DNA from: Marseilla massiliensis | GTDB taxonomy: Bacteria; Bacteroidota; Bacteroidia; Bacteroidales; Bacteroidaceae | Reading direction: 5' to 3' | Length of the DNA stretch: 64,000 nucleotides | NCBI RefSeq assembly: GCF_016899855.1 | Contig: NZ_JACJJG010000003.1 | Span: 1-64,000, forward strand | In this document: positions 1 to 64,000 of the stretch, piece by piece | Position numbering within the stretch: the first letter of the stretch is position 1 | Layout: each line of letters opens with the position of its first letter | Program-made: the position numbers and the translations under genes | The notes under the pieces: generated by a model | Told to the model about the DNA's origin: nothing | The model's database searches: none | What the model saw: only the letters and a program-made list of their open reading frames with translations

Positions 1-120
1 GGCAACAACACCCCGGAGACGGCGCACGCCGGGAGCGGCGAACAAAAACGGCTGTGGAAAAGAAAAAAAACGGTGGGCCATGGAGGGAATGACAACGGAA
101 GATAGTATCTTTGCTGCGAT

Positions 121-154
121 TTTGTCAGGCGGCCCCGCGGGGCCGCCTGACAAA
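121..154. repeat. Perfect 34-bp palindrome
   Basis: Bases 121-137 and 138-154 are exact reverse complements with no spacer. The centre is GC-only (GGCCCCGCGGGGCC) and the ends read TTTGTCAGG and CCTGACAAA. No T-run follows on either strand, so it is not a standard intrinsic terminator. It could still fold as a hairpin at the end of an upstream transcript, or be a two-fold-symmetric protein site. Confidence 0.85.
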
Positions 155-286
155 GACCGGGAATGTAAAGTAAAGCGGCACATTTCCCGATGCGATGTCA
201 ACCATTCCAGTACCTCTATCCAGAGTGTGTAAAATAATGTAGTTTATTTAAACAAAAACTGTCAACCTATTTCAGGAAAAGACATA

Positions 287-374
287 AACGCCGTCATTAG
301 CAAGCTTAAAGACGGTGTTTGGCATACTAAAAGACCGCTTTTTACAGTGTCAGCATACCGGATTTATTGCACAA
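287..374. repeat. 22-bp-period degenerate array, copy 1
   Basis: Four consecutive 22-base units at 287, 309, 331 and 353 have cores CGCCGTC, GACGGTG, GACCGC and ACCGG, each followed by a T-rich stretch. The first two cores are complementary: AACGCCGTC (287-295) pairs with GACGGTGTT (311-319) with one G-T wobble. It belongs to the same family as the arrays near 17.5, 25.6, 32.1, 41.1, 44.4 and 54.5 kb. Confidence 0.6.
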
Positions 375-653
375 ATTAGTAAAAATATCAACAAAAGCCT
401 GAACGACAGATGATTACGTGTGCACACTCAGGCTTGCGTTATTTGCTTGTAAGAGGTAAAATATTTTGAATATTGTGATTATACAGCTTAACGAAATTAC
501 AAGATGTTACGATTATTCCAATAATTCAGACATTACGTTACCAATGATGTAGTAATAGACCTTGATTCAGAATATTACGCCATTGCAAATATGGCCAAAT
601 AGTATGTAATCTTTGTTATAGTACGAAAATGTCATTAAATACTGCACAAATAA

Positions 654-685
654 TTTGTCAATGTGCAAAAAATACTCTATCTTTG
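654..685 (+). promoter_or_regulatory. Bacteroidota-type promoter of acyl-CoA ligase
   Basis: TTTG at 654-657, a 20-base spacer, then TATCTTTG at 678-685 match the Bacteroidota -33/-7 consensus. The promoter lies inside the longest open frame that starts at 655. Translation must therefore start downstream, at the ATG at 709. Confidence 0.75.
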
Positions 686-708
686 CACAAATTTTCGATT
701 TTTGTGCA

Positions 709-2382
709 ATGGAATTAATACCAAGTTTCAACTCTTACATAGAGAAAAGCATTATTGAGCATTGGGATTTAGACGCCCTGACCGATTACAAAGGCATTAC
801 ACTGCAATACAAGGATGTAGCAAGAAAGATAGAAAAGCTGCACATCATGTTTGAGAATAGCGGTATTGAGAAGGGCGACAAGATAGCCATCTGTGGACGT
901 AACAGCGCGTGTTGGGCCGTTGCGTTTCTTGCAACCCTTACATACGGGGCCGTAGCAGTGCCGGTACAACATGAGTTTACTCCGGAGCAGGTGTATAACG
1001 TTGTTAACCACAGCGAGGCCAAGCTGCTGTTTGTAGGCGACATCGTGGCCAAAACTATTGACGTAACGAAAATGCCGAATCTGGAAGGGGTAATATATAT
1101 TCCTGACTATTCGCTCGTGGTTTCGCGAACCGATAAACTTACTTACGCTCGTGAACACCTTAACGAATTGTTTGGCAAGAAGTATCCCAAGGCGTTCCGT
1201 TCAAACCATGTACACTATTACATGAACCAGGATCCTGAAGAACTCGCGTTGATAAATTACACGAGCGGCACAACAGGCTTTTCCAAAGGGGTAATGCTGC
1301 CATACCGTGCGCTTTGGGGCAACCTTGATTTTACAAATAAGGCTATGGGACCTCATATCCCCAAAGGTTCTAATACGGTCAGCATACTTCCAATGGCGCA
1401 TATGTATGGTATGGCTTGTGAATTCCTGTTCCAATTCTGCCATGGCTGCCATATTTTCTTCTTGACCCGTCTGCCCAGTCCGGCAATAATAGCTCAAGCG
1501 TTCACGGACATAAAGCCCGCGATAATAATTGCAGTGCCATTGGTAATAGAGAAAATCATACGTAAAAGTATTTTCCCGAAAACCCAGAACAATAGAATGC
1601 GCTTGTTAATGAACATGCCTGTAATTAACAAGAAAGTAAAGCAGAAGGTATGCGAAGAAGTGATGGAGGCCTTCGGAGGCAATATGTACGAGATTGTTGT
1701 AGGTGGCGCGCCGTTTAACCAAGAAATAGAATCTTTCTTGAAGAGTATAGATTTCCCCATAACGATGGCATATGGAGCGACTGAGTGCGCACCGATTATT
1801 ACTTATACGGACTACAAAGATTTTGTGCCGACATCATGCGGCCGGGCTGTTGTACACATGGAGGTAAAAATAGACAGCAAAGATCCGCAAAATATACCTG
1901 GAGAAATATTGGCAAGAGGAACAAACGTAATGCTTGGATATTACAAGAACGAAGAGGCCACGCAACAGGTGCTTGACCAGGAAGGATGGTATCATACGGG
2001 AGATTTGGGTATCATGGACGCTGATGGGTATATATTTGTAAAAGGAAGGATTAAGAATATGCTGCTCGGGGCAAACGGCCAGAATATATATCCTGAGGAA
2101 ATAGAGGATAAATTGAATAGTATGATGCTCGTTGTGGAGAGTCTTATCATACAGAAGGGAGATAAATTGGCAGCCTTGATATATCCTGATTATGATGAGG
2201 CGAAGAGTCTTGGCTTCTCCAAAGAAGATCTCCAGCATGTAATGGAGCAAAACATGCTGGAGTTGAATCAGATGATTCCGTCATATAGTAAGGTCTCGGC
2301 ATTTAAGTTACAGGATGAAGAATTTGAGAAAACTCCTAAAAAAAGTATAAAACGTTATCTTTACAAGGATGTTGAAATATAA
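709..2382 (+). CDS. Long-chain acyl-CoA ligase, AMP-binding family
   Basis: Predicted to activate a fatty acid with ATP to an acyl-adenylate and transfer it to CoA. The 557-residue protein has the AMP-binding signature YTSGTTG near 184-190, the GATE motif near 356, HTGD near 429-432 and a C-terminal hinge GRIKNML near 446-452. This matches FadD-like ligases in order and length. The start at 709 (MELIPSFN) is chosen because a promoter overlaps the longer frame. It is monocistronic, with a terminator hairpin right behind it. Substrate chain length cannot be read from sequence, and a medium-chain or aryl acid ligase is a less likely alternative. Confidence 0.88.
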   Translation: MELIPSFNSYIEKSIIEHWDLDALTDYKGITLQYKDVARKIEKLHIMFENSGIEKGDKIAICGRNSACWAVAFLATLTYGAVAVPVQHEFTPEQVYNVVNHSEAKLLFVGDIVAKTIDVTKMPNLEGVIYIPDYSLVVSRTDKLTYAREHLNELFGKKYPKAFRSNHVHYYMNQDPEELALINYTSGTTGFSKGVMLPYRALWGNLDFTNKAMGPHIPKGSNTVSILPMAHMYGMACEFLFQFCHGCHIFFLTRLPSPAIIAQAFTDIKPAIIIAVPLVIEKIIRKSIFPKTQNNRMRLLMNMPVINKKVKQKVCEEVMEAFGGNMYEIVVGGAPFNQEIESFLKSIDFPITMAYGATECAPIITYTDYKDFVPTSCGRAVVHMEVKIDSKDPQNIPGEILARGTNVMLGYYKNEEATQQVLDQEGWYHTGDLGIMDADGYIFVKGRIKNMLLGANGQNIYPEEIEDKLNSMMLVVESLIIQKGDKLAALIYPDYDEAKSLGFSKEDLQHVMEQNMLELNQMIPSYSKVSAFKLQDEEFEKTPKKSIKRYLYKDVEI

Positions 2383-2409
2383 GTAAAAATAAACGTTATT
2401 ATGTCTGGT

Positions 2410-2440
2410 AGTGCGGTGCATTGCGCCGCACTATTTCTTT
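2410..2440 (+). terminator. Intrinsic terminator after acyl-CoA ligase
   Basis: A 10-bp stem (2410-2419 with 2423-2432, one G-T wobble), a 3-base loop and a following T-rich stretch ATTTCTTT. Confidence 0.75.
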
Positions 2441-2626
2441 ATATTCAGCATATTACCATGTTTTATTAAATAAATAATTTATTTATAAGTTTGCGCTTGA
2501 TATATATCACATTGCCCTTATTCCTGAATTTGCGGCACGATATATCCGGGCATTTCCGCCAATCTCAGTTTGCGTGTTTAGTTTAGGTTAAATTCTCGTT
2601 AAACAAGTATATTTTTTCGCGCCATA

Positions 2627-2658
2627 TTTCTCTTGTTTGATATTATTTTGTAAATTTG
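2627..2658 (+). promoter_or_regulatory. Probable promoter of nhaD-pfkA
   Basis: TAAATTTG at 2651-2658 is a good -7 box. The -33 position 20 bases upstream reads TTTC, so that half is weak. The nhaD ATG follows 21 bases after the -7 box. Confidence 0.5.
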
Positions 2659-2679
2659 TAGCTGAATTGCAAGAAAAAT

Positions 2680-4077
2680 ATGGCACTGGTTATACTTTCC
2701 ATTCTGCTGATAGGATATGTCCTTATAGCCACGGGATATGCAACAAACGTAAACCGTGCAGCTGTAGCAATGTTTGTCGGTACGGCTGGATGGGTGCTTT
2801 ATATTTGCTATGGAACGGACTTTGTGATGAATCAGCATCCTGATGGCTATGCTGATTTTCTTGGTGGAGCGGCAGCTTCAAGTTCGAACGTCAAGCAATA
2901 CATAGCTCAAGAGGTTTTTATTAAGTATGTCGGTAAGGGGGCGGAAATAGTATTGTTCCTGCTTGCTACGATGACGATAGTGGAAATATTGAACAATAAC
3001 GGTTGTTTCGATTTTCTTTCTGAGCTCCTTAAAACGCGTAATAGTAAGAAACTTTTGTGGATAATGTCTATAATGACATTTATTATTTCAGCGAATCTTG
3101 ACAATCTTACTACAACTACAATGATGCTTGTGATCATGCACAAACTGCTGCCAAACCGTAGGCAGCGCATGATTTATGGCTGCGCGATAGTTTTAGCGGC
3201 AAATTGTGGTGGGGCGCTTACCGTCATAGGTGACCCCAACGGTCTTGTCCTTTGGAGTACAGGGGCAGTTACTGCATCGAATTTCTCGGCTTCTCTTGCC
3301 TTGCCATGTCTTATTGCTTGGGGGCTGCCAACATATTGGTTGGGAAGAAGTTTGCCTGACCATACGGACATCCAATGTACAACCATGCCGTACCGTGGAG
3401 ATGACACTAACCTTAACCGATGGCAGCGCCTTGTTATGCTGATATTGGGTATAGGTGGCTTGTGGTTTATTCCGACATTCCATAATATAACCAAATTGAG
3501 TCCGTTTTTGGGCGCTTTGTGTGTCTTATCATTCTTGTGGATAGTCAACGAAATATTCAATCACAAGCTAATGAATGCAGACCAGATGATGCAACGGCCT
3601 GTCCCCAGGGCTTTGCAATATGGGATAATACAGCTTATGTTGTTTGTATTGGGTATTATGCTTGCCATAGGTGTCGTGCGCGAGACTGGTATATTGTCGC
3701 ATGTTACACATTTGCTTGATTTTAACATACACAATGTATGGATAATGGGAGTAATTGCTGGGATTGTAAGCTGTGCTCTTGATTCATTTGCTACTTGTAT
3801 GAGTTTTATTTCCATATATCCGGTTGTGGATGCAGAAAACTTGTCCCATTTCACAGATTCAAGTTACATGTCCGCTTTTGTGCAAAACGGTATTTACTGG
3901 AAGGCTATAGCATACTGCTCGGCCATGGGAGGAAACATATTGCCATTAGGCTCAGTCAGCGGCTTGGCATTAATGAAAATGGAGCGGATACATGTTGGTT
4001 GGTATTTTAAGAATGTAGGCTTCATCGCTTTAGCCGGTTGGCTTTTGGGACTTGCGGTAATGTGGTTTTTTAACTGA
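2680..4077 (+). CDS. nhaD: Na+/H+ antiporter NhaD
   Basis: Inner-membrane antiporter of the NhaD / ion-transporter superfamily that would export sodium in exchange for protons. The 465-residue protein is almost entirely hydrophobic helices. It carries the family's conserved stretches SANLDNLTTTTMM (about 126-138) and GGALTVIGDP (about 174-183), with the acidic and polar residues expected for ion binding. The pfkA gene begins 26 bases downstream with no terminator, so the two are probably co-transcribed. Placement next to the ATP synthase operon suggests a role in ion homeostasis of the membrane potential, which is inference. Confidence 0.9.
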   Translation: MALVILSILLIGYVLIATGYATNVNRAAVAMFVGTAGWVLYICYGTDFVMNQHPDGYADFLGGAAASSSNVKQYIAQEVFIKYVGKGAEIVLFLLATMTIVEILNNNGCFDFLSELLKTRNSKKLLWIMSIMTFIISANLDNLTTTTMMLVIMHKLLPNRRQRMIYGCAIVLAANCGGALTVIGDPNGLVLWSTGAVTASNFSASLALPCLIAWGLPTYWLGRSLPDHTDIQCTTMPYRGDDTNLNRWQRLVMLILGIGGLWFIPTFHNITKLSPFLGALCVLSFLWIVNEIFNHKLMNADQMMQRPVPRALQYGIIQLMLFVLGIMLAIGVVRETGILSHVTHLLDFNIHNVWIMGVIAGIVSCALDSFATCMSFISIYPVVDAENLSHFTDSSYMSAFVQNGIYWKAIAYCSAMGGNILPLGSVSGLALMKMERIHVGWYFKNVGFIALAGWLLGLAVMWFFN

Positions 4078-4103
4078 TAATTATTTTAAAGATACAATAA
4101 ATT

Positions 4104-5081
4104 ATGGCAAAGATTAAGACTATAGGTATTTTGACGTCGGGAGGAGATGCTCCGGGTATGAACGCGGCTATACGTGCGGTTACAAGGGCAGGTATATGCA
4201 AAGGCTTTAATATAAAAGGCATTTACCGAGGTTTTGACGGACTTATTAATAATGAAATTGCCGATTTCACCACGGAAAATGTCAGTGGTATAATAATGTC
4301 TGGAGGAACCGTACTTAAGACGGCACGCAGCAATGAATTCAAGACACCGGAAGGACGCAAGAAAGCGTACGACAATATGCAGGCTAACGGTATAGACGCA
4401 CTGGTAGTAATTGGCGGTAATGGTTCGCTTACAGGCGCAATGCTGTTTGCACAAGAATATGACGTCTGCTGTATTGGACTTCCTGGTACAATAGATAACG
4501 ACCTTTATGGCACCGATTCAACAATCGGATATGACACTACGCTGAATACAATTGTCGAATGCGTTGACCGAATCCGTGATACAGCCCAGAGCCATGAGCG
4601 TATTTTCTTTGTGGAAGTTATGGGACGAGATGCCGGATTCTTGGCTCAGAACAGTGCTATTGCTTCCGGCGCAGAAGCGGCAATTATTCCAGAGGATTCA
4701 ACCGATGTTGACCAATTGGCACGTTTCATGGAACGAGGAATACGAAAGAGTAAGAAGAGCTGCATTGTAATTGTATCTGAAAGTCCCAAATGCGGCGCTT
4801 TGTACTATGCGGACCGTGTGAGGAACGAGTTTCCTGATTATGATGTACGAGTTTCAATCCTTGGCCATCTGCAGCGTGGAGGTAGACCGTCTGCGCATGA
4901 TCGTATATTGGCAAGCCGAACGGGAGTCGGTGCCGTAGATGCCATATTGCAGGGTCAACGTAACGTAATGGTAGGTGTGCGTAACAACGAGATCGTATAT
5001 GTACCGCTTAGCGAAGCCATACGTTCGGACAAGCCTTTCGATATGAAGCTCATAACTGTTCTTGATGAATTGAGTATATAA
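4104..5081 (+). CDS. pfkA: ATP-dependent 6-phosphofructokinase
   Basis: Cytosolic glycolytic enzyme phosphorylating fructose 6-phosphate at C1. Visible motifs are GGDAPGMN (ATP site, 13-20), PGTIDND (127-133, catalytic Asp 131), MGRDAGF and GHLQRGG. The Gly of PGTIDND is the residue typical of ATP-dependent rather than pyrophosphate-dependent enzymes. The normally GGDGS loop reads GGNGS here (Asn 106). In E. coli PfkA the matching Asp 103 binds Mg, so this is an atypical residue. Length (325) is normal. The gene sits 26 bases behind nhaD. Confidence 0.93.
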
Positions 5082-5172
5082 TAACAAATCATAAGCAAGA
5101 ATTAAAGTATTTGAAATGTCTTTTTATTAATGTGAAAAATGCTTACGGATTTGAAAGTTTAACGGCATTTAT

Positions 5173-6773
<1,601 letters not shown>

Positions 6774-6788
6774 TAAAATTCATAATGC

Positions 6789-7034
6789 ATGAGTCTAAAA
6801 CTGAAAATCATATCGCCTGAGAAAATAGAATATAGCGGGGAAGTAAACAGTGTAACTGTTCCTGGGACGAAAGGTAGTTTTGAAATATTGAACGACCATG
6901 CTCCGATCATATCTTCTCTCCAGTCAGGTGTTGTTGAGTATGTGACAGCTGAAGGACGGCAAAGCCTCAATATAACAGGAGGATTTGTTGAAGTTCAGAA
7001 AAATATGGTCAACCTATGTGTTGAACTGAATTGA
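6789..7034 (+). CDS. atpC: ATP synthase F1 subunit epsilon, short form
   Basis: Central-stalk subunit. At 81 residues it comprises only the N-terminal beta-sandwich, with the typical GxKGxFxILxxHAP pattern seen as GTKGSFEILNDHAP. The C-terminal helical hairpin that inhibits ATP hydrolysis in longer epsilon subunits is absent. Short epsilon subunits are usual in this phylum, as far as I know. It lies 15 bases after atpD. Confidence 0.93.
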   Translation: MSLKLKIISPEKIEYSGEVNSVTVPGTKGSFEILNDHAPIISSLQSGVVEYVTAEGRQSLNITGGFVEVQKNMVNLCVELN

Positions 7035-7039
7035 TAATC

Positions 7040-7465
7040 ATGGATGCAAAACTGATAGATTTGACAAGCAAGCGTTATTGTAAATACAGTTTATGGTTGG
7101 TCGTAGCAATGACATTGTGTGGATTTGTTGCGATGAGCGTGAATTGGATCGAGATAAGCTTGCTTAATGCCTTAGCTGTCAGCGCAATATATTCGATAGT
7201 AATAAATTTGTTGTATGGCTTTTTTTGGAAGAAGGTAGCAAAATCCGCTTCGGGTATTATTGCAAGATTTTATTTGGGCGTCTCGGCTTTACGTTTGATG
7301 ACAGCTGCCTTAGTCGTGTTGGCATTTTGTATGTTAAATGACGGAAAAGAAGTGATACGCAATTTCATCATCGTTTTTTTTGCATTCTATATTGTCATGC
7401 TCATATTTGATAGTGTGTTTTTTGCTCGCATAGAAAAATATAATAATCTAAAAACAGACAAATGA
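7040..7465 (+). CDS. AtpI-like Fo assembly membrane protein
   Basis: A 141-residue protein with four hydrophobic segments (about 13-33, 40-63, 75-97, 107-128). It sits between the F1 genes D-C and the Fo gene for subunit a, where AtpI-type proteins are encoded. Its sequence is poorly conserved, so the call rests on position and topology; the expected role is assembly of the c-ring. I chose the ATG at 7040 over a TTG three codons earlier that overlaps the atpC stop. Its stop overlaps the atpB start by 4 bases (ATGA), implying translational coupling. Confidence 0.65.
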   Translation: MDAKLIDLTSKRYCKYSLWLVVAMTLCGFVAMSVNWIEISLLNALAVSAIYSIVINLLYGFFWKKVAKSASGIIARFYLGVSALRLMTAALVVLAFCMLNDGKEVIRNFIIVFFAFYIVMLIFDSVFFARIEKYNNLKTDK

Positions 7466-8544
7466 AAAATATCAGACTATTGCTGTGTATTGTGCTGTTG
7501 ATGGCTTGTATTGTACCCATTCATGCAGCGGAAAATGCTGACGAGAAAAAAGGAATAGACCTGAAAGAAATACTATTCGGGCATATTACTGATTCTTATG
7601 AATGGCACATTACTACGATAAACAGCCATCCTGTAATATTGCATCTTCCTGTCATAGTGAAGAGCTCTACGGGTTGGCATGTTTTCAGCAGTAGTGAGTT
7701 TGCTGAAGAAAAAGACGCGCTAGGTAATCGTCCAGGTCCTTATGGCTTATATATATCAGGCAGTAAAGATAATGAGAACAAAATTTGCGAAAATGTCAAT
7801 GGCAAAGAAACGCGACCATTTGACATTTCAATAACCAAAACAGTTGTTGTTTTGTTTATTGACGCAATATTATTGCTCTTATGCGTCTTAATTCCTGCAA
7901 GATGGTGTAAGAAACATAAACCTGAAGATCCGGCTCCAAAAGGTTTTACAGGATTTATGCACATGTTTATCATGTACATATATGACGATGTGGTTAAAGC
8001 GTCTCTTGGAAAAGAGGCAGACAAATATGCTCCGTATTTGCTTACATGTTTCTTCTTCATCTTCTTGGCCAATATTATGGGAGTTATTCCGTTCCCTCCG
8101 GGTGGCGGCAATCTCACCGGAAATATAACGATAACTTTCTTTTTAGCCTTGTGTACATTCCTGATAACTAACGTTACGGGCACAAGAGCTTACTGGAAAG
8201 ATATTTTCTGGCCGGAAGTGCCAATGTGGTTAAAAGTGCCTGTGCCGTTGATGCCGTTTATCGAGTTTTTCAGCATATTCACAAAGCCTTTGGCACTTAT
8301 GATTCGACTTTTTGCAAACATGATGGCAGGTCATTCCATACAGATTTCGCTTTCGTGCATTATCTTTGTCATGTTTGCTTTAAATGCAGTTGCTGGAACT
8401 TCAATGACGGTTGTAAGTGTGTGCATGAGCATATTTATGATGTTGCTTGAAGTTTTGGTATGTTTCATTCAGGCACTGGTATTTACAATGCTCAGCGCCG
8501 TATTTATCTCGCTTGCCCATGTTCATGAGCATGCAAAAAATTAA
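7462..8544 (+). CDS. atpB: ATP synthase Fo subunit a, with signal peptide
   Basis: Stator subunit of the proton channel. The 360-residue protein is longer than enterobacterial subunit a because it has an N-terminal signal peptide (about 1-22) and an external domain of about 100 residues before the five or so membrane helices. The essential arginine lies in PLALMIRLFANMMAGH (Arg 282), facing the c-ring glutamate. This extended form is typical of Bacteroidota. The start overlaps the preceding stop (ATGA). Confidence 0.95.
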   Translation: MKNIRLLLCIVLLMACIVPIHAAENADEKKGIDLKEILFGHITDSYEWHITTINSHPVILHLPVIVKSSTGWHVFSSSEFAEEKDALGNRPGPYGLYISGSKDNENKICENVNGKETRPFDISITKTVVVLFIDAILLLLCVLIPARWCKKHKPEDPAPKGFTGFMHMFIMYIYDDVVKASLGKEADKYAPYLLTCFFFIFLANIMGVIPFPPGGGNLTGNITITFFLALCTFLITNVTGTRAYWKDIFWPEVPMWLKVPVPLMPFIEFFSIFTKPLALMIRLFANMMAGHSIQISLSCIIFVMFALNAVAGTSMTVVSVCMSIFMMLLEVLVCFIQALVFTMLSAVFISLAHVHEHAKN

Positions 8545-8584
8545 TATAATCAAATAATAAAATAACAATTAAAAATTTACGACT

Positions 8585-8824
8585 ATGATTTCTTTATTAT
8601 TAGCAGCAGAAATTGCAAAGTTAGGTGCAGCATTAGGTGGTGGTTTGGCCGCAATAGGTGCAGGTATCGGTATTGGTAAGATTGGAGGACAGGCTATGGA
8701 TGCCATGGCTCGCCAACCGGAAAAGATGGGTGACTTGCGTTCTTCAATGATTATTGCAGCAGCACTTGTCGAAGGTGTCGCATTCTTCGCTGTCATTATC
8801 GCTTTGCTCGCATTGTTCGTATAA
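8585..8824 (+). CDS. atpE: ATP synthase Fo subunit c
   Basis: Ring-forming proteolipid of 79 residues with two membrane helices joined by the polar loop RQPE (43-46). The ion-binding carboxylate is Glu 63 in ALVEGVAFF. Sodium-type c subunits carry Gln in helix 1 and Ser-Thr just after the Glu. Here those positions are Ile and Gly-Val, so the ring is predicted to bind protons. That is inference from known sodium motifs. Confidence 0.96.
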   Translation: MISLLLAAEIAKLGAALGGGLAAIGAGIGIGKIGGQAMDAMARQPEKMGDLRSSMIIAAALVEGVAFFAVIIALLALFV

Positions 8825-8860
8825 ATTAGGGAGATTTTAGTAATAGAAATCTAACAGCTT

Positions 8861-9364
8861 ATGTCATTAATAACCCCTGATTTTGGCTTGTTCTTTTGGA
8901 TGACGATTGTTTTTCTCGTCGTTTTGGCAATTCTCACGAAATATGGTTTTCCTGTGATTGTTAAAATGGTGAACAATCGTAAAGCCTACATAGACGATAG
9001 TCTGCGTAAGGCGCATGAAGCTAACGAAAAGCTAGCCAATATCAAAGTTGAGAGCGAAGCTATTTTGCAAGAAGCTCGTGAAAGGCAGGCTCTTGTTATT
9101 AAAGAGGCTGCTGCCACTCGAGACGCAATAGTGGAAAAAGCTCAGGACAAAGCTCGCGAAGAAGGCAACAGACTGCTTTCTGAGGCAAAAATAGAAATAG
9201 AAAACCAAAGGAGGGCAGCTACAAGCGATATTCGTAAGCAAGTAGCGACACTTAGCGTCGAAATCGCTGAGAAAATATTGAAGGAAAAACTCAGTGACGA
9301 GAAGGCACAAATGGAATTGATTGACCGTATGCTGGATGAAATTACTGCTTCCGAGAAAAAATAA
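8861..9364 (+). CDS. atpF: ATP synthase Fo subunit b
   Basis: Peripheral-stalk subunit of 167 residues: one N-terminal membrane helix (about 6-27), then a long charged coiled coil rich in Ala, Glu, Lys and Arg (about 40-150). It begins 36 bases after atpE and ends 5 bases before atpH. Confidence 0.95.
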   Translation: MSLITPDFGLFFWMTIVFLVVLAILTKYGFPVIVKMVNNRKAYIDDSLRKAHEANEKLANIKVESEAILQEARERQALVIKEAAATRDAIVEKAQDKAREEGNRLLSEAKIEIENQRRAATSDIRKQVATLSVEIAEKILKEKLSDEKAQMELIDRMLDEITASEKK

Positions 9365-9369
9365 GTATT

Positions 9370-9903
9370 ATGGATTTAGGATTAATATCGGTAAGATATG
9401 CACGTGCTTTGTTGAAGGCAGGCATGGAGGCGCAACTTGAAGATAGAGTGTATCATGAGATGCAGACTTTATCTAAGAGTTATATTAAAGTTCCCGAACT
9501 TAAGTTTACCATAGATAATCCAATGCTCTCAAAAGATAAGAAAGAATCTTTACTATTGACAGCTGTTGGCGAAAAGCCTTGTGAACTCACAACCACTTTT
9601 ATTAAGTTGGTTTTGAGAGCTGATCGTGAGAGCATGATGCAATTTATTGCGAATTCATATATTACATTATATCGAAGGCAGAAAAAATTAATCCGTGCTA
9701 AACTTTCAACTGCCACGTCCGTATCTTCAGCTACAGAGCAAAAGTTACGAAAGTTGGTAGAGAGCAAGACTAATGGAACTGTTGATTTTGAAACCGAAAT
9801 AAACCCTGAAATAATTGGAGGCTTTATATTGGAATACGACACTTATAGATTGGATATGAGTGTTAAATCAAAATTAGCTGCCATTCTGTCACAACTTAAG
9901 TAA
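9370..9903 (+). CDS. atpH: ATP synthase F1 subunit delta
   Basis: OSCP/delta subunit of 177 residues linking the F1 head to the b stalk. The N-terminal helical bundle begins with VRYARALLKA, and the C-terminal signature is seen in GGFILEYDTYRLDMSVKSKL. It lies 5 bases after atpF and 17 bases before atpA. Confidence 0.94.
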   Translation: MDLGLISVRYARALLKAGMEAQLEDRVYHEMQTLSKSYIKVPELKFTIDNPMLSKDKKESLLLTAVGEKPCELTTTFIKLVLRADRESMMQFIANSYITLYRRQKKLIRAKLSTATSVSSATEQKLRKLVESKTNGTVDFETEINPEIIGGFILEYDTYRLDMSVKSKLAAILSQLK

Positions 9904-9920
9904 AATAATTAAAGAATAAT

Positions 9921-11507
9921 ATGTCAGATAAAATTAAACCAAGCGAAGTATCTCAAGTCCTTCTTGACCAGCTAAAAGGTATTAGTGACAGTGCCAAGTT
10001 TGATGAGGTTGGTTCAGTTTTGCAGGTTAGCGACGGTGTTGCGCGTATATACGGATTGCGCAATGCAGAGGCAAACGAACTTCTCGAATTTGAGAATGGC
10101 ACTATGGCGATTGTCATGAACCTTGAGGAAGACAACGTTGGTTGTGTGCTTTTAGGTTCAACTTCCGGCATTAAAGAGGGTATGCTAGTAAAACGTACAA
10201 AGCGTATTGCTAGTATCAAGGTAAATGATAATATGCTTGGACGAGTTATAAATCCTTTGGGCCAAGCTATTGATGGTAAGGGCGATATTGATCTTTCCGA
10301 GTCATTTGAAATGCCATTGGATCGAAAAGCTCCTGGAGTTATTTATCGCCAACCGGTGAAGGAACCTCTGCAAACCGGCTTAAAAGCGGTGGATTCGATG
10401 ATTCCTATCGGAAGAGGACAACGCGAACTTATTATTGGCGACCGCCAAACAGGAAAAACCGCAATAGCCGTTGACACCATCATAAATCAGAAAAGTTTTT
10501 ATGATGCAGGAAAGCCAGTATATTGCATTTATGTTGCAATAGGACAAAAGGCTTCAACTGTTGCAGCTTTGGTCGCAAATTTGAAGGAACATGGAGCAAT
10601 GCCTTATACTATAGTCGTTGCAGCTACAGCAGCAGATCCAGCCGCTATGCAATATTATGCTCCTTTTGCAGGTGCTGCTATCGGTGAATATTTTAGGGAT
10701 AGAGGACTTTCTGCTTTAGTCGTTTATGATGACTTATCAAAGCAGGCTGTTGCATATCGTGAAGTCTCACTAATCCTGCGTCGTCCTTCTGGGCGTGAAG
10801 CTTATCCTGGTGATGTGTTCTATTTGCATAGCCGTTTATTGGAACGTGCAGCTAGGATCAATGACCAACAGGAAGTTGCCGAACAGATGAACGACTTACC
10901 CGAATGCATGAAAGGTCACGTAAAGGGTGGGGGATCTCTCACAGCCCTGCCAATCATTGAAACCCAGGCGGGTGACGTATCAGCTTATATTCCAACAAAT
11001 GTTATTTCCATTACTGATGGACAGATTTATCTTGAAACTGATTTGTTTAACCAAGGTTTCCGTCCAGCGATTAATGTGGGTATTTCCGTAAGTCGTGTCG
11101 GAGGTTCTGCGCAAATTAAGAGTATGAAAAAAGTTGCCGGAACATTGAAGATTGACCAGGCCCAGTATCGTGAACTTGAGTCTTTCTCGAAGTTCTCAAG
11201 TGACATGGATGCCGTGACTGCTATGACTCTTGATAGAGGACGTAAAAACAATCAATTGTTGATACAGCCTCAGTATAGTCCTATGCCTGTGGGTGAGCAA
11301 ATATCAATTCTCTATTGTGGAACTCATGGATTGTTGCGTGATGTACCAGTTGAGAAAGTTCGCGAGTGTCAAGATACATTCTTGGACAAGATGCGCTCTG
11401 CTCATGCTGACGTTATTGCAACATTGTCAGAAGGAAAAATCGGTGATGAACAGACTAAAGTTATCGAATCTGTAATGGCCGACATAGCCGGGCAATATAA
11501 AAACTGA
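9921..11507 (+). CDS. atpA: ATP synthase F1 subunit alpha
   Basis: Non-catalytic nucleotide-binding subunit of the F1 head, 528 residues. The P-loop is GDRQTGKT (173-180) and the alpha signature appears in [17 protein letters not shown]. The N-terminal beta barrel, central nucleotide domain and C-terminal helical domain are all present at normal length. The gap to atpG is 7 bases. Confidence 0.97.
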
Positions 11508-11514
11508 TTAATCT

Positions 11515-12480
11515 ATGCCGTCACTTAAAGAGATAAAAAACCGAATCTCATCTGTAAATAGCACTCGTAAAATTACGAGTGCTATGAAAATGGTGGCCTC
11601 TTCAAAACTCCATCATGCGCAGGTTATGATTGAGAACATGTTGCCATACGAATCTATGCTTGAACATATTCTCAAAAGCTTTCTCGCTTCAGAAGTTGAT
11701 GCGTCAACTGTTTACAGTGTAGAGCGTCCGGTAAAGCGTGTTGCTTTAGTTGTATATTCGTCCAACAGTAGTTTGTGTGGAGGCTTTAATGCCAATATCA
11801 TAAAGATGATGCAACAGGTAATCAATGAATATCAGCATTTAAGCAAGGATAATATTATAATTTATCCTGTTGGTCGAAAAGTGGCTGAAAAAGTGACGAA
11901 GCTTGGCTTAACTTGTGGTGGTGATTATTCAGAAATTTCAGATAAACCGAATTTCCAGCAATGTATAGATTTAGCTGAAATACTTGCAGGCAAGTTTATT
12001 ACGGGTGAGATCGATAAGGTTGAAATGATATATCATCATTTCAAAAGTGCCGGTTCGCAAATTCTGACGCGTAAGACATTTTTACCGATTGATGTTAAAA
12101 ACGAGTTGGATTTTGACGATGAACGTGATTTGTCTTCAAACATAGTAACAAGAGAAGCACAGGAATATCTACGTAAAAAGAAACAGAGTTCTGCTTCTCA
12201 AAAGGAAGAGGTTAAGCCGTTGAATGACAATTTCATCGTGGAACCAGACATGAATTCAGTACTCTCCGAGCTAATACCTAAACTATATCATTTGATGATT
12301 TATACGGCATTATTGGATAGTAATGCAAGTGAGCATGCAGCGCGAATGGTAGCCATGCAGACTGCTACAGATAATGCAGATGAGCTTTTACGAGAGCTTA
12401 ATTTGCAATATAACAAGAGTCGTCAGCAAGCTATTACGAATGAATTGCTTGATATTGTTGGTGGAACTGTTAACAATTGA
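11515..12480 (+). CDS. atpG: ATP synthase F1 subunit gamma
   Basis: Central rotor shaft. The N-terminal helix (MPSLKEIKNRISSVNSTRKI) and C-terminal helix (HAARMVAMQTATDNADELL) are the conserved coiled-coil halves. At 321 residues it is about 30 longer than the E. coli protein. The extra length is a Lys/Glu/Ser-rich insertion at about 215-245. It is last in the operon and is followed by a strong terminator. Confidence 0.95.
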   Translation: MPSLKEIKNRISSVNSTRKITSAMKMVASSKLHHAQVMIENMLPYESMLEHILKSFLASEVDASTVYSVERPVKRVALVVYSSNSSLCGGFNANIIKMMQQVINEYQHLSKDNIIIYPVGRKVAEKVTKLGLTCGGDYSEISDKPNFQQCIDLAEILAGKFITGEIDKVEMIYHHFKSAGSQILTRKTFLPIDVKNELDFDDERDLSSNIVTREAQEYLRKKKQSSASQKEEVKPLNDNFIVEPDMNSVLSELIPKLYHLMIYTALLDSNASEHAARMVAMQTATDNADELLRELNLQYNKSRQQAITNELLDIVGGTVNN

Positions 12481-12509
12481 CATGAAGTGAGGATGAGTAT
12501 TTGGCAATT

Positions 12510-12547
12510 AAATAAAAAAGGGGAGATTTTTCTTCCCTTTTTTATTT
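12510..12547. terminator. Bidirectional terminator after atp operon
   Basis: A 17-bp stem (12510-12526 with 12531-12547, one G-T wobble), a TTTT loop and an A-run on one side mirrored by a T-run on the other. It can end the atp operon on the plus strand and the tRNA transcript on the minus strand. Confidence 0.88.
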
Positions 12548-12666
12548 AGTAATTATATATTGTACAAATTCATTTATTGAAATGAAATTGTCATTTATAC
12601 ATGATTAAATTATGTGGAAAAATATATGTAAAATAAAATATTTTATATTTCAATATTTTATTGTCG

Positions 12667-12739
12667 AGCGGTAAACGAGGCTCGAACTCGCGACCCCCAG
12701 CTTGGGAAGCTAGTGCTCTACCAACTGAGCTATTACCGC
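12667..12739 (-). tRNA. tRNA-Gly (anticodon CCC)
   Basis: The cloverleaf folds on the minus strand: acceptor GCGGTAA with TTACCGC, D arm GCTC/GAGC, anticodon loop TTCCCAA, T arm GCGAG-TTCGAGC-CTCGT. The anticodon CCC reads GGG. The discriminator base is T and CCA is not encoded. A tRNA-Thr gene lies 16 bases upstream in the same transcript. Confidence 0.93.
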
Positions 12740-12755
12740 AACATTTTGACCTTTG

Positions 12756-12828
12756 AGCCGATACCGGGACTCGAACCCGGGACCTATTCATTACGAATGA
12801 ATTGCTCTACCAACTGAGCCATATCGGC
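12756..12828 (-). tRNA. tRNA-Thr (anticodon CGT)
   Basis: The cloverleaf folds on the minus strand: acceptor GCCGATA with TATCGGC, anticodon stem ATTCA/TGAAT around loop TTCGTAA, T arm CCGGG-TTCGAGT-CCCGG. The anticodon CGT reads ACG. No encoded CCA. First of the two-tRNA transcript. Confidence 0.93.
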
Positions 12829-12846
12829 CTTAAATTTTTGACGGTG

Positions 12847-12854
12847 CAAAGGTA
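12847..12854 (-). promoter_or_regulatory. -7 box of the tRNA pair
   Basis: The minus strand reads TACCTTTG here, 18 bases ahead of the tRNA-Thr 5' end. No clear TTTG is visible at -33. Confidence 0.5.
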
Positions 12855-12953
12855 ATAAATTTTATTGAGTAATATAAAGCTATGAACATTAAAAGTTAAT
12901 ATTTTAACTTATTTTTTCAATTAATTATTCAATCTATTTATTTTAATCGCTAA

Positions 12954-15761
12954 TTATGATAATTTTTCTTCAAGATATTTTCCTGTAATACTTTTAGAGC
13001 ATTTCACCATATCCTCAGGTGTGCCTGCAAATACAAGTTTTCCTCCTTTGTCTCCACCTTCTGGACCAAGGTCTATAACATAATCAGCACACTTGATAAC
13101 GTCAAGGTTATGTTCAATGACAATAACTGTATGTCCATGCTGTATCAGCGCATCGAAGGCAATCAAGAGTTTCTTTATGTCGTGAAAATGTAGACCTGTT
13201 GTAGGCTCGTCAAAAATGAATAGGGTAGGGTCACATTTTTCCTGTCCAAGGAAGTAAGCAAGCTTTACGCGTTGGTTTTCACCTCCAGACAGCGTTGATG
13301 AACTTTGTCCAAGTTTTATATACCCTAATCCGACATCATCCAGGGGTTTAAGTTTGCGGACAATTGTTTCTTGCCCATTAGTCGAAAAGAATTCTATTGC
13401 TTCGTTTACTGTCATTTCCAAAACTTCGTAGATATTTTTTCCGGCAAAACGCACATCCAATATGTCTGATTTGAATCTTTTACCATGACATGCATCACAT
13501 TCAAGCTCCAAATCTGCCATAAATTGCATTTCTACAGTAATGATACCTGTTCCTTTGCACGTTTCACATCGTCCTCCATCTGTATTGAAAGAAAAGTATT
13601 GTGCGGTAAATCCCATTTGTTGTGCCAATGGTTGATCTGCAAATAATTGTCTGATTTCATCAAATGCCTTGACATACGTAACCGGATTAGAACGAGAACT
13701 TTTACCTATGGGATTTTGGTTAACCATTTCTACGTGTTTGATTTCTGCCCAATCGCCTTCCAATCCCGCATATTCTCCTGGAGTATCTGCAACTTCATCA
13801 AGTTTCCGTTTTAGGGCAGGGTAGAGGATACCTCTAACTAATGATGACTTTCCTGAGCCACTCACTCCTGTAACGACGTTCATGACATTCAACGGGAACG
13901 CAACATCTATTCCCTTGAGATTATTCATCCTTGCGCCCTTAATGACAATACTATTATTCCATGCTCTTCTTGTTTGGGGAACTGGTATAATTTCTTTACC
14001 GAAGAGATAGCTAATAGTATGACTATGGCTATATTTTTTCAGATCATCTTCCGACAAGAGAGATGGTTCTCCCTCATATACGATTTCACCACCGCAACTT
14101 CCTGCATCAGGGCCAAGGTCAATAAGGTAATCCGCTGATCGTATTATATCTTCGTCATGTTCAACCACAATAACAGTGTTACCGATCTCCTTCAGTTCCT
14201 TCAGAACATTGATAAGCCTAAAAGTATCCCGGCTATGTAGTCCGATACTCGGTTCGTCCAATATATACAACGAACCGACCAAACTACTTCCCAATGCTGT
14301 CGTAAGGTTAATTCGTTGACTCTCACCACCGCTAAGGCTGTTTGACGCACGGTTAAGTGTTAAATAGCCAAGGCCAACTTCAACAAGGAAACGTAATCTG
14401 TTATTTATCTCAGTTAAAAGCCTTTTTCCCAGTCTTGCCTCATGCTCATTCAGTTGAAGATTGTCAAACCAATCCTTCAAATTTGTAATTGGCATGTCAA
14501 CAAGATTGCTGATACTTTTACCATTGATTTTTACATAATTTGCTTCCTTTTTTAATCGTGTACCTTTACATTCAGGACAAACTGTCCTGCCTCGATAACG
14601 GCTCATCATTACGCGGTATTGGATTTTGTATTGATTGTCTTTTAACATTTGGAAAAAAGAATCAATACAAACTTTATCTTTTATATTAAACATTTTTTGA
14701 GACGGAAGACCGTGCCATAACCATTCCTTATATTTTGCGGAAAGGTTATAGTATGGTTCGAAAATCGGGAATTTATCCTTTGCCGCCTGAAGGCAAAATG
14801 CCTCTTTCCATTTCTCCATTTTCTCGCCATGCCAACATTGCACACAACCATCATACACACTTAATGATGGATTTGGTACAACAAGTTTTTCGTCTATTCC
14901 TATCACGTTGCCGAAACCCTCACAAACAGGGCAGGCACCGATAGGCGAATTGAAAGAGAACATATTATCATTTGGCTCTTCAAAATGTATTCCGTCCGCC
15001 TCAAATTTATCAGAAAAATCATATGTTATGTTTGATGGTATAAATACAATTCGGCATGTACCGTCACCTTCAAAAAAGGCCGTTTCAACAGAATCATTAA
15101 TTCTCGAAATTACATCGGGCGCGTTGTCTACTGATAAACGGTCAATCAGGATATATACATCCTCGGGATTTAAGTTGTCTGCATTTTCAACGGCATCTTC
15201 TATTCTGATGAATTCGCCATTATGATAAATACGTGAAAATCCTTGCTGAAGATAAATTTGTAATTGTCTTTCAAGTGAATATCCATCATTAATGTGAAGG
15301 CGCGAAAGAATTACAAACTTAGTTCCTGATGAAAACGTGAATATGCAATTTATAATATCCTCAGATGTGTGCCGTTTGACTTCTACGCCACTTACCGGTG
15401 AATAAGTATGACCGATACGTGCAAACAGCATACGCATGTAATCATATATTTCAGTACTTGTTCCAACGGTAGACCGAGGGTTACGTGTATTGACTTTTTG
15501 TTCTACAGCAATTGCTGGTGGAAGGCCCTTAATATAATCGAAGTCTGGCTTATTCATGCGTCCCAAGAATTGCCTGGCGTAGGCAGACAAACTTTCTACA
15601 TAGCGACGTTGGCCCTCAGCATATAATGTGTCAAAAGCCAGTGATGACTTTCCAGAGCCAGAAACACCGGTAATTACTATAAACTTATTATGTGGTATTT
15701 CTAATGAAATATTTTTCAGGTTATTAACCCTTACATTTTTAAGTTCTATGCAGTCGTTCAT
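12954..15761 (-). CDS. uvrA: Excinuclease ABC subunit A
   Basis: DNA-damage recognition ATPase of nucleotide excision repair; binds lesions as a dimer and loads UvrB. The 935-residue protein has two ABC modules, each with a P-loop GVSGSGKS (first at 32-39) and an ABC signature (LSGGESQRI and LSGGENQRV). Zinc-finger cysteine pairs lie in [16 protein letters not shown] and [10 protein letters not shown] start it at [12 protein letters not shown] (15761), which aligns with the family N-terminus. A frame extension to 15833 adds 24 unlikely residues. Confidence 0.95.
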
Positions 15762-15936
15762 TTTAGTATCTTTTTCTAATAATTTTTCGCCGTGAGTGGG
15801 ATTTATATTAATTTCGCATCTGATATTTATCATAATATATGTTAGTTGACAAATGCTTATTGATTGCCAAACAACTCTATAATACCCACCTCACGAACAA
15901 CACAACTTCAACTTCATCATTTTAATGAGGCATCAA

Positions 15937-16851
15937 TTATCTTACGCGCAATAAGTCGCCGACTTGAATTGAATAATCCGGCGAGAGGTCATTCATCTTA
16001 TAGAGGCTTTCAAGCCGTATGCCATAGTACTGCGCTATTGAATACATACTTTCACCGGCCTTTACGCGGTGTGGCCTGTTTTTATACGCTTTGTCAGCTT
16101 TCTTTTGTTTCTTTTTAAGATATATTATTTCACCTGGAATTAATCTGTCATTTTTGTCGCGTTCGTTATATTTTGCAAGTTTTTTGTATGAAATGCCAAC
16201 TTCCCTTGCAATTGACCTAAAGCTGTCACCTTGGCGAACATTCAAGTAGTAATTCTTATTATAAATATGAATTGGATGTAAATTTATACTCGGCGCTACG
16301 TCCTTTACCGACGAGCGCTCAACCATGAATTTATCATATTTCTTTGCTTTGTCATATTTATGCAGCTTATAAAGCTCTATTATGCCTATAAGCTGTTTTG
16401 CGTATGTTGGACTTGTGGCATATCCGCATTTCTTCAGTCCCTTAGCCCAGCCCTTATAGTCTGTGCGTTTTAGCCTGAAAAGGCTGCGGTATCGCGGCTG
16501 ACGAGCAAGGAACCTGCTATGGTCTTCATAGCTTTCGTACACGTCGCGGTATGCCCTGAAACATTCGTTATTGGCATCGTCGTCATGATATGTCCTTGCG
16601 CCCGTCCAATCGTGGCACTTTATTCCAAAATGATTATTGCCGTTACGGGCCAGTTCACTCATGCCCGCGCCGCTTTCAAGCAATCCCTGGGCCAACGTTA
16701 TACTGGCAGGAATGTTATATTTAAGCATTTCCGCAATGGCCAAATCCTTATATTGATCAATGTAAGCCTGATAGCGTGAGTTCCATTTTAGCTGCGCGTT
16801 CAATGATACGCATAAAAAAGTGATAATACTTAATACAAAATATCTTTTCAT
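15937..16851 (-). CDS. Secreted LysM N-acetylglucosaminidase (GH73-like)
   Basis: Exported peptidoglycan hydrolase, 304 residues. It has a signal peptide (about 1-19), then a glucosaminidase domain of the FlgJ C-terminal/GH73 type (about 25-165) with the catalytic Glu 59 in AQGLLESGAG. Two LysM peptidoglycan-binding repeats follow (about 205-250 and 260-304, the second starting HRVKAGESMYSIAQYYG). It probably cleaves glycan strands during wall growth or turnover. It is transcribed divergently from the thioesterase, with its own promoter. Confidence 0.9.
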   Translation of the reverse strand: MKRYFVLSIITFLCVSLNAQLKWNSRYQAYIDQYKDLAIAEMLKYNIPASITLAQGLLESGAGMSELARNGNNHFGIKCHDWTGARTYHDDDANNECFRAYRDVYESYEDHSRFLARQPRYRSLFRLKRTDYKGWAKGLKKCGYATSPTYAKQLIGIIELYKLHKYDKAKKYDKFMVERSSVKDVAPSINLHPIHIYNKNYYLNVRQGDSFRSIAREVGISYKKLAKYNERDKNDRLIPGEIIYLKKKQKKADKAYKNRPHRVKAGESMYSIAQYYGIRLESLYKMNDLSPDYSIQVGDLLRVR

Positions 16852-16872
16852 GAGTTAATGCTCAAATTTATG

Positions 16873-16903
16873 CAAAAGTAAGCCAATTCTGCCTGTTTAC
16901 AAA
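16873..16903 (-). promoter_or_regulatory. Promoter of LysM glucosaminidase
   Basis: On the minus strand TTTG (16903-16900), 19 bases, then TACTTTTG (16880-16873). Both halves match the Bacteroidota consensus. Confidence 0.75.
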
Positions 16904-16947
16904 ATTTTACCTGATAAAATTCCATAATCTCGACCACATTACTTAAT

Positions 16948-16980
16948 TTTGCAAATAATAACCGACAGCGGTTAATTTTG
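16948..16980 (+). promoter_or_regulatory. Promoter of thioesterase
   Basis: TTTG at 16948-16951, a 21-base spacer and TAATTTTG at 16973-16980. The -33 element is itself part of another TAATTTTG (16944-16951), so two stacked -7-like boxes lie here. The ATG is 33 bases downstream. Confidence 0.65.
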
Positions 16981-17012
16981 CTAACATTATTTTTCGTATT
17001 AAATAAATATTT

Positions 17013-17396
17013 ATGGAAATCGGCGTTAAGAATGTCATCGAAACAACTGTCACTGAAAATAATACAGCTGTTGCCATGGGAAGCGGTACCTTGTCAGTGT
17101 TTGCCACACCTGCTATGATTGCGCTTATTGAAGAGACTGCGTGGCGCAGTGTTGTCCCATATCTTGAACCTGGACAGGCTACGGTCGGTACACGGCTTGA
17201 CATAAGCCATGTATCCCCTACCCCTTTGGGTATGACCGTCAAGTGTGAAACTGAGCTGATAGAAGCCGATGGCAGGAAACTGAAATTCAAGGCTGAAGTG
17301 TATGATGAATCTGGACTCATCGGTACAGGTACCCATGAACGTTTTATCATCACAGCCGATAAGTTCCAGGCAAAAGCAGAATCAAAGAAATCATAA
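17013..17396 (+). CDS. Hot-dog thioesterase, FlK-like
   Basis: 127-residue single-domain hot-dog protein of the fluoroacetyl-CoA thioesterase-like family, predicted to hydrolyse a small acyl-CoA. The positions that form the catalytic triad in FlK are visible as Thr 32 (FATPAM), Glu 40 (ALIEE) and His 66 (DISHVSPTP). The conserved GTGTHERFI stretch closes the domain. The physiological substrate is unknown; fluoroacetyl-CoA itself is unlikely in this setting. It is monocistronic on its own promoter. Confidence 0.85.
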   Translation: MEIGVKNVIETTVTENNTAVAMGSGTLSVFATPAMIALIEETAWRSVVPYLEPGQATVGTRLDISHVSPTPLGMTVKCETELIEADGRKLKFKAEVYDESGLIGTGTHERFIITADKFQAKAESKKS

Positions 17397-17482
17397 GTAC
17401 CACACACATTCCCGTTTATAGACCGTTCATGTTCAATTCAATAATTTAAAGGTAACTTATTGAGTTTCAACAGTTTTATAAT

Positions 17483-17570
17483 AGACGGCATTTTAGCTTT
17501 ACAGAGGCGGCCTTTTACAAGACTAAAGACCGTCTATTGTAAAGCGAAAGGCCGCCTTTCGAAGTGCGAA
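17483..17570. repeat. 22-bp-period degenerate array, copy 2
   Basis: Four exact 22-base steps at 17483, 17505, 17527 and 17549 with cores GACGGC, GGCGGCC, GACCGTC and GGCCGCC, each followed by a T-rich run. AATAGACGG (17480-17488) is the exact reverse complement of CCGTCTATT (17530-17538), and GGCGGCC (17506-17512) of GGCCGCC (17550-17556). The order A-B-A'-B' allows alternative hairpins or a pseudoknot. A fifth core (CGGCATATT) follows about 3 bases out of phase. Confidence 0.7.
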
Positions 17571-17624
17571 CGGCATATTGGCGTAATCATAATAATGATA
17601 AAGTAAAAAATCAGAAAAAATATC

Positions 17625-18668
17625 ATGTTTGCATATACATATATAGAAAAAGGCAACTTTGCCATGACCGATAAGCCTAAACCACAACTTATAGACGACA
17701 ACGATGCAATTGTACGTGTTACACTTGGCAGCATCTGTACGAGTGACCTCCACATTAAGCATGGAAGTGTACCTCGTGCCGTACCAGGCATAACTATAGG
17801 ACACGAGATGGTTGGTATAGTGGAAAGTATTGGCAAGGCGGTAACAAAAGTTAAACCCGGCGACCGTGTTACGGTAAACGTTGAGACATTCTGTGGTGAA
17901 TGTTTTTTCTGTAAGCATGGATATGTAAATAATTGTACCGATCCGGACGGCGGATGGGCACTCGGCTGCCGTATTGACGGAGGACAGGCGGAGTTCGTTC
18001 GAGTACCGCATGCCGACCAGGGACTAAACCGCATACCGGATACTGTTACAGACGAGCAGGCTCTTTTCGTTGGAGACATTCTCGCCACAGGATTCTGGGC
18101 CGCAAGAATATCGGACATAACACCTGAAGACACTGTGCTGATAATTGGCGCCGGACCGACTGGTATTTGTACCCTTCTATGCGTAATGCTGAAACATCCC
18201 AAACGAATTGTCGTTTGCGAAAAATCACCAGAACGGATAGACTTTGTTAAGAAACATTATCCTGACGTCTCTGTGGTGCAACCATCTGAGTGCAAGGACT
18301 TCATAATGCGCTGCAGTGAACATGGAGGTGCGGACGTTGTAATAGAGGTGGCTGGTGCCGATGACACTTTCCGAATGGCTTGGGAATGCGCCCGCCCGAA
18401 TGCCACAGTCACAATCGTGGCTATGTATGATAAGCCACAGATACTTCCTCTGCCCGACATGTACGGCAAGAACCTTACGTTTAAGACAGGTGGGGTTGAC
18501 GGGTGTGACTGTGCAGAGATACTTAGCTTGATTAAAAAAGGCGAAATAGATACAACGCCGCTTATTACCCACCGATATGCTTTAAGAGAGATAGAGAAGG
18601 CATATCATATATTTGAAAATAAACTTAACGGAGTAATCAAGGTCGCAATATACGGAGAGCGATTGTAA
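17625..18668 (+). CDS. Zinc-dependent alcohol dehydrogenase (MDR family)
   Basis: NAD(P)-dependent medium-chain dehydrogenase, 347 residues. Catalytic zinc ligands are predicted at Cys 38 (SICTSD), His 60 in GHE and the Asp of VGDILATGF, the arrangement of secondary-alcohol dehydrogenases. A structural-zinc cysteine cluster is present at Cys 90, 93, 96 and 104. The Rossmann motif is GAGPTG. Related families include threonine and butanediol dehydrogenases, so substrate is uncertain. A role in redox balance of fermentation is plausible. It ends at a strong terminator. Confidence 0.88.
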   Translation: MFAYTYIEKGNFAMTDKPKPQLIDDNDAIVRVTLGSICTSDLHIKHGSVPRAVPGITIGHEMVGIVESIGKAVTKVKPGDRVTVNVETFCGECFFCKHGYVNNCTDPDGGWALGCRIDGGQAEFVRVPHADQGLNRIPDTVTDEQALFVGDILATGFWAARISDITPEDTVLIIGAGPTGICTLLCVMLKHPKRIVVCEKSPERIDFVKKHYPDVSVVQPSECKDFIMRCSEHGGADVVIEVAGADDTFRMAWECARPNATVTIVAMYDKPQILPLPDMYGKNLTFKTGGVDGCDCAEILSLIKKGEIDTTPLITHRYALREIEKAYHIFENKLNGVIKVAIYGERL

Positions 18669-18689
18669 TATGCCGTTCGCAGGTATGCT

Positions 18690-18725
18690 AAAAGCCGTCC
18701 TAACAATGCGTTAGGACGGCTTTTT
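18690..18725 (+). terminator. Intrinsic terminator after alcohol dehydrogenase
   Basis: A perfect 15-bp stem (18690-18704 with 18710-18724), 5-base loop, and a T-run at the 3' side; symmetric enough to work from either side. Confidence 0.9.
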
Positions 18726-18813
18726 AAGTCTGTTATGATGGTGCATAAGATATGCGGATATATTAAATGCAGAAATGAATGACTAAGATAGTAAGTTGTC
18801 ACACTGCTTAATT

Positions 18814-18866
18814 GAAAAAATTATGGCCCGTTACAGAATTGTCGTTTGACTTATGTAACAGGCCAT
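18814..18866 (-). terminator. Terminator of the leu operon
   Basis: On the minus strand ATGGCCTGTTACA (18866-18854) pairs with TGTAACGGGCCAT (18835-18823) apart from one internal mismatch, then AATTTTTT follows. It lies 23 bases beyond the leuB stop. Confidence 0.75.
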
Positions 18867-18889
18867 TTTGTCTTTAACGAATACGTTGT

Positions 18890-19960
18890 TTAAATCAATA
18901 CTGAATTTTTGATGTAGTCAACTATCCATTCTCCCACTTCTCTTGTACCATATTGTTTGCCTCCATCAACCTGTATCTCAGGTGTGCGCACGTTTGCATC
19001 GAGCGATGCATCAACAGCCTTTCTAACCAATATGCCTTCCTCTTTCAAGTCAAAGTGTTCAAGAAGCATGGCTACCGATAGGATTTGGGCCAATGGATTG
19101 GCTATGTTCTTGCCGGCAGCTTGGGGCCATGAGCCATGAACAGGCTCGAATACCGGTGTGCTTTCACCCGTTGAAGCTGAAGGAAGCAGTCCCATACTTC
19201 CGGATATACAGCTCCCTTCGTCCGTCAGAATGTCGCCGAAAGTGTTTTCAGTTACCATTACGTCAAAGAATTTAGGCTCAACCAACATACGCATTGAGGC
19301 GTTGTCAACAAACATATAGTCTGTTGTAACATCGGGATATTCCGGTTCAAGTTCTTTTGCAATCTGTCGCCATAAACGGCTTGAAGCCAGCACATTAGCT
19401 TTATCAACAACAGTAAGATGCCGTCTGCGTTTGCGTGCGTAATAATAAGCTACGCGCAGTATACGCTCAATTTCAGGACGTGTGTAATAGTTTGTGTCAT
19501 ACGCTTTATCGTTATCCTGGTATTTTTCACCAAAATACATGCCGCCAGTAAGTTCACGTATGCAAATAAAGTCAGCGCCTGCAATAAGTTCATCCTTAAG
19601 AGGCGATTTGTGAAGCAGGCACTTGAACGTCTGCACGGGACGTATATTGGCAAATAATCCGAGTTTCTTCCGCATGGCCAATAGCCCCTGTTCCGGCCTC
19701 ACTTTAGCAGTAGGGTCGTTATCAAAGCGAGGGTCGCCAACAGCCGCAAACAATACGGCGTCAGCCCATTTACATACCTCGAAAGTCTCATCAGGAAAAG
19801 GATCACCAACTTTATCTATCGCATCAGCTCCGCAAATAGCTGTCTTGTATTCTATCTCGTGGCCGAATTTTGCGGCAATAGTGTTCAAAACGGCTACGCC
19901 TTGTTCCATTATCTCTGGTCCAATGCCATCACCTGGCAATACTGCTATGTTAAGTTTCAT
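18890..19960 (-). CDS. leuB: 3-isopropylmalate dehydrogenase
   Basis: Oxidises and decarboxylates 3-isopropylmalate to the leucine precursor 2-ketoisocaproate. By the known promiscuity of the family it also acts on methylmalate in the citramalate route to isoleucine. The 356-residue protein has GDGIGPE (10-16), the NAD/metal signature near [19 protein letters not shown] and the adenine-site [14 protein letters not shown]. It is last in the operon, 79 bases after cimA, and is followed by a terminator. Confidence 0.95.
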
Positions 19961-20039
19961 TTTTTTATTAAATCGTTAATTATAAAATTATGTTTTTATT
20001 ATTTATGGTATATGTACCGGTCTCCGTCAGACGGTGTTC

Positions 20040-21608
20040 TTATTCTGCGTTGGTCTCCTCGAAAATATTAAGCATTTTCAGGGTGGCTTTTATCGCGGCT
20101 TCGGTCTGGTCGGCATCAAGACCACGCGTTCTGATAGTCATGTCGCCGTTTCTCCATACAATAACGGTCTGTACTAAGGCATCCGTTCTACCGCCGGGTG
20201 GTATTGTCACACTATAGTTTTCCAATATAGGGAATGTCCGCCCAAGTGATTTTTTGTATATTTTGCGTAAAGCCTTGACAAAGGCGTCATACTGTCCGTC
20301 GCCCATAGCGTCTGCCTCATATTGACTACCGTTAATCTCTACTTTTACACTTGCGATAGGTTTCAGGCCGTATGCTGACGAGACCATGTAGCTGACAAGC
20401 TTAACCTTGTCTTCAGGAACGTTATGTTTTAATACATCACTGACGATAAACGGCAAGTCGGCTTGAGTAACAATTTCCTTACGGTCGCCAAGTTCGGTTA
20501 TTCGTTGAGTTACTTTTTGTGTCTGTTCAGGTGTCAATTCCAAGCCGAGTTCTTGCAGATTGCGGTCTATGTTGGCCTTTCCGCTGGTCTTCCCCAATGC
20601 ATATTCGCGCTTCCTTCCAAACCGTTCCGGTACAAGCGCATTGGTGTATAAGTTCGCTTTGTTGTCTCCATCAGCATGAACACCTGCAACTTGGGTAAAT
20701 ACATTTTCCCCAACAATGGGTTGGTTGGGGGCTACAGCTATACCGGAATACCCTTCCACCAGACGGCTTATATCATTCAATCTGTCTTCATGAATGCTTG
20801 TCTTTGCGTGGAATTGGTCTTTCAGTATTACCTGAACACTCGATAAAGGCGCATTGCCGCATCTTTCGCCAAGCCCGTTCACTGTGACATGCAAACCTTT
20901 CGCTCCGCTTAATACGGCCGCTAAAGAATTGCTTACGGCAAGGTCATAATCGTTGTGAGCATGAAAGTCAAAATGTGCAGAAGGGTATCTCTTCACCATT
21001 TTACGCATGAATTCTATTACCTGAAGAGGATTAAGCACACCAAGTGTATCAGGCAGCATAAAGCGCATAATATCCGTTTTTGTAAGCACGTCAAGCATTT
21101 TGTAGACGTATTCAGGTGAATCTTTCATTCCGTTACTCCAGTCCTCAAGGTATATGTTTACCCCCATGCCTTTCTGTCTGGCATATTCAAGCGAATAAAG
21201 AATGTCGTCTATGTGTTCCTCTACAGTCTTATGCAGCTGTCCGGAACAGTGCTTCATCGAACCTTTTGCCAACAAGTTTATCGTAGTGCCACCACATCCG
21301 TCAATCCAGTCAATGCTCTTCCTACCGTCGACAAATCCCAGTACCTCAACATTTTTAAGTTTCCCGATACTTTTTGCATATCGACAAATCATCTTTACAG
21401 CGTCTTTTTCACCCTCGGAAACACGGGCTGAAGCTATTTCAACACGGTCTACATTTATATCATTGAGCAACATCCGCGCAATCATAAGCTTCTCGTGTGG
21501 CAAGAAGGATACTCCATTTGTCTGTTCGCCATCCCTTAAGGTGCTATCCATGATTTCAATGAATGGCGGTATGCGGGTATAGGTATTTATTTGTTCGACT
21601 GTTCCCAT
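20040..21608 (-). CDS. cimA: Citramalate/2-isopropylmalate synthase paralog
   Basis: Homologue of 2-isopropylmalate synthase, 522 residues, with the catalytic opening [15 protein letters not shown], metal site [23 protein letters not shown], and a C-terminal allosteric LeuA-type domain (about 390-510). The operon already has a full leuA. This divergent paralog is therefore best explained as citramalate synthase, condensing pyruvate and acetyl-CoA toward 2-ketobutyrate and isoleucine. The Ile-rich leader peptide upstream supports that, but substrate is inferred, not shown. Its start overlaps the end of leuD by 22 bases. Confidence 0.75.
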
Positions 21609-22177
21609 GCTTCAATTTTGTCTTTATTCTGCAACAGGTAGTCGATGTCATCGAGCCCGTTCATAAGACAATGTTTCTTATATCCGTTTATTTCAAAATG
21701 TTCACTATTGCCAGTGGCCTTATTTGTGACAGTTTGTTTTGGTAGGTTTACTTCAACTTCCGTTTTAGGGTCGTTTTCAATACTGCTAAATAACTCTGTT
21801 AAGAACGGTTCTGATACAACGACCGGCAGTACAAAATTATTCAGTTCGTTATTTTTGTGAATGTCTGCAAAAAAACTGCTAATGACAACCCTAAAACCAT
21901 AACCAGCAATAGCCCATGCCGCATGCTCTCGACTCGAACCAGAACCGAAATTTTTTCCTGCTACGAGTATTACTCCTCCGTATCGAGGGTCGTTAAGGAC
22001 AAAATCCTTTTTCAGCGTACCATCCTTATTATAACGCCAGTCGCGAAACAGGTTGTCGCCAAATCCTTTCTTGTCAGTAGCCTTCAGGAAGCGTGCAGGA
22101 ATAATCTGGTCCGTGTCCACATTTTCCAATGGAAGTGGTACACACGTACTTGTTATGATATTGAATTGCTGATGCAT
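21587..22177 (-). CDS. leuD: 3-isopropylmalate dehydratase small subunit
   Basis: Swivel domain of isopropylmalate isomerase, 196 residues, paired with LeuC. Conserved stretches [19 protein letters not shown] (near the N-terminus) and [13 protein letters not shown] (substrate loop) are present. It overlaps cimA by 22 bases and follows leuC after an AT-rich 88-base gap. Confidence 0.95.
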
Positions 22178-22265
22178 GTATTAATATTTTTTATTTATTG
22201 TTCTTGTTTACTTATGTCATGTTGACTTACCTATTTGTTTATTTATGTAAATATTCATTTTATAT

Positions 22266-23660
22266 TTACATAAAGTCTCTCGGATCTGTTATACATCCTG
22301 TTACTGCTGCGGCAGCCGCGACAAGCGGACTTGCCAGTATCGTACGCGCACCTGGGCCTTGCCGTCCTTCAAAATTGCGGTTACTTGTAGACACGCAATA
22401 TTTTCCTGAAGGAACTTTGTCGTCATTCATTGCGAGACAAGCAGAGCAACCAGGCTGACGTATGGTGAATCCTGCATCTGCAAGAACTTTGTCAAGACCT
22501 TCATCCTTGATTTGCCTGTCAACAGCCCATGAACCTGGAACGAGCCACGCAACAACGTTTTCCGCTTTTTTACGTCCTTTGACAATCGAAGCAAAGGCTC
22601 TGAAATCCTCGATACGGCCGTTCGTACATGCTCCAAGAAATACATAATCAATAGAATGTCCAAGTAGCTTTTCGCCAGGCTTAAATCCCATGTAGTCAAG
22701 TGATTTCATGAAAGAAGATTTCCCGCTTTCTTCTATATCCCCAATAACAGGGATACTTTCCGTTATTCCGATACCCATGCCAGGATTTGTGCCGTAAGTT
22801 ATTCTTGGTTCGATATCTGCAGCATCAAACGAGAGTTCCTTATCAAACACAGCATTTTCATCACTCTTTAATGTCCTCCAATATGCGACAGCTTTATCCC
22901 ATTCAGGGCCTTTCGGGGCATAATCCCTACCCTTCAGATATTCAAATGTTGTTTCGTCCGGTGCTATAAAGCCTCCTCTTGCACCCATCTCGATAGACAG
23001 ATTGCATAACGTAAGGCGACCTTCCATTGACATATCCTTTACTACCTGCCCCGAATATTCGACAAAGTATCCTGTCGCTCCGGATGTAGTAAGCCTTGCC
23101 ATCAAGTATAGAGCGACGTCTTTAGCCGTCACCCCACGTCCAAGCTTTCCGTTTATGGTTATCCTCATTGATTTCGGCTTTTGCTGCAATATGCATTGCG
23201 AGGCCATAACCATTTCCACCTCGCTTGTACCAATACCGAATGCTATTGCTCCTACGGCGCCATGCGTGCTTGTATGAGAGTCGCCGCAGACGATGGTCAT
23301 ACCTGGTAATGACAGTGCTTTTTCGGGACCGACAACATGAATTATACCATTATTTTTATCCATCATGCCGTAGTATGCCAATCCAAAATCTTTAGCGTTT
23401 GCCTCGAGCGTCTCGACCTGTTTTCTTGATACGGGATCTTTTATTGGCTTATCCTGGTCGTGAGTTGGTGTATTATGGTCTGGCATGCAAAAAATTTGCT
23501 TGGGGCGAAAGCATTTCAGTCCTCTTTCACGAAGTCCTGCAAACGCCTGCGGAGACGTAACCTCATGGCAATAAAGACGGTCTATGTAAAGTTGCGTAGG
23601 GCCGTCGTCAACAATCTGAACGACATGTTTATCCCAGATTTTGTCAAAAAGAGTGTTCAT
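22266..23660 (-). CDS. leuC: 3-isopropylmalate dehydratase large subunit
   Basis: Aconitase-family catalytic subunit, 464 residues, isomerising 2- to 3-isopropylmalate and, with citramalate, the parallel step. The [4Fe-4S] ligands appear as one Cys in FLGACTNGR and two in [19 protein letters not shown] lies near 130. It works with LeuD and follows leuA by 66 bases. Confidence 0.95.
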
Positions 23661-23726
23661 ATCTGATTTTGTAATTATAATCCTTTAAGGAAATGAGGCC
23701 GGTATGCAACACAACCTCGTTGCTGT

Positions 23727-25223
23727 TTACTTAAATTTGTTTATACAATCAATATATGCTTCAACCGAAGCTGTAACGATATCCGTATTCGCGCCGAATC
23801 CGTAATACACGTTTCCGTCATACTCGACCTGCATGTGAACCTTTCCGATATCGTCAGATCCTTTGCTGATAGCCTGGATGGTAAATTCCTTAAGCGTCAT
23901 TTGTTTCTGAATAATCTTCTTCAGAGCTTTGATGGCGGCGTCTACAGGACCGTTGCCCGTTGATGCTTCCTCAAACTTTTGGCCTGAGATGTCGAGCCCT
24001 ATGCTTGCAACACTCTTAACCCCCATGCCTGTAGTGACTTGCAGGAAATCAAGTTTTACAGAATGTGCTTCAGCCCTGTCTGCCCCTGCAAGCATGAGAA
24101 CGTCATCATCTGTTATCTCTTTTTTCTTGTCGGCAAGCTTCAGGAAATTCTGGTATATATCATCTATTTTTTTCTCGTTAGCTATGTTAACACCCAATAC
24201 GCCAAGGCGGTATTTTAACGCAGCCCTGCCGCTGCGTGCCGTAAGTACGATGGAATTATCGTCAAGACCAACGTCCTTAGGATTCATGATTTCGTATGTA
24301 TCGACGTTTTTGAGCACACCGTCTTGATGGATTCCGCTTGAATGCGCAAAGGCATTGCGCCCGACAATTGCCTTGTTCGGTTGTACTGGCATATTCATCA
24401 AACTGCTTACCATACGGCTTGTGGGGTATATTTTCGTCGTGTTTATGTTAGTTTCGATATCAAGATACTTGTGGCATTTCAGTATCATGGCTATTTCCTC
24501 AAGTGACGTGTTGCCCGCGCGCTCGCCGATACCGTTTATTGTTACCTCAACCTGTCGTGCACCGTTAAGCACGCCGCTAAGGGTGTTGGCCGTGGCCATT
24601 CCCAAGTCGTTGTGGCAGTGGGTGGAGATTATGGCTTTGTCTATATTGTCGACATGTTCAATAAGATATTTTATTTTATCACCATATTCAGCAGGAAGAC
24701 AGTAGCCGGTCGTGTCTGGTATGTTTACCACTGTTGCGCCAGCCTTGATAACAGCCTCGATAACCCTTGCCAGGTACTCGTTGTCAGTGCGTCCTGCGTC
24801 TTCCGCATAAAATTCGACATCCTCTACATACTTTTTAGCGTATTTTACGGCGGCTACGGCGCGTTCTATTATTTCATCGCGATTGCTGTTGAACTTATAT
24901 TTAATGTGCGAATCGCTGGTTCCTATTCCTGTATGTATGCGTTTGTGCTTGGCATATTTAAGCGACTCGGCCGCAACGTCGATATCTTTCTCTACGGCGC
25001 GCGTCAGCGCACAGATTGTTGGCCATGTAACGGCCTTGGAAATTTCTATTACCGAATTGAAATCGCCAGGGCTGGATATAGGAAAACCGGCCTCGATCAC
25101 GTCTACTCCCAGCTGCTCAAGTTGTTTGGCCACTTGTATTTTCTCAACTGTGTTAAGCTGACACCCGGGCACCTGCTCGCCGTCCCTAAGTGTTGTGTCA
25201 AAAATGAAAAGTCTGTCGCTCAT
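23727..25223 (-). CDS. leuA: 2-isopropylmalate synthase
   Basis: First committed step to leucine: 2-ketoisovalerate plus acetyl-CoA. The 498-residue protein has [16 protein letters not shown] (8-23), the metal motif [21 protein letters not shown], and the C-terminal LeuA dimer/feedback domain (about 360-498). It is the first structural gene of the operon. Its ATG lies 27 bases beyond an attenuator terminator, so full transcription requires antitermination. Confidence 0.95.
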
Positions 25224-25250
25224 CGTTCTGTTCGATTTATATATTATATG

Positions 25251-25285
25251 AAAAAACCTTTCGCACCCGGAAGTGAGAAAGGTTT
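25251..25285 (-). terminator. Attenuator terminator in leu leader
   Basis: On the minus strand AAACCTTTC (25285-25277), a 14-base loop, GAAAGGTTT (25262-25254) and a run of six T overlapping the stem end. It sits between the leader peptide and leuA. Its left arm and loop can instead pair with the antiterminator arm at 25315-25330. Confidence 0.88.
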
Positions 25286-25330
25286 ATAACATCAGCACAC
25301 ACATGTCAAAACACAACCTTACCACTTCCG
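25268..25330 (-). promoter_or_regulatory. Antiterminator of leu attenuator
   Basis: The minus-strand arm CGGAAGTG-GT-AAGGTT (25330-25315) is complementary to AACCTT-TCT-CACTTCCG (25284-25268): 8 plus 6 base pairs around a small internal loop. Forming it uses up the left arm of the terminator, so the two structures exclude each other. A weaker upstream pairing, ACTTC with GAAGT, could sequester the antiterminator. Confidence 0.82.
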
Positions 25331-25386
25331 CCTTTGTAACGAAGTCGTAGAATAATAATGCCTGATATGTTAATGCTATATATCAT
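25306..25386 (-). CDS. Leu operon leader peptide (26 residues, Ile/Leu-rich)
   Basis: ATG at 25386, TGA at 25308-25306. The peptide begins MIYSINISG. Codons 10-15 (25359-25342) read ATT ATT ATT CTA CGA CTT: three Ile, Leu, Arg, Leu. Six Ile, two Leu and two Val occur in 26 residues. A ribosome stalled at 10-15 leaves the antiterminator arm (25330-25315) free. One that reaches the stop covers it. This geometry is that of classical amino-acid attenuation. No strong Shine-Dalgarno is seen, which is normal in this phylum. Confidence 0.82.
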   Translation of the reverse strand: MIYSINISGIIILRLRYKGGSGKVVF

Positions 25387-25407
25387 GTTCTTTTTATGTT
25401 TGCCATG

Positions 25408-25439
25408 CAAAGGTAAAGATAAATATTAGAATACGCAAA
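25408..25439 (-). promoter_or_regulatory. Promoter of the leu operon
   Basis: On the minus strand TTTG (25439-25436), exactly 20 bases, TACCTTTG (25415-25408). Transcription would begin close to 25402, giving a leader of about 180 bases that contains the attenuator. Confidence 0.88.
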
Positions 25440-25582
25440 TAAATCGTTACTTTTTTATTTAAAAATCTTTCAATTTATTGCTTTTGTTGTTTATTTATGG
25501 ATAAATATTACAGTCCTCGGCTATTATTGGCCGACTATTCTGGCTTTATTGTCCTTGCGGTAAACATTTAAAGAAAAGTAAA

Positions 25583-25670
25583 TCATGGCCTTTTACATTA
25601 CGAAAGACCATGATTTACACAACAAAAGGCCGTATTTCGCGGCACGATAAATGGCTTTTTGCAAAATGGT
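25583..25670. repeat. 22-bp-period degenerate array, copy 3
   Basis: Units at 25583, 25605, 25627 and 25649 with cores ATGGCC, ACCATG, GGCCGT and ATGGC followed by T-rich runs. GTAAATCATGG (25578-25588) is an exact reverse complement of CCATGATTTAC (25608-25618). GGCCTTTT in unit 1 is an exact reverse complement of AAAAGGCC at the unit 2/3 border. Confidence 0.68.
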
Positions 25671-25775
25671 TGACAGTTAATAACCTGAATAGCCTATGCC
25701 AAGAACAAAACACATATTGTCAAATAACTGAATGTGACAATGAAATATCTGGTTTGTTAATATTGGATATGCTGG

Positions 25776-25825
25776 TAAAAACAAAAACAACGTTGCGCAG
25801 GAATCGGTTATAGCGCAACGTTGTT
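25776..25825 (-). terminator. Terminator of dnaB
   Basis: A perfect 13-bp stem (25825-25813 with 25798-25786 on the minus strand) followed by a T-rich tail TTTTTGTTTTT, 22 bases past the dnaB stop. Confidence 0.88.
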
Positions 25826-25847
25826 TATTACTAATTGTATATAAATA

Positions 25848-27347
25848 TTAAAAAGGTAGAGGTCCGTCCGCTCCGATTGGGCCATCATAAGGAGGGGGCA
25901 GCGTTATGTCATCACCACCATTAATCCTTGAGCCGATAATCTCACCGGAACCAAATGGTGACGCGCCTGCGTCTGACGGATTCTCGAATCGTGTAAATTC
26001 GCCCCTGAAGTTCAACAAAACGTCTCCTGTGCCGCCCTTACGGTGCTTGGCGATGATAATTTGTGCTTTGCCATGCAAGTCGTTTCCCTTTTCGTCTGTA
26101 AAAATCCTGTAATACTCAGGGCGGTGCACAAAAAGCACCATATCGGCATCCTGTTCTATCGCACCAGACTCTCTAAGGTCACTTAATTGAGGGCGTTTTC
26201 CATCCGGCCCTTCTCGTCCTTCAACGGTACGGTTGAGCTGTGACAATGCCAAAACAGGAATGTCAAGCTCTTTTGCAAGGCCTTTCAGTGAACGGCTGAT
26301 GGTAGAGACTTCCTCTTGGCGACTGCCGAACCTGGCCCCATTGGCGTTCATAAGCTGTAAGTAGTCTATCATTATCAATTCAACTCCCTTTTCTCTAACC
26401 AACCTTCGCGCTTTCGTCCTTAACTCGAATATTGACATACCCGGCGTGTCGTCAATATAGATTGGAGCGGCTTGTAGGCGACCTACATTCTTGTCAAGCC
26501 TGTTCCATTCATCGTCGTCAAGCTGACCGTTGAGGATTTTCTTGCCTTCTATTTCGCACACATTTGATATCAAGCGGTTTACCAGCTGAACGTTATTCAT
26601 TTCAAGCGAGAAAAAAGCTATTGGCCGACCATAATCAACGGCGATGTTTTTGGCCAACGAAAGGGCAAACGACGTCTTTCCCATGGCCGGACGACCTGCA
26701 ATTATAACAAGGTCGCTGCGTTGCCAACCGGCCGTATAGTCGTCAAGTTTAGTGTAACCGGTAGGTATACCGGTTAGTCCACCTTTGTTGGCCGCTGCTT
26801 TTTGTAGTATTTCTACTGCTTGCTTTACGACAGGGTCTATCTGGGTATAGTCCTGGCGCATATTCTTTTGTGACAATTCAAAGAGTGAGCCCTCGGCTTC
26901 CTGCATCAGTTCGTCTACATCGATAGTCTCATCGAAAGCCTTTGTCTCGATTACGCTGGCGAATGAAATGAGTTGACGTGCAAGATATTTTTGTGCAAGT
27001 ATTTTTGCGTGATACTCTATATGGGCGGAGGAAGCCACATGCGAACTCAAGTCAAGGATATAGGCCGGGCCACCAACTTCGTCAAGAGTACCTTGGCGTT
27101 TAAGCTCCTCGGTAACGGTCATAATGTCGACCGGATTTTCTTCAAGGCTTAAGCTTTGTATTGCACGATATACTTTTTGGTTGCGCGGTTCGTAGAATGT
27201 TTCCGGATGCAACGTCTCACTTACAACTGAAAATGCATCCTTATCTATCATCAATGCACCAAGCACGATACGCTCAATATCTATTGCCTGTGGTTGCAGG
27301 TGTGCGTAGCTGTTGTCCAAAGAACGGGATTTTTTATTATCTGCCAT
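25848..27347 (-). CDS. dnaB: Replicative DNA helicase
   Basis: Hexameric helicase at the replication fork. The 499-residue protein has the N-terminal DnaB domain (about 17-120), then a RecA-like core with P-loop GRPAMGKTS (near 218), the SLEMNN stretch, Walker B LIMIDYLQLM and the RESGAIEQDAD arginine-finger region. The C-terminus is Gly/Pro-rich and probably disordered. It is divergent from ispE. Confidence 0.96.
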   Translation of the reverse strand: MADNKKSRSLDNSYAHLQPQAIDIERIVLGALMIDKDAFSVVSETLHPETFYEPRNQKVYRAIQSLSLEENPVDIMTVTEELKRQGTLDEVGGPAYILDLSSHVASSAHIEYHAKILAQKYLARQLISFASVIETKAFDETIDVDELMQEAEGSLFELSQKNMRQDYTQIDPVVKQAVEILQKAAANKGGLTGIPTGYTKLDDYTAGWQRSDLVIIAGRPAMGKTSFALSLAKNIAVDYGRPIAFFSLEMNNVQLVNRLISNVCEIEGKKILNGQLDDDEWNRLDKNVGRLQAAPIYIDDTPGMSIFELRTKARRLVREKGVELIMIDYLQLMNANGARFGSRQEEVSTISRSLKGLAKELDIPVLALSQLNRTVEGREGPDGKRPQLSDLRESGAIEQDADMVLFVHRPEYYRIFTDEKGNDLHGKAQIIIAKHRKGGTGDVLLNFRGEFTRFENPSDAGASPFGSGEIIGSRINGGDDITLPPPYDGPIGADGPLPF

Positions 27348-27372
27348 ATTGGAGGTTTGATTTTATGAACTG

Positions 27373-27380
27373 CAAAAATA
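27373..27380 (-). promoter_or_regulatory. Possible -7 box of dnaB
   Basis: The minus strand reads TATTTTTG, 26 bases before the dnaB start. The -33 half is not clear. Confidence 0.4.
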
Positions 27381-27492
27381 CAAATAAATCCTGTCATCTA
27401 CACAATTTAATCGGATTTATGCAGTTATTAATCTATATTAATGTAAAAAGGAAATGCAAGATTTCAATCAGGCATAATATATTATTCAGAAT

Positions 27493-28320
27493 ATGATTAC
27501 CTACCCTTGCGCTAAAATCAATTTGGGACTTAACATCGTCGCACGCCGTAATGATGGTTACCATGATTTGGAAACTGTTTTTTATCCTATCAGGCTTAGT
27601 GATAAATTGGATATTAAGGTGTTGAATGATTGTGACTACAATGAAGGGCAATGTGTACTGGCAATTGACGGTATAAGTATAGAAGGAGACATTAAGGACA
27701 ACCTCGTGGTCAAAGCCTATAATATCATAAGACAACATTTTCCTGAAATACCACCGGTAAATATCAAACTAACTAAAAATATTCCATCACAAGCAGGGAT
27801 GGGAGGCGGTTCTTCTGATTGCGCATATACAATAACAGCACTGAATAAAATGTTTAATCTCGGAATGTCAATTCCTGACATGCAATATATTGCGTCTAAA
27901 ATTGGTGCTGACTGCCCGTTTTTCATCAATCCCCTTCCTTCGTTTGCTACAGGGATAGGTGAACATCTAAGACCTATACATCTTGACCTTTCTCAATACT
28001 ACATTGGCATTGTGAAACCACAGGTTATGATAAGTACACGAGAGGCTTTTGCACATGTCACGCCGCAAAAACCTACAAGATGCTGCCTGGACATCATTGA
28101 AGGGCCGATAGAAAGCTGGCGTTATGAATTGGTTAATGATTTTGAGAATAGCATAGCGGAAATATATCCGGAGATTGCTGTTCTTAAACAACGACTTTAT
28201 GACATCGGGGCCATTTATGCATCAATGAGCGGAAGTGGAAGCGCATTGTATGGTATATTTAAACATTGCCCCCGGAACTTTAATTCATCATTCGATAAAT
28301 GCTTTACCGCAATAGTATAA
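27493..28320 (+). CDS. ispE: 4-(cytidine 5'-diphospho)-2-C-methylerythritol kinase
   Basis: GHMP kinase of the MEP isoprenoid pathway, phosphorylating CDP-methylerythritol. The 275-residue protein has the N-terminal AKINLGLNI motif, the ATP loop IPSQAGMGGGSSDCA (about 97-111) and the C-terminal SMSGSGSALYG (about 237-247). A Nudix hydrolase gene starts 14 bases after the stop, suggesting a two-gene operon. Confidence 0.94.
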   Translation: MITYPCAKINLGLNIVARRNDGYHDLETVFYPIRLSDKLDIKVLNDCDYNEGQCVLAIDGISIEGDIKDNLVVKAYNIIRQHFPEIPPVNIKLTKNIPSQAGMGGGSSDCAYTITALNKMFNLGMSIPDMQYIASKIGADCPFFINPLPSFATGIGEHLRPIHLDLSQYYIGIVKPQVMISTREAFAHVTPQKPTRCCLDIIEGPIESWRYELVNDFENSIAEIYPEIAVLKQRLYDIGAIYASMSGSGSALYGIFKHCPRNFNSSFDKCFTAIV

Positions 28321-28334
28321 CTGTAAGATTCTCA

Positions 28335-28844
28335 ATGGATAACAAGAAAGAACTATTGCCTGTTGTAGATGAGTCAGGTAATATTGTAGGAAAAGTTGAA
28401 AGAGGGATTGCGCATAACGGTTCAAAAATACTTCATCCAGTTGTTCATCTACATGTATTCTCTCCTGAAGGATATATTTATTTACAGAAGCGTCCGGACT
28501 GGAAAGACGTTCAACCCGGCAAATGGGATACAGCTGTTGGAGGACACATCGATTACGGTGAGGATGTTTCTGAAGCATTGAAAAGAGAAATTTATGAAGA
28601 ATTAGGTATAAATCAATGCAAGATAGAAAAACTTGGATATTATGTTTTTGAAAGTGAAATAGAAAAGGAGCTGGTGTACGTAAACAAGACTGTTTATTCA
28701 GGAATAATCAGGCCGGATATTCATGAACTTAACGGTGGGAAATTTTGGAAAAGAGAAGAAATTTTAGATTGTATCGGGAAATGTATATTTACGCCTAATT
28801 TTGAACATGAATATTTAAAATTTTTCGCTGCGAATAATTCTTAA
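28335..28844 (+). CDS. Nudix hydrolase
   Basis: 169-residue pyrophosphohydrolase-fold protein. The Nudix box is complete: GHIDYGEDVSEALKREIYEE and following LGI. The flanking VERGIAHNGSKILHPVVHL resembles isopentenyl-diphosphate isomerase-like Nudix proteins. Together with its position behind ispE, that hints at a prenyl diphosphate or related substrate, but this is only inference. The ATG at 28335 is preferred; an earlier in-frame start would overlap ispE. Confidence 0.82.
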   Translation: MDNKKELLPVVDESGNIVGKVERGIAHNGSKILHPVVHLHVFSPEGYIYLQKRPDWKDVQPGKWDTAVGGHIDYGEDVSEALKREIYEELGINQCKIEKLGYYVFESEIEKELVYVNKTVYSGIIRPDIHELNGGKFWKREEILDCIGKCIFTPNFEHEYLKFFAANNS

Positions 28845-28913
28845 GTTTAATCTATAAATATTAAAAATACTGAAAATACAGTGTATATTATAACAATGTA
28901 TTGATATTTTTCG

Positions 28914-28921
28914 TAATTTTG
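28914..28921 (+). promoter_or_regulatory. -7 box of rpoD
   Basis: TAATTTTG, 68 bases before the rpoD ATG. No TTTG at -33. Confidence 0.5.
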
Positions 28922-28989
28922 CACCGTTTTTAGAGATAATATTTGCTATCAGATTAGTAATCAGCAACTTACATTTTTAAGGCAAACAG

Positions 28990-29862
28990 ATGAGACAATT
29001 AAAAATTCAAAAAAGTATTACCAACCGCTCCAGTGAGGCTTTAGACAAATATCTCGTTGAAATCGGACGTGCTCCCTTGATATCAATAGACGAAGAAATT
29101 GAATTAGCACAGAAAATAAAGAAAGGCGGTCCTGAAGGTGAAAGGGCAAAAAATAAGTTGGTAACGGCCAACTTGCGTTTCGTTGTGTCTGTTGCAAAAC
29201 AATACCAGCATCAGGGGTTGACGTTGACGGACTTAATCGACGAGGGTAATATAGGTCTTATCAAGGCGGCCCAGAAATTTGACGAAACACGAGGATTCAA
29301 ATTCATTTCATATGCTGTGTGGTGGATTCGTCAAAGCATTTTGCAAGCGATAGCAGAGCAGAGCCGTATAGTACGACTGCCTTTAAATCAAGTTGGATCT
29401 CTCAACAAAATCAATCACGAAATAAACAAGTTTGAACAAGAAAATCAACGCCATCCTTCAGTGTCTGAGTTGTCGGAGGTGACAAAGCTTGATGAGGAAA
29501 AAATAGGTCAGTCATTGGCTGCAGACGGCCATCATGTAAGTATTGATGCTCCATTTCAGGATGGTGAAGATAATTGCATGCTTGATGTAATGCCAAGTGG
29601 TGATGACAGTCGTACAGATAGAGCTGTAGACCATGAATCGATGGCTCTCGAACTTAACACAGTACTGAGCAAGGTTCTGAAAGAACGCGAAATAACAATA
29701 ATTCGTGAGTGTTTTGGTATTGGATGCCATGAAAAAGGCTTAGAGGAAATTGGAGATCAACTAGGTCTCACAAGAGAGCGCGTAAGGCAAATCAGGGAAA
29801 AAAGCATTGCTAAGCTGCGCGAAAGCGGTAATGCTAAAATCTTGATGAAGTATCTTGGATAG
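28990..29862 (+). CDS. rpoD: Primary sigma factor, Bacteroidota short type
   Basis: Housekeeping sigma-70 factor, 290 residues. It lacks the acidic region 1.1 and starts directly at region 1.2 (ALDKYLVEIGRAPLIS). Region 2 has ANLRFVVSVAKQYQ, DLIDEGNIGLIKAAQKFD and the promoter-melting stretch FKFISYAVWWIRQ. Region 4.2 has the helix-turn-helix LEEIGDQLGLTRERVRQI. This factor is expected to read the TTTG/TAnnTTTG promoters found across the window. It is monocistronic with a strong terminator. Confidence 0.95.
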   Translation: MRQLKIQKSITNRSSEALDKYLVEIGRAPLISIDEEIELAQKIKKGGPEGERAKNKLVTANLRFVVSVAKQYQHQGLTLTDLIDEGNIGLIKAAQKFDETRGFKFISYAVWWIRQSILQAIAEQSRIVRLPLNQVGSLNKINHEINKFEQENQRHPSVSELSEVTKLDEEKIGQSLAADGHHVSIDAPFQDGEDNCMLDVMPSGDDSRTDRAVDHESMALELNTVLSKVLKEREITIIRECFGIGCHEKGLEEIGDQLGLTRERVRQIREKSIAKLRESGNAKILMKYLG

Positions 29863-29880
29863 AATGATAAGTTGAAATAT

Positions 29881-29916
29881 AAAAAGGTGCAACAATTTAA
29901 TTTGTTGCACCTTTTT
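29881..29916. terminator. Bidirectional terminator between rpoD and barrel gene
   Basis: A perfect 15-bp stem (29881-29895 with 29902-29916), 6-base loop, with AAAAA and TTTTT at the outer ends; it serves two convergent genes. Confidence 0.92.
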
Positions 29917-29948
29917 ATTTATAAACAGCATTTATACATTTTTTATAA

Positions 29949-31940
29949 TTACAATTTAAACCTGACTTGTAATTCCACATCCGTAGCCGAAGAGCCATAA
30001 ATCTGTTGATAGCCGCTTCCAATTGTATTACGGTCAAAATACTTTGTTGTCCCAATTTTTGCCATAATCGTTATGATTTTCGAAAAATTTGATGTCGCCA
30101 ATAGCGAACATCTCAAGCCGTTTCCATAATATGCAGGAAAAGAGAAAGAGTACAGCATACCACGTTCGTAAGAATACATGCGGCTGTCATAATCATCAGT
30201 GTTGAAATATCCAAGTACAGCAGTTATACTGAACATTTTTTTCACTTTAAGACTTACATTTTGACTAATCATCCATCCTAAACTTTTATCTTTATAGTCA
30301 ACATACGAGACATCAGCCTGACTCTTGCCACTCCACGTTCCATCATTGTACGCAACGGACAATCTACCGCGGTGTTCATTTTTATATATTAATCCGGTTT
30401 TGTTATCGTTGTCACGTTCCCTCATCTTAAACCTATAACGTAAAGCAAATGCCCATTTGCCTGGAGTATAATTCATTTGTACTAGATTGTCGAATGAATG
30501 TGAACTGCCAGAGGCTTGGTATTTTGGCCACGCGAAATATGCGAAATCACTATAAGCCATAATATTCATTGTTGGAATTGGCCGCCAATTTACACCTAAA
30601 TATATGCCACTTTCATTCTGTACTGCTCCACCCTCGCTAAAACTTTCAGAAAATAGAGAATAATACTTGAACGAATAAAAACGTTGTAATGCCAGTATAT
30701 CAAAATTGTCGGTCACGCTATAGCTAAGTGTGTTGATTGTTGCTAAGGCATGACATCCTCCTGTCGCAGTTTCTCCACTGAATGAAATTTTATGGCCTGT
30801 GTATCCATAATTTATTCCGACATTATAAAAATTTTTACCATGAGCATAGTGCTTTCTGTAAACAACGTCACTTTTGGGCTTAAGAATTTTGTCAAGTGAT
30901 ACATATATGCTTGTTATCCCGGCATAAAATCCTCCAATTCTGTAATCAACATTTCCACCAATAACAAAATGTGAGGAATTGTTTTTCTTGGATAGCTCAG
31001 TTTCAGTGCGGTGATACCCTGAATTTAAAATCGTTGCAATCGTTCCGTCATCTTTATTCAGTGTTGCATCAAACTTACGGTAAGAAATGAACGCGCTGAC
31101 ATCCAATCCTTTAGTGGCATTAACGGTAATTGCAGCACCCTGTAGGTAGTTTCCATCAGACCTGGATGCATGCGGCCGGATATTACTACCACCACGTCCT
31201 AAGGACGATAGTGCCGCAAGTTTACCGAAAGCAAAATTGTTATTTATAACCAGTCCTATTCCAAATCTGGCACGATAACGTCCTAGCACAAAAGTTTTTA
31301 TGCGCCCGAGTTTTTTCAGCACAAAATAAAACGAATAGAAATCATAGCCCATACTATTCTTTCCAGCGAAAAAAGGTTCGCCCGCATCTTGAGCGCCAAT
31401 TATTCCCAAACGGACATAATCACCATATGTAAAATCGTACCTTATGCTGTGCTTGTATTGATAACCGACATATCCTTCTTTATCGCCTTTTCTTGTATAT
31501 AAAGGTATTTTGGCTGTTCCAATAATGTCATGTTTACCATATTTAATTATGTTGTCAAGCTTAGGAAATCCTTTCTTTTTTATATTTCCGGCATACGTGA
31601 AATAAAATAATAGTCTCCGTTTAAAATAATCCAAATCACGAATCATCGCCAATTCTCCAAGCGATTTCATAGGTCCATATCGATAAAGGTATTCACAGAT
31701 ATTCTCCACGTCCTTGGCCGTCAGGAATGGTAATTGCTCAAGATCTTCACGAGTTGCCGTATTTATGTTTATCGGATTTTCTTCCAAATCACATAACATG
31801 TCAAACGATGTTTCCCAAGAAGCAGACTCTATGTCTTCAAGTTCGCCCAGCTGATATAAATACTGTTCCCATTCATGTTGCTGTCCATAGGCTGACATAA
31901 ATATGAATGCGCCGAATATTATTAAAGAAAAATGTTTCAT
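29949..31940 (-). CDS. Outer-membrane barrel with helix-hairpin-helix domain
   Basis: 663 residues: signal peptide (about 1-19), a ComEA-like helix-hairpin-helix region (about 52-112, with ININTATREDLEQLPFL), then a long Tyr/Gly-rich C-terminal part with alternating polar and aromatic strands. It ends in VQVRFKL-type residues (actual end QVRFKL), the aromatic-rich terminus of outer-membrane barrels. The family occurs in Bacteroidota and has no settled function that I know. A DNA-binding fold in the periplasm joined to a barrel makes a role in DNA passage conceivable, but that is speculative. It has its own promoter. Confidence 0.75.
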   Translation of the reverse strand: MKHFSLIIFGAFIFMSAYGQQHEWEQYLYQLGELEDIESASWETSFDMLCDLEENPININTATREDLEQLPFLTAKDVENICEYLYRYGPMKSLGELAMIRDLDYFKRRLLFYFTYAGNIKKKGFPKLDNIIKYGKHDIIGTAKIPLYTRKGDKEGYVGYQYKHSIRYDFTYGDYVRLGIIGAQDAGEPFFAGKNSMGYDFYSFYFVLKKLGRIKTFVLGRYRARFGIGLVINNNFAFGKLAALSSLGRGGSNIRPHASRSDGNYLQGAAITVNATKGLDVSAFISYRKFDATLNKDDGTIATILNSGYHRTETELSKKNNSSHFVIGGNVDYRIGGFYAGITSIYVSLDKILKPKSDVVYRKHYAHGKNFYNVGINYGYTGHKISFSGETATGGCHALATINTLSYSVTDNFDILALQRFYSFKYYSLFSESFSEGGAVQNESGIYLGVNWRPIPTMNIMAYSDFAYFAWPKYQASGSSHSFDNLVQMNYTPGKWAFALRYRFKMRERDNDNKTGLIYKNEHRGRLSVAYNDGTWSGKSQADVSYVDYKDKSLGWMISQNVSLKVKKMFSITAVLGYFNTDDYDSRMYSYERGMLYSFSFPAYYGNGLRCSLLATSNFSKIITIMAKIGTTKYFDRNTIGSGYQQIYGSSATDVELQVRFKL

Positions 31941-32035
31941 GGTAGATTAGTTTTATCCATTGGCATTTCTGTCTGACAGTTCATTCATCCTGTGACGGCA
32001 GTTTTTTACTGCTGTTATGAAATACAAAAGTAACT

Positions 32036-32066
32036 AAATTTTTCGATAACACAAAAATTAGTAAAT
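32036..32066 (-). promoter_or_regulatory. Promoter of HhH-barrel gene
   Basis: On the minus strand TTTG (32066-32063), 19 bases, TACTTTTG (32043-32036). It leaves a 5' leader of about 90 bases. Confidence 0.72.
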
Positions 32067-32127
32067 ACTAACTTTTAAATTTTATATATCAACACGGATA
32101 ATTTAAAATTACTAAAGTAAATTTCAT

Positions 32128-32215
32128 AAAAAGGCATATAACTTCATCATAAACCGTGTTTTGCCCAACCAAAAGCCGCATTTCATGACGCAAAACATCA
32201 TTTATTGCAATTCTT
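32128..32215. repeat. 22-bp-period degenerate array, copy 4
   Basis: Units at 32128, 32150, 32172 and 32194 with cores AGGCAT, ACCGTG, AGCCGC and ACATC, each followed by T-rich sequence. TGTTTTGC (32157-32164) is an exact reverse complement of GCAAAACA (32190-32197). The last unit is weak. Confidence 0.55.
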
Positions 32216-32350
32216 TCTTCATAATTAAATGAACCAACAAACGTAATTAATTGTTATACAAGAAATTATATATTGAGAGAGTAATTAGCCCAAGCAGGAT
32301 GTAAGGCTTTCACAAAGATGATACGATTTATTATGTCACTGGTATTTGAA

Positions 32351-32391
32351 ATAACAAAACCGGCGTACTGCCTGGATGACAATACGCCGGT
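32351..32391 (-). terminator. Terminator of alpha-glucan operon
   Basis: On the minus strand ACCGGCGTA (32391-32383) pairs perfectly with TACGCCGGT (32367-32359), followed by TTTGTTATTT. Confidence 0.78.
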
Positions 32392-32416
32392 CGGGTTCTG
32401 ATAATATTAAGTTTTA

Positions 32417-33835
32417 TTATTCAGGCTTTGCGTCTTCGCTTTTTTCTTGTGCCTTTGCTGCGGTGGACTTTGATGATGTTTTACGAGTTGAAGGAGACTT
32501 GGTTTTCTCGATTTTTGCCTTCAATTTTATTTCGGCATTCTGCATCTTTTCAACTTTTGCCTTGAGGCGGACTATTTCCTTATCCTTCATCTCAATTTCA
32601 TCACCTTGATTCTTAATGGTTGTTAACAACGAGTTAAGTTCATCATTATCAATTTCTTCAGGATATAATGAATTGACACGATTTATGAAATCACCAAGAA
32701 TGTTCATATAATTTGTAAAAGCATCAAATGGTGAACTGTAAATGCCGCGGTCAAGCCCCACATTTGACGGCTTGGTTGTCATGAAACGGAAGTTATTGCT
32801 TGCCTGCAGATAATCCCAATCCAGATTAATACGCGGGTCGTTGGCTATGCGTACACGGTCAGCCACGCTGTATAACTTGTTAAATGCTTCACGTTGCATC
32901 GGATTGCCTAGCCAAGAACTTACGTCACGCTCTTCGTCAACCCATGACAATGTATCAGGAACATCAAGATTGCCAACGCTGTTCATCTTCAAACATATTT
33001 CAGTCGGGGTAGAGAACGTAATACCCTTTTCTTTTGCAAAATGCGGTAATGCTTTGATAAAGTCAAGGATATTTGAAGAAAGAGGTTGGGCAATACCTAA
33101 TGCAGACAATTCCATAAAAATGTTTATAACCTGCTCATTATCAGGCAATGCCGCAATTCTATTAACGTAATTATCCGCAAATAATGGATACCCGTCCCAA
33201 TCGCTGTTGTTGAAACGTAGACTTATATCGTCACTCAAGTCTACATCCCTTAACAATAGTTTAAGGTTTGGAGCTATCGCACAATTATATACATAATGAG
33301 GAGATTTCCATCCTAAAACGTGCTTGGCACCTTCAGTGAGCATGCCTTTAAAGCCCATAGCAGCGGCTTGGCCACCAATGTCATCACTATAGATTAATGA
33401 TGAATTTCTGAGGACTGTCGGTTTTTTACCGAAATATTCCTGCATCTTTGCGGCTTGCTTTTTAACGTCCTCAGCAAAAGTCGTTTCGTTGACAAGAGAA
33501 GAGAGGCCATGTGAATACGGTTCTGCCAGGAATTCCACACAGCCCGTCTCATTCAATTCTTGCAGCTTTGAGATTACTTGTGGAGCATGCATTTCAAGTT
33601 GTTCCAATCCAACTCCTGAAATAGAGAATGCCACTTTAAAATATTGACCATTATTCTTTATCATTTCGAGAAATGCATCCAAAGCGGGCATATATGAACG
33701 TTCAGCAATATCGCTAATGCTGCGTTCATTCTCGTAGTCATCATAATAATAGTGGTCTGTACCTATGTCAAAAAAACGATAGCGTTTAAGATGTATAATC
33801 TGGTGTATTTCAAAATACAAACATATTGTTTTCAT
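32417..33835 (-). CDS. GH57 alpha-amylase-like glycoside hydrolase
   Basis: Intracellular alpha-glucan enzyme of family GH57, 472 residues, no signal peptide. The predicted nucleophile is Glu 105 in FLAEPYSHG, and the expected acid/base Asp lies in the SLIYSDDIGG region. The C-terminus (about 400-472) is a charged coiled coil ending in a Lys/Ser/Thr-rich tail. It is the third gene of an operon with a GT4 glycosyltransferase and a debranching enzyme, so it probably trims or transfers stored glycogen chains. Amylase and 4-alpha-glucanotransferase activity cannot be separated by sequence. Confidence 0.85.
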   Translation of the reverse strand: MKTICLYFEIHQIIHLKRYRFFDIGTDHYYYDDYENERSISDIAERSYMPALDAFLEMIKNNGQYFKVAFSISGVGLEQLEMHAPQVISKLQELNETGCVEFLAEPYSHGLSSLVNETTFAEDVKKQAAKMQEYFGKKPTVLRNSSLIYSDDIGGQAAAMGFKGMLTEGAKHVLGWKSPHYVYNCAIAPNLKLLLRDVDLSDDISLRFNNSDWDGYPLFADNYVNRIAALPDNEQVINIFMELSALGIAQPLSSNILDFIKALPHFAKEKGITFSTPTEICLKMNSVGNLDVPDTLSWVDEERDVSSWLGNPMQREAFNKLYSVADRVRIANDPRINLDWDYLQASNNFRFMTTKPSNVGLDRGIYSSPFDAFTNYMNILGDFINRVNSLYPEEIDNDELNSLLTTIKNQGDEIEMKDKEIVRLKAKVEKMQNAEIKLKAKIEKTKSPSTRKTSSKSTAAKAQEKSEDAKPE

Positions 33836-33888
33836 TGTAGTATTACTTAAAGTTATTGATATTTACTATAAATTATCTGCGCCGCTTT

Positions 33889-35160
33889 TTATTTTCTTAA
33901 TCCGAGTGTGCGCTCATAAAGTTCACGGATCCACAATCCGACTTTCTCCCATGTTATTTGGTCTACCTCTCGCTTACCTTCGGTCTGGAGATAATTGAAC
34001 AAGCTGTCGTTGTGGCAGATAGAATAGATTGAATCAGCCAAGGCGTGTATGTCCCAATAATCAACTTTTATGCAGTTGGTTAATATTTCTGCACAACCAC
34101 TTTGTTTTGATATAATGGTCGGCGTTCCGCATTGCATTGCTTCCAAAGGTGATATTCCGAAAGGTTCACTAACAGACGGCATTACATATACATCTGAGTC
34201 TTTCAAGCATTCATATACTTGTTTTCCTCTCATAAAACCTGGGAAATGGAAACGGTCCGCAATGCCACGTTCGGCAGCCAAATAAATCATGGCATCCATC
34301 ATATCTCCGCTTCCAGCCATGCAAAAACGGACATTTCTTGTACGGTGAAGCACCATATTGGCGGCTTCAACAAAATATTCAGGTCCCTTTTGCATCGTTA
34401 TACGGCCTAAGAACGTAACGATTTTTTCTTTGTTTGTATGATCTGGTCGTGGAATGTCTTGCAACTCTTGCCGCAAAGGATATACGGCATTATGGACAGT
34501 AAAGCATTTACGCGGATCTTGATGATACTGGTTAATTACAGTTTGTCTTGTTAGTTCACTCACGCACATTATGCAATCTGCGTTATCCATTCCGTCTTTT
34601 TCAATAGAATAAACGGTTGGATTAACATGTCCGCGGCTACGGTCAAAATCAGTTGCGTGTACATGAATGCATAACGGCTTGCCACTCACTTTCTTGGCAT
34701 GGATACCGGCTGGATATGTAAGCCAGTCATGTGCATGTATAATATCAAACTCCTGTTGACGGGCAACTACACCTGCTACAATTGAATAATTGTTTATCTC
34801 GCTGTGGAGATTGTCCATATATTTTCCGGAAAATTCAATGCAACCCAAATCATTGACCAACATGTAATTGAAGTCAGCATAAATGTGGTCACGCATTTTG
34901 TAATACAATTCCGGACTTATTACATTTCCAATACGGCTTTTCACATAGTCGTAGTCAACGTCACGATAGACGATTGGCACGGCATTCATGGCAATGATAT
35001 TAAGGAAGCTTTTATCTTCATCGCCCCAAGGTTTGGGTAAACAGAAAGTTATTTCCATGTCGCCCTGTTCGGCTAATCCCTTGGTTATACCATAACTTGC
35101 GGTTCCTAATCCTCCAAGAATATGAGGAGGATACTCCCAACCAAACATTAATACTTTCAT
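33889..35160 (-). CDS. GT4 glycosyltransferase, glycogen-synthase-like
   Basis: 423 residues with a GT-B fold. The N-terminal FGWEYPPHILGGLGTA carries the Lys/Gly-type nucleotide-sugar loop. HAHDWLTYPAG lies near 140. The C-terminal donor site has FLGRITMQKGPEYF and the EPFGISPLEAMQCGTP motif with the GT4 catalytic glutamates. Context between debranching enzyme and GH57 suggests alpha-glucan (glycogen) synthesis or chain handling. It is 13 bases after the debranching gene. Other GT4 substrates are possible. Confidence 0.85.
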   Translation of the reverse strand: MKVLMFGWEYPPHILGGLGTASYGITKGLAEQGDMEITFCLPKPWGDEDKSFLNIIAMNAVPIVYRDVDYDYVKSRIGNVISPELYYKMRDHIYADFNYMLVNDLGCIEFSGKYMDNLHSEINNYSIVAGVVARQQEFDIIHAHDWLTYPAGIHAKKVSGKPLCIHVHATDFDRSRGHVNPTVYSIEKDGMDNADCIMCVSELTRQTVINQYHQDPRKCFTVHNAVYPLRQELQDIPRPDHTNKEKIVTFLGRITMQKGPEYFVEAANMVLHRTRNVRFCMAGSGDMMDAMIYLAAERGIADRFHFPGFMRGKQVYECLKDSDVYVMPSVSEPFGISPLEAMQCGTPTIISKQSGCAEILTNCIKVDYWDIHALADSIYSICHNDSLFNYLQTEGKREVDQITWEKVGLWIRELYERTLGLRK

Positions 35161-35173
35161 ATTGTTCCTCCTC

Positions 35174-37117
35174 CTATTTTATGTATGAATATTTTTCAAG
35201 AAGATTCAAGGTTCTCAGGATTTCAGCGACATTCATCGCAAAAGATATTGCTCCACGTGCACGGAATGGCGGATTACCGTCAGACAACTCAGGTATAGTT
35301 CCAAGACAATTTATCAGCATCTCATCCTCATAACCTACCATATGTCGCTCAATAAAGCTTAATCGTGTACGCTTATATAGTTTAAGGCATGCCTCCATAT
35401 AGAAACCTCCTAACCATGGCCATGCTGTACCTTGATGGTATGCATAATCACGTTGAGCACCTACATACATCGGATTATATCCTCCGCTTTTGGGAGATAA
35501 TGAACGCAGACCTTTTGGTGTGAGAAGCTCTCGAGTGCAGACGTCAAGAACGCTTTTCTTTTGGTCTTGTGATAAGGGAGAATAATCGAAAGCCACAGGA
35601 AATATCATGTTTGGCCTGACACTCCAATCCATCATATTGCCGTCAACATAATCGAATAAATAACCATAGTCATTCATGAACGTTGAAACGAATGACTGTT
35701 TGCATAGTTCAGCTATCTTTTCCCATTCTGCTACTTTGGCTTCATTCCCTTTCAATGTCGCAAGTTTTGCTCCGAATTTCAACGCATTGTACCAAAGAGC
35801 ATTGAATTCTACTATATATCCCGTTCTTGGTACAACCGGTTTCCCGTTTATAGTCGAATTCATCCATGTTACTGGCTTATTGCGTCCATCTGTATAGAGT
35901 AAACCGTTTTCGTTGAGTTTAAGGTTGGGATGTTTTCCATCTATTATATATATAAGGATATCTTTCACAAGTTTACCATACATGCTAAGACATTTATCAT
36001 CTCCTGTTGCCTTAGCATATTGCTGGATTGCCCAAATAGCCCACAACAAGACGTCAGGCTGTTCAATTTCCGTTATTTTTCCTGTTTGGGGCTTATTTTC
36101 CATAAACTCGCGCAAACTTCTTTCAGCTGTTTTCATTACGAGTTCGAAATAATCTTGCTCATCAATAGACAAGGTTAAACCCGGAAGAGAAATAAATGTA
36201 TCACGTGCCCTACATTTAAACCAAGGATATCCGGCAAGAATATAACGCTCGTCTTTGCTTGTTCTATTATGGAACTGATGGGCAGCATTTACCAAACAAT
36301 GGAAGAAATTATCACGAGGCGCACGGTCTTCAACCTCTTTTTCAAATAAATGCTTCAGTGTACTTGTCTTGATCTCCGACGTAGAGGCGGCGAAAACGAT
36401 ACTTTCGCCTTTTTTAATGTTCATTTCAAAATACCCTGGTACATACAAATCTTCATTGTATGCATAACCACACTCTTGTTCTTTCGGATATTCAATGCCT
36501 CGGTACCAGTCAGGAGTAAACTTAAATTCATTCGTTTTGCTGAATTGCATGTATAAATCTGGATATCCGGCGTACATACAGGTCTTTATGCCATTGTCTA
36601 CGCTGTGATATTCCCTACTGGCCGTACTGTTTTCGTGTGTTACCTGCCTTACGCTCCTGAAGGCCAGGAATGGTTTGAATCTCAATATTGTCTCACTGTG
36701 TGCATCCATCAGAGTGTAACGAATCAAGATTCTGTTTTCATAGTGTTGGAATACAACCTCCTTTTTTAACAAAACACCGCCAACACGGTATACTGTTGTC
36801 GGTACTTTATCACAATTAAACTCACGGATATACTTATGTCCTTTGGGACTGTAATTGTTCCCTTGGTATTTATGCAATCCCAAGTTGAACTCCGCGCCAT
36901 GTTGGATAACGGTGACATCCAAGGAAGAAAGCAATACATGATTGTCGTCATCCATCTCCGGAACCGGCACTACTAAGAGTCCGTGATACTTGCTTGTATT
37001 ACAATCTACGATTGTAGAACAAGAATAAGCTCCGGAACGGTTTGTACGTAACAATTCCCTTGAAAGAGACTCTTCCAGGTTCGTCATCAGAGTTTTTTCA
37101 AATTTTAGATAACTCAT
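35174..37117 (-). CDS. Glycogen debranching enzyme (amylo-alpha-1,6-glucosidase)
   Basis: 647 residues. The N-terminal domain has TNRSGAYSCSTIVDCNTSKYHGLLV. The C-terminal (alpha/alpha)6 barrel of the GDE_C family carries the conserved LAGYPWFKCRARDTFISLPG and HQGTAWPWLGGF. It hydrolyses alpha-1,6 branches of glycogen. I start it at MSYLKFEKTL (37117); an in-frame start at 37162 lacks family similarity. It heads the operon debranching enzyme, GT4, GH57, which has a clear promoter. Confidence 0.9.
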   Translation of the reverse strand: MSYLKFEKTLMTNLEESLSRELLRTNRSGAYSCSTIVDCNTSKYHGLLVVPVPEMDDDNHVLLSSLDVTVIQHGAEFNLGLHKYQGNNYSPKGHKYIREFNCDKVPTTVYRVGGVLLKKEVVFQHYENRILIRYTLMDAHSETILRFKPFLAFRSVRQVTHENSTASREYHSVDNGIKTCMYAGYPDLYMQFSKTNEFKFTPDWYRGIEYPKEQECGYAYNEDLYVPGYFEMNIKKGESIVFAASTSEIKTSTLKHLFEKEVEDRAPRDNFFHCLVNAAHQFHNRTSKDERYILAGYPWFKCRARDTFISLPGLTLSIDEQDYFELVMKTAERSLREFMENKPQTGKITEIEQPDVLLWAIWAIQQYAKATGDDKCLSMYGKLVKDILIYIIDGKHPNLKLNENGLLYTDGRNKPVTWMNSTINGKPVVPRTGYIVEFNALWYNALKFGAKLATLKGNEAKVAEWEKIAELCKQSFVSTFMNDYGYLFDYVDGNMMDWSVRPNMIFPVAFDYSPLSQDQKKSVLDVCTRELLTPKGLRSLSPKSGGYNPMYVGAQRDYAYHQGTAWPWLGGFYMEACLKLYKRTRLSFIERHMVGYEDEMLINCLGTIPELSDGNPPFRARGAISFAMNVAEILRTLNLLEKYSYIK

Positions 37118-37200
37118 GGTATAATTACAAGATTTAACGTTTCTCTCTAAAAATATAATCAATTAAGAGTATAAGCAACGCTTTTACCTTAACGACCTTT

Positions 37201-37232
37201 CAAAGGTAATAATTTTATTTTTTACAGCCAAA
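37201..37232 (-). promoter_or_regulatory. Promoter of the alpha-glucan operon
   Basis: On the minus strand TTTG (37232-37229), 20 bases, TACCTTTG (37208-37201). Both halves and the spacing fit. Confidence 0.85.
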
Positions 37233-37317
37233 CAAAACATTCACTTTTTCGCCCAAATATAGACTTCGCATAATAAATTTGTAGAAAAAGACAATATAGT
37301 ATTAGTAATAACATAAA

Positions 37318-37354
37318 AATAAAGGTGTCAAACGTTTGCGCCGACACCTTTATT
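37318..37354 (-). terminator. Terminator after lipid kinase gene
   Basis: A perfect 12-bp stem (37354-37343 with 37329-37318) and a T-rich 3' side on the minus strand. Confidence 0.85.
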
Positions 37355-37371
37355 CAATTGGAATATATAAG

Positions 37372-38307
37372 TTACATTGGTATCAAAAAATTCAGGACTT
37401 CTTGTTCCACTGCTATTTTATATGCGCCAACCGGAGTTCTCATCAGCCTTCCGTCTACACTGACCAATGCCTTTACTGCCTCGTTGACGACTACTTCGTT
37501 TGTACGATACGGATGTACGCTGTGGTGGTTTAGAAATTTTCCTGTTATTAGTAAATAAAAACCTTCAAACAATTGCGTCATTTCAGGGTGATAAACCACG
37601 GATACGTCCAATAAGCCATTATACGGTACAGCATTGGGAGTTTGTCCGTATCCGGCGGCATTACCAATGCATACCGTCATCACCTTGCGGTCTATCACGT
37701 CCGAATTTATCTTGATATTCATCTTGTAATCCAATCTTTGGAACATCATCATGGCCATAGACCCGATAAACGATAAAGTTCTTGAACCAAATAAGCGTCT
37801 TGTTTGTTGCCTCATGTTCATCATTGATGATATCAAGCCTATATTTACACAATTAAGGAAATATCTATGGCACTTCTCGTTTTTCTTATTTGTATATCGA
37901 ATGCAACCAAGATCGATTTTCCTTACCCTACGTTCCTTAAGCCATCTTACAGTTTGTTCAATGTCATTTTCCTTAAAACCCCAATAATGCGCAAAGTCAT
38001 TCATTACCCCGTTCGGTATAAGTCCTAAGGCAATTGAGTCACGAATATCCTTATCAACGGACATAAGACAATTCGCCGCGTCGTTTAGAGCAGAATCTCC
38101 GCCTACAATAATAATTGTCTTGTATCCATTGTTTATCAACATATTAACAAGCCTGGTTACGCTTGCCTGTCTTTCGCTTTGTACAAAGTCAAACTCTATG
38201 TTCTGTTCCAGCAGGCAGCTCTCAATCTTGCTCCATCTTTTCATCGAGCTTGACTGCCCGTGCTTGGGACAGTATAAAATACCCCAACGTGAATTTGCTA
38301 TTGCCAT
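37372..38307 (-). CDS. Diacylglycerol kinase-family lipid kinase
   Basis: 311 residues, YegS/BmrU-like. The nucleotide loop of the family, usually GGDGT-x-NE, reads GGDSALND here (about 69-76). Further family stretches are ALGLIPNGVMNDFAHYWG and CIGNAAGYGQTPNAVPYNGLLDV. It should phosphorylate a lipid such as diacylglycerol or a sphingolipid base; the substrate is not determined. Starting at the ATG at 38307 puts it 10 bases after miaA, so they form an operon. Confidence 0.82.
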   Translation of the reverse strand: MAIANSRWGILYCPKHGQSSSMKRWSKIESCLLEQNIEFDFVQSERQASVTRLVNMLINNGYKTIIIVGGDSALNDAANCLMSVDKDIRDSIALGLIPNGVMNDFAHYWGFKENDIEQTVRWLKERRVRKIDLGCIRYTNKKNEKCHRYFLNCVNIGLISSMMNMRQQTRRLFGSRTLSFIGSMAMMMFQRLDYKMNIKINSDVIDRKVMTVCIGNAAGYGQTPNAVPYNGLLDVSVVYHPEMTQLFEGFYLLITGKFLNHHSVHPYRTNEVVVNEAVKALVSVDGRLMRTPVGAYKIAVEQEVLNFLIPM

Positions 38308-38317
38308 ATTATTCTCT

Positions 38318-39274
38318 CTATTGTAATTTGCCTGAAACTTCACATTCTTTTTTATAGATAGCTTTCACACATTCAACCTTGTCTTTTAAAGACATATCCG
38401 CGCTAATCCAATGTATCTTAAAACCACGTCTTTCCATCCCCCTGAACCAGGTCATCTGACGTTTTGAAAATTGATGTATGGCTATTTCAAGAGAACGGAA
38501 CATTGTCTCGTAAGTCAATTTGCCGATAAGGTATTCCGTGACATATTTATATTCAAGGCCATAATAAATAAGGTCAACGGGATTTATTCCTTCATCAAGC
38601 AAGCTTTTTACTTCGTAAATCATGCCGTTCTCAAGCCGTTGCTTGAGTCGCTCGGTTATTTTACGTCTTCTTTCGTCACGGTTTATGTCTATGCCTATTA
38701 TGGTAGACTCAATCTTTTCAGCCTTTCTTGCGGATAATTCAGGATGTTCCTTGTAATAATTTTCTATTTCGATTGCCCTTATTGCCCGTTTTACGGTATC
38801 TACATCCGTTGTATTATGCATGTTTGAACCGTTCTCGTTTTTTAGTGATATAAGTATATCCTTCAACTCATCTATAGACTTGCAGCTCAGACTATGGCGT
38901 AATTCTTTATCTTCAGGCACGGGCACGAGGTTGTAACCGTTCAGGACTGCTTCGATATATAATCCTGTTCCTCCGCATAAAATTGGTATCTTCTTTCTTT
39001 CCGCTATGTCATTATATGCAGCTATAAAGTCTTTCTGATATTCAAATAAATTGTATTTTGTACCAGGTTCTACAATATCAATAAGGTGATACGGGATGAT
39101 TTTTCCACCGACGATGTAATCTGCCAGGTCCTTACCCGTTCCGATATCCATTCTTCGATACACTTGACGACTGTCGGCGCTTATTATTTCCGCGCCAAGC
39201 TCAGCCGCTAGCATGGCAGCCAAAGTGGTTTTGCCTGATGCGGTAGGTCCGAGTATGGTTATCATTTTACACAT
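38318..39274 (-). CDS. miaA: tRNA dimethylallyltransferase
   Basis: Adds an isopentenyl group to A37 of tRNAs that read codons starting with U. The 318-residue protein has the P-loop GPTASGKT (9-16), the DSRQVYRRMDIGTGK substrate motif and ILCGGTGLYI. ATG codons at 39274 and three codons further on are both plausible starts. It precedes the lipid kinase by 10 bases. Confidence 0.93.
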   Translation of the reverse strand: MCKMITILGPTASGKTTLAAMLAAELGAEIISADSRQVYRRMDIGTGKDLADYIVGGKIIPYHLIDIVEPGTKYNLFEYQKDFIAAYNDIAERKKIPILCGGTGLYIEAVLNGYNLVPVPEDKELRHSLSCKSIDELKDILISLKNENGSNMHNTTDVDTVKRAIRAIEIENYYKEHPELSARKAEKIESTIIGIDINRDERRRKITERLKQRLENGMIYEVKSLLDEGINPVDLIYYGLEYKYVTEYLIGKLTYETMFRSLEIAIHQFSKRQMTWFRGMERRGFKIHWISADMSLKDKVECVKAIYKKECEVSGKLQ

Positions 39275-39329
39275 TATTTAATATAAGGATAAAGATTTAA
39301 AACTGGAACAGCATAATTTCTATCACCTG

Positions 39330-39337
39330 CAAATTTA
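39330..39337 (-). promoter_or_regulatory. Possible -7 box of miaA
   Basis: The minus strand reads TAAATTTG. The -33 position falls inside the gapA terminator loop and reads CTTG, so the match is partial. Confidence 0.4.
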
Positions 39338-39339
39338 CA

Positions 39340-39379
39340 AAAAATAAACCGTCCGACAAGTATCGGACGGTTTATTTTT
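39340..39379 (-). terminator. Terminator of gapA
   Basis: A perfect 17-bp stem (39340-39356 with 39363-39379), 6-base loop, A-run and T-run at the ends; 23 bases past the gapA stop. Confidence 0.93.
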
Positions 39380-39401
39380 AATATATCAATCAAATTAATG
39401 A

Positions 39402-40454
<1,053 letters not shown>

Positions 40455-40560
40455 TTAAAATAATATCCTTAAACAATATACCTCTTTTCGCAGTACCTGC
40501 ACTTTTATGCATGAATATCTCAAATGGCCTGAACCATAAGCTTTTTTCTTTTTCCGAGCG

Positions 40561-40568
40561 CAAAATTA
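40561..40568 (-). promoter_or_regulatory. -7 box of gapA
   Basis: The minus strand reads TAATTTTG, implying a leader of about 120 bases before the gapA ATG. No clear -33 element. Confidence 0.5.
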
Positions 40569-41132
40569 CAAAAAATATTTTATAATATGGTAGACTTATA
40601 ATCTTAAATTAAGTAAAAAAATAAAGAGTTCTTAATCTGTATAATTGCCGTTGATATTAAACAATATGTCATAAAGAAGGACCTTTTCGTGTAATATGAT
40701 TTACATATGCAGCGATAAAGTTTGTTTTTCCTTTCATTTGTTTATCTCATGTAAGTTTAGAATACAACAAACATGTTTTTGGGAATAATTCATACAAATC
40801 TGAAAATGCAATATAGAGTTTGCACTTATTATCCCTTTAAATATCCGTACGGCCGGATTTTTATGGAATAACTGCTGTTTGGCTGAATTTATTTTTATAG
40901 AAAAGCAGCATTATGTGTGTCTGTTTTTTATATGAAAAACAAACGTATAGTATAATATCTGCATCTTGATTACGTTGTCAATCGTGGCAATATGTTATCC
41001 TGCCCATACTTCTATATAATTAATAAGGTATATTCATGGGTTTCGGTCGGAATCGGATTGTTGCTTGCTAATACCTTTATATATAAATGCATCTTTCGTT
41101 ATTCTGTTCAAGTGTTGTGAGGCTTAATTCCG

Positions 41133-41264
41133 AAAAGCCGCCTTTCGGCTTATGAAAGATGGCTTTTCGCGTTCTAAAAGGCCATCTTTTACAAGCCAAA
41201 AGACGGCCTTTTGAAAAACGGGCATATAGTTCCACCCCATTTAAGGCGGTTTATGCGGCATTGA
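41133..41264. repeat. 22-bp-period degenerate array, copy 5
   Basis: Units at 41133, 41155, 41177 and 41199 read AAAAGCCGCCTTTC, AAAGATGGCTTTTC, AAAGGCCATCTTTT and AAAGACGGCCTTTT, each followed by about 8 variable bases. A weak unit at 41221 and AAGGCGGTTTA at 41243 continue in phase. AAAGATGGC (41155-41163) is the exact reverse complement of GCCATCTTT (41181-41189). AAAAGGCC (41176-41183) is that of GGCCTTTT (41205-41212). Confidence 0.72.
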
Positions 41265-41345
41265 AATCCGTGCACACATGCATTAAAATTAGTTAAATCA
41301 CGGACTTGGTAAGTAAACATCAATAAATTCACAATATTATTTACG

Positions 41346-41353
41346 TAACTTTG
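41346..41353 (+). promoter_or_regulatory. -7 box of ArnT-like gene
   Basis: TAACTTTG, 56 bases before the ATG; the -33 region lacks a clear TTTG. Confidence 0.5.
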
Positions 41354-41409
41354 CATGTTGTTAATAAAAAAGCGAAAAGCAATAATTTAAACAATAAAAA
41401 ACAACTTAC

Positions 41410-43134
41410 ATGAGAAAGCAAGATAACCGGTACATTTGGATTTTACTTGTAATCTGTATCCTGTCGTTAATCATTTTTCTCGGTAACGCTCTCTTCAATA
41501 CGAAAGGTGAGCCACGCGAGGCAATAGTCGCAGTGTCAATGCTGAAATACGGTAATTGGATTCTGCCTATAAATAATGGTGTGGATATTGCCTATAAACC
41601 GCCGTTTTTCCATTGGTGCATAGCATTTTTCTCTCTGTTTCAGGGATATGTGTCCGAATTTACGTCACGGTTGCCCTCAACATTGGCACTCATCGCAATG
41701 ACTCTTGTCGGCTTCAAGTTCTACGAAAAAAGGAGTACGCCACAAATTGCCCTCATCGCATGCCTTGTAGCCATTACAAGTTTTGAGGTTCACCGTGCAG
41801 GTACCAACTGCCGTGTGGACATGCTGCTGAGCGCATTAATGGTGATTTCTCTTTACCAACTATATAAATGGGGTGAAAAAGGGTTGCGTGGAGTGCCTGT
41901 TGTGGCTATACTTTGCATGAGTGCAGCTTTCTTGACCAAAGGGCCGGTGGGCATAGTTCTGCCATGCCTTGTTACTGCCGTATTCCTTTTAATAAGTGGT
42001 TACAGGTTTGTAAAGTTGCTCTATGCTTTTGCGCTTGTGGCACTTGCTTCATGCGTTATCCCAGCGTGTTGGTACGTAGCAGCATATATGCAAGGCGGAG
42101 ATACCTTCATGCAGTTGGTATACGAAGAGAACGTGCTGCGCTTCTTAGGCAAGATGTCATACTCATCTCACGAAAATCCGGCCTACTATAATGTCATTAC
42201 CGTCTTGTCAGGGTATTTGCCTTACACGTTGCTGGTGGTGATGTCGTTGTTCGTCTTGAAATACAAGAAGCCTGAAGGGACGTTGAAATCATGGTGGAAC
42301 AGGCTTGTTGACTATATAAAATCAATGGATGACACAAGATTGTTCTCATTGTTGAGCATAGTAATAATATTTATTTTCTATTGCATTCCCAAGAGCAAGC
42401 GTAGCGTCTACCTGTTGCCCATATATCCGTTTATTGCCTATTTCCTTGCCGAATACATAATATATCTTGCCAAAAAACACTCAAGGATAATACGCTCATT
42501 CGGATATACGCTGTCCGGTATATATATAGCGTTGCTTGCGTTGTTTGTGGCTGTAAGGGCGGGAATTGTGCCAGAGACAATATTTTCAGGCAAACACGCA
42601 GCCGAGAACATTGCGCAAATGAGGGCGTTGGAGACTGCCGGTATTGGAATAACCGACATAATAATTATATTATTGCCGGTTATAGCCGCCTTACTGTTCT
42701 GGAAATCAAGGAAGAGCGACAGCATACGCCAAGTGTATTCAATGCTTGGTATTGTCATCGCGGTATTCATGTCGCTTGACGGCTTCTTCCAGCCGATAGT
42801 GCTTAACACTAAGTCGGACAAGCCCGTAGCCATGAAATTGAACAGCATAGTGGGCGATGGTACGGTGTATTCGTACCGTCCGCAGAGTGCAGCAGGTGAC
42901 CCGATGCGATCGTTTACCATCAATTTCTACATGAACGACAGAGTTGTGCCTTTCGAAGCTGCCATGCCCAAGAGCGGCTACATGCTGTCTGGCAATGACG
43001 ATATTGAGGCATTCAAGGAGACGTATCCTGATTATTCCGTTACGGAAGTGGTAGACTTCAAGCATAAAAGTTGCGACGACAAGAAAATGCTACACCTTTA
43101 CCGGATTTACGACACGTCACGCAATAAGAGGTAA
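41410..43134 (+). CDS. ArnT/PMT-like membrane glycosyltransferase
   Basis: 574 residues, about 11-12 hydrophobic helices and a C-terminal soluble domain (about 450-574). The first extracytoplasmic loop carries the family acidic pair region TKGEPREA. Such GT-C enzymes move a sugar from a polyprenyl-phosphate carrier to lipid A, a protein or a glycan outside the inner membrane. The next gene encodes an ArnC/GtrB/DPM-like synthase that could make the lipid-linked donor, 42 bases downstream. The acceptor and sugar are unknown. Confidence 0.78.
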   Translation: MRKQDNRYIWILLVICILSLIIFLGNALFNTKGEPREAIVAVSMLKYGNWILPINNGVDIAYKPPFFHWCIAFFSLFQGYVSEFTSRLPSTLALIAMTLVGFKFYEKRSTPQIALIACLVAITSFEVHRAGTNCRVDMLLSALMVISLYQLYKWGEKGLRGVPVVAILCMSAAFLTKGPVGIVLPCLVTAVFLLISGYRFVKLLYAFALVALASCVIPACWYVAAYMQGGDTFMQLVYEENVLRFLGKMSYSSHENPAYYNVITVLSGYLPYTLLVVMSLFVLKYKKPEGTLKSWWNRLVDYIKSMDDTRLFSLLSIVIIFIFYCIPKSKRSVYLLPIYPFIAYFLAEYIIYLAKKHSRIIRSFGYTLSGIYIALLALFVAVRAGIVPETIFSGKHAAENIAQMRALETAGIGITDIIIILLPVIAALLFWKSRKSDSIRQVYSMLGIVIAVFMSLDGFFQPIVLNTKSDKPVAMKLNSIVGDGTVYSYRPQSAAGDPMRSFTINFYMNDRVVPFEAAMPKSGYMLSGNDDIEAFKETYPDYSVTEVVDFKHKSCDDKKMLHLYRIYDTSRNKR

Positions 43135-43176
43135 AGGATAAGCGTTTTTACATCAAAAATGTAAAAGAAAAAGAGT

Positions 43177-44139
43177 ATGAAGCTTGCGATAATTGTACCA
43201 TGTTATAACGAAGAGGCCGTATTGCCAGAGACCACGAAGCGCCTTTGTGGCATATTGGATGACATGACGGCGTCCGGGAGCATCGACGATGGCATTATAT
43301 TGTATGTTGACGACGGCAGCCGTGACTCTACATGGAGCCTTATTGAACAGTTCTCGGGCGCTGACAATAAAGTGGCAGGTCTCAAGCTGTCACACAATCG
43401 GGGGCATCAACACGCGTTATGGGCAGGCCTCGAGTGGGCTGCCGAGCATGCCGACGCGGCCGTGTCGATAGATGCCGACCTACAGGACGACGAGACCGTG
43501 ATACCGAAGATGGTCGGGCTGTACAACGCCGGAGTAGACATTGTGTACGGCGTGCGCAAGGAACGAGATACGGACACCTACTTTAAGCGGACCACGGCGC
43601 TCATGTTTTACAAGCTGATGAACGTGCTCGGCGGCCATGTCGTGTACAACCACGCCGACTACCGTCTGATGAGCCGGCGCACGCTGCAGGCCCTCGTGTC
43701 GTTTCCAGAGCGTAACCTGTTCCTCAGGGGGATGGTGGCCTCGCTCGGATTTCCGTCGGCATTCGTGTATTACGACCGCAAGGCCCGTTTCGCCGGCACG
43801 TCAAAATATCCGCTGACCAAGATGTTCAGCTTTGCCGTAGACGGCATAACGTCGTTCTCCACCCGTCCGCTGCGCTTTATAACATACCTTGGGCTCGTGT
43901 TCATCCTCATCGCCTTAGGCGTGATAATATACGCCCTTGTTGAATATTTCAACGGCACCACGATACAGGGATGGACGTCACTGCTTGTCTCGGTGTGGTT
44001 TATCGGCGGCGTGGTGCTGCTTGCGTGCGGCATAATAGGCGAATACGTGGGCAAGATATACATCGAGAGCAAGGGACGCCCGCGGTATTTCATCGAGAAG
44101 GAGACGGGCACCAACCGTGCCACGGACGCCCGCTCCTGA
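43177..44139 (+). CDS. GT2 polyprenyl-phosphate sugar synthase (GtrB/ArnC-like)
   Basis: 320 residues: a GT2 catalytic domain (about 1-225) with IIVPCYNEE, YVDDGSRD, the DADLQDDE metal motif (DXD-like) and AGTSKYPLTK, then two C-terminal membrane helices (about 230-255 and 265-290). It should transfer a sugar from a nucleotide donor to undecaprenyl phosphate for use by the preceding ArnT-like enzyme. The second half is clearly more GC-rich than the upstream gene, a composition shared with the GH43 gene on the other side of the gap. Confidence 0.83.
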   Translation: MKLAIIVPCYNEEAVLPETTKRLCGILDDMTASGSIDDGIILYVDDGSRDSTWSLIEQFSGADNKVAGLKLSHNRGHQHALWAGLEWAAEHADAAVSIDADLQDDETVIPKMVGLYNAGVDIVYGVRKERDTDTYFKRTTALMFYKLMNVLGGHVVYNHADYRLMSRRTLQALVSFPERNLFLRGMVASLGFPSAFVYYDRKARFAGTSKYPLTKMFSFAVDGITSFSTRPLRFITYLGLVFILIALGVIIYALVEYFNGTTIQGWTSLLVSVWFIGGVVLLACGIIGEYVGKIYIESKGRPRYFIEKETGTNRATDARS

Positions 44140-44152
44140 GCCACAGTTACCT

Positions 44153-44180
44153 GCGCGGGCGTATCACGTAACGCCTGCGC
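44153..44180. other. GC-rich hairpin after GT2 gene
   Basis: GCGCGGGCGT (44153-44162) pairs with ACGCCTGCGC (44171-44180) with one G-T wobble around an 8-base loop, 14 bases past the stop. No T-run follows, so it may be a transcript-end stabiliser rather than a terminator. Confidence 0.55.
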
Positions 44181-44297
44181 TCGGGATTACACATTGTACA
44201 CGAATCGGGCCAAACTGCTTACACATTGAAAAACGTTGACGCTGTAGAAGTGGCGCGGCCAAAATTTTCTTTCCGTCAGACTTAAATACGCCAATTC

Positions 44298-44344
44298 TGG
44301 GTGTGCAACCGTAATTCGTTGAACTACTTACGGTTACACACCCA
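44298..44344 (+). terminator. Hairpin, possible terminator
   Basis: TGGGTGTG-C-AACCGTAA (44298-44314) pairs with TTACGGTT-A-CACACCCA (44328-44344), 16 of 17 pairs, with a 13-base loop. AAATAGTTTTT follows. It runs directly into the first unit of the repeat array. Confidence 0.5.
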
Positions 44345-44495
44345 AAATAGTTTTTGTGCAACGAAAAACGGCCTTTTTTACGCAGAAAAGCCATGTTTTT
44401 CGTTGAGTTCGCTATGCTTTCTCGTTGAGGGAAGATAGCTTTTTCATTGAGGAAAGATAGTTTTCTCGATGAGAAAGCATAGCTTACTCTATTTA
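44342..44495. repeat. 22-bp-period degenerate array, copy 6 (longest)
   Basis: Seven units start at 44342, 44364, 44386, 44408, 44430, 44452 and 44474. Cores after the A-run are ATAG, CGGCC, GCCATG, GCTATG, GATAGC, GATAG and GCATAGC, each followed by a T-run. Units 3-6 also share a 3' tail close to CGTTGAG. GCTATGCTTTCTC (44411-44423) is an exact reverse complement of GAGAAAGCATAGC (44471-44483). This copy shows the repeat unit most plainly. Confidence 0.78.
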
Positions 44496-44657
44496 ATAAA
44501 TAATTCTTTACAAACAGAAGAGTCGTTTTGCTAAGTCTACATGGCATTTCCTAGAAATTCTTTTCCAGATTGCGCTGAAAGCATTAACTTTCCTATATGA
44601 CGTTTTGAAACTTTCCAGTCGAACAGTGTTTACAAACGTACACAGCTATGGCAACGG

Positions 44658-44693
44658 TAAAATAAAAGAGGAAAGGCACCTGCCTTCCCTCTT
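44658..44693 (-). terminator. Terminator of GH43 gene
   Basis: On the minus strand AAGAGGGAAGGC (44693-44682) pairs with GCCTTTCCTCTT (44677-44666) with one wobble, followed by TTATTTT. Confidence 0.75.
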
Positions 44694-44717
44694 AAGAACT
44701 TTATATCCTACGCCGCG

Positions 44718-46361
44718 TCACTTCGTCACGCGGAACCAGTCAGCGTCTATCCAGCCACGGTTTGCCTTCCCGGCAGGCTCGGCGGCCACGAAACCAATCT
44801 TAGCGCCAATCCATTTGCCCTCACGCATGGTAAACTCGTCGCCGGCCGGCTTGAACTTCTTGCCGTCAAGGCTGTACGAGAAGCTGCACTTGCCGTTGTC
44901 TACCGACATGCGCATGTATATATCCTCATGTATGCCCGGTTGGTAATCAATCTTGTCAGCCGCCGTAGGTTCAAGCGTGGCTATTACCTTCACGGTCTCA
45001 GCCTTGCCCTTGTCGGCATTGCGGCACGTCAACTGCTGTAGCTGGAAGGCGTCCCCCACCCTTTTCACCACCAATGCCGAGTAGTCGAGTCCCATCATGA
45101 TAATCCCGCCAAACTGGTTCTGGTCCTTTGACGTGAAGCGCAGTTTAGCCGTAGCGGTAAACTTGTCGGCCGGCGTCTTCTGCAGCAGCAGGTTGGGCAC
45201 CTCCCAAAGGTTTACATAGTTATCGCTTAACTTGTGCGTATATATTCTGAACTTACCAAACGCAGTAGGCATGCCGAACATCTGGTTGTAGTTTGCGTGC
45301 CACTGCCATTGCAACCCCATCCTTGGCTCGTTGAATTCGTCGCTCTCAACCGGATTCTGTATCGGCCACGCCTGCGAAGTCTTGGGCTTACGGTACGTAA
45401 TGACAGGTTCTCCGCAATAATCCCCGTCCTTGTCGACGCCCATTACAGGCCAGTTGTCCTTCCACGTAACAGGCTGCAAATGCACTACACGCCCGTAACA
45501 TCCCTTGTCCTGGAAATGCAGGAACCAGTCCTCGCCATATTGCGTATGTATCCATGCGCCTTGGTGCGGGCCGTTAACGCTACTCTTACCCTGAGCCAGC
45601 ACGGTCTTGCTCTCGTACGGGCCGAACGGTTGCTTTGCCCTCATTGCCACCTGGAAGCCCGTAGGCACGCCGCCCGCCGGGAACATAATCCAGTACCAGC
45701 CGTTGCGCTTGTAGAACTTAGGCCCCTCGCACGTTCTGTTTTCCGTTCCGTTACCGTCAAATACGATTACAGGGTCGCCTATCGCCCTCGTTCCGTCGGC
45801 AGACAGCTCACGCACGACGATGATCGAAGCAAAGCGCGAACGGCTGTTCGCATAAGCATATGTAAGATAGCAACGGCCGTCATCGTCCCAAAGCGGAGTT
45901 GTGTCTATCATGCCCTTGCCCGATATAACGCATATAGGCTCCTCCCAATTACCGGCGGGGTCTTTCGTCTTGACCATCATTACGCCACGGTCGGGGTCCC
46001 CCCAATAGATATAGAACTCACCGTTATGGTGACGAATGCTCGGCGCCCACACCCCGTTTCCGTGCGACGGCATGTCGAACACCTCGGTGGGATATTGCGT
46101 CTTTAGCGCATGCCCGATTATCTCCCAGTTCACCAAATCCTTCGAATGAAGGATGGGCAGACCGGGAATACAGTTAAACGAACTTGCCGTAAGATAGTAA
46201 TCCTCGCCTACAACACATGCGTCTGGATCACTATAGTCGGCATTAATCACGGGATTTGTGTAAGTGCCGTCGCCATTATCCGGGCACCATACCTCTGACT
46301 TGTACTGTGCATTGGCAAAAATAGGTAAGAAGGCCAATACCAACAAAATTTGTTTTTTCAT
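44718..46361 (-). CDS. Secreted GH43 beta-xylosidase/arabinofuranosidase
   Basis: Exported hemicellulose-type glycosidase, 547 residues. It has a signal peptide (about 1-18), a five-bladed GH43 domain with predicted base Asp 45 in DYSDPDACV, pKa-tuning Asp in MIDTTPLWDDDG and acid Glu in CEGPKFY, then a C-terminal beta-sandwich (about 350-547). The start MKKQILLVLAF (46361) is chosen because it yields the signal peptide; a longer frame adds 23 charged residues. No SusC/SusD pair is nearby, so it is not in a typical utilisation locus. The substrate may be xylan or arabinan oligosaccharides. Confidence 0.87.
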   Translation of the reverse strand: MKKQILLVLAFLPIFANAQYKSEVWCPDNGDGTYTNPVINADYSDPDACVVGEDYYLTASSFNCIPGLPILHSKDLVNWEIIGHALKTQYPTEVFDMPSHGNGVWAPSIRHHNGEFYIYWGDPDRGVMMVKTKDPAGNWEEPICVISGKGMIDTTPLWDDDGRCYLTYAYANSRSRFASIIVVRELSADGTRAIGDPVIVFDGNGTENRTCEGPKFYKRNGWYWIMFPAGGVPTGFQVAMRAKQPFGPYESKTVLAQGKSSVNGPHQGAWIHTQYGEDWFLHFQDKGCYGRVVHLQPVTWKDNWPVMGVDKDGDYCGEPVITYRKPKTSQAWPIQNPVESDEFNEPRMGLQWQWHANYNQMFGMPTAFGKFRIYTHKLSDNYVNLWEVPNLLLQKTPADKFTATAKLRFTSKDQNQFGGIIMMGLDYSALVVKRVGDAFQLQQLTCRNADKGKAETVKVIATLEPTAADKIDYQPGIHEDIYMRMSVDNGKCSFSYSLDGKKFKPAGDEFTMREGKWIGAKIGFVAAEPAGKANRGWIDADWFRVTK

Positions 46362-46444
46362 ACTTGGAAATATTATTTTGGTTTGTTTTAATTTATAGTG
46401 AGTTTGAAAATCAGCCCGTTTCTTGGACACACGAACAGACTTTT

Positions 46445-47524
46445 CTATAACACCTTGACAAAGTTATTCTCTATATAATCAAATTTCAACTTGTAATTGA
46501 CATCATGGATTATGTGCATCAACTGGGTCGGGTCAGTAATGTCAGTACCGAATGAATTTGCGACATGCCCCATTGTGCGTCTTACATTTATTTCTACGCA
46601 TGGATGAAGTAAGTAACCGCATCCGCCATCTTTTACCACTATCATCATATCGACACCAAGCGATCCCTTGTAACATTTAAAGAAACTTGTGGAAAAATAA
46701 GTCTTAAGCCGTTCAACTATATTATCAATAAGGGATAAAGACAAAAATTCGCCCATCATGTGAGATTTTTCCAACTCTGACGCAATAATGCTTCCCGTAT
46801 AGTTACTTCCACCAGTCCTGAACAAAGACAGGCCGCGATAATCAACTCTGCCATTGCCATAAGAATAGAATTCCATTGCAAAATCTTTTACCTTCTTGTA
46901 GTACGGCTCAACGGAAATGCCACCTTGGCGTTCTATTACCTTTCTAATCCATCCGTCAACCGACGGTGTAATGCAACGCTCAATGTATCGTACCCCACGA
47001 CCACTGCTACTCCACGGTGCCTTGGCTACTATTTTTCCATATTTACGTAATGAATCATATACTGCGTCAATATTCTTGTAATAGAAACTTTCACCACACG
47101 TGACGTCCTCTATATCCTTACGCAAAACCGTAAGCAAGGCACACGTTTGCCGTCTATCGGATAAATCACGTATATATTCCAATGTGTCGTCGGCGGGCAA
47201 GACATCTGGATTTACGCCGGCATCAGACAGCTGTTGTCTGACGGCTTTGTCCCATCCCCATGGCTCAATGGCAGAAAACACCAAATGCCTCAAGTCATTT
47301 GCAGTAACGAAAAGTACGTCAGCATGCCGTTTGCCTATTTGCGACAGAGCCTTAATAGCATAATACACATCGTCGACAAGTATCAAATCGCCTTCACCAG
47401 CCCATAATGCAGGAAGGAATCCAAGATTTACCTTAAATTCCTGTATGGCATGCGGCAATGTAAAATATGCCTTGTCCGCCGCAAGCGCCATATCATGTTC
47501 CGGATTAAAGATATGTAATTTCAC
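46445..47524 (-). CDS. Uncharacterised ATP-grasp-like protein
   Basis: 359 residues, not matched by me to a named enzyme. No signal peptide or membrane helix. It opens with HIFNPEHDMALA. A middle stretch KAPWSSSGRGVRYI (near 165) looks like the lysine and glycine-rich loop of ATP-grasp enzymes, and PCVEINVRRTMGH near the C-terminus looks like their metal-binding Glu-x-Asn. This suggests ATP-dependent ligation of a carboxylate to an amine or similar, but the substrate is unknown. It sits alone between GH43 and the AAA ATPase gene. Confidence 0.6.
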   Translation of the reverse strand: MKLHIFNPEHDMALAADKAYFTLPHAIQEFKVNLGFLPALWAGEGDLILVDDVYYAIKALSQIGKRHADVLFVTANDLRHLVFSAIEPWGWDKAVRQQLSDAGVNPDVLPADDTLEYIRDLSDRRQTCALLTVLRKDIEDVTCGESFYYKNIDAVYDSLRKYGKIVAKAPWSSSGRGVRYIERCITPSVDGWIRKVIERQGGISVEPYYKKVKDFAMEFYSYGNGRVDYRGLSLFRTGGSNYTGSIIASELEKSHMMGEFLSLSLIDNIVERLKTYFSTSFFKCYKGSLGVDMMIVVKDGGCGYLLHPCVEINVRRTMGHVANSFGTDITDPTQLMHIIHDVNYKLKFDYIENNFVKVL

Positions 47525-47716
47525 TTCAACAAAATTATTGATTGGTGCAAAGATAGTGTAAACATAGAGAAGTGCAAAATAAATTTTTAACGAAGTTAGC
47601 TTTTATTTGTGCAGATTATGTAATAATAAATACAGGAAATTCCTCACATAGCAGCTGGCATAACCTGCCAGCTTATGCAAAAATAATAAAAAAATACGAG
47701 TTTTTGCAAAGCATGG

Positions 47717-47747
47717 TTTGCAAATAAAGAATAAAATGCTATCTTTG
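47717..47747 (+). promoter_or_regulatory. Promoter of AAA ATPase gene
   Basis: TTTG at 47717-47720, 19 bases, TATCTTTG at 47740-47747; the ATG follows 25 bases later. Confidence 0.85.
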
Positions 47748-47771
47748 CAAAAGAAAACAAATTGAAAAAGA

Positions 47772-48959
47772 ATGGAAGCTTTCTTTCGCACCCATACTTA
47801 TTTAGTAGAACACACTAATGCCCCTGTACGACGTCAATTGATGGACGAAATCGATTGGTCAGACAGGCTTATCGGCATTAAAGGCACTCGTGGTGTTGGA
47901 AAGACGACATTTCTTCTTCAATACGCAAAAGAGCATTTTTCCCCGACAGACAGACGTTGTTTATATGTAAATATGAACAATTTTTATTTTCAAGGCCGAG
48001 GAATAGCAGATTTTGCGAATGAGTTTTGCAAGACAGGCGGTAGAGTTTTACTAATAGACCAAGTATTCAAGGAACCCAATTGGAGCCATGAATTAAGATT
48101 GTGTCATGACCAGAATCCGGAGCTGAAGATTGTTTTTACCGGTAGTAGTGTTATGCGCCTGAAGGAAGAAAACCCAGAACTAAGCGGAATTGTAAAAAGC
48201 TATAATCTGAGAGGATTTTCCTTTCGCGAATTTCTCAATCTTACAGCAGGAACCCATTTCCATTCATACACACTTGAGGAAATTGTGCATAACCACGAGC
48301 ATATAACGAGACAAATATTACCGGAAGTGTCTCCGAACAAATATTTTCCATTATATTTGCATCATGGGTTTTATCCTTTCTTTCTTGAGAACCGTAATTT
48401 CTCGGAAAATCTGCTTAAAACGATGAACATGATGACGGAAGTTGACATCCTGTTAATCAAGCAGATAGAACTTAAATATCTTACAAAAATAAAGAAGCTG
48501 TTTTACCTTCTGGCGCTTGACGGCCCAAAAGCTCCCAACGTAAGCCAACTGGCAAATGACATTGAGACAAGCCGTGCGACAGTGATGAATTACATTAAAT
48601 ACCTTGCAGAAGCAAGATTGATAAATGTAATATATCCTGTTGGGCAAACATTTCCGAAAAAGCCAAGCAAGGTGATGTTGCATAATCCGAACCTTATGTA
48701 TGCCATTTATCCGATAAGGGCTGAACAGCAAAATGTGATGGAAACGTTTTTCGTCAACTCGCTATGGAAAGACCACATCGTAAACCAAAGCAACAAAGAC
48801 AACTACTATATTATAGATGAAAAACGAAAATTCAGGATTTGCGATGCAACCAAATGTGGTAAAATACGCATGAATCCAGATACAATATATGCAAGATACA
48901 ACACGGAAATAGGCAAGGACAACCAAATTCCGCTATGGCTATTCGGATTTTTATATTAA
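47772..48959 (+). CDS. AAA ATPase (AAA_14/DUF4143-type) with Walker B Gln
   Basis: 395 residues. AAA domain (about 20-190) with P-loop GTRGVGKT (38-45) and the sensor stretch KIVFTGSSVMRL. A winged-helix-like region (about 240-300) and a C-terminal nuclease-like DUF4143 region follow, ending in the common IPLWLFGFLY. The Walker B position, which in relatives reads IDE, is LLIDQ here (Asp 96, Gln 97), so ATP hydrolysis may be impaired. The family's function is unsettled; many members look like mobile toxin/defence-type genes. It ends 36 bases before nifJ. Confidence 0.78.
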   Translation: MEAFFRTHTYLVEHTNAPVRRQLMDEIDWSDRLIGIKGTRGVGKTTFLLQYAKEHFSPTDRRCLYVNMNNFYFQGRGIADFANEFCKTGGRVLLIDQVFKEPNWSHELRLCHDQNPELKIVFTGSSVMRLKEENPELSGIVKSYNLRGFSFREFLNLTAGTHFHSYTLEEIVHNHEHITRQILPEVSPNKYFPLYLHHGFYPFFLENRNFSENLLKTMNMMTEVDILLIKQIELKYLTKIKKLFYLLALDGPKAPNVSQLANDIETSRATVMNYIKYLAEARLINVIYPVGQTFPKKPSKVMLHNPNLMYAIYPIRAEQQNVMETFFVNSLWKDHIVNQSNKDNYYIIDEKRKFRICDATKCGKIRMNPDTIYARYNTEIGKDNQIPLWLFGFLY

Positions 48960-48995
48960 ACTAACAAGATACACTAACATTAATGTTTTATTAAA

Positions 48996-51900
48996 ATGGC
49001 TAAAGAAAAAAAGTTTATCACATGTGATGGTAATGAAGCAGCCGCACACATAAGCTATATGTTCAGCGAGGTTGCAGCCATTTACCCTATCACTCCGTCA
49101 TCTCCAATGGCGGAACATGTTGACGAGTGGGCCGCAAAAGGACGCAAAAACCTTTTCGGTCAGACCGTTTTCGTTCAAGAAATGCAATCTGAGGCTGGTG
49201 CGGCAGGTGCTGTTCATGGTTCTCTTCAGGCTGGAGCACTTACCACTACATTCACAGCTTCACAGGGATTGCTCCTTATGATACCTAACATGTATAAGAT
49301 TGCCGGCGAACTTTTGCCTTGCGTTTTTGATGTTTCGGCACGTACACTGGCATCTCATTCTCTTTGTATTTTCGGTGATCACCAGGACGTAATGGCTTGC
49401 CGCCAAACAGGTTTCGCACTCTTCTGTGAAGGTTCTGTACAAGAAGTAATGGACCTTACAGCTGTAGCGCACCTCGCATCTCTTAAGACTTGCGTTCCTT
49501 TCCTCAACTTCTTTGATGGTTTCCGCACATCTCATGAATATCATAAGATTGAATTGCTTGAGCAGGAAGATATCGCTCCGTTAGTTGACATGGATGATGT
49601 AAAGCGTTTCCGTGACCGTGCGTTGTCACCTGAGCGTCCTGTTACACGCGGTACAGCAGAGAATCCTGAAACATTCTTCACACATCGTGAGGCAAGCAAT
49701 GAATATTATGATAAAGTACCTGAAGTTGTTGAGCACTATCTTGGTGAAATCAGCAAGATTACAGGACGTGAATATCACTTGTTCTCATATTATGGTGCAG
49801 AAGACGCAGACCGTATGATTATACTTATGGGTTCTGCAACAGAAGCTGCACGTGAGGCTATTGACTACCTGAATAAGAACGGAGAGAAAGTAGGTATGAT
49901 TTCAGTTCATCTCTATCGTCCGTTCTCTGTTAAACATTTGCTGGCATCTGTTCCCGCAACTGTTAAGCGCATAGCTGTTCTTGACAGAACAAAAGAGCCA
50001 GGCGCAGAGGGAGAACCTCTATATCTTGACGTTAAGAGTGCTTACTATGATGTTGAAAATAAACCTCTCATTGTTGGAGGACGTTATGGTCTTGGTTCTA
50101 ACGATACAACTCCGGCACAAATAATCTCTGTATTCAACAATTTGAAATTGAACGAGCCGAAGAACCACTTTACCTTGGGTATAGTTGATGACGTGACGTT
50201 CACCTCACTTCCGAAGGTTGAGGAAATGGCTCTCGGCGGAGAAGGAATGTTTGAAGCTAAATTCTATGGCCTTGGAGCGGACGGTACCGTAGGAGCAAAC
50301 AAGAATTCTGTCAAGATCATCGGTGACAACACTGACAAGCACTGCCAAGCATATTTCTCATATGACTCAAAGAAATCAGGCGGTTTCACATGTTCACACC
50401 TTCGTTTCGGTGACACGCCTATTCGCAGTACATATTTAGTAAACACTCCGAATTTCGTTGCATGCCACGTACAGGCTTATCTGCATATGTACGATGTAAC
50501 TCGTGGTTTACAGAAGAACGGAACATTCCTTCTGAATACTATTTTTGAAGGTGAAGAGCTTGTAAACTTCATCCCGAATAAGGTTAAGCGTTATTTCGCA
50601 CAGAATAATATTACCGTATATTATATTAACGCAACAAAGATTGCACAAGAGATAGGCCTTGGCAACCGTACCAATACAATTCTCCAAAGTGCATTCTTCC
50701 GCATAACAGGTGTCATCCCAACAGACCTCGCCGTTGAACAGATGAAGAAATTTATCGTTAAGTCATACGGTAAGAAGGGTCAGGACGTTGTTGACAAGAA
50801 CTATGCAGCTGTTGACCGCGGTGGAGAATATAAACAGCTTACGGTTGATCCGGCATGGGCAAACCTGCCTGACGATGCTGTAGTTGAAGACGATGCTCCA
50901 GCATTTGTAAAAGAGTTGGTTCGTCCTATCAACGCACAAGCAGGTGATCTCTTGAAGGTTTCTGACTTTATAAAGCATGATACAGTTGACGGAACATGGG
51001 AGAATGGAACTTCAGCTTATGAAAAGCGTGGTGTTGAGGCATTTGTTCCTGAATGGAATGCAGAAAACTGTATACAATGTAACAAGTGTGCATATGTTTG
51101 TCCTCACGCTGCTATCCGTCCGTTCGTTCTCACTGACGAGGAGCTTAAAGGCTTTGACGGAACAACTCTTGAGATGAAGGCTCCTGCAGCAATGAAGGGC
51201 ATGCACTTCGTTATCGAACCGAGTGTTATGGACTGTCTCGGATGTGGCAACTGTGCCGATGTTTGTCCTGGCAACCCGAAGAAGGGCAAAGCCCTTACGA
51301 TGGTTCCGTTTGCCGGCAATGACGCAGAAGCTGCCCGTTGGGACTACCTCGTAAAGAACGTTACAAGCAAGCAAAATTTGGTAGACATTAAGTCTAACGT
51401 TAAGAATTCTCAGTTTGCTCAACCCCTGTTCGAATTCTCTGGTGCATGTTCCGGCTGTGGTGAGACTCCTTATGTGAAGTTGATCTCACAACTCTTCGGT
51501 GATCGTGAAATGATTGCAAACGCAACGGGCTGTTCTTCAATTTATTCAGCTTCTATACCATCAACGCCTTACTGTAAGAACGCTGACGGTCACGGACCTG
51601 CATTTGACAACTCACTCTTTGAGGACTTCTGCGAGTTTGGTATGGGAATGGTACTCGGAAACAAGAAGATGAAAGAGCGTGTTACTATACTGCTCAATGA
51701 AGCTATCGCAAAAGATGATACTCCTGCTGAGTTCAAGGCTGCTGCTCAAGAGTGGATTGAAGGCAAGGAGGACGCTGATGCTTCTAAGGCTGCAGCTGCT
51801 AAGCTTAAACCGCTTATCGCTTCAGGTGCAGAGGCAGGTTGTCCGATATGCAAAGAGCTGAAGACACTTGATCACTATCTTGTTAAACGCAGCCAGTGGA

Positions 51901-52562
51901 TCATCGGCGGTGACGGTGCTTCTTACGACATTGGTTACGGAGGTCTCGACCATGTGATAGCAAGTGGTGAGGATGTAAATATCCTTGTACTTGATACTGA
52001 GGTTTATTCAAATACAGGTGGACAGTCGTCAAAAGCAACTCCTCTCGGCGCAATCGCACAATTTGCAGCTCAGGGTAAGCGTATACGCAAGAAGGATCTT
52101 GGTCTTATGGCAACAACTTATGGTTATGTATATGTCGCACAGATTGCAATGGGCGCAGACAACGCACAGTGCTTGAAGGCTATCCGTGAGGCTGAAGCAT
52201 ACCATGGACCTTCTGTCATCATCGCATATGCTCCTTGTATCAATCACGGATTGAAGGCTAAAGGCGGTATGGGCAAGAGTCAGGCTGAGGAAGCTAAGGC
52301 TGTTGAATGCGGATACTGGCACTTGTGGAGATATAATCCAGAACTTGCTGAGCAGGGTAAGAATCCGTTTACACTCGATTCTAAGGAGCCGGATTGGAGT
52401 AAGTTCCATGACTTCCTGTTGGGCGAGGTTCGTTATCTCTCTGTAAAGAAGGCTTATCCTAACGAAGCAGAAGAACTGTTCGCAGAAGCAGAGCGCATGG
52501 CTAAATTGCGTTATAAGAGCTACATCCGCAAGTCTAAGGAAGATTGGAGCGAAGAAGCGTAA
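48996..52562 (+). CDS. nifJ: Pyruvate:ferredoxin (flavodoxin) oxidoreductase
   Basis: Converts pyruvate to acetyl-CoA and CO2 while reducing ferredoxin, the key fermentative step in anaerobes. The 1188-residue protein is the single-chain form. It has the N-terminal pyrimidine-binding domain (IYPITPSSPMAEHVDEW), gamma domain, two [4Fe-4S] motifs (CIQCNKCAYVCPHA and CLGCGNCADVCPGNP, about 690-760), a further cluster cysteine set (ACSGCGETPY) and the thiamine diphosphate domain (GGDGASYDIGYGGLDH). Codon use is biased as in highly expressed genes. No consensus promoter is visible in the 36-base gap upstream. Confidence 0.97.
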   Translation: MAKEKKFITCDGNEAAAHISYMFSEVAAIYPITPSSPMAEHVDEWAAKGRKNLFGQTVFVQEMQSEAGAAGAVHGSLQAGALTTTFTASQGLLLMIPNMYKIAGELLPCVFDVSARTLASHSLCIFGDHQDVMACRQTGFALFCEGSVQEVMDLTAVAHLASLKTCVPFLNFFDGFRTSHEYHKIELLEQEDIAPLVDMDDVKRFRDRALSPERPVTRGTAENPETFFTHREASNEYYDKVPEVVEHYLGEISKITGREYHLFSYYGAEDADRMIILMGSATEAAREAIDYLNKNGEKVGMISVHLYRPFSVKHLLASVPATVKRIAVLDRTKEPGAEGEPLYLDVKSAYYDVENKPLIVGGRYGLGSNDTTPAQIISVFNNLKLNEPKNHFTLGIVDDVTFTSLPKVEEMALGGEGMFEAKFYGLGADGTVGANKNSVKIIGDNTDKHCQAYFSYDSKKSGGFTCSHLRFGDTPIRSTYLVNTPNFVACHVQAYLHMYDVTRGLQKNGTFLLNTIFEGEELVNFIPNKVKRYFAQNNITVYYINATKIAQEIGLGNRTNTILQSAFFRITGVIPTDLAVEQMKKFIVKSYGKKGQDVVDKNYAAVDRGGEYKQLTVDPAWANLPDDAVVEDDAPAFVKELVRPINAQAGDLLKVSDFIKHDTVDGTWENGTSAYEKRGVEAFVPEWNAENCIQCNKCAYVCPHAAIRPFVLTDEELKGFDGTTLEMKAPAAMKGMHFVIEPSVMDCLGCGNCADVCPGNPKKGKALTMVPFAGNDAEAARWDYLVKNVTSKQNLVDIKSNVKNSQFAQPLFEFSGACSGCGETPYVKLISQLFGDREMIANATGCSSIYSASIPSTPYCKNADGHGPAFDNSLFEDFCEFGMGMVLGNKKMKERVTILLNEAIAKDDTPAEFKAAAQEWIEGKEDADASKAAAAKLKPLIASGAEAGCPICKELKTLDHYLVKRSQWIIGGDGASYDIGYGGLDHVIASGEDVNILVLDTEVYSNTGGQSSKATPLGAIAQFAAQGKRIRKKDLGLMATTYGYVYVAQIAMGADNAQCLKAIREAEAYHGPSVIIAYAPCINHGLKAKGGMGKSQAEEAKAVECGYWHLWRYNPELAEQGKNPFTLDSKEPDWSKFHDFLLGEVRYLSVKKAYPNEAEELFAEAERMAKLRYKSYIRKSKEDWSEEA

Positions 52563-52614
52563 ATTAAATGAGAAAGAAGTTGTGCGTTGAAAAACCTCAA
52601 CTGACACATATTTT

Positions 52615-52653
52615 AAAAGAGATTGCATATTTACGATATATGCAATCTCTTTT
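52615..52653. terminator. Bidirectional terminator after nifJ
   Basis: A perfect 16-bp stem (52615-52630 with 52638-52653), 7-base loop, AAAA and TTTT at the ends. The following 165 bases up to comEC hold nothing I can assign. Confidence 0.9.
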
Positions 52654-52819
52654 ACTTATAAAGACATTAAGACAAAACCAATAATAAAATAAATCACTGT
52701 CGCGCAAATATAAAATCCGCAGATAACTCTGTTTATATTAACATTGGCACTATCTCCCGTTATATTTCCAAGCATTAAATGCTGTAAAATATTTTGATAC
52801 AGACTTCAGCAACTGTCAG

Positions 52820-54340
52820 TCATGGTACAATCCAAACCATCTTGCGCAGATATTTTATTATGAAATAAACAGAAAAAATGATGACATATATAAGCAGTGT
52901 TTGCACAGCACTGATATTTATGCCTTCAATACTTGCGCCTGGCAAAGATGCAACAAAGGATACACATGCGTTCATGAAGTCAACAACTTCTGTCAAAACT
53001 CTGCACAGCCAAGCCTGAAACCATGGAAGATAGCCTGAAAGGAATATGGCAACTGTGCCATACAGAATAGCCGTTGATACTGGTATAACTACAAAATTAG
53101 TCAGCAGGAAATAACATGAGAAGCGGCCAAAGTATAACGCTACCAATGGTGCAACACCAAGCTGAGCCGCAAAAGAAACTGATGTCATCTGCCATATCCA
53201 TTTTAATATAAGTATCTTCTTAAATGATTCAGGCATAATATGATACACAGGTTCGTAAAATACAAGAATGAACATTACGGACAGGAATGACATCTGAAAA
53301 CCTATGTCATAAAGATTCAATGGATTTGCAACTAACACAACAACTGCGGCTACGGCAAGAACATTCAGGGACATACGGTCACGACGAAGGAGACTGACAA
53401 AAGAATAAATGGTCAGCATTACCGCTGAACGCAAGGCTGATACCGGCAAACCGGCAATAAATACGTAAATCCATATAGCGCATATTATCATCACCTGGGC
53501 CACTACAGACCTGCTACGCCCAAAGAACAGTATCGTCAGCATGGCATAAATTATGCTTAAATGGAGCCCCGACAATGATAATACATGCAAAGCACCTGAT
53601 ACGGAATATTCTTCCGTCATTCTGTCTGACATGGAAATACGGTCGCCCAGAGTCATCGCAGCCAATATGGCATAGCCTTGTCCGTCAAATCCTAACCGCC
53701 TTAAATGCCCAAGTAATGTGTTGCGAAACTTAAGGGCCTTTATCTTTGTTCGTTCAATATATGATAAGTTATTTAAGCTGACAGCCTTACTATACCAATC
53801 GTCAACGTATAAAAATACAGTTGCCGAGAAACCGTGATTCAAAAGATATTGGGCATAATCAAATTTTCCGGAGCCAAAATTTTTCGGCTTCCTTAATTTG
53901 GCGCGTGCTACAATGCCGGAGCCTGGAGCAATACCCTCGGCCATGGCATTTCTGTAAAAACTCGCCTTTACCTTCATCGGCCGTTCCATGCTGGAAACCA
54001 ACATATCACAGCGCACAACTTTACCAGAAACAACAGGACTACTTATAACAACGGCTTCAAACGTTATTTCATCTTTTGGTAATTCAACATTTATTTTCGA
54101 CAATTCCATGGATGTAAGACAACCTCCAAGGAAGACGAAGGTAACAAATATGGCCACTGTCTGCACTACGGCATTCTTCTTCAAACATATTGACGACACA
54201 AACGAAACGATCAATGCAATGTACCAACTCCATTCTGAAATAATGCCATAAAGCTCCTTGCCGGCAATTATGCCGGCAACAAGAAACACCACCAAGCGCA
54301 GAACCGGATACAGTTGGATTCGTCCGTTTACCTTCATCAC
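52820..54340 (-). CDS. comEC: ComEC/Rec2-family membrane protein, no MBL domain
   Basis: 506 residues. A soluble OB-fold-like domain (DUF4131, about 60-170) lies between N-terminal helices and a competence domain of 8 or more helices (about 220-490) with LHVLSLSGLHLSII (251-264). ComEC moves single-stranded DNA across the inner membrane during transformation. Full-length proteins in many bacteria carry a C-terminal metallo-beta-lactamase-like nuclease domain; here the protein ends after the membrane part. The gene looks intact, so this is a shorter family form rather than a visible truncation. Confidence 0.85.
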   Translation of the reverse strand: MMKVNGRIQLYPVLRLVVFLVAGIIAGKELYGIISEWSWYIALIVSFVSSICLKKNAVVQTVAIFVTFVFLGGCLTSMELSKINVELPKDEITFEAVVISSPVVSGKVVRCDMLVSSMERPMKVKASFYRNAMAEGIAPGSGIVARAKLRKPKNFGSGKFDYAQYLLNHGFSATVFLYVDDWYSKAVSLNNLSYIERTKIKALKFRNTLLGHLRRLGFDGQGYAILAAMTLGDRISMSDRMTEEYSVSGALHVLSLSGLHLSIIYAMLTILFFGRSRSVVAQVMIICAIWIYVFIAGLPVSALRSAVMLTIYSFVSLLRRDRMSLNVLAVAAVVVLVANPLNLYDIGFQMSFLSVMFILVFYEPVYHIMPESFKKILILKWIWQMTSVSFAAQLGVAPLVALYFGRFSCYFLLTNFVVIPVSTAILYGTVAIFLSGYLPWFQAWLCRVLTEVVDFMNACVSFVASLPGASIEGINISAVQTLLIYVIIFSVYFIIKYLRKMVWIVP

Positions 54341-54741
54341 GTTACATCAAGTAGTTTGGATATGTCGCATTGAAGCATAGACATGTTTTCACGTTATAAT
54401 GCAAATATAAAACATTTTATTGATGAAAGGAAACAACGACGAATAAAAAACTCTTTATGTGTTCAAGAAAACACATTACCCAAATGCCCAGTACAATATT
54501 CGGAAATATAATAAAGCCCGGCAATATTATCAAACGCAGTCAATGACATTGCAAAATGCCGTGTTTTAAACGATAAACGACGGTGTTTTACAATGTCATT
54601 GACCGCATTTCATTTTATAAGTAATGCACGCCCATCCACTGAAAGAAAGGATTTATATCACCTATGGAAATTGTAAATCAAAAGATAAGTCATACTTAAA
54701 AGTGATAATTTATAATCGCACTTGAGTTGTGAGCATTATCG
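54341..54741. other. Gap between comEC and chimeric Tat protein gene
   Basis: No gene seen. It contains a -7 box for comEC (minus strand TATATTTG, 54419-54412, no clear -33) and the seventh 22-bp-period array (54532-54619). Confidence 0.65.
54532..54619. repeat. 22-bp-period degenerate array, copy 7
   Basis: Units at 54554, 54576 and 54598 read AAATGCCGTGTTTT, AACGACGGTGTTTT and ATTGACCGCATTTC. A weak unit starts at 54532. GTCAATGACATTG (54539-54551) is an exact reverse complement of CAATGTCATTGAC (54591-54603), joining the first and last units. Confidence 0.65.
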
Positions 54742-55473
54742 TCACCTACCCATAGTTTCCTTTACTTTTGCCAACAGGTTTGGAATGTCCAATTTCTGGG
54801 GACACTTAGCTATGCATTTGCCGCATGAAACATTAGCTTTACGTATAAGAGTTATACTTTCGTCCGGTGACGAATGGCCTGTAGCCAAAATAATGTTTGC
54901 TTCTGCGCAAATCTCCATTACTTTTACAACTTCAGGCAATACATTGCCATTGTCATCCAATACCGGAATGCCTCGCTCTTTACGTCCTTCATATTTGTAT
55001 TGGTATGAAGCGTCCAATGTCGGCAGCCATATACAGCGGCAAAGACCTCCGCTTGTTTCTACGGCTTTACGCGCAGCGAAAGGGTTAACCCTATCACCGT
55101 GAACTCGATTCATGCAAAAACTTCCATAACATTCAGCTCCAGATAGTGCCTGACGTATAATATACGCCCTGTCATGACAGCTGAAATCATTAGACTTAAA
55201 CATAACGGCACGATAACCGGCATGCACGGCATCTTGCATAAAATGATATTCATCAATGCACCGCTCACGTGAATCAGGACTACAGTGCAAATGAATGTCA
55301 CACACTCCTTTTAATATTGCATCACCTGTTAATTTGTCATTTTCAGCATTATCAATTTTAGGCAACATTTCCATTGCCTGGCCAGGAAGAATACTCTTCA
55401 TAAAAAACGCCCCTCCGACAATTGAGGAAGTCTTGATAAAACTTCTCCGGTTTATTTTTCCGTTATCTGTCAT
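54742..55473 (-). CDS. Tat-signal DUF6282-like protein with iron-sulfur tail
   Basis: 243 residues. The N-terminus carries a twin-arginine signal (RRSFIKTSSIVGG, 9-21). Next is a metal-hydrolase-like barrel start with His 61 and His 63 in CDIHLHCSPD, running to ILATGHSSPDES (195-206), as in DUF6282 amidohydrolase-like proteins. From about 213 it switches to VSCGKCIAKCPQKLDIPNLL, which resembles the C-terminal [4Fe-4S] tail of aldo/keto reductases. Only three cluster cysteines remain (217, 220, 224). The layout suggests an in-frame fusion that removed the end of one gene and most of another. Activity is doubtful. Confidence 0.55.
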   Translation of the reverse strand: MTDNGKINRRSFIKTSSIVGGAFFMKSILPGQAMEMLPKIDNAENDKLTGDAILKGVCDIHLHCSPDSRERCIDEYHFMQDAVHAGYRAVMFKSNDFSCHDRAYIIRQALSGAECYGSFCMNRVHGDRVNPFAARKAVETSGGLCRCIWLPTLDASYQYKYEGRKERGIPVLDDNGNVLPEVVKVMEICAEANIILATGHSSPDESITLIRKANVSCGKCIAKCPQKLDIPNLLAKVKETMGR

Positions 55474-55489
55474 AGCTCTATTTTTTATG

Positions 55490-55497
55490 CAAAGATA
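55490..55497 (-). promoter_or_regulatory. -7 box of Tat protein gene
   Basis: The minus strand reads TATCTTTG, 16 bases before the ATG; -33 not clear. Confidence 0.5.
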
Positions 55498-55677
55498 ATC
55501 GCATAAGATAAAATATATAGTAACACTTTTATCGAGATTTGTATTTCTTTTACTGATTATGAGTTGTTCTTATTTGTTTTTAGCTATATTGACTGGCTTA
55601 TCATAATAGCAAAATCATATAAATACATATTTTCAATCATTTTTTTTCTAATTATTAAGTATCTCACTTTTTTGTAT

Positions 55678-55685
55678 TATCTTTG
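55678..55685 (+). promoter_or_regulatory. -7 box of mce operon
   Basis: TATCTTTG, about 94 bases ahead of the chosen mce start; -33 not clear. Confidence 0.55.
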
Positions 55686-55778
55686 CAACGGATAATTAAT
55701 CGGTACTAATATATGAAAAATACATTTCATCCGTATCGTGCGTTATCTTATGGCAAATCTTATTTAAATGATAATAGT

Positions 55779-56183
55779 ATGAAAATTTCACGTATTGAAC
55801 ATTTGGGTATTGCCGTTCCGAGCATAGAGGAAGCCCTACCCTATTTCGAGAATGTTTTAGGTCTAAAGTGTTATGCTGTAGAAGAAGTGGCAGACCAGAA
55901 AGTAAAGACTGCCTTTCTAAAATGCGGCGAGGTAAAGCTCGAATTACTTGAGCCGACATCTCCGGACAGTACAATACAAAAATGGCTCGATAAAGGCAAC
56001 CACGGTGTTCACCATGTGGCATTCTGCATTGAAGATGGTGTAAGCAATGCATTGGCCGAATGTGAGAGTAAAGGTCTGCGCCTTATCGACAAAGCTCCAA
56101 GAAAAGGTGCGGAGAACCTTAACATAGCTTTTCTTCATCCGAAATCAACATGCGGAATACTCACCGAACTTTGTGAACAATAA
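55779..56183 (+). CDS. mce: Methylmalonyl-CoA epimerase
   Basis: Interconverts (R)- and (S)-methylmalonyl-CoA on the succinate-propionate route. The 134-residue vicinal-oxygen-chelate protein has metal ligands predicted at His 8 (IEHLGIAV), the His of HHVAFCIED and the Glu of ILTELCEQ. The ATG at 55779 gives the family N-terminus; an in-frame start at 55713 adds 22 unrelated residues. mmdA follows after a 111-base gap that contains a long hairpin. Confidence 0.93.
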   Translation: MKISRIEHLGIAVPSIEEALPYFENVLGLKCYAVEEVADQKVKTAFLKCGEVKLELLEPTSPDSTIQKWLDKGNHGVHHVAFCIEDGVSNALAECESKGLRLIDKAPRKGAENLNIAFLHPKSTCGILTELCEQ

Positions 56184-56213
56184 TAATATTATTATAAGGT
56201 ATTAAGGCATGAC

Positions 56214-56262
56214 GGCTTTATGAAATGTTGCGTTGCTTTTCAATGCAACATTTCATAAAGCC
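56214..56262. other. Long perfect hairpin between mce and mmdA
   Basis: 18-bp perfect stem (56214-56231 with 56245-56262) and a 13-base loop. No T-run follows, so it is not an ordinary terminator. As an intercistronic hairpin it could mark a processing site or damp read-through into mmdA. Confidence 0.7.
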
Positions 56263-56294
56263 CAACGGCCCTCACAACTAATAAATAAGAATCA

Positions 56295-57848
56295 ATGAGC
56301 AAACAAGTAGAAAAAATCAAGGAGCTTATCGCAAAACGCGAACAGGCTCGTCTCGGAGGTGGCGAAAAAGCCATTGAGAAACAGCATGCACGTGGCAAAT
56401 ATACGGCCCGTGAACGTATTGACATGCTTCTTGATGAAGGAAGTTTCGAAGAGTTCGACATGTTCAAGCTGCACCGTTGTACCAACTTCGGCATGGAGAA
56501 AAAACAATATTTAGGCGACGGTGTCGTTGCCGGATGTGGTACTATAGATGGAAGGCTGGTTTATATCTTCGCACAGGATTTTACTGTCAATGGCGGCTCT
56601 CTGTCTGAGACTATGGCTCAGAAGATATGCAAGGTTATGGATATGGCAATGAAAATGGGTGCCCCGGTTATCGGTATAAATGACTCGGGCGGTGCACGTA
56701 TCCAGGAAGGTATATGTGCATTGGCCGGATTTGCGGAAATCTTCGAACGCAACATTCTTGCTTCAGGTGTAATTCCACAGATCAGCGGAATTTTCGGGCC
56801 TTGCGCTGGTGGTGCCGTATATTCTCCTGCATTGACTGACTTTACCCTGATGATGGAAAACACATCATACATGTTCCTTACCGGACCGAAAGTGGTAAAG
56901 ACTGTGACTGGAGAGGATATCGACCAGGAACATCTCGGTGGCGCAAGTGTACACTCTACGAAGAGTGGTGTAACACACTTTACTGCTTCAACTGAAGAAG
57001 AGGCAATGGAAATGATCAAGACATTGCTTAGCTACATTCCTTCTAACAACATGGAAGAGGCTCCACGAAAAGAATGCACCGACCCGATTAACCGTATGGA
57101 AGATTCGTTGAACGAAATAATCCCGGAAGATCCAAATCAGGCTTATGATATGTACAAGGTTATCGGTGCGATAACTGACAACGGTGAATTCTTTGAAGTA
57201 CAACCTAAATTTGCAAAAAATATAATTGTGGGATTTGCACGTTTCAACGGGCAAAGTGTAGGTATCGTTGCAAACCAGCCTTCATGCTATGCCGGCGTAT
57301 TGGATGTAAATTCAAGTAGAAAGGGAGCACGCTTTGTTCGATTCTGCGATGCGTTCAACATACCTATCGTCAGCCTTGTTGACGTTCCTGGATTCCTCCC
57401 TGGAACCGGTCAGGAATATAATGCGGTCATCCTGCACGGAGCCCAGTTGCTTTATGCATATGGTGAAGCAACCGTACCAAAGGTTACAGTTACATTGCGT
57501 AAGAGCTATGGAGGAAGTCATATCGTGATGGGTTGTAAGCAACTCCGTACAGACATTAACTATGCATGGCCTTCTGCTGAAATTGCAGTTATGGGTGCAA
57601 GTGGTGCCGTTGCTGTACTGTGTGCAAAGGAAGCAAAAGCGCAAGACGACCCCAAAGCCTTCCTTGCTGAGAAAGAGGAAGAATATACTGAAATGTTTGC
57701 AAATCCATACCAGGCTGCAAAATATGGATATATTGACGACGTTATAGAACCTCGAAATACACGCTTCCGTATTTGCCGTGCATTGGCTCAGTTGGCAACC
57801 AAGAGAGACGGACTGCCAGCCAAGAAACATGGCAATATCCCGATGTAA
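56295..57848 (+). CDS. mmdA: Methylmalonyl-CoA decarboxylase/carboxylase alpha chain
   Basis: Carboxyltransferase subunit of a biotin-dependent acyl-CoA (de)carboxylase, 517 residues. Two crotonase-like halves are visible: the N-terminal with [16 protein letters not shown] and [13 protein letters not shown], and the C-terminal with [20 protein letters not shown] and [12 protein letters not shown]. It moves CO2 between methylmalonyl-CoA and the biotin carrier encoded two genes downstream. Together with mce it completes the end of propionate formation. Confidence 0.92.
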
Positions 57849-57878
57849 TTGTTTTCAATCATTTTAAAGCAAAGAACA

Positions 57879-58046
57879 ATGAACAAGAACGAAGTGTATG
57901 CAGCCATTGCACTGGCTTTGCATGAGTTCAACGGAAATAATGTGCATGACAAGGAAGCGGGAATCATCACCATCAAGAGCAAATATAGCGAATGGGAGAT
58001 GCACTCGTTAAGCATGACACCTCATCCACAAAATATTAAGCAATGA
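57879..58046 (+). CDS. Small conserved subunit of the mmd cluster
   Basis: 55-residue soluble protein starting MNKNEVYAAIALALHEF, with no membrane helix. Similar short proteins sit between mmdA and the biotin carrier gene in related genomes, as far as I recall, and may act as a small assembly subunit; the function is not established. I start it at the ATG at 57879, 30 bases after mmdA. Its stop overlaps the next start (ATGA), a sign of coupled translation. Confidence 0.68.
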   Translation: MNKNEVYAAIALALHEFNGNNVHDKEAGIITIKSKYSEWEMHSLSMTPHPQNIKQ

Positions 58047-58477
58047 AAGAATACAAATATACAATCAACGGCAATAAGTATGAGGTTACTATTGCCGGCA
58101 TAGAAGATAACATCGCAAACGTCATAGTTAATGGCGAGGAATATAAAGTTGAAATGGAGAAAGAGCCGGAACCTGAAAAGAAGAAAGTTGTAGTAAAACC
58201 TGTGGCTCAACCGACTTCAGAAACCCAACCCGCAACTGGACACAGCGCAAAAGTAAATCTCAATAATGCAGTAAAGTCACCTTTACCTGGAGTTATAACC
58301 GAAATAAAGGTAGCTGTTGGAGATGAAGTTAAAGCCGGTGACACAGTTGTTGTACTCGAAGCGATGAAAATGGCCAACAATCTTGATGCTGAACGAGGCG
58401 GAAAAGTTACGGCTGTACTTGTAAGCGAAGGTGAAAGTGTCATGGAAGATACTCCATTGATTGTCATTGAATATTGA
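58043..58477 (+). CDS. mmdC: Biotin carboxyl carrier protein of the mmd complex
   Basis: 144 residues: an N-terminal beta domain (about 1-38), a Pro/Ala/Lys-rich linker (about 40-70) and a biotinyl domain (about 72-144) with the attachment site EAMKMAN (Lys 109). It carries the carboxyl group for MmdA. A strong terminator follows at once, so the membrane beta subunit usually encoded next in sodium-pumping decarboxylase operons is not here. Confidence 0.93.
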   Translation: MKEYKYTINGNKYEVTIAGIEDNIANVIVNGEEYKVEMEKEPEPEKKKVVVKPVAQPTSETQPATGHSAKVNLNNAVKSPLPGVITEIKVAVGDEVKAGDTVVVLEAMKMANNLDAERGGKVTAVLVSEGESVMEDTPLIVIEY

Positions 58478-58495
58478 ATAATCTAATTACACAAT

Positions 58496-58535
58496 AAAAA
58501 GAGGCCCCGGAATAATTATTCTGGGGCCTCTTTTT
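58496..58535 (+). terminator. Terminator of the mce-mmd operon
   Basis: A stem of 13 bp (58496-58508 with 58523-58535) whose loop is itself self-complementary, followed by a T-run. It is symmetric and could also stop transcripts from the minus strand. Confidence 0.92.
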
Positions 58536-58565
58536 ATTTCTTATGATAATAAAGATTTAGCAAAA

Positions 58566-58691
58566 TTATTTATCTTCATTATAAGGTTGTCTCTTTACTT
58601 TAGATTTAGACAAATGCTTTTTCTTGCGTAACCATTCAGCTTTACGTTTTTCATATTCTGCCTGATGTCTTTCAAGAAAATTATCTGCCAT
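58566..58691 (-). CDS. Small basic protein (41 residues)
   Basis: Begins MADNFLERHQAEYEKRK and is strongly basic, with LRKKKHLSKSKVKRQ in its second half. The ATG overlaps the last 11 bases of the DUF4270 gene, so it is probably translated by coupling. Its reading frame and start look like those of short Bacteroidota proteins beginning MADN-x-LE that I have seen without an assigned function. It could be a nucleic-acid-binding peptide; that is a guess from charge alone. Confidence 0.62.
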   Translation of the reverse strand: MADNFLERHQAEYEKRKAEWLRKKKHLSKSKVKRQPYNEDK

Positions 58692-60195
58692 CGTTATGAT
58701 TAAATTTACTATATACAACAGTCAAAGTTATCGGTGCATTGGGGTTTGCGCTTCCACCAACAAGACGTGTACTCGTAAGACTCATATCATGGACAACTTT
58801 AACAATCTGGCTTGAACTATTCGTTGTCACTGATACAGGAATTATTACTACCTTATTCCAATTCTCATGTTCATCAATCCAATTGGGATTATCTGCCAAT
58901 CCCGTATTTTTCGCATTATACATTGACGATATCATGCCGGAAATATTATCAAATGTATAAGTATTGTAATTATGTGCGGAAGATGAAGATGCACCGTCAT
59001 AAGTGGCAATGAACGATCTTTGGTAATCAACAATATCCTCGTTCTCAAAGAAACTGTTAATACTGTCACTTGGTATCATCAACAATGTAGTCGGGACATC
59101 CAAGGCATATTCACTGTGGGTCTTATTATTGAGTCGTGTAAGTACAAGTTTTGCAGTATTCAATGTATCGTTCTCGTGTCCACGTCTGACCTCATCCACT
59201 GGCAAAGTAAGTTCAGTGAATATTGCTGACGGTGTCTTAAGGTATGTACATGTGTTATCTTCGGCCAGATTATCTAATGATTTATCATCATTAACTATAT
59301 TGGTTGTCTGCAGCACTTCTTCAGTACCTGCGAACGTAGAGGTACCTATATATGTTGAATCACTCTTGTATTTAAAATATATGTTCAACTGACTGACCGA
59401 TACATATGCCATTGAACCCAATCCATCATTAATTTCAAAATAAAATCCGGGGCATACATTATGTATAAAATTATACGAATTCTTAAAATATTCGGGATTC
59501 TCATAATACTTGCGCATTATGTAAGTACCAAAATTATTATATGTCTTTCCGTTTTTGTCTGTGTACGGCTGATTTAAATTAATTTTGATATTTGGGGTAT
59601 AAGAACTTTCGTCAGCCCTTTCATCGTCACTAATGCTGAGGTCAACAAGAGTATAAGTTTTGTTGATTTTCATGCCGTCATTACCGACATATTCCTCTTT
59701 AGGATCGAAATTAGAATAATATTTCTTATTCTCCTCCATTGGCTTGGACATCTCATAAGCCGTCATATTCATTGTGGCTAAAGAATCACCATAGTAGCTG
59801 GTATAAAAAAGGCGGATATGGCATGAATCTGCAACAATTTTATTTATCATATCCTCCCTTGAGTCATTTTCATTAAATGCTTCAGAAAGACTTGCGATGC
59901 TGTCAATTTCGGGCAGTTCATAATCCTCAAGTGTTCCAAATTGAGCCATAAAATCGCAGGTAATATAATTACCTGTTTCCGGATCCTTGATTTTTCCAAG
60001 ATAGCCCGTCGTATTACGAGATAAAACAGAATCGACAACAACTGATTTTGAGGTGAGCTCAAAAGTATCAGTACTAACCTCAAGCATATCCATGTTATCC
60101 GTCAACGATGTACCTATTGTATCTGTAGTTTCGTCACATGCAGTAAACATCATCGCTGAGACAATTGTGACGACAGAAAAAAACTTTAACTTCAT
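58681..60195 (-). CDS. DUF4270 family lipoprotein
   Basis: 504 residues with a lipoprotein signal peptide ending at Cys 20 (MFTAC). The rest is a beta-rich exported domain with TIGTSL near the start of the mature protein and VDEVRRGHE, typical of DUF4270. These are surface or periplasmic lipoproteins of Bacteroidota with unknown role. The gene lies 40 bases after the starch-synthase-like gene in the same direction, next to divergent panC, an arrangement I associate with this order. Confidence 0.8.
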   Translation of the reverse strand: MKLKFFSVVTIVSAMMFTACDETTDTIGTSLTDNMDMLEVSTDTFELTSKSVVVDSVLSRNTTGYLGKIKDPETGNYITCDFMAQFGTLEDYELPEIDSIASLSEAFNENDSREDMINKIVADSCHIRLFYTSYYGDSLATMNMTAYEMSKPMEENKKYYSNFDPKEEYVGNDGMKINKTYTLVDLSISDDERADESSYTPNIKINLNQPYTDKNGKTYNNFGTYIMRKYYENPEYFKNSYNFIHNVCPGFYFEINDGLGSMAYVSVSQLNIYFKYKSDSTYIGTSTFAGTEEVLQTTNIVNDDKSLDNLAEDNTCTYLKTPSAIFTELTLPVDEVRRGHENDTLNTAKLVLTRLNNKTHSEYALDVPTTLLMIPSDSINSFFENEDIVDYQRSFIATYDGASSSSAHNYNTYTFDNISGMISSMYNAKNTGLADNPNWIDEHENWNKVVIIPVSVTTNSSSQIVKVVHDMSLTSTRLVGGSANPNAPITLTVVYSKFNHNDGR

Positions 60196-60235
60196 CTGGA
60201 TTATTTAAATCTAATGAACTAATATAATTTATTTT

Positions 60236-61051
60236 CTATTTACCTTCAATTACCTTATCATAAAAATCATCATAAACTTGACATACTTCGTCATCTGCAG
60301 GATTCGTCATCACTGGTAAACCTTTTTCTTCTGCATACTTAATTAATTCAGGATTAACATTTTTACCAGCATTCACAACCCCGTCAGAATAGTCTATTGC
60401 AAGTTTTTCCAATTCCATAAAACCAAAATCACTTCCATACTTATCAAGTATTTCAGGAGTTACATTCCTGAATGCAATGCTCTGTCTGAAATTAGCTCCA
60501 AGACTATCGTGCAATTCTTCAGAAAACAAAGACGTGACCACTTTTGTATTGGCAAAAGAAGGTTCATCCTGATATGCAGTCTTTATGTATAAAGGTATTA
60601 TTGAACACATCCATCCCTGACAATGTATGACATCTGGAATCCAACGAAGTTTTTTTACAGTTTCAAGCACACCACGCGCAAAGAACACAGCCCGTTCACC
60701 GTTGTCATCATATTCTTTGCCATTTTCATCAAAAGCCATGAGGCGCTTGGTGAAATAATCTTCGTTATCAATAAAATAAACCTGTATGCGAGTTGAAGGA
60801 ATGGAAGCTACTTTAATAATCAGCGGATGGTCAGTCTCGTCAATTATAAGCATCATTCGTGATAAACGGATGACTTCATGCAATTGTCCGCGGCGCTCAT
60901 TAATATTGCCCCATTTAGGCATGAATGTCCTTATCTCGTACCCTTTATCCTGAATAACTTGAGGTATCAAACGCCCTAAGTGCGACATCTCACTTTCAGG
61001 GACATAAGGGATAATTTCTTGATTTATAAATAATACCTTCTTTGCCTCCAT
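60236..61051 (-). CDS. Short glycogen/starch synthase-like protein
   Basis: 271 residues matching only the N-terminal GT5 domain of starch synthases: FINQEIIPYVPESEMSHLGR (the ADP-glucose loop region, with the usual Lys-x-Gly-Gly replaced) and IHCQGWMCSIIPLY. The C-terminal donor-binding domain of true glycogen synthases is absent, and the gene ends cleanly. It may be a regulator or a relic enzyme rather than an active synthase. A full-length GT4 candidate for glycogen synthesis is encoded at 33889-35160. Confidence 0.72.
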   Translation of the reverse strand: MEAKKVLFINQEIIPYVPESEMSHLGRLIPQVIQDKGYEIRTFMPKWGNINERRGQLHEVIRLSRMMLIIDETDHPLIIKVASIPSTRIQVYFIDNEDYFTKRLMAFDENGKEYDDNGERAVFFARGVLETVKKLRWIPDVIHCQGWMCSIIPLYIKTAYQDEPSFANTKVVTSLFSEELHDSLGANFRQSIAFRNVTPEILDKYGSDFGFMELEKLAIDYSDGVVNAGKNVNPELIKYAEEKGLPVMTNPADDEVCQVYDDFYDKVIEGK

Positions 61052-61071
61052 GATATAATTTTTTATCCTTG

Positions 61072-61079
61072 CAAAGGTA
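61072..61079 (-). promoter_or_regulatory. -7 box of starch-synthase-like gene
   Basis: The minus strand reads TACCTTTG, 20 bases before the ATG; -33 not clear. Confidence 0.5.
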
Positions 61080-61228
61080 CGAAAAAAGTTCGGAAAATAG
61101 GTACATTTTTTTGATAATTAGACAAAACCAACACCTTATTGGCATATTTTTTTAATTATTCTTCTTTATTTAAGAAAATTGTTGTTATTTTGCACGCCAA
61201 AATCAAAAGCATCGTAACATATATTATA

Positions 61229-62077
61229 ATGAAGCTTTTTCATACAATAGTCGAACTTCAGAATGCATTGTTTGACGACAGGAAAGAGGGTAAAAGCGTT
61301 GGACTTGTACCTACAATGGGGGCTCTCCATGAAGGTCATGCCTCATTAGTAAAAAAAAGTGTTGAAGATAATGACGTTACCGTTGTCTCGGTTTTTGTCA
61401 ATCCGACACAATTCAATGATCCAAAAGATTTAAATTCATATCCGAGAGATCTTGATGCAGACTGTAAATTACTGGAGAGTGTGGGAGCAAATTACGTATT
61501 TGCACCATCTGTAGACGAGATGTATCCATCACCTGACAATCGACATTTCGAGTTTCCTCCAGTTTCAACCGTGATGGAAGGTGCACATCGCCCAGGTCAT
61601 TTTAATGGAGTCTGCCAAGTTGTAAGCCGTTTGTTTTATATTGTCCATCCTGATAAGGCTTATTTCGGAGAGAAAGATTGGCAACAAATTGCAGTAGTAA
61701 AAGCAATGGTAAAGTCACTTGGTATAAATATAGAGATTGTTGAATGCCCTATTATTCGTGACAGTGACGGCCTCGCTAAATCATCCCGCAACACGTTGCT
61801 TTCTGCTGATGAAAGACGAATTGCACCGTCCATTTATAAATCATTGAAGGAAAGTGTTGATTACGCAAAAAATCATAGCGTGCAGGAAACGCATGACTAT
61901 GTAGTCAATAAAATCAATGCGGTTGACGGACTTGATGTCGAATATTTTGAAATAGTTGACGGAAACACTTTACAAGATATAAAAAATTGGGAAGACTCTG
62001 ATTATGTCGTTGGGTGCATAACCGTATATTGTGGGGCACGGCCTGTCAGGCTTATTGACCATATAAAATACCAATAA
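61229..62077 (+). CDS. panC: Pantothenate synthetase
   Basis: Joins pantoate and beta-alanine with ATP to make pantothenate. The 282-residue protein has the nucleotidyltransferase HIGH-like motif [23 protein letters not shown], the FGEKDWQQ segment and KSSRN (KMSKS-like). The ATG at 61229 matches the family N-terminus (MKLFHTI); a longer frame from 61139 adds 30 hydrophobic residues. panD follows after 32 bases. Confidence 0.95.
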
Positions 62078-62109
62078 TTTATACGTTACTGATATATAAA
62101 TATAATAAG

Positions 62110-62457
62110 ATGCTGATAGAAGTTTTAAAAAGCAAATTGCACTGTGTCCAAGTTACGGAAGCAAATCTTAATTATATGGGCAGTATAACTATTGATGAAG
62201 ACTTAATGGATGCAGCGAATCTTATTGCCGGTGAAAAAGTGCAAATAGTCAACAATAACAACGGCGAGAGATTTGAAACTTATATTATAAAAGGCACACG
62301 CGGTAGTGGTTGTATATGCTTGAACGGTGCAGCAGCAAGAAAATGTCAGGTTGGCGACACTGTTATTATAATAGCGTATGCACTGATGGATTTTGAAGAA
62401 GCAAAAACATATAAGCCAACTGTTGTTTTTCCGGAAAATAACAGAGTGGTAAAATAA
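62110..62457 (+). CDS. panD: Aspartate 1-decarboxylase proenzyme
   Basis: Makes beta-alanine from aspartate, supplying PanC. The 115-residue proenzyme shows the self-cleavage site Gly 24-Ser 25 in YMGSITID, where Ser 25 becomes the pyruvoyl group, and [13 protein letters not shown]. It is the second gene of panC-panD, followed by a strong terminator. Confidence 0.95.
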
Positions 62458-62478
62458 CAAATGTAAAGTTTTAACACG

Positions 62479-62518
62479 AAAAAGACGGTTGTAGACAATC
62501 TACAACCGTCTTTTTTTT
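62479..62518. terminator. Bidirectional terminator between panD and pyk
   Basis: A perfect 17-bp stem (62479-62495 with 62499-62515) with a 3-base loop and a T-run of eight on the plus side; it separates two convergent genes. Confidence 0.93.
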
Positions 62519-62540
62519 ATAAATTGACTCAAACCTGAAT

Positions 62541-63986
62541 TTATCTGTATGTATTCGGAAGATGGAATTCATAAGAACGGTCAAAAACGTCTTTCACTGT
62601 ATTTATCTCCAAGAACGTAGTACCGCCACCTTTACCGAAACTTCCACTTAAATAAGCTATTTTATCTTCCATACGCAAATATCCTTTTTGACGAAGCATG
62701 CGTAGTGCTGCCAAAAACTGTTCCTGTGGACCTATCTGTTCATGCTGTGCAACAGGAATTACTCCATAACTCAGCGCTAACCACCTTTGCGTCTTTTCTT
62801 TATAGCATATTGCCAAAACCGGATTAGGCCCTCTAAATGCAGCCAGGTTTCTTGCTGTGAGTCCTGTCTTGCTATCTGTAATGATTCCTTTTACGCCAAG
62901 AACCTCGGTTGCTTCAATGGCATTTCGTGCCAAGAATTCAGTAACATCACAATTTTCACTAAGCTTAAAGTCAAAATCGTGATCATACATTTTGTCTTGC
63001 TCTGCCTGTTCCGCGATTGAAGCCATTGTCTTAACAGCTTCCACAGGATATTTGCCGGATGCAGTCTCACCACTCAACATTAATGCATCAGTTCGATAAT
63101 AAATTGCATTTGCTATGTCGGTAACTTCAGCACGCGTCGGCCGAGGGTTGTTTATCATCGTATGCAACATCTGTGTAGCAACGATAACCGGCTTCTTTGC
63201 AAGTCTGCACTTGCGGATTATCATTCGCTGGATTCCTGGAATCTTCTCTATCGGCACCTCTATTCCCAAATCCCCACGGGCAATCATTATTCCATAAGAA
63301 GCCTCAATAATTTCGTCTATATTGTCAACCCCTTCCTGATTTTCAATTTTAGATATAATCTTGATGTCGCTATTATGCTCGTCAAGAATCTTCTGCACAG
63401 CGAGCACGTCTTCTTTATTGCGGACAAAAGAGTGTGCAATGAAATCTATATCCTCTTCTATTGCAAGCAATATATTGCGCTTATCTTTTTCCGTAAGCGC
63501 AGGAAGATCTATATGAACACCAGGTACATTCACGCTTTTATGCGATCCTAATTGGCCATCATTCTGCACTTGGGCAACGACAGCCGGGCCATTGATCCCA
63601 ATGACTTTCATATCAATAGCACCGTCGTCAAACAGGATATCATCGCCGACATGTATGTCATCGGCAAAATTCTCATACGACAAATTGATAATATCGTGCT
63701 CAGTGTCCATTTCCGGACGCCCGAAAATCTTGACTACGTCTCCAGTCTTGTAATCTATTGGTGCGTCAGCTCCTGTTGTACGCACCTCAGGACCCTTGGT
63801 GTCGATAAGTATTCCCAAATGTCGGCTTACGGAACGTGTGTTTTTTATAATTTTACGGATTCCGTCGGGTGATGCATGGGCCGTATTCATTCTGACTATG
63901 TTCATTCCGGCATCAAACAACTGACGTATGAACTCGACGTCACACCTTTGGTCACTGATTGAAGCTACGATTTTTGTTTGTTTCAT
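62541..63986 (-). CDS. pyk: Pyruvate kinase
   Basis: Last glycolytic step, phosphoenolpyruvate plus ADP to pyruvate plus ATP. The 481-residue protein has MNIVRMNTAHA, ILIDTKGPEVR, the active-site run IISKIENQEGVDNIDEI with the catalytic Lys, MIARGDLGIE and KPVIVATQML. The C-terminal domain ends soon after the FGKGGGTTFLEI phosphate-loop region. The start lies 14 bases from the window edge, so its promoter is not visible. Confidence 0.95.
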   Translation of the reverse strand: MKQTKIVASISDQRCDVEFIRQLFDAGMNIVRMNTAHASPDGIRKIIKNTRSVSRHLGILIDTKGPEVRTTGADAPIDYKTGDVVKIFGRPEMDTEHDIINLSYENFADDIHVGDDILFDDGAIDMKVIGINGPAVVAQVQNDGQLGSHKSVNVPGVHIDLPALTEKDKRNILLAIEEDIDFIAHSFVRNKEDVLAVQKILDEHNSDIKIISKIENQEGVDNIDEIIEASYGIMIARGDLGIEVPIEKIPGIQRMIIRKCRLAKKPVIVATQMLHTMINNPRPTRAEVTDIANAIYYRTDALMLSGETASGKYPVEAVKTMASIAEQAEQDKMYDHDFDFKLSENCDVTEFLARNAIEATEVLGVKGIITDSKTGLTARNLAAFRGPNPVLAICYKEKTQRWLALSYGVIPVAQHEQIGPQEQFLAALRMLRQKGYLRMEDKIAYLSGSFGKGGGTTFLEINTVKDVFDRSYEFHLPNTYR

Positions 63987-64000
63987 CTTATGGATTTATA

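Follow-up and report, generated by a model that had tools for sequence, protein, structure and literature searches.

The gap at positions 44342-44495 carries A-runs and T-runs repeated every 22 bp, and it raises the question of what kind of element such an array is and whether similar arrays nearby share its nature. The window (the whole stretch of DNA analysed here, 64 kb with 41% GC) lies in a genome of 3.49 Mb in 321 contigs (G000, called here the own genome), and its GAPDH is 97-98% identical to GAPDH of uncultured Prevotella and Xylanibacter rarus. A sequence-only reading had grouped seven arrays of the window into one family. Our results show a family of elements with a length of four units, pairwise complementarity between units, species-specific cores and even spacing along the chromosome. 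We give an about even chance to the reading that this family is an old, dispersed, non-coding, structured and slowly copying Prevotella repeat, related to PINSR, whose copies are mutually exclusive over ~3 kb.

The 22-bp unit and the four-unit element

The phased units of A-run, core and T-run described for the seven places are visible at all of them, though the array at 32128 and the margins of that at 287 are weak. The unit can be written as AAAGRCSGYCTTT YRCNNNGYR, that is, a 13-bp near-palindromic core plus a 9-bp linker. Autocorrelation of the window's intergenic DNA over lags 5-59 peaks at 22 and next at 44, with coding DNA peaking elsewhere. Counting both strands, 86 arrays of at least 20 bits were found in 453 kb of the own genome and none in order-2 Markov sequence; at a threshold of at least 14 bits the unit model returned 93 arrays against 5. 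Genome-wide, the two-unit pattern occurred 821 times forward and 807 times in reverse, compared with 8 and 9 for the reversed control. These counts support one common 22-bp design that is intergenic, keeps its phase and is present in many copies per genome.

The number of repeats, said to be three to seven, clusters instead at four: a free chain model applied to the 453 kb gave 48 arrays, 29 of them with four units and nine with three, the others having one or two units (7/48) or more than four (3/48). The array given as 41133-41264 is likewise a four-unit element, at 41133-41220. One longer array of about eight units, with three overlapping four-unit calls, was seen at L033:14590-14820.

A four-unit model, which fixes the unit count by design, was run on 705 kb of the own genome, where it identified 81 elements, and on 396 kb of a relative (G004), where it identified 62. 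One copy spans ~116 bp, of which the four 22-bp units take up 88 bp, preceded by a short 5' end and followed by a 3' TGATTATCA..GTTAC box; conservation among the elements of both genomes drops beyond about -6 to +22. The box directly 3' of unit 4 resembles YTGATTATCARNNNGTTAC, and a TGA-N3-TCA-like word lies at +1/+2 in 19/69 and 17/57 strong elements, whereas words of this kind have a background rate of 0.0008 per position. A comparable word follows the units in three other genomes (G010, G012, G077) and, by a looser search, in six of the 22 strong elements of P. nigrescens.

When a young copy with 60-bp flanks was compared with the own genome, 72 further matches were obtained, all inside query positions 49-169 (the element being 61-148), and the best further copy had 94% identity over 104 bp with unrelated flanks. 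Matches confined in this way, between unlike flanks, indicate that the element is a discrete dispersed repeat. Subfamilies exist, since pairwise identity reaches 0.90 against a column-shuffled maximum of 0.72; another pair near 0.89 was discounted as a contig-end duplication. Gene conversion between fixed copies could be an alternative source of similar copies with unlike flanks.

Copies in the window

The features of the window are listed in Table 1. Six of the seven arrays match the covariance model with E-values of 5e-7 or better, and 44342-44495 with only 8e-4; weaker matches were found at 62436-62519 (3e-4) and 18649-18755 (7.5e-4). The best copy of the window, at 41133, has a single-strand DNA fold z of -4.4, and it is itself (model match 41127-41242) among the 60 training sequences of the covariance model. 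The gap of G004 that corresponds to the element at 17481 is likewise filled by an element (L170:7728), and two related contigs (L089, L091) carry elements at the place corresponding to the one at 32127. The outer flanks of this last element and of the one at L051:140 adjoin in G004 (L170:18543 and 18697), which would fit a rearrangement in G000 with its ends at or near elements.

Table 1. Coordinates of four-unit elements and of the repeat around 44342-44495 in the window
Feature	Position	Strand	Evidence or remark
Degenerate four-unit element	286..373	+	Unit model; covariance model 272-371, E 4.7e-7
Four-unit element	17481..17568	+	Unit model; covariance model E 1.9e-18 (- strand), 1.3e-13 (+ strand)
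Four-unit element, between dnaB (upstream, - strand) and leuA	25581..25668	+	Unit model; covariance model E 1.7e-22
Degenerate four-unit element	32127..32214	+	Unit model; covariance model E 2e-8
Four-unit element, upstream of GAPDH gene	41133..41220	+	Unit model; covariance model E 2.4e-24
~400-bp repeat enclosing array 44342-44495	44201..44611	+	Four full-length copies in own genome
Long inverted repeat directly 5' of array	44297..44344	none	Sequence; fold of 44290-44400, z -3.5
85-bp inner module, 22-bp units between inverted ends	44405..44489	none	Opposite orientation in 2/4 copies
Four-unit element	54523..54610	-	Unit model; covariance model 54501-54616, E 7.4e-12
Probable extra degenerate copy, missing from the sequence-only reading	56192..56303	-	Covariance model E 2.2e-5

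The array at 44342-44495

The grouping of all seven arrays into one family holds for six of them, and the array at 44342-44495 is part of a ~400-bp repeat. The three other full-length copies of this repeat (L251, L252, L253) are 88, 81 and 78% identical to the one in the window, and the repeat had no match in 148 other genomes. Its 85-bp inner module shows an identity between copies of 0.61-0.67 on the same strand and of 0.84-0.87 when inverted; the outer parts of the repeat are collinear at 0.79-0.91. The presence of 22-bp units in an invertible module indicates that four-unit modules occur in a second kind of repeat, in which they can invert. The inverted repeat directly 5' of the array is changed in both arms in the other copies. 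The ~400-bp repeat may be a structured RNA or a mobile element.

Pairing of the units

Among 126 elements from two species (G000 and G004) that score at least 45, units 1 and 2 are complementary at 8.58 of 13 pairs, against 7.83 for shuffled partners (z 6.4), with 13 perfect pairings where 0.8 were expected. The figures for units 3 and 4 are 10.12 against 9.25 (z 8.8), with 27 perfect pairings against 4.8, and complementarity of units 2 and 3 did not go beyond shuffled partners in the same elements (z 0.4). Pairing of 1-2 and 3-4, and not of 2-3, points to two tandem hairpins. An alignment (A1) of 60 of the 104 listed elements contains 107 double-change cells for the two-helix structure against 48.3 after shuffling, a number reached in none of 500 shuffles; for a 2-3 helix the same alignment has 18 against 19.8. 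The pattern is repeated in 40 elements of six further dialect genomes and P. falsenii (z 3.8, 0.0 and 3.3 for units 1-2, 2-3 and 3-4), a set drawn from 48 typed hits of which six were dropped for length and two as a group of two. In 20 elements of P. nigrescens z is 3.1 for 1-2 and -1.1 for 2-3, but only 1.6 for 3-4. Covarying hairpins of the linkers, suspected by eye, gave z near 0.

The element is palindromic in parts, and each arm is nearly palindromic, with the arms two helical turns apart. Judged from their complementarity, units 1+2 and 3+4 can form two tandem stem-loops as a single strand; both hairpins are present in only 45/125 minimum-energy folds, and perfect stems occur only in a minority of copies. 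A 22-bp ladder had been proposed as the whole design. A plain ladder of protein sites is not enough, because it does not predict that units 1-2 and 3-4 pair and that changes in one partner are compensated in the other.

The A and T tracts do stand in helical phase, as had been suggested, with a mean resultant of 0.70 at 10.5 bp against 0.35 at random positions, so that curvature on one face of the DNA is geometrically possible. Phased A-tracts serving curvature only, with no other function or common origin, are nevertheless hardly credible as an explanation, since they fail to account for the common cores, the four-unit length, the 3' box and the covariation.

Covarying hairpins could also be RNA elements, namely stem-loops that lie where transcripts end and either stop transcription or stabilise the mRNA, and the fold z of -4.4 to -12.9 obtained for four elements folded as DNA is in line with this. 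Yet Rfam 15 at gathering score returned only two tRNAs and no other family in the window, and a terminator scan of 40000-56500, which detected 19 terminators where 15.2 were expected, flagged no element, although hairpins of this kind could escape a scan with loops limited to 8. Intrinsic terminators, hairpins with a long T run behind them at gene ends, are thus not what the scan of that region indicates. The position of the elements relative to genes bears on the same alternative.

Placement relative to genes

The statement that no array lies in a gene is nearly true: of 143 elements in G000 and G004, 115 are in gaps of at least 200 bp, 26 in short gaps or at edges, and two have their midpoints inside genes, gene positions here being our own predictions. 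Among gaps of at least 200 bp in the two genomes, elements fill 57/139 co-directional, 18/39 convergent and 37/74 divergent ones. Within co-directional gaps, 46 of the 57 elements are in the half nearer the upstream stop, at a median distance of 68 bp from that stop and 185 bp from the next start, as elements at transcript ends would be. This asymmetry favours RNA elements, but half of the divergent gaps, where no gene ends, are filled as well. The strand relative to co-directional genes is mixed (25 same, 32 opposite; 7 and 16 in G004 alone), and an RNA role leaves the even spacing unexplained. We regard RNA elements as improbable. On the reading of a slowly copying repeat, location in gaps would reflect tolerance, between genes and away from starts.

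Even spacing and the element-free stretch

Two elements in one gap were not observed in either genome, with 0/65 filled gaps against 13.4 expected in G000 and 0/55 against 11.8 in G004, counted after merging elements less than 150 bp apart; unmerged, there is one such case in each. The distances between elements are also more even than random. Mean spacing in G004 is 5.8 kb with a CV of 0.40 against 0.65 at random, and 5/43 distances are below 3 kb where 13.6 were expected; for G000 without contig C111 the mean is 7.6 kb, the CV 0.60 against 0.89, and 3/56 distances are below 3 kb against 14.9. The control placed elements at random with at most one per real gap, and none of 2000 draws was as extreme in either genome.

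The second replicon of P. nigrescens (200 kb), using 25 of 27 elements with the two weak ones omitted, gave a CV of 0.60 against 0.86 (p 0.01), with three distances below 3 kb against 7.0 (p 0.02) and two below 2 kb against 3.9 (p 0.19). Six further genomes, represented by 20-kb pieces and with weaker model hits omitted, had 0/21 distances below 3 kb against 5.7 expected (p 0.001).

With contig C111 included, the CV of G000 is 1.55, not low against 1.30 at random, although close pairs are still rare (3/62 distances below 2.5 kb against 24.4). Positions 40001-120000 of this contig (L022-L025, 80 kb) are element-free. This stretch encodes TraG, coupling-protein families, ArdC and an AbiJ-like protein, and it is probably a conjugative element, because TraG, a coupling protein and ArdC are found there. 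An element-free 80 kb with conjugation genes shows that new DNA is not quickly colonised, which counts against the reading of a copying repeat. PINSR too has been reported as largely absent from conjugative and mobilisable transposons (Naito et al.; PMC4755523, in the accessible part of the paper).

Corresponding gaps in G000 and G004 showed limited agreement. Strict correspondence holds for 22 gaps; both genomes have an element in two of these, G000 alone in one, and neither genome in 19. By single gene sides, G004 is filled at 9/15 where G000 is filled and at 4/18 where G000 is empty (5' sides 5/9 vs 2/8, p 0.22; 3' sides 4/6 vs 2/10, p 0.09; not significant). The elements of corresponding gaps were no more alike than random pairs in eight cross-species pairs (identity 0.43-0.65, percentiles 0.06-0.91). 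The comparison is compatible both with slow turnover in permissive gaps and with old copies that diverged past recognition.

Even spacing with about one element per gap could also be expected if the host used the elements to organise its chromosome. They would then be evenly spaced intergenic anchors, about a topological domain's length apart, that serve a nucleoid protein or a topoisomerase or mark a domain boundary. Four in-phase 22-bp sites would be bound cooperatively on one face of the DNA, with selection keeping the copies and gene conversion homogenising them. The lack of preference for a gap type, the helical phasing of the tracts, the element-free conjugation region and the partial, non-significant agreement between gene sides would all suit such anchors, as would the report that P. 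intermedia strains have about three quarters of PINSR regions in common (PMC4755523, accessible part). On the other hand, binding needs no complementarity of units 1-2 and 3-4 without 2-3, many genus members have few or no copies, and one binding protein is a poor fit to many cores in one genome and wholly different cores between species. Host anchors are in our judgement unlikely, but a serious rival to the slowly copying repeat.

Distribution among genomes and core dialects

A covariance model (R1) was applied to 98 genomes with strict filters and at most 37 candidates scored per genome. Of the 60 genus genomes, 20 had at least four matches and 12 at least 25, G000 and G004 matching by construction; none of the 38 outgroup genomes reached four. 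At E <= 0.001, 34/60 genus genomes matched, 14 of them with one to three matches only, and 8/38 outgroup genomes had one to three. The model misses carriers: G018 has 122 matches to the two-unit pattern of the own genome and none to the covariance model. A core-blind pattern of A- and T-runs gave a forward excess in many genus genomes, among them the own genome (514 vs 111), G004 (216 vs 24), G077 (588 vs 36), G070 (304 vs 39) and G083 (359 vs 75), compared with a highest excess of 17 among outgroup genomes. The reversed A/T-run geometry was commoner than the forward one in G003, G026, G069 and G080.

The cores differ between species. GRCSGYC is found in the own genome, G004 and G083, CGNGCCG in G077, GGTTATC in G010, GGGCTGC in G012, GGGCATC in G075, TCGCCCA in G080, CCTACGG in P. 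falsenii, and CAGGCTC and others in P. nigrescens. They are also numerous within one genome: the 324 units of G000 carry 93 distinct 7-bp cores (the top four making up 43%) and 80 units of P. nigrescens carry 47, which argues against one sequence-specific reader or one conserved operator core.

Uptake sequences, as in Haemophilus and Neisseria, are species-specific and evenly spread single words of 9-12 bp. The dialects and the even spacing of the elements resemble such signals, by which self DNA would be marked and spread through biased uptake, and a ComEC-like gene is present in the window; ComEC-like genes are common in bacteria. An 88-bp element of four units with paired arms is, however, not a single 9-12-bp word, there are many cores per genome and almost no copies within genes, and we consider uptake signals very improbable.

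Relation to known repeats

The sequence-only reading recognised no described element, but the version found in P. nigrescens and P. intermedia is very probably a published one. PINSR was described in 2015 as an intergenic, non-coding repeat of oral species with 177 and 184 copies in two strains; its carriers include P. nigrescens and P. falsenii, no terminal inverted repeats were reported, and the 188-bp repeat appeared confined to one clade by PCR with specific primers (PMC4755523, accessible part). The elements of P. nigrescens and P. falsenii, with alignments of 189-214 bp, are very probably PINSR, an identification that rests on species, intergenic place and length and not on a comparison of consensus sequences. 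Our element is similarly intergenic, non-coding and of high copy number, as the two-unit matches indicate. Unlike PINSR, similarity within the own genome is restricted to about 116-121 bp, short of 188 bp, and instead of one clade the four-unit element occurs in a third of the genus genomes surveyed, with several cores unlike those of P. nigrescens. To the PINSR description our element adds a period of 22 bp, the pairing of units 1-2 and 3-4, a 3' box and even spacing along the chromosome; period, hairpins and spacing have no mention in the accessible part of that paper (PMC4755523). The open-licence literature searched describes neither the design of the element nor its spread beyond that clade nor its even spacing.

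REP, BIME and REPIN sequences, associated with RAYT transposases, are intergenic palindromes present by the hundreds and often as paired hairpins (PMC3733652, accessible part). The four-unit element resembles them in its hundreds of intergenic palindromic hairpin copies of species-specific sequence, and differs in its fixed register of four 22-bp units and its even spacing. REP palindromes have a GTAG or CGTC tag at one end, and inspection of the element consensus brought no conserved end tag to notice. It also differs in the lack of a RAYT-like partner, as the Y1 transposase family PF01797 had no match in the own genome, with matches in 5/14 control genomes. BrickBuilt, a MITE of Porphyromonas gingivalis with 19 copies, 23-nt units and IS5-family-like terminal inverted repeats, is likewise a Bacteroidales intergenic repeat of short tandem units, but its 23-nt consensus differs, and a fixed unit number or hairpin pairing is not reported for it in the accessible part of the source (PMC4596501).

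Our element also departs from the definition of a MITE in having no fixed-length target-site duplication: 141 elements contained one 12-bp and two 7-bp flanking repeats, the rest being as in random or shuffled sequence. The transposon ends of Tn7 and Mu contain several transposase sites and confer target immunity. A series of ~22-bp sites within about 90 bp, together with the mutual exclusion of copies, is reminiscent of such ends; the four-unit element differs from them in having no second end, no consistent target-site duplication and no known transposase. As for an outside source, viral contigs gave no exact match for two element patterns, phages no match to the element, and plasmids no match for two of three queries, the third matching P. 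nigrescens only, so that these searches did not bear out phages, viral contigs or plasmids as the origin of the element.

Proposed copying and exclusion

We return to the reading of a slowly copying repeat related to PINSR. Copying with pairing accounts for the discrete units and their subfamilies as well as for stems that drift and for the dialects. The copying would be slow and would depend on a step that reads structure and not a fixed sequence, and such a step would let the stems drift into species dialects with pairing kept. For the even spacing, target immunity or selection is needed in addition: a resident copy may discourage another within ~3 kb, either by an effect similar to target immunity or through selection against close pairs. 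More tentatively, and as something we would still bet against, the copies may make up a chromosome-wide lattice with nodes identified by pairing, an exclusion of ~3 kb and intervals of 6-8 kb in intergenic DNA. Whole genomes could then change dialect, and the lattice would be either a new type of mobile element, read by structure and with its spacing built in, or a chromosome ruler.

Dispersed bacterial repeats are usually detected by sequence identity, and the four-unit family keeps its architecture and pairing as its sequence changes between species, which is why it was previously noticed in a single clade. Regular spacing is unusual for a dispersed repeat and points either to a putative mobiliser that confers target immunity or to a part in chromosome structure. 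With a covariance model and a named carrier, P. nigrescens, experiments can address both questions in a genus common in gut and mouth.

Other arrays and repeats

Further repeats were noted. The arrays at loci L069-L073 of G024 have a 22-bp period and about six units; their core is CGTTTGCG and their linker CTACGA, they have no covariance-model match, and they may be a different family. Other arrays of 22-bp period have ATCATCGTGAT cores (P. micans L095:13741-14100) or ATGACGTCAT cores (Prevotella sp. L097:2319). Another dispersed repeat, of TTAAGAATTAAGAG-like units, is found at L038:11560-11700 and in many places in G004.
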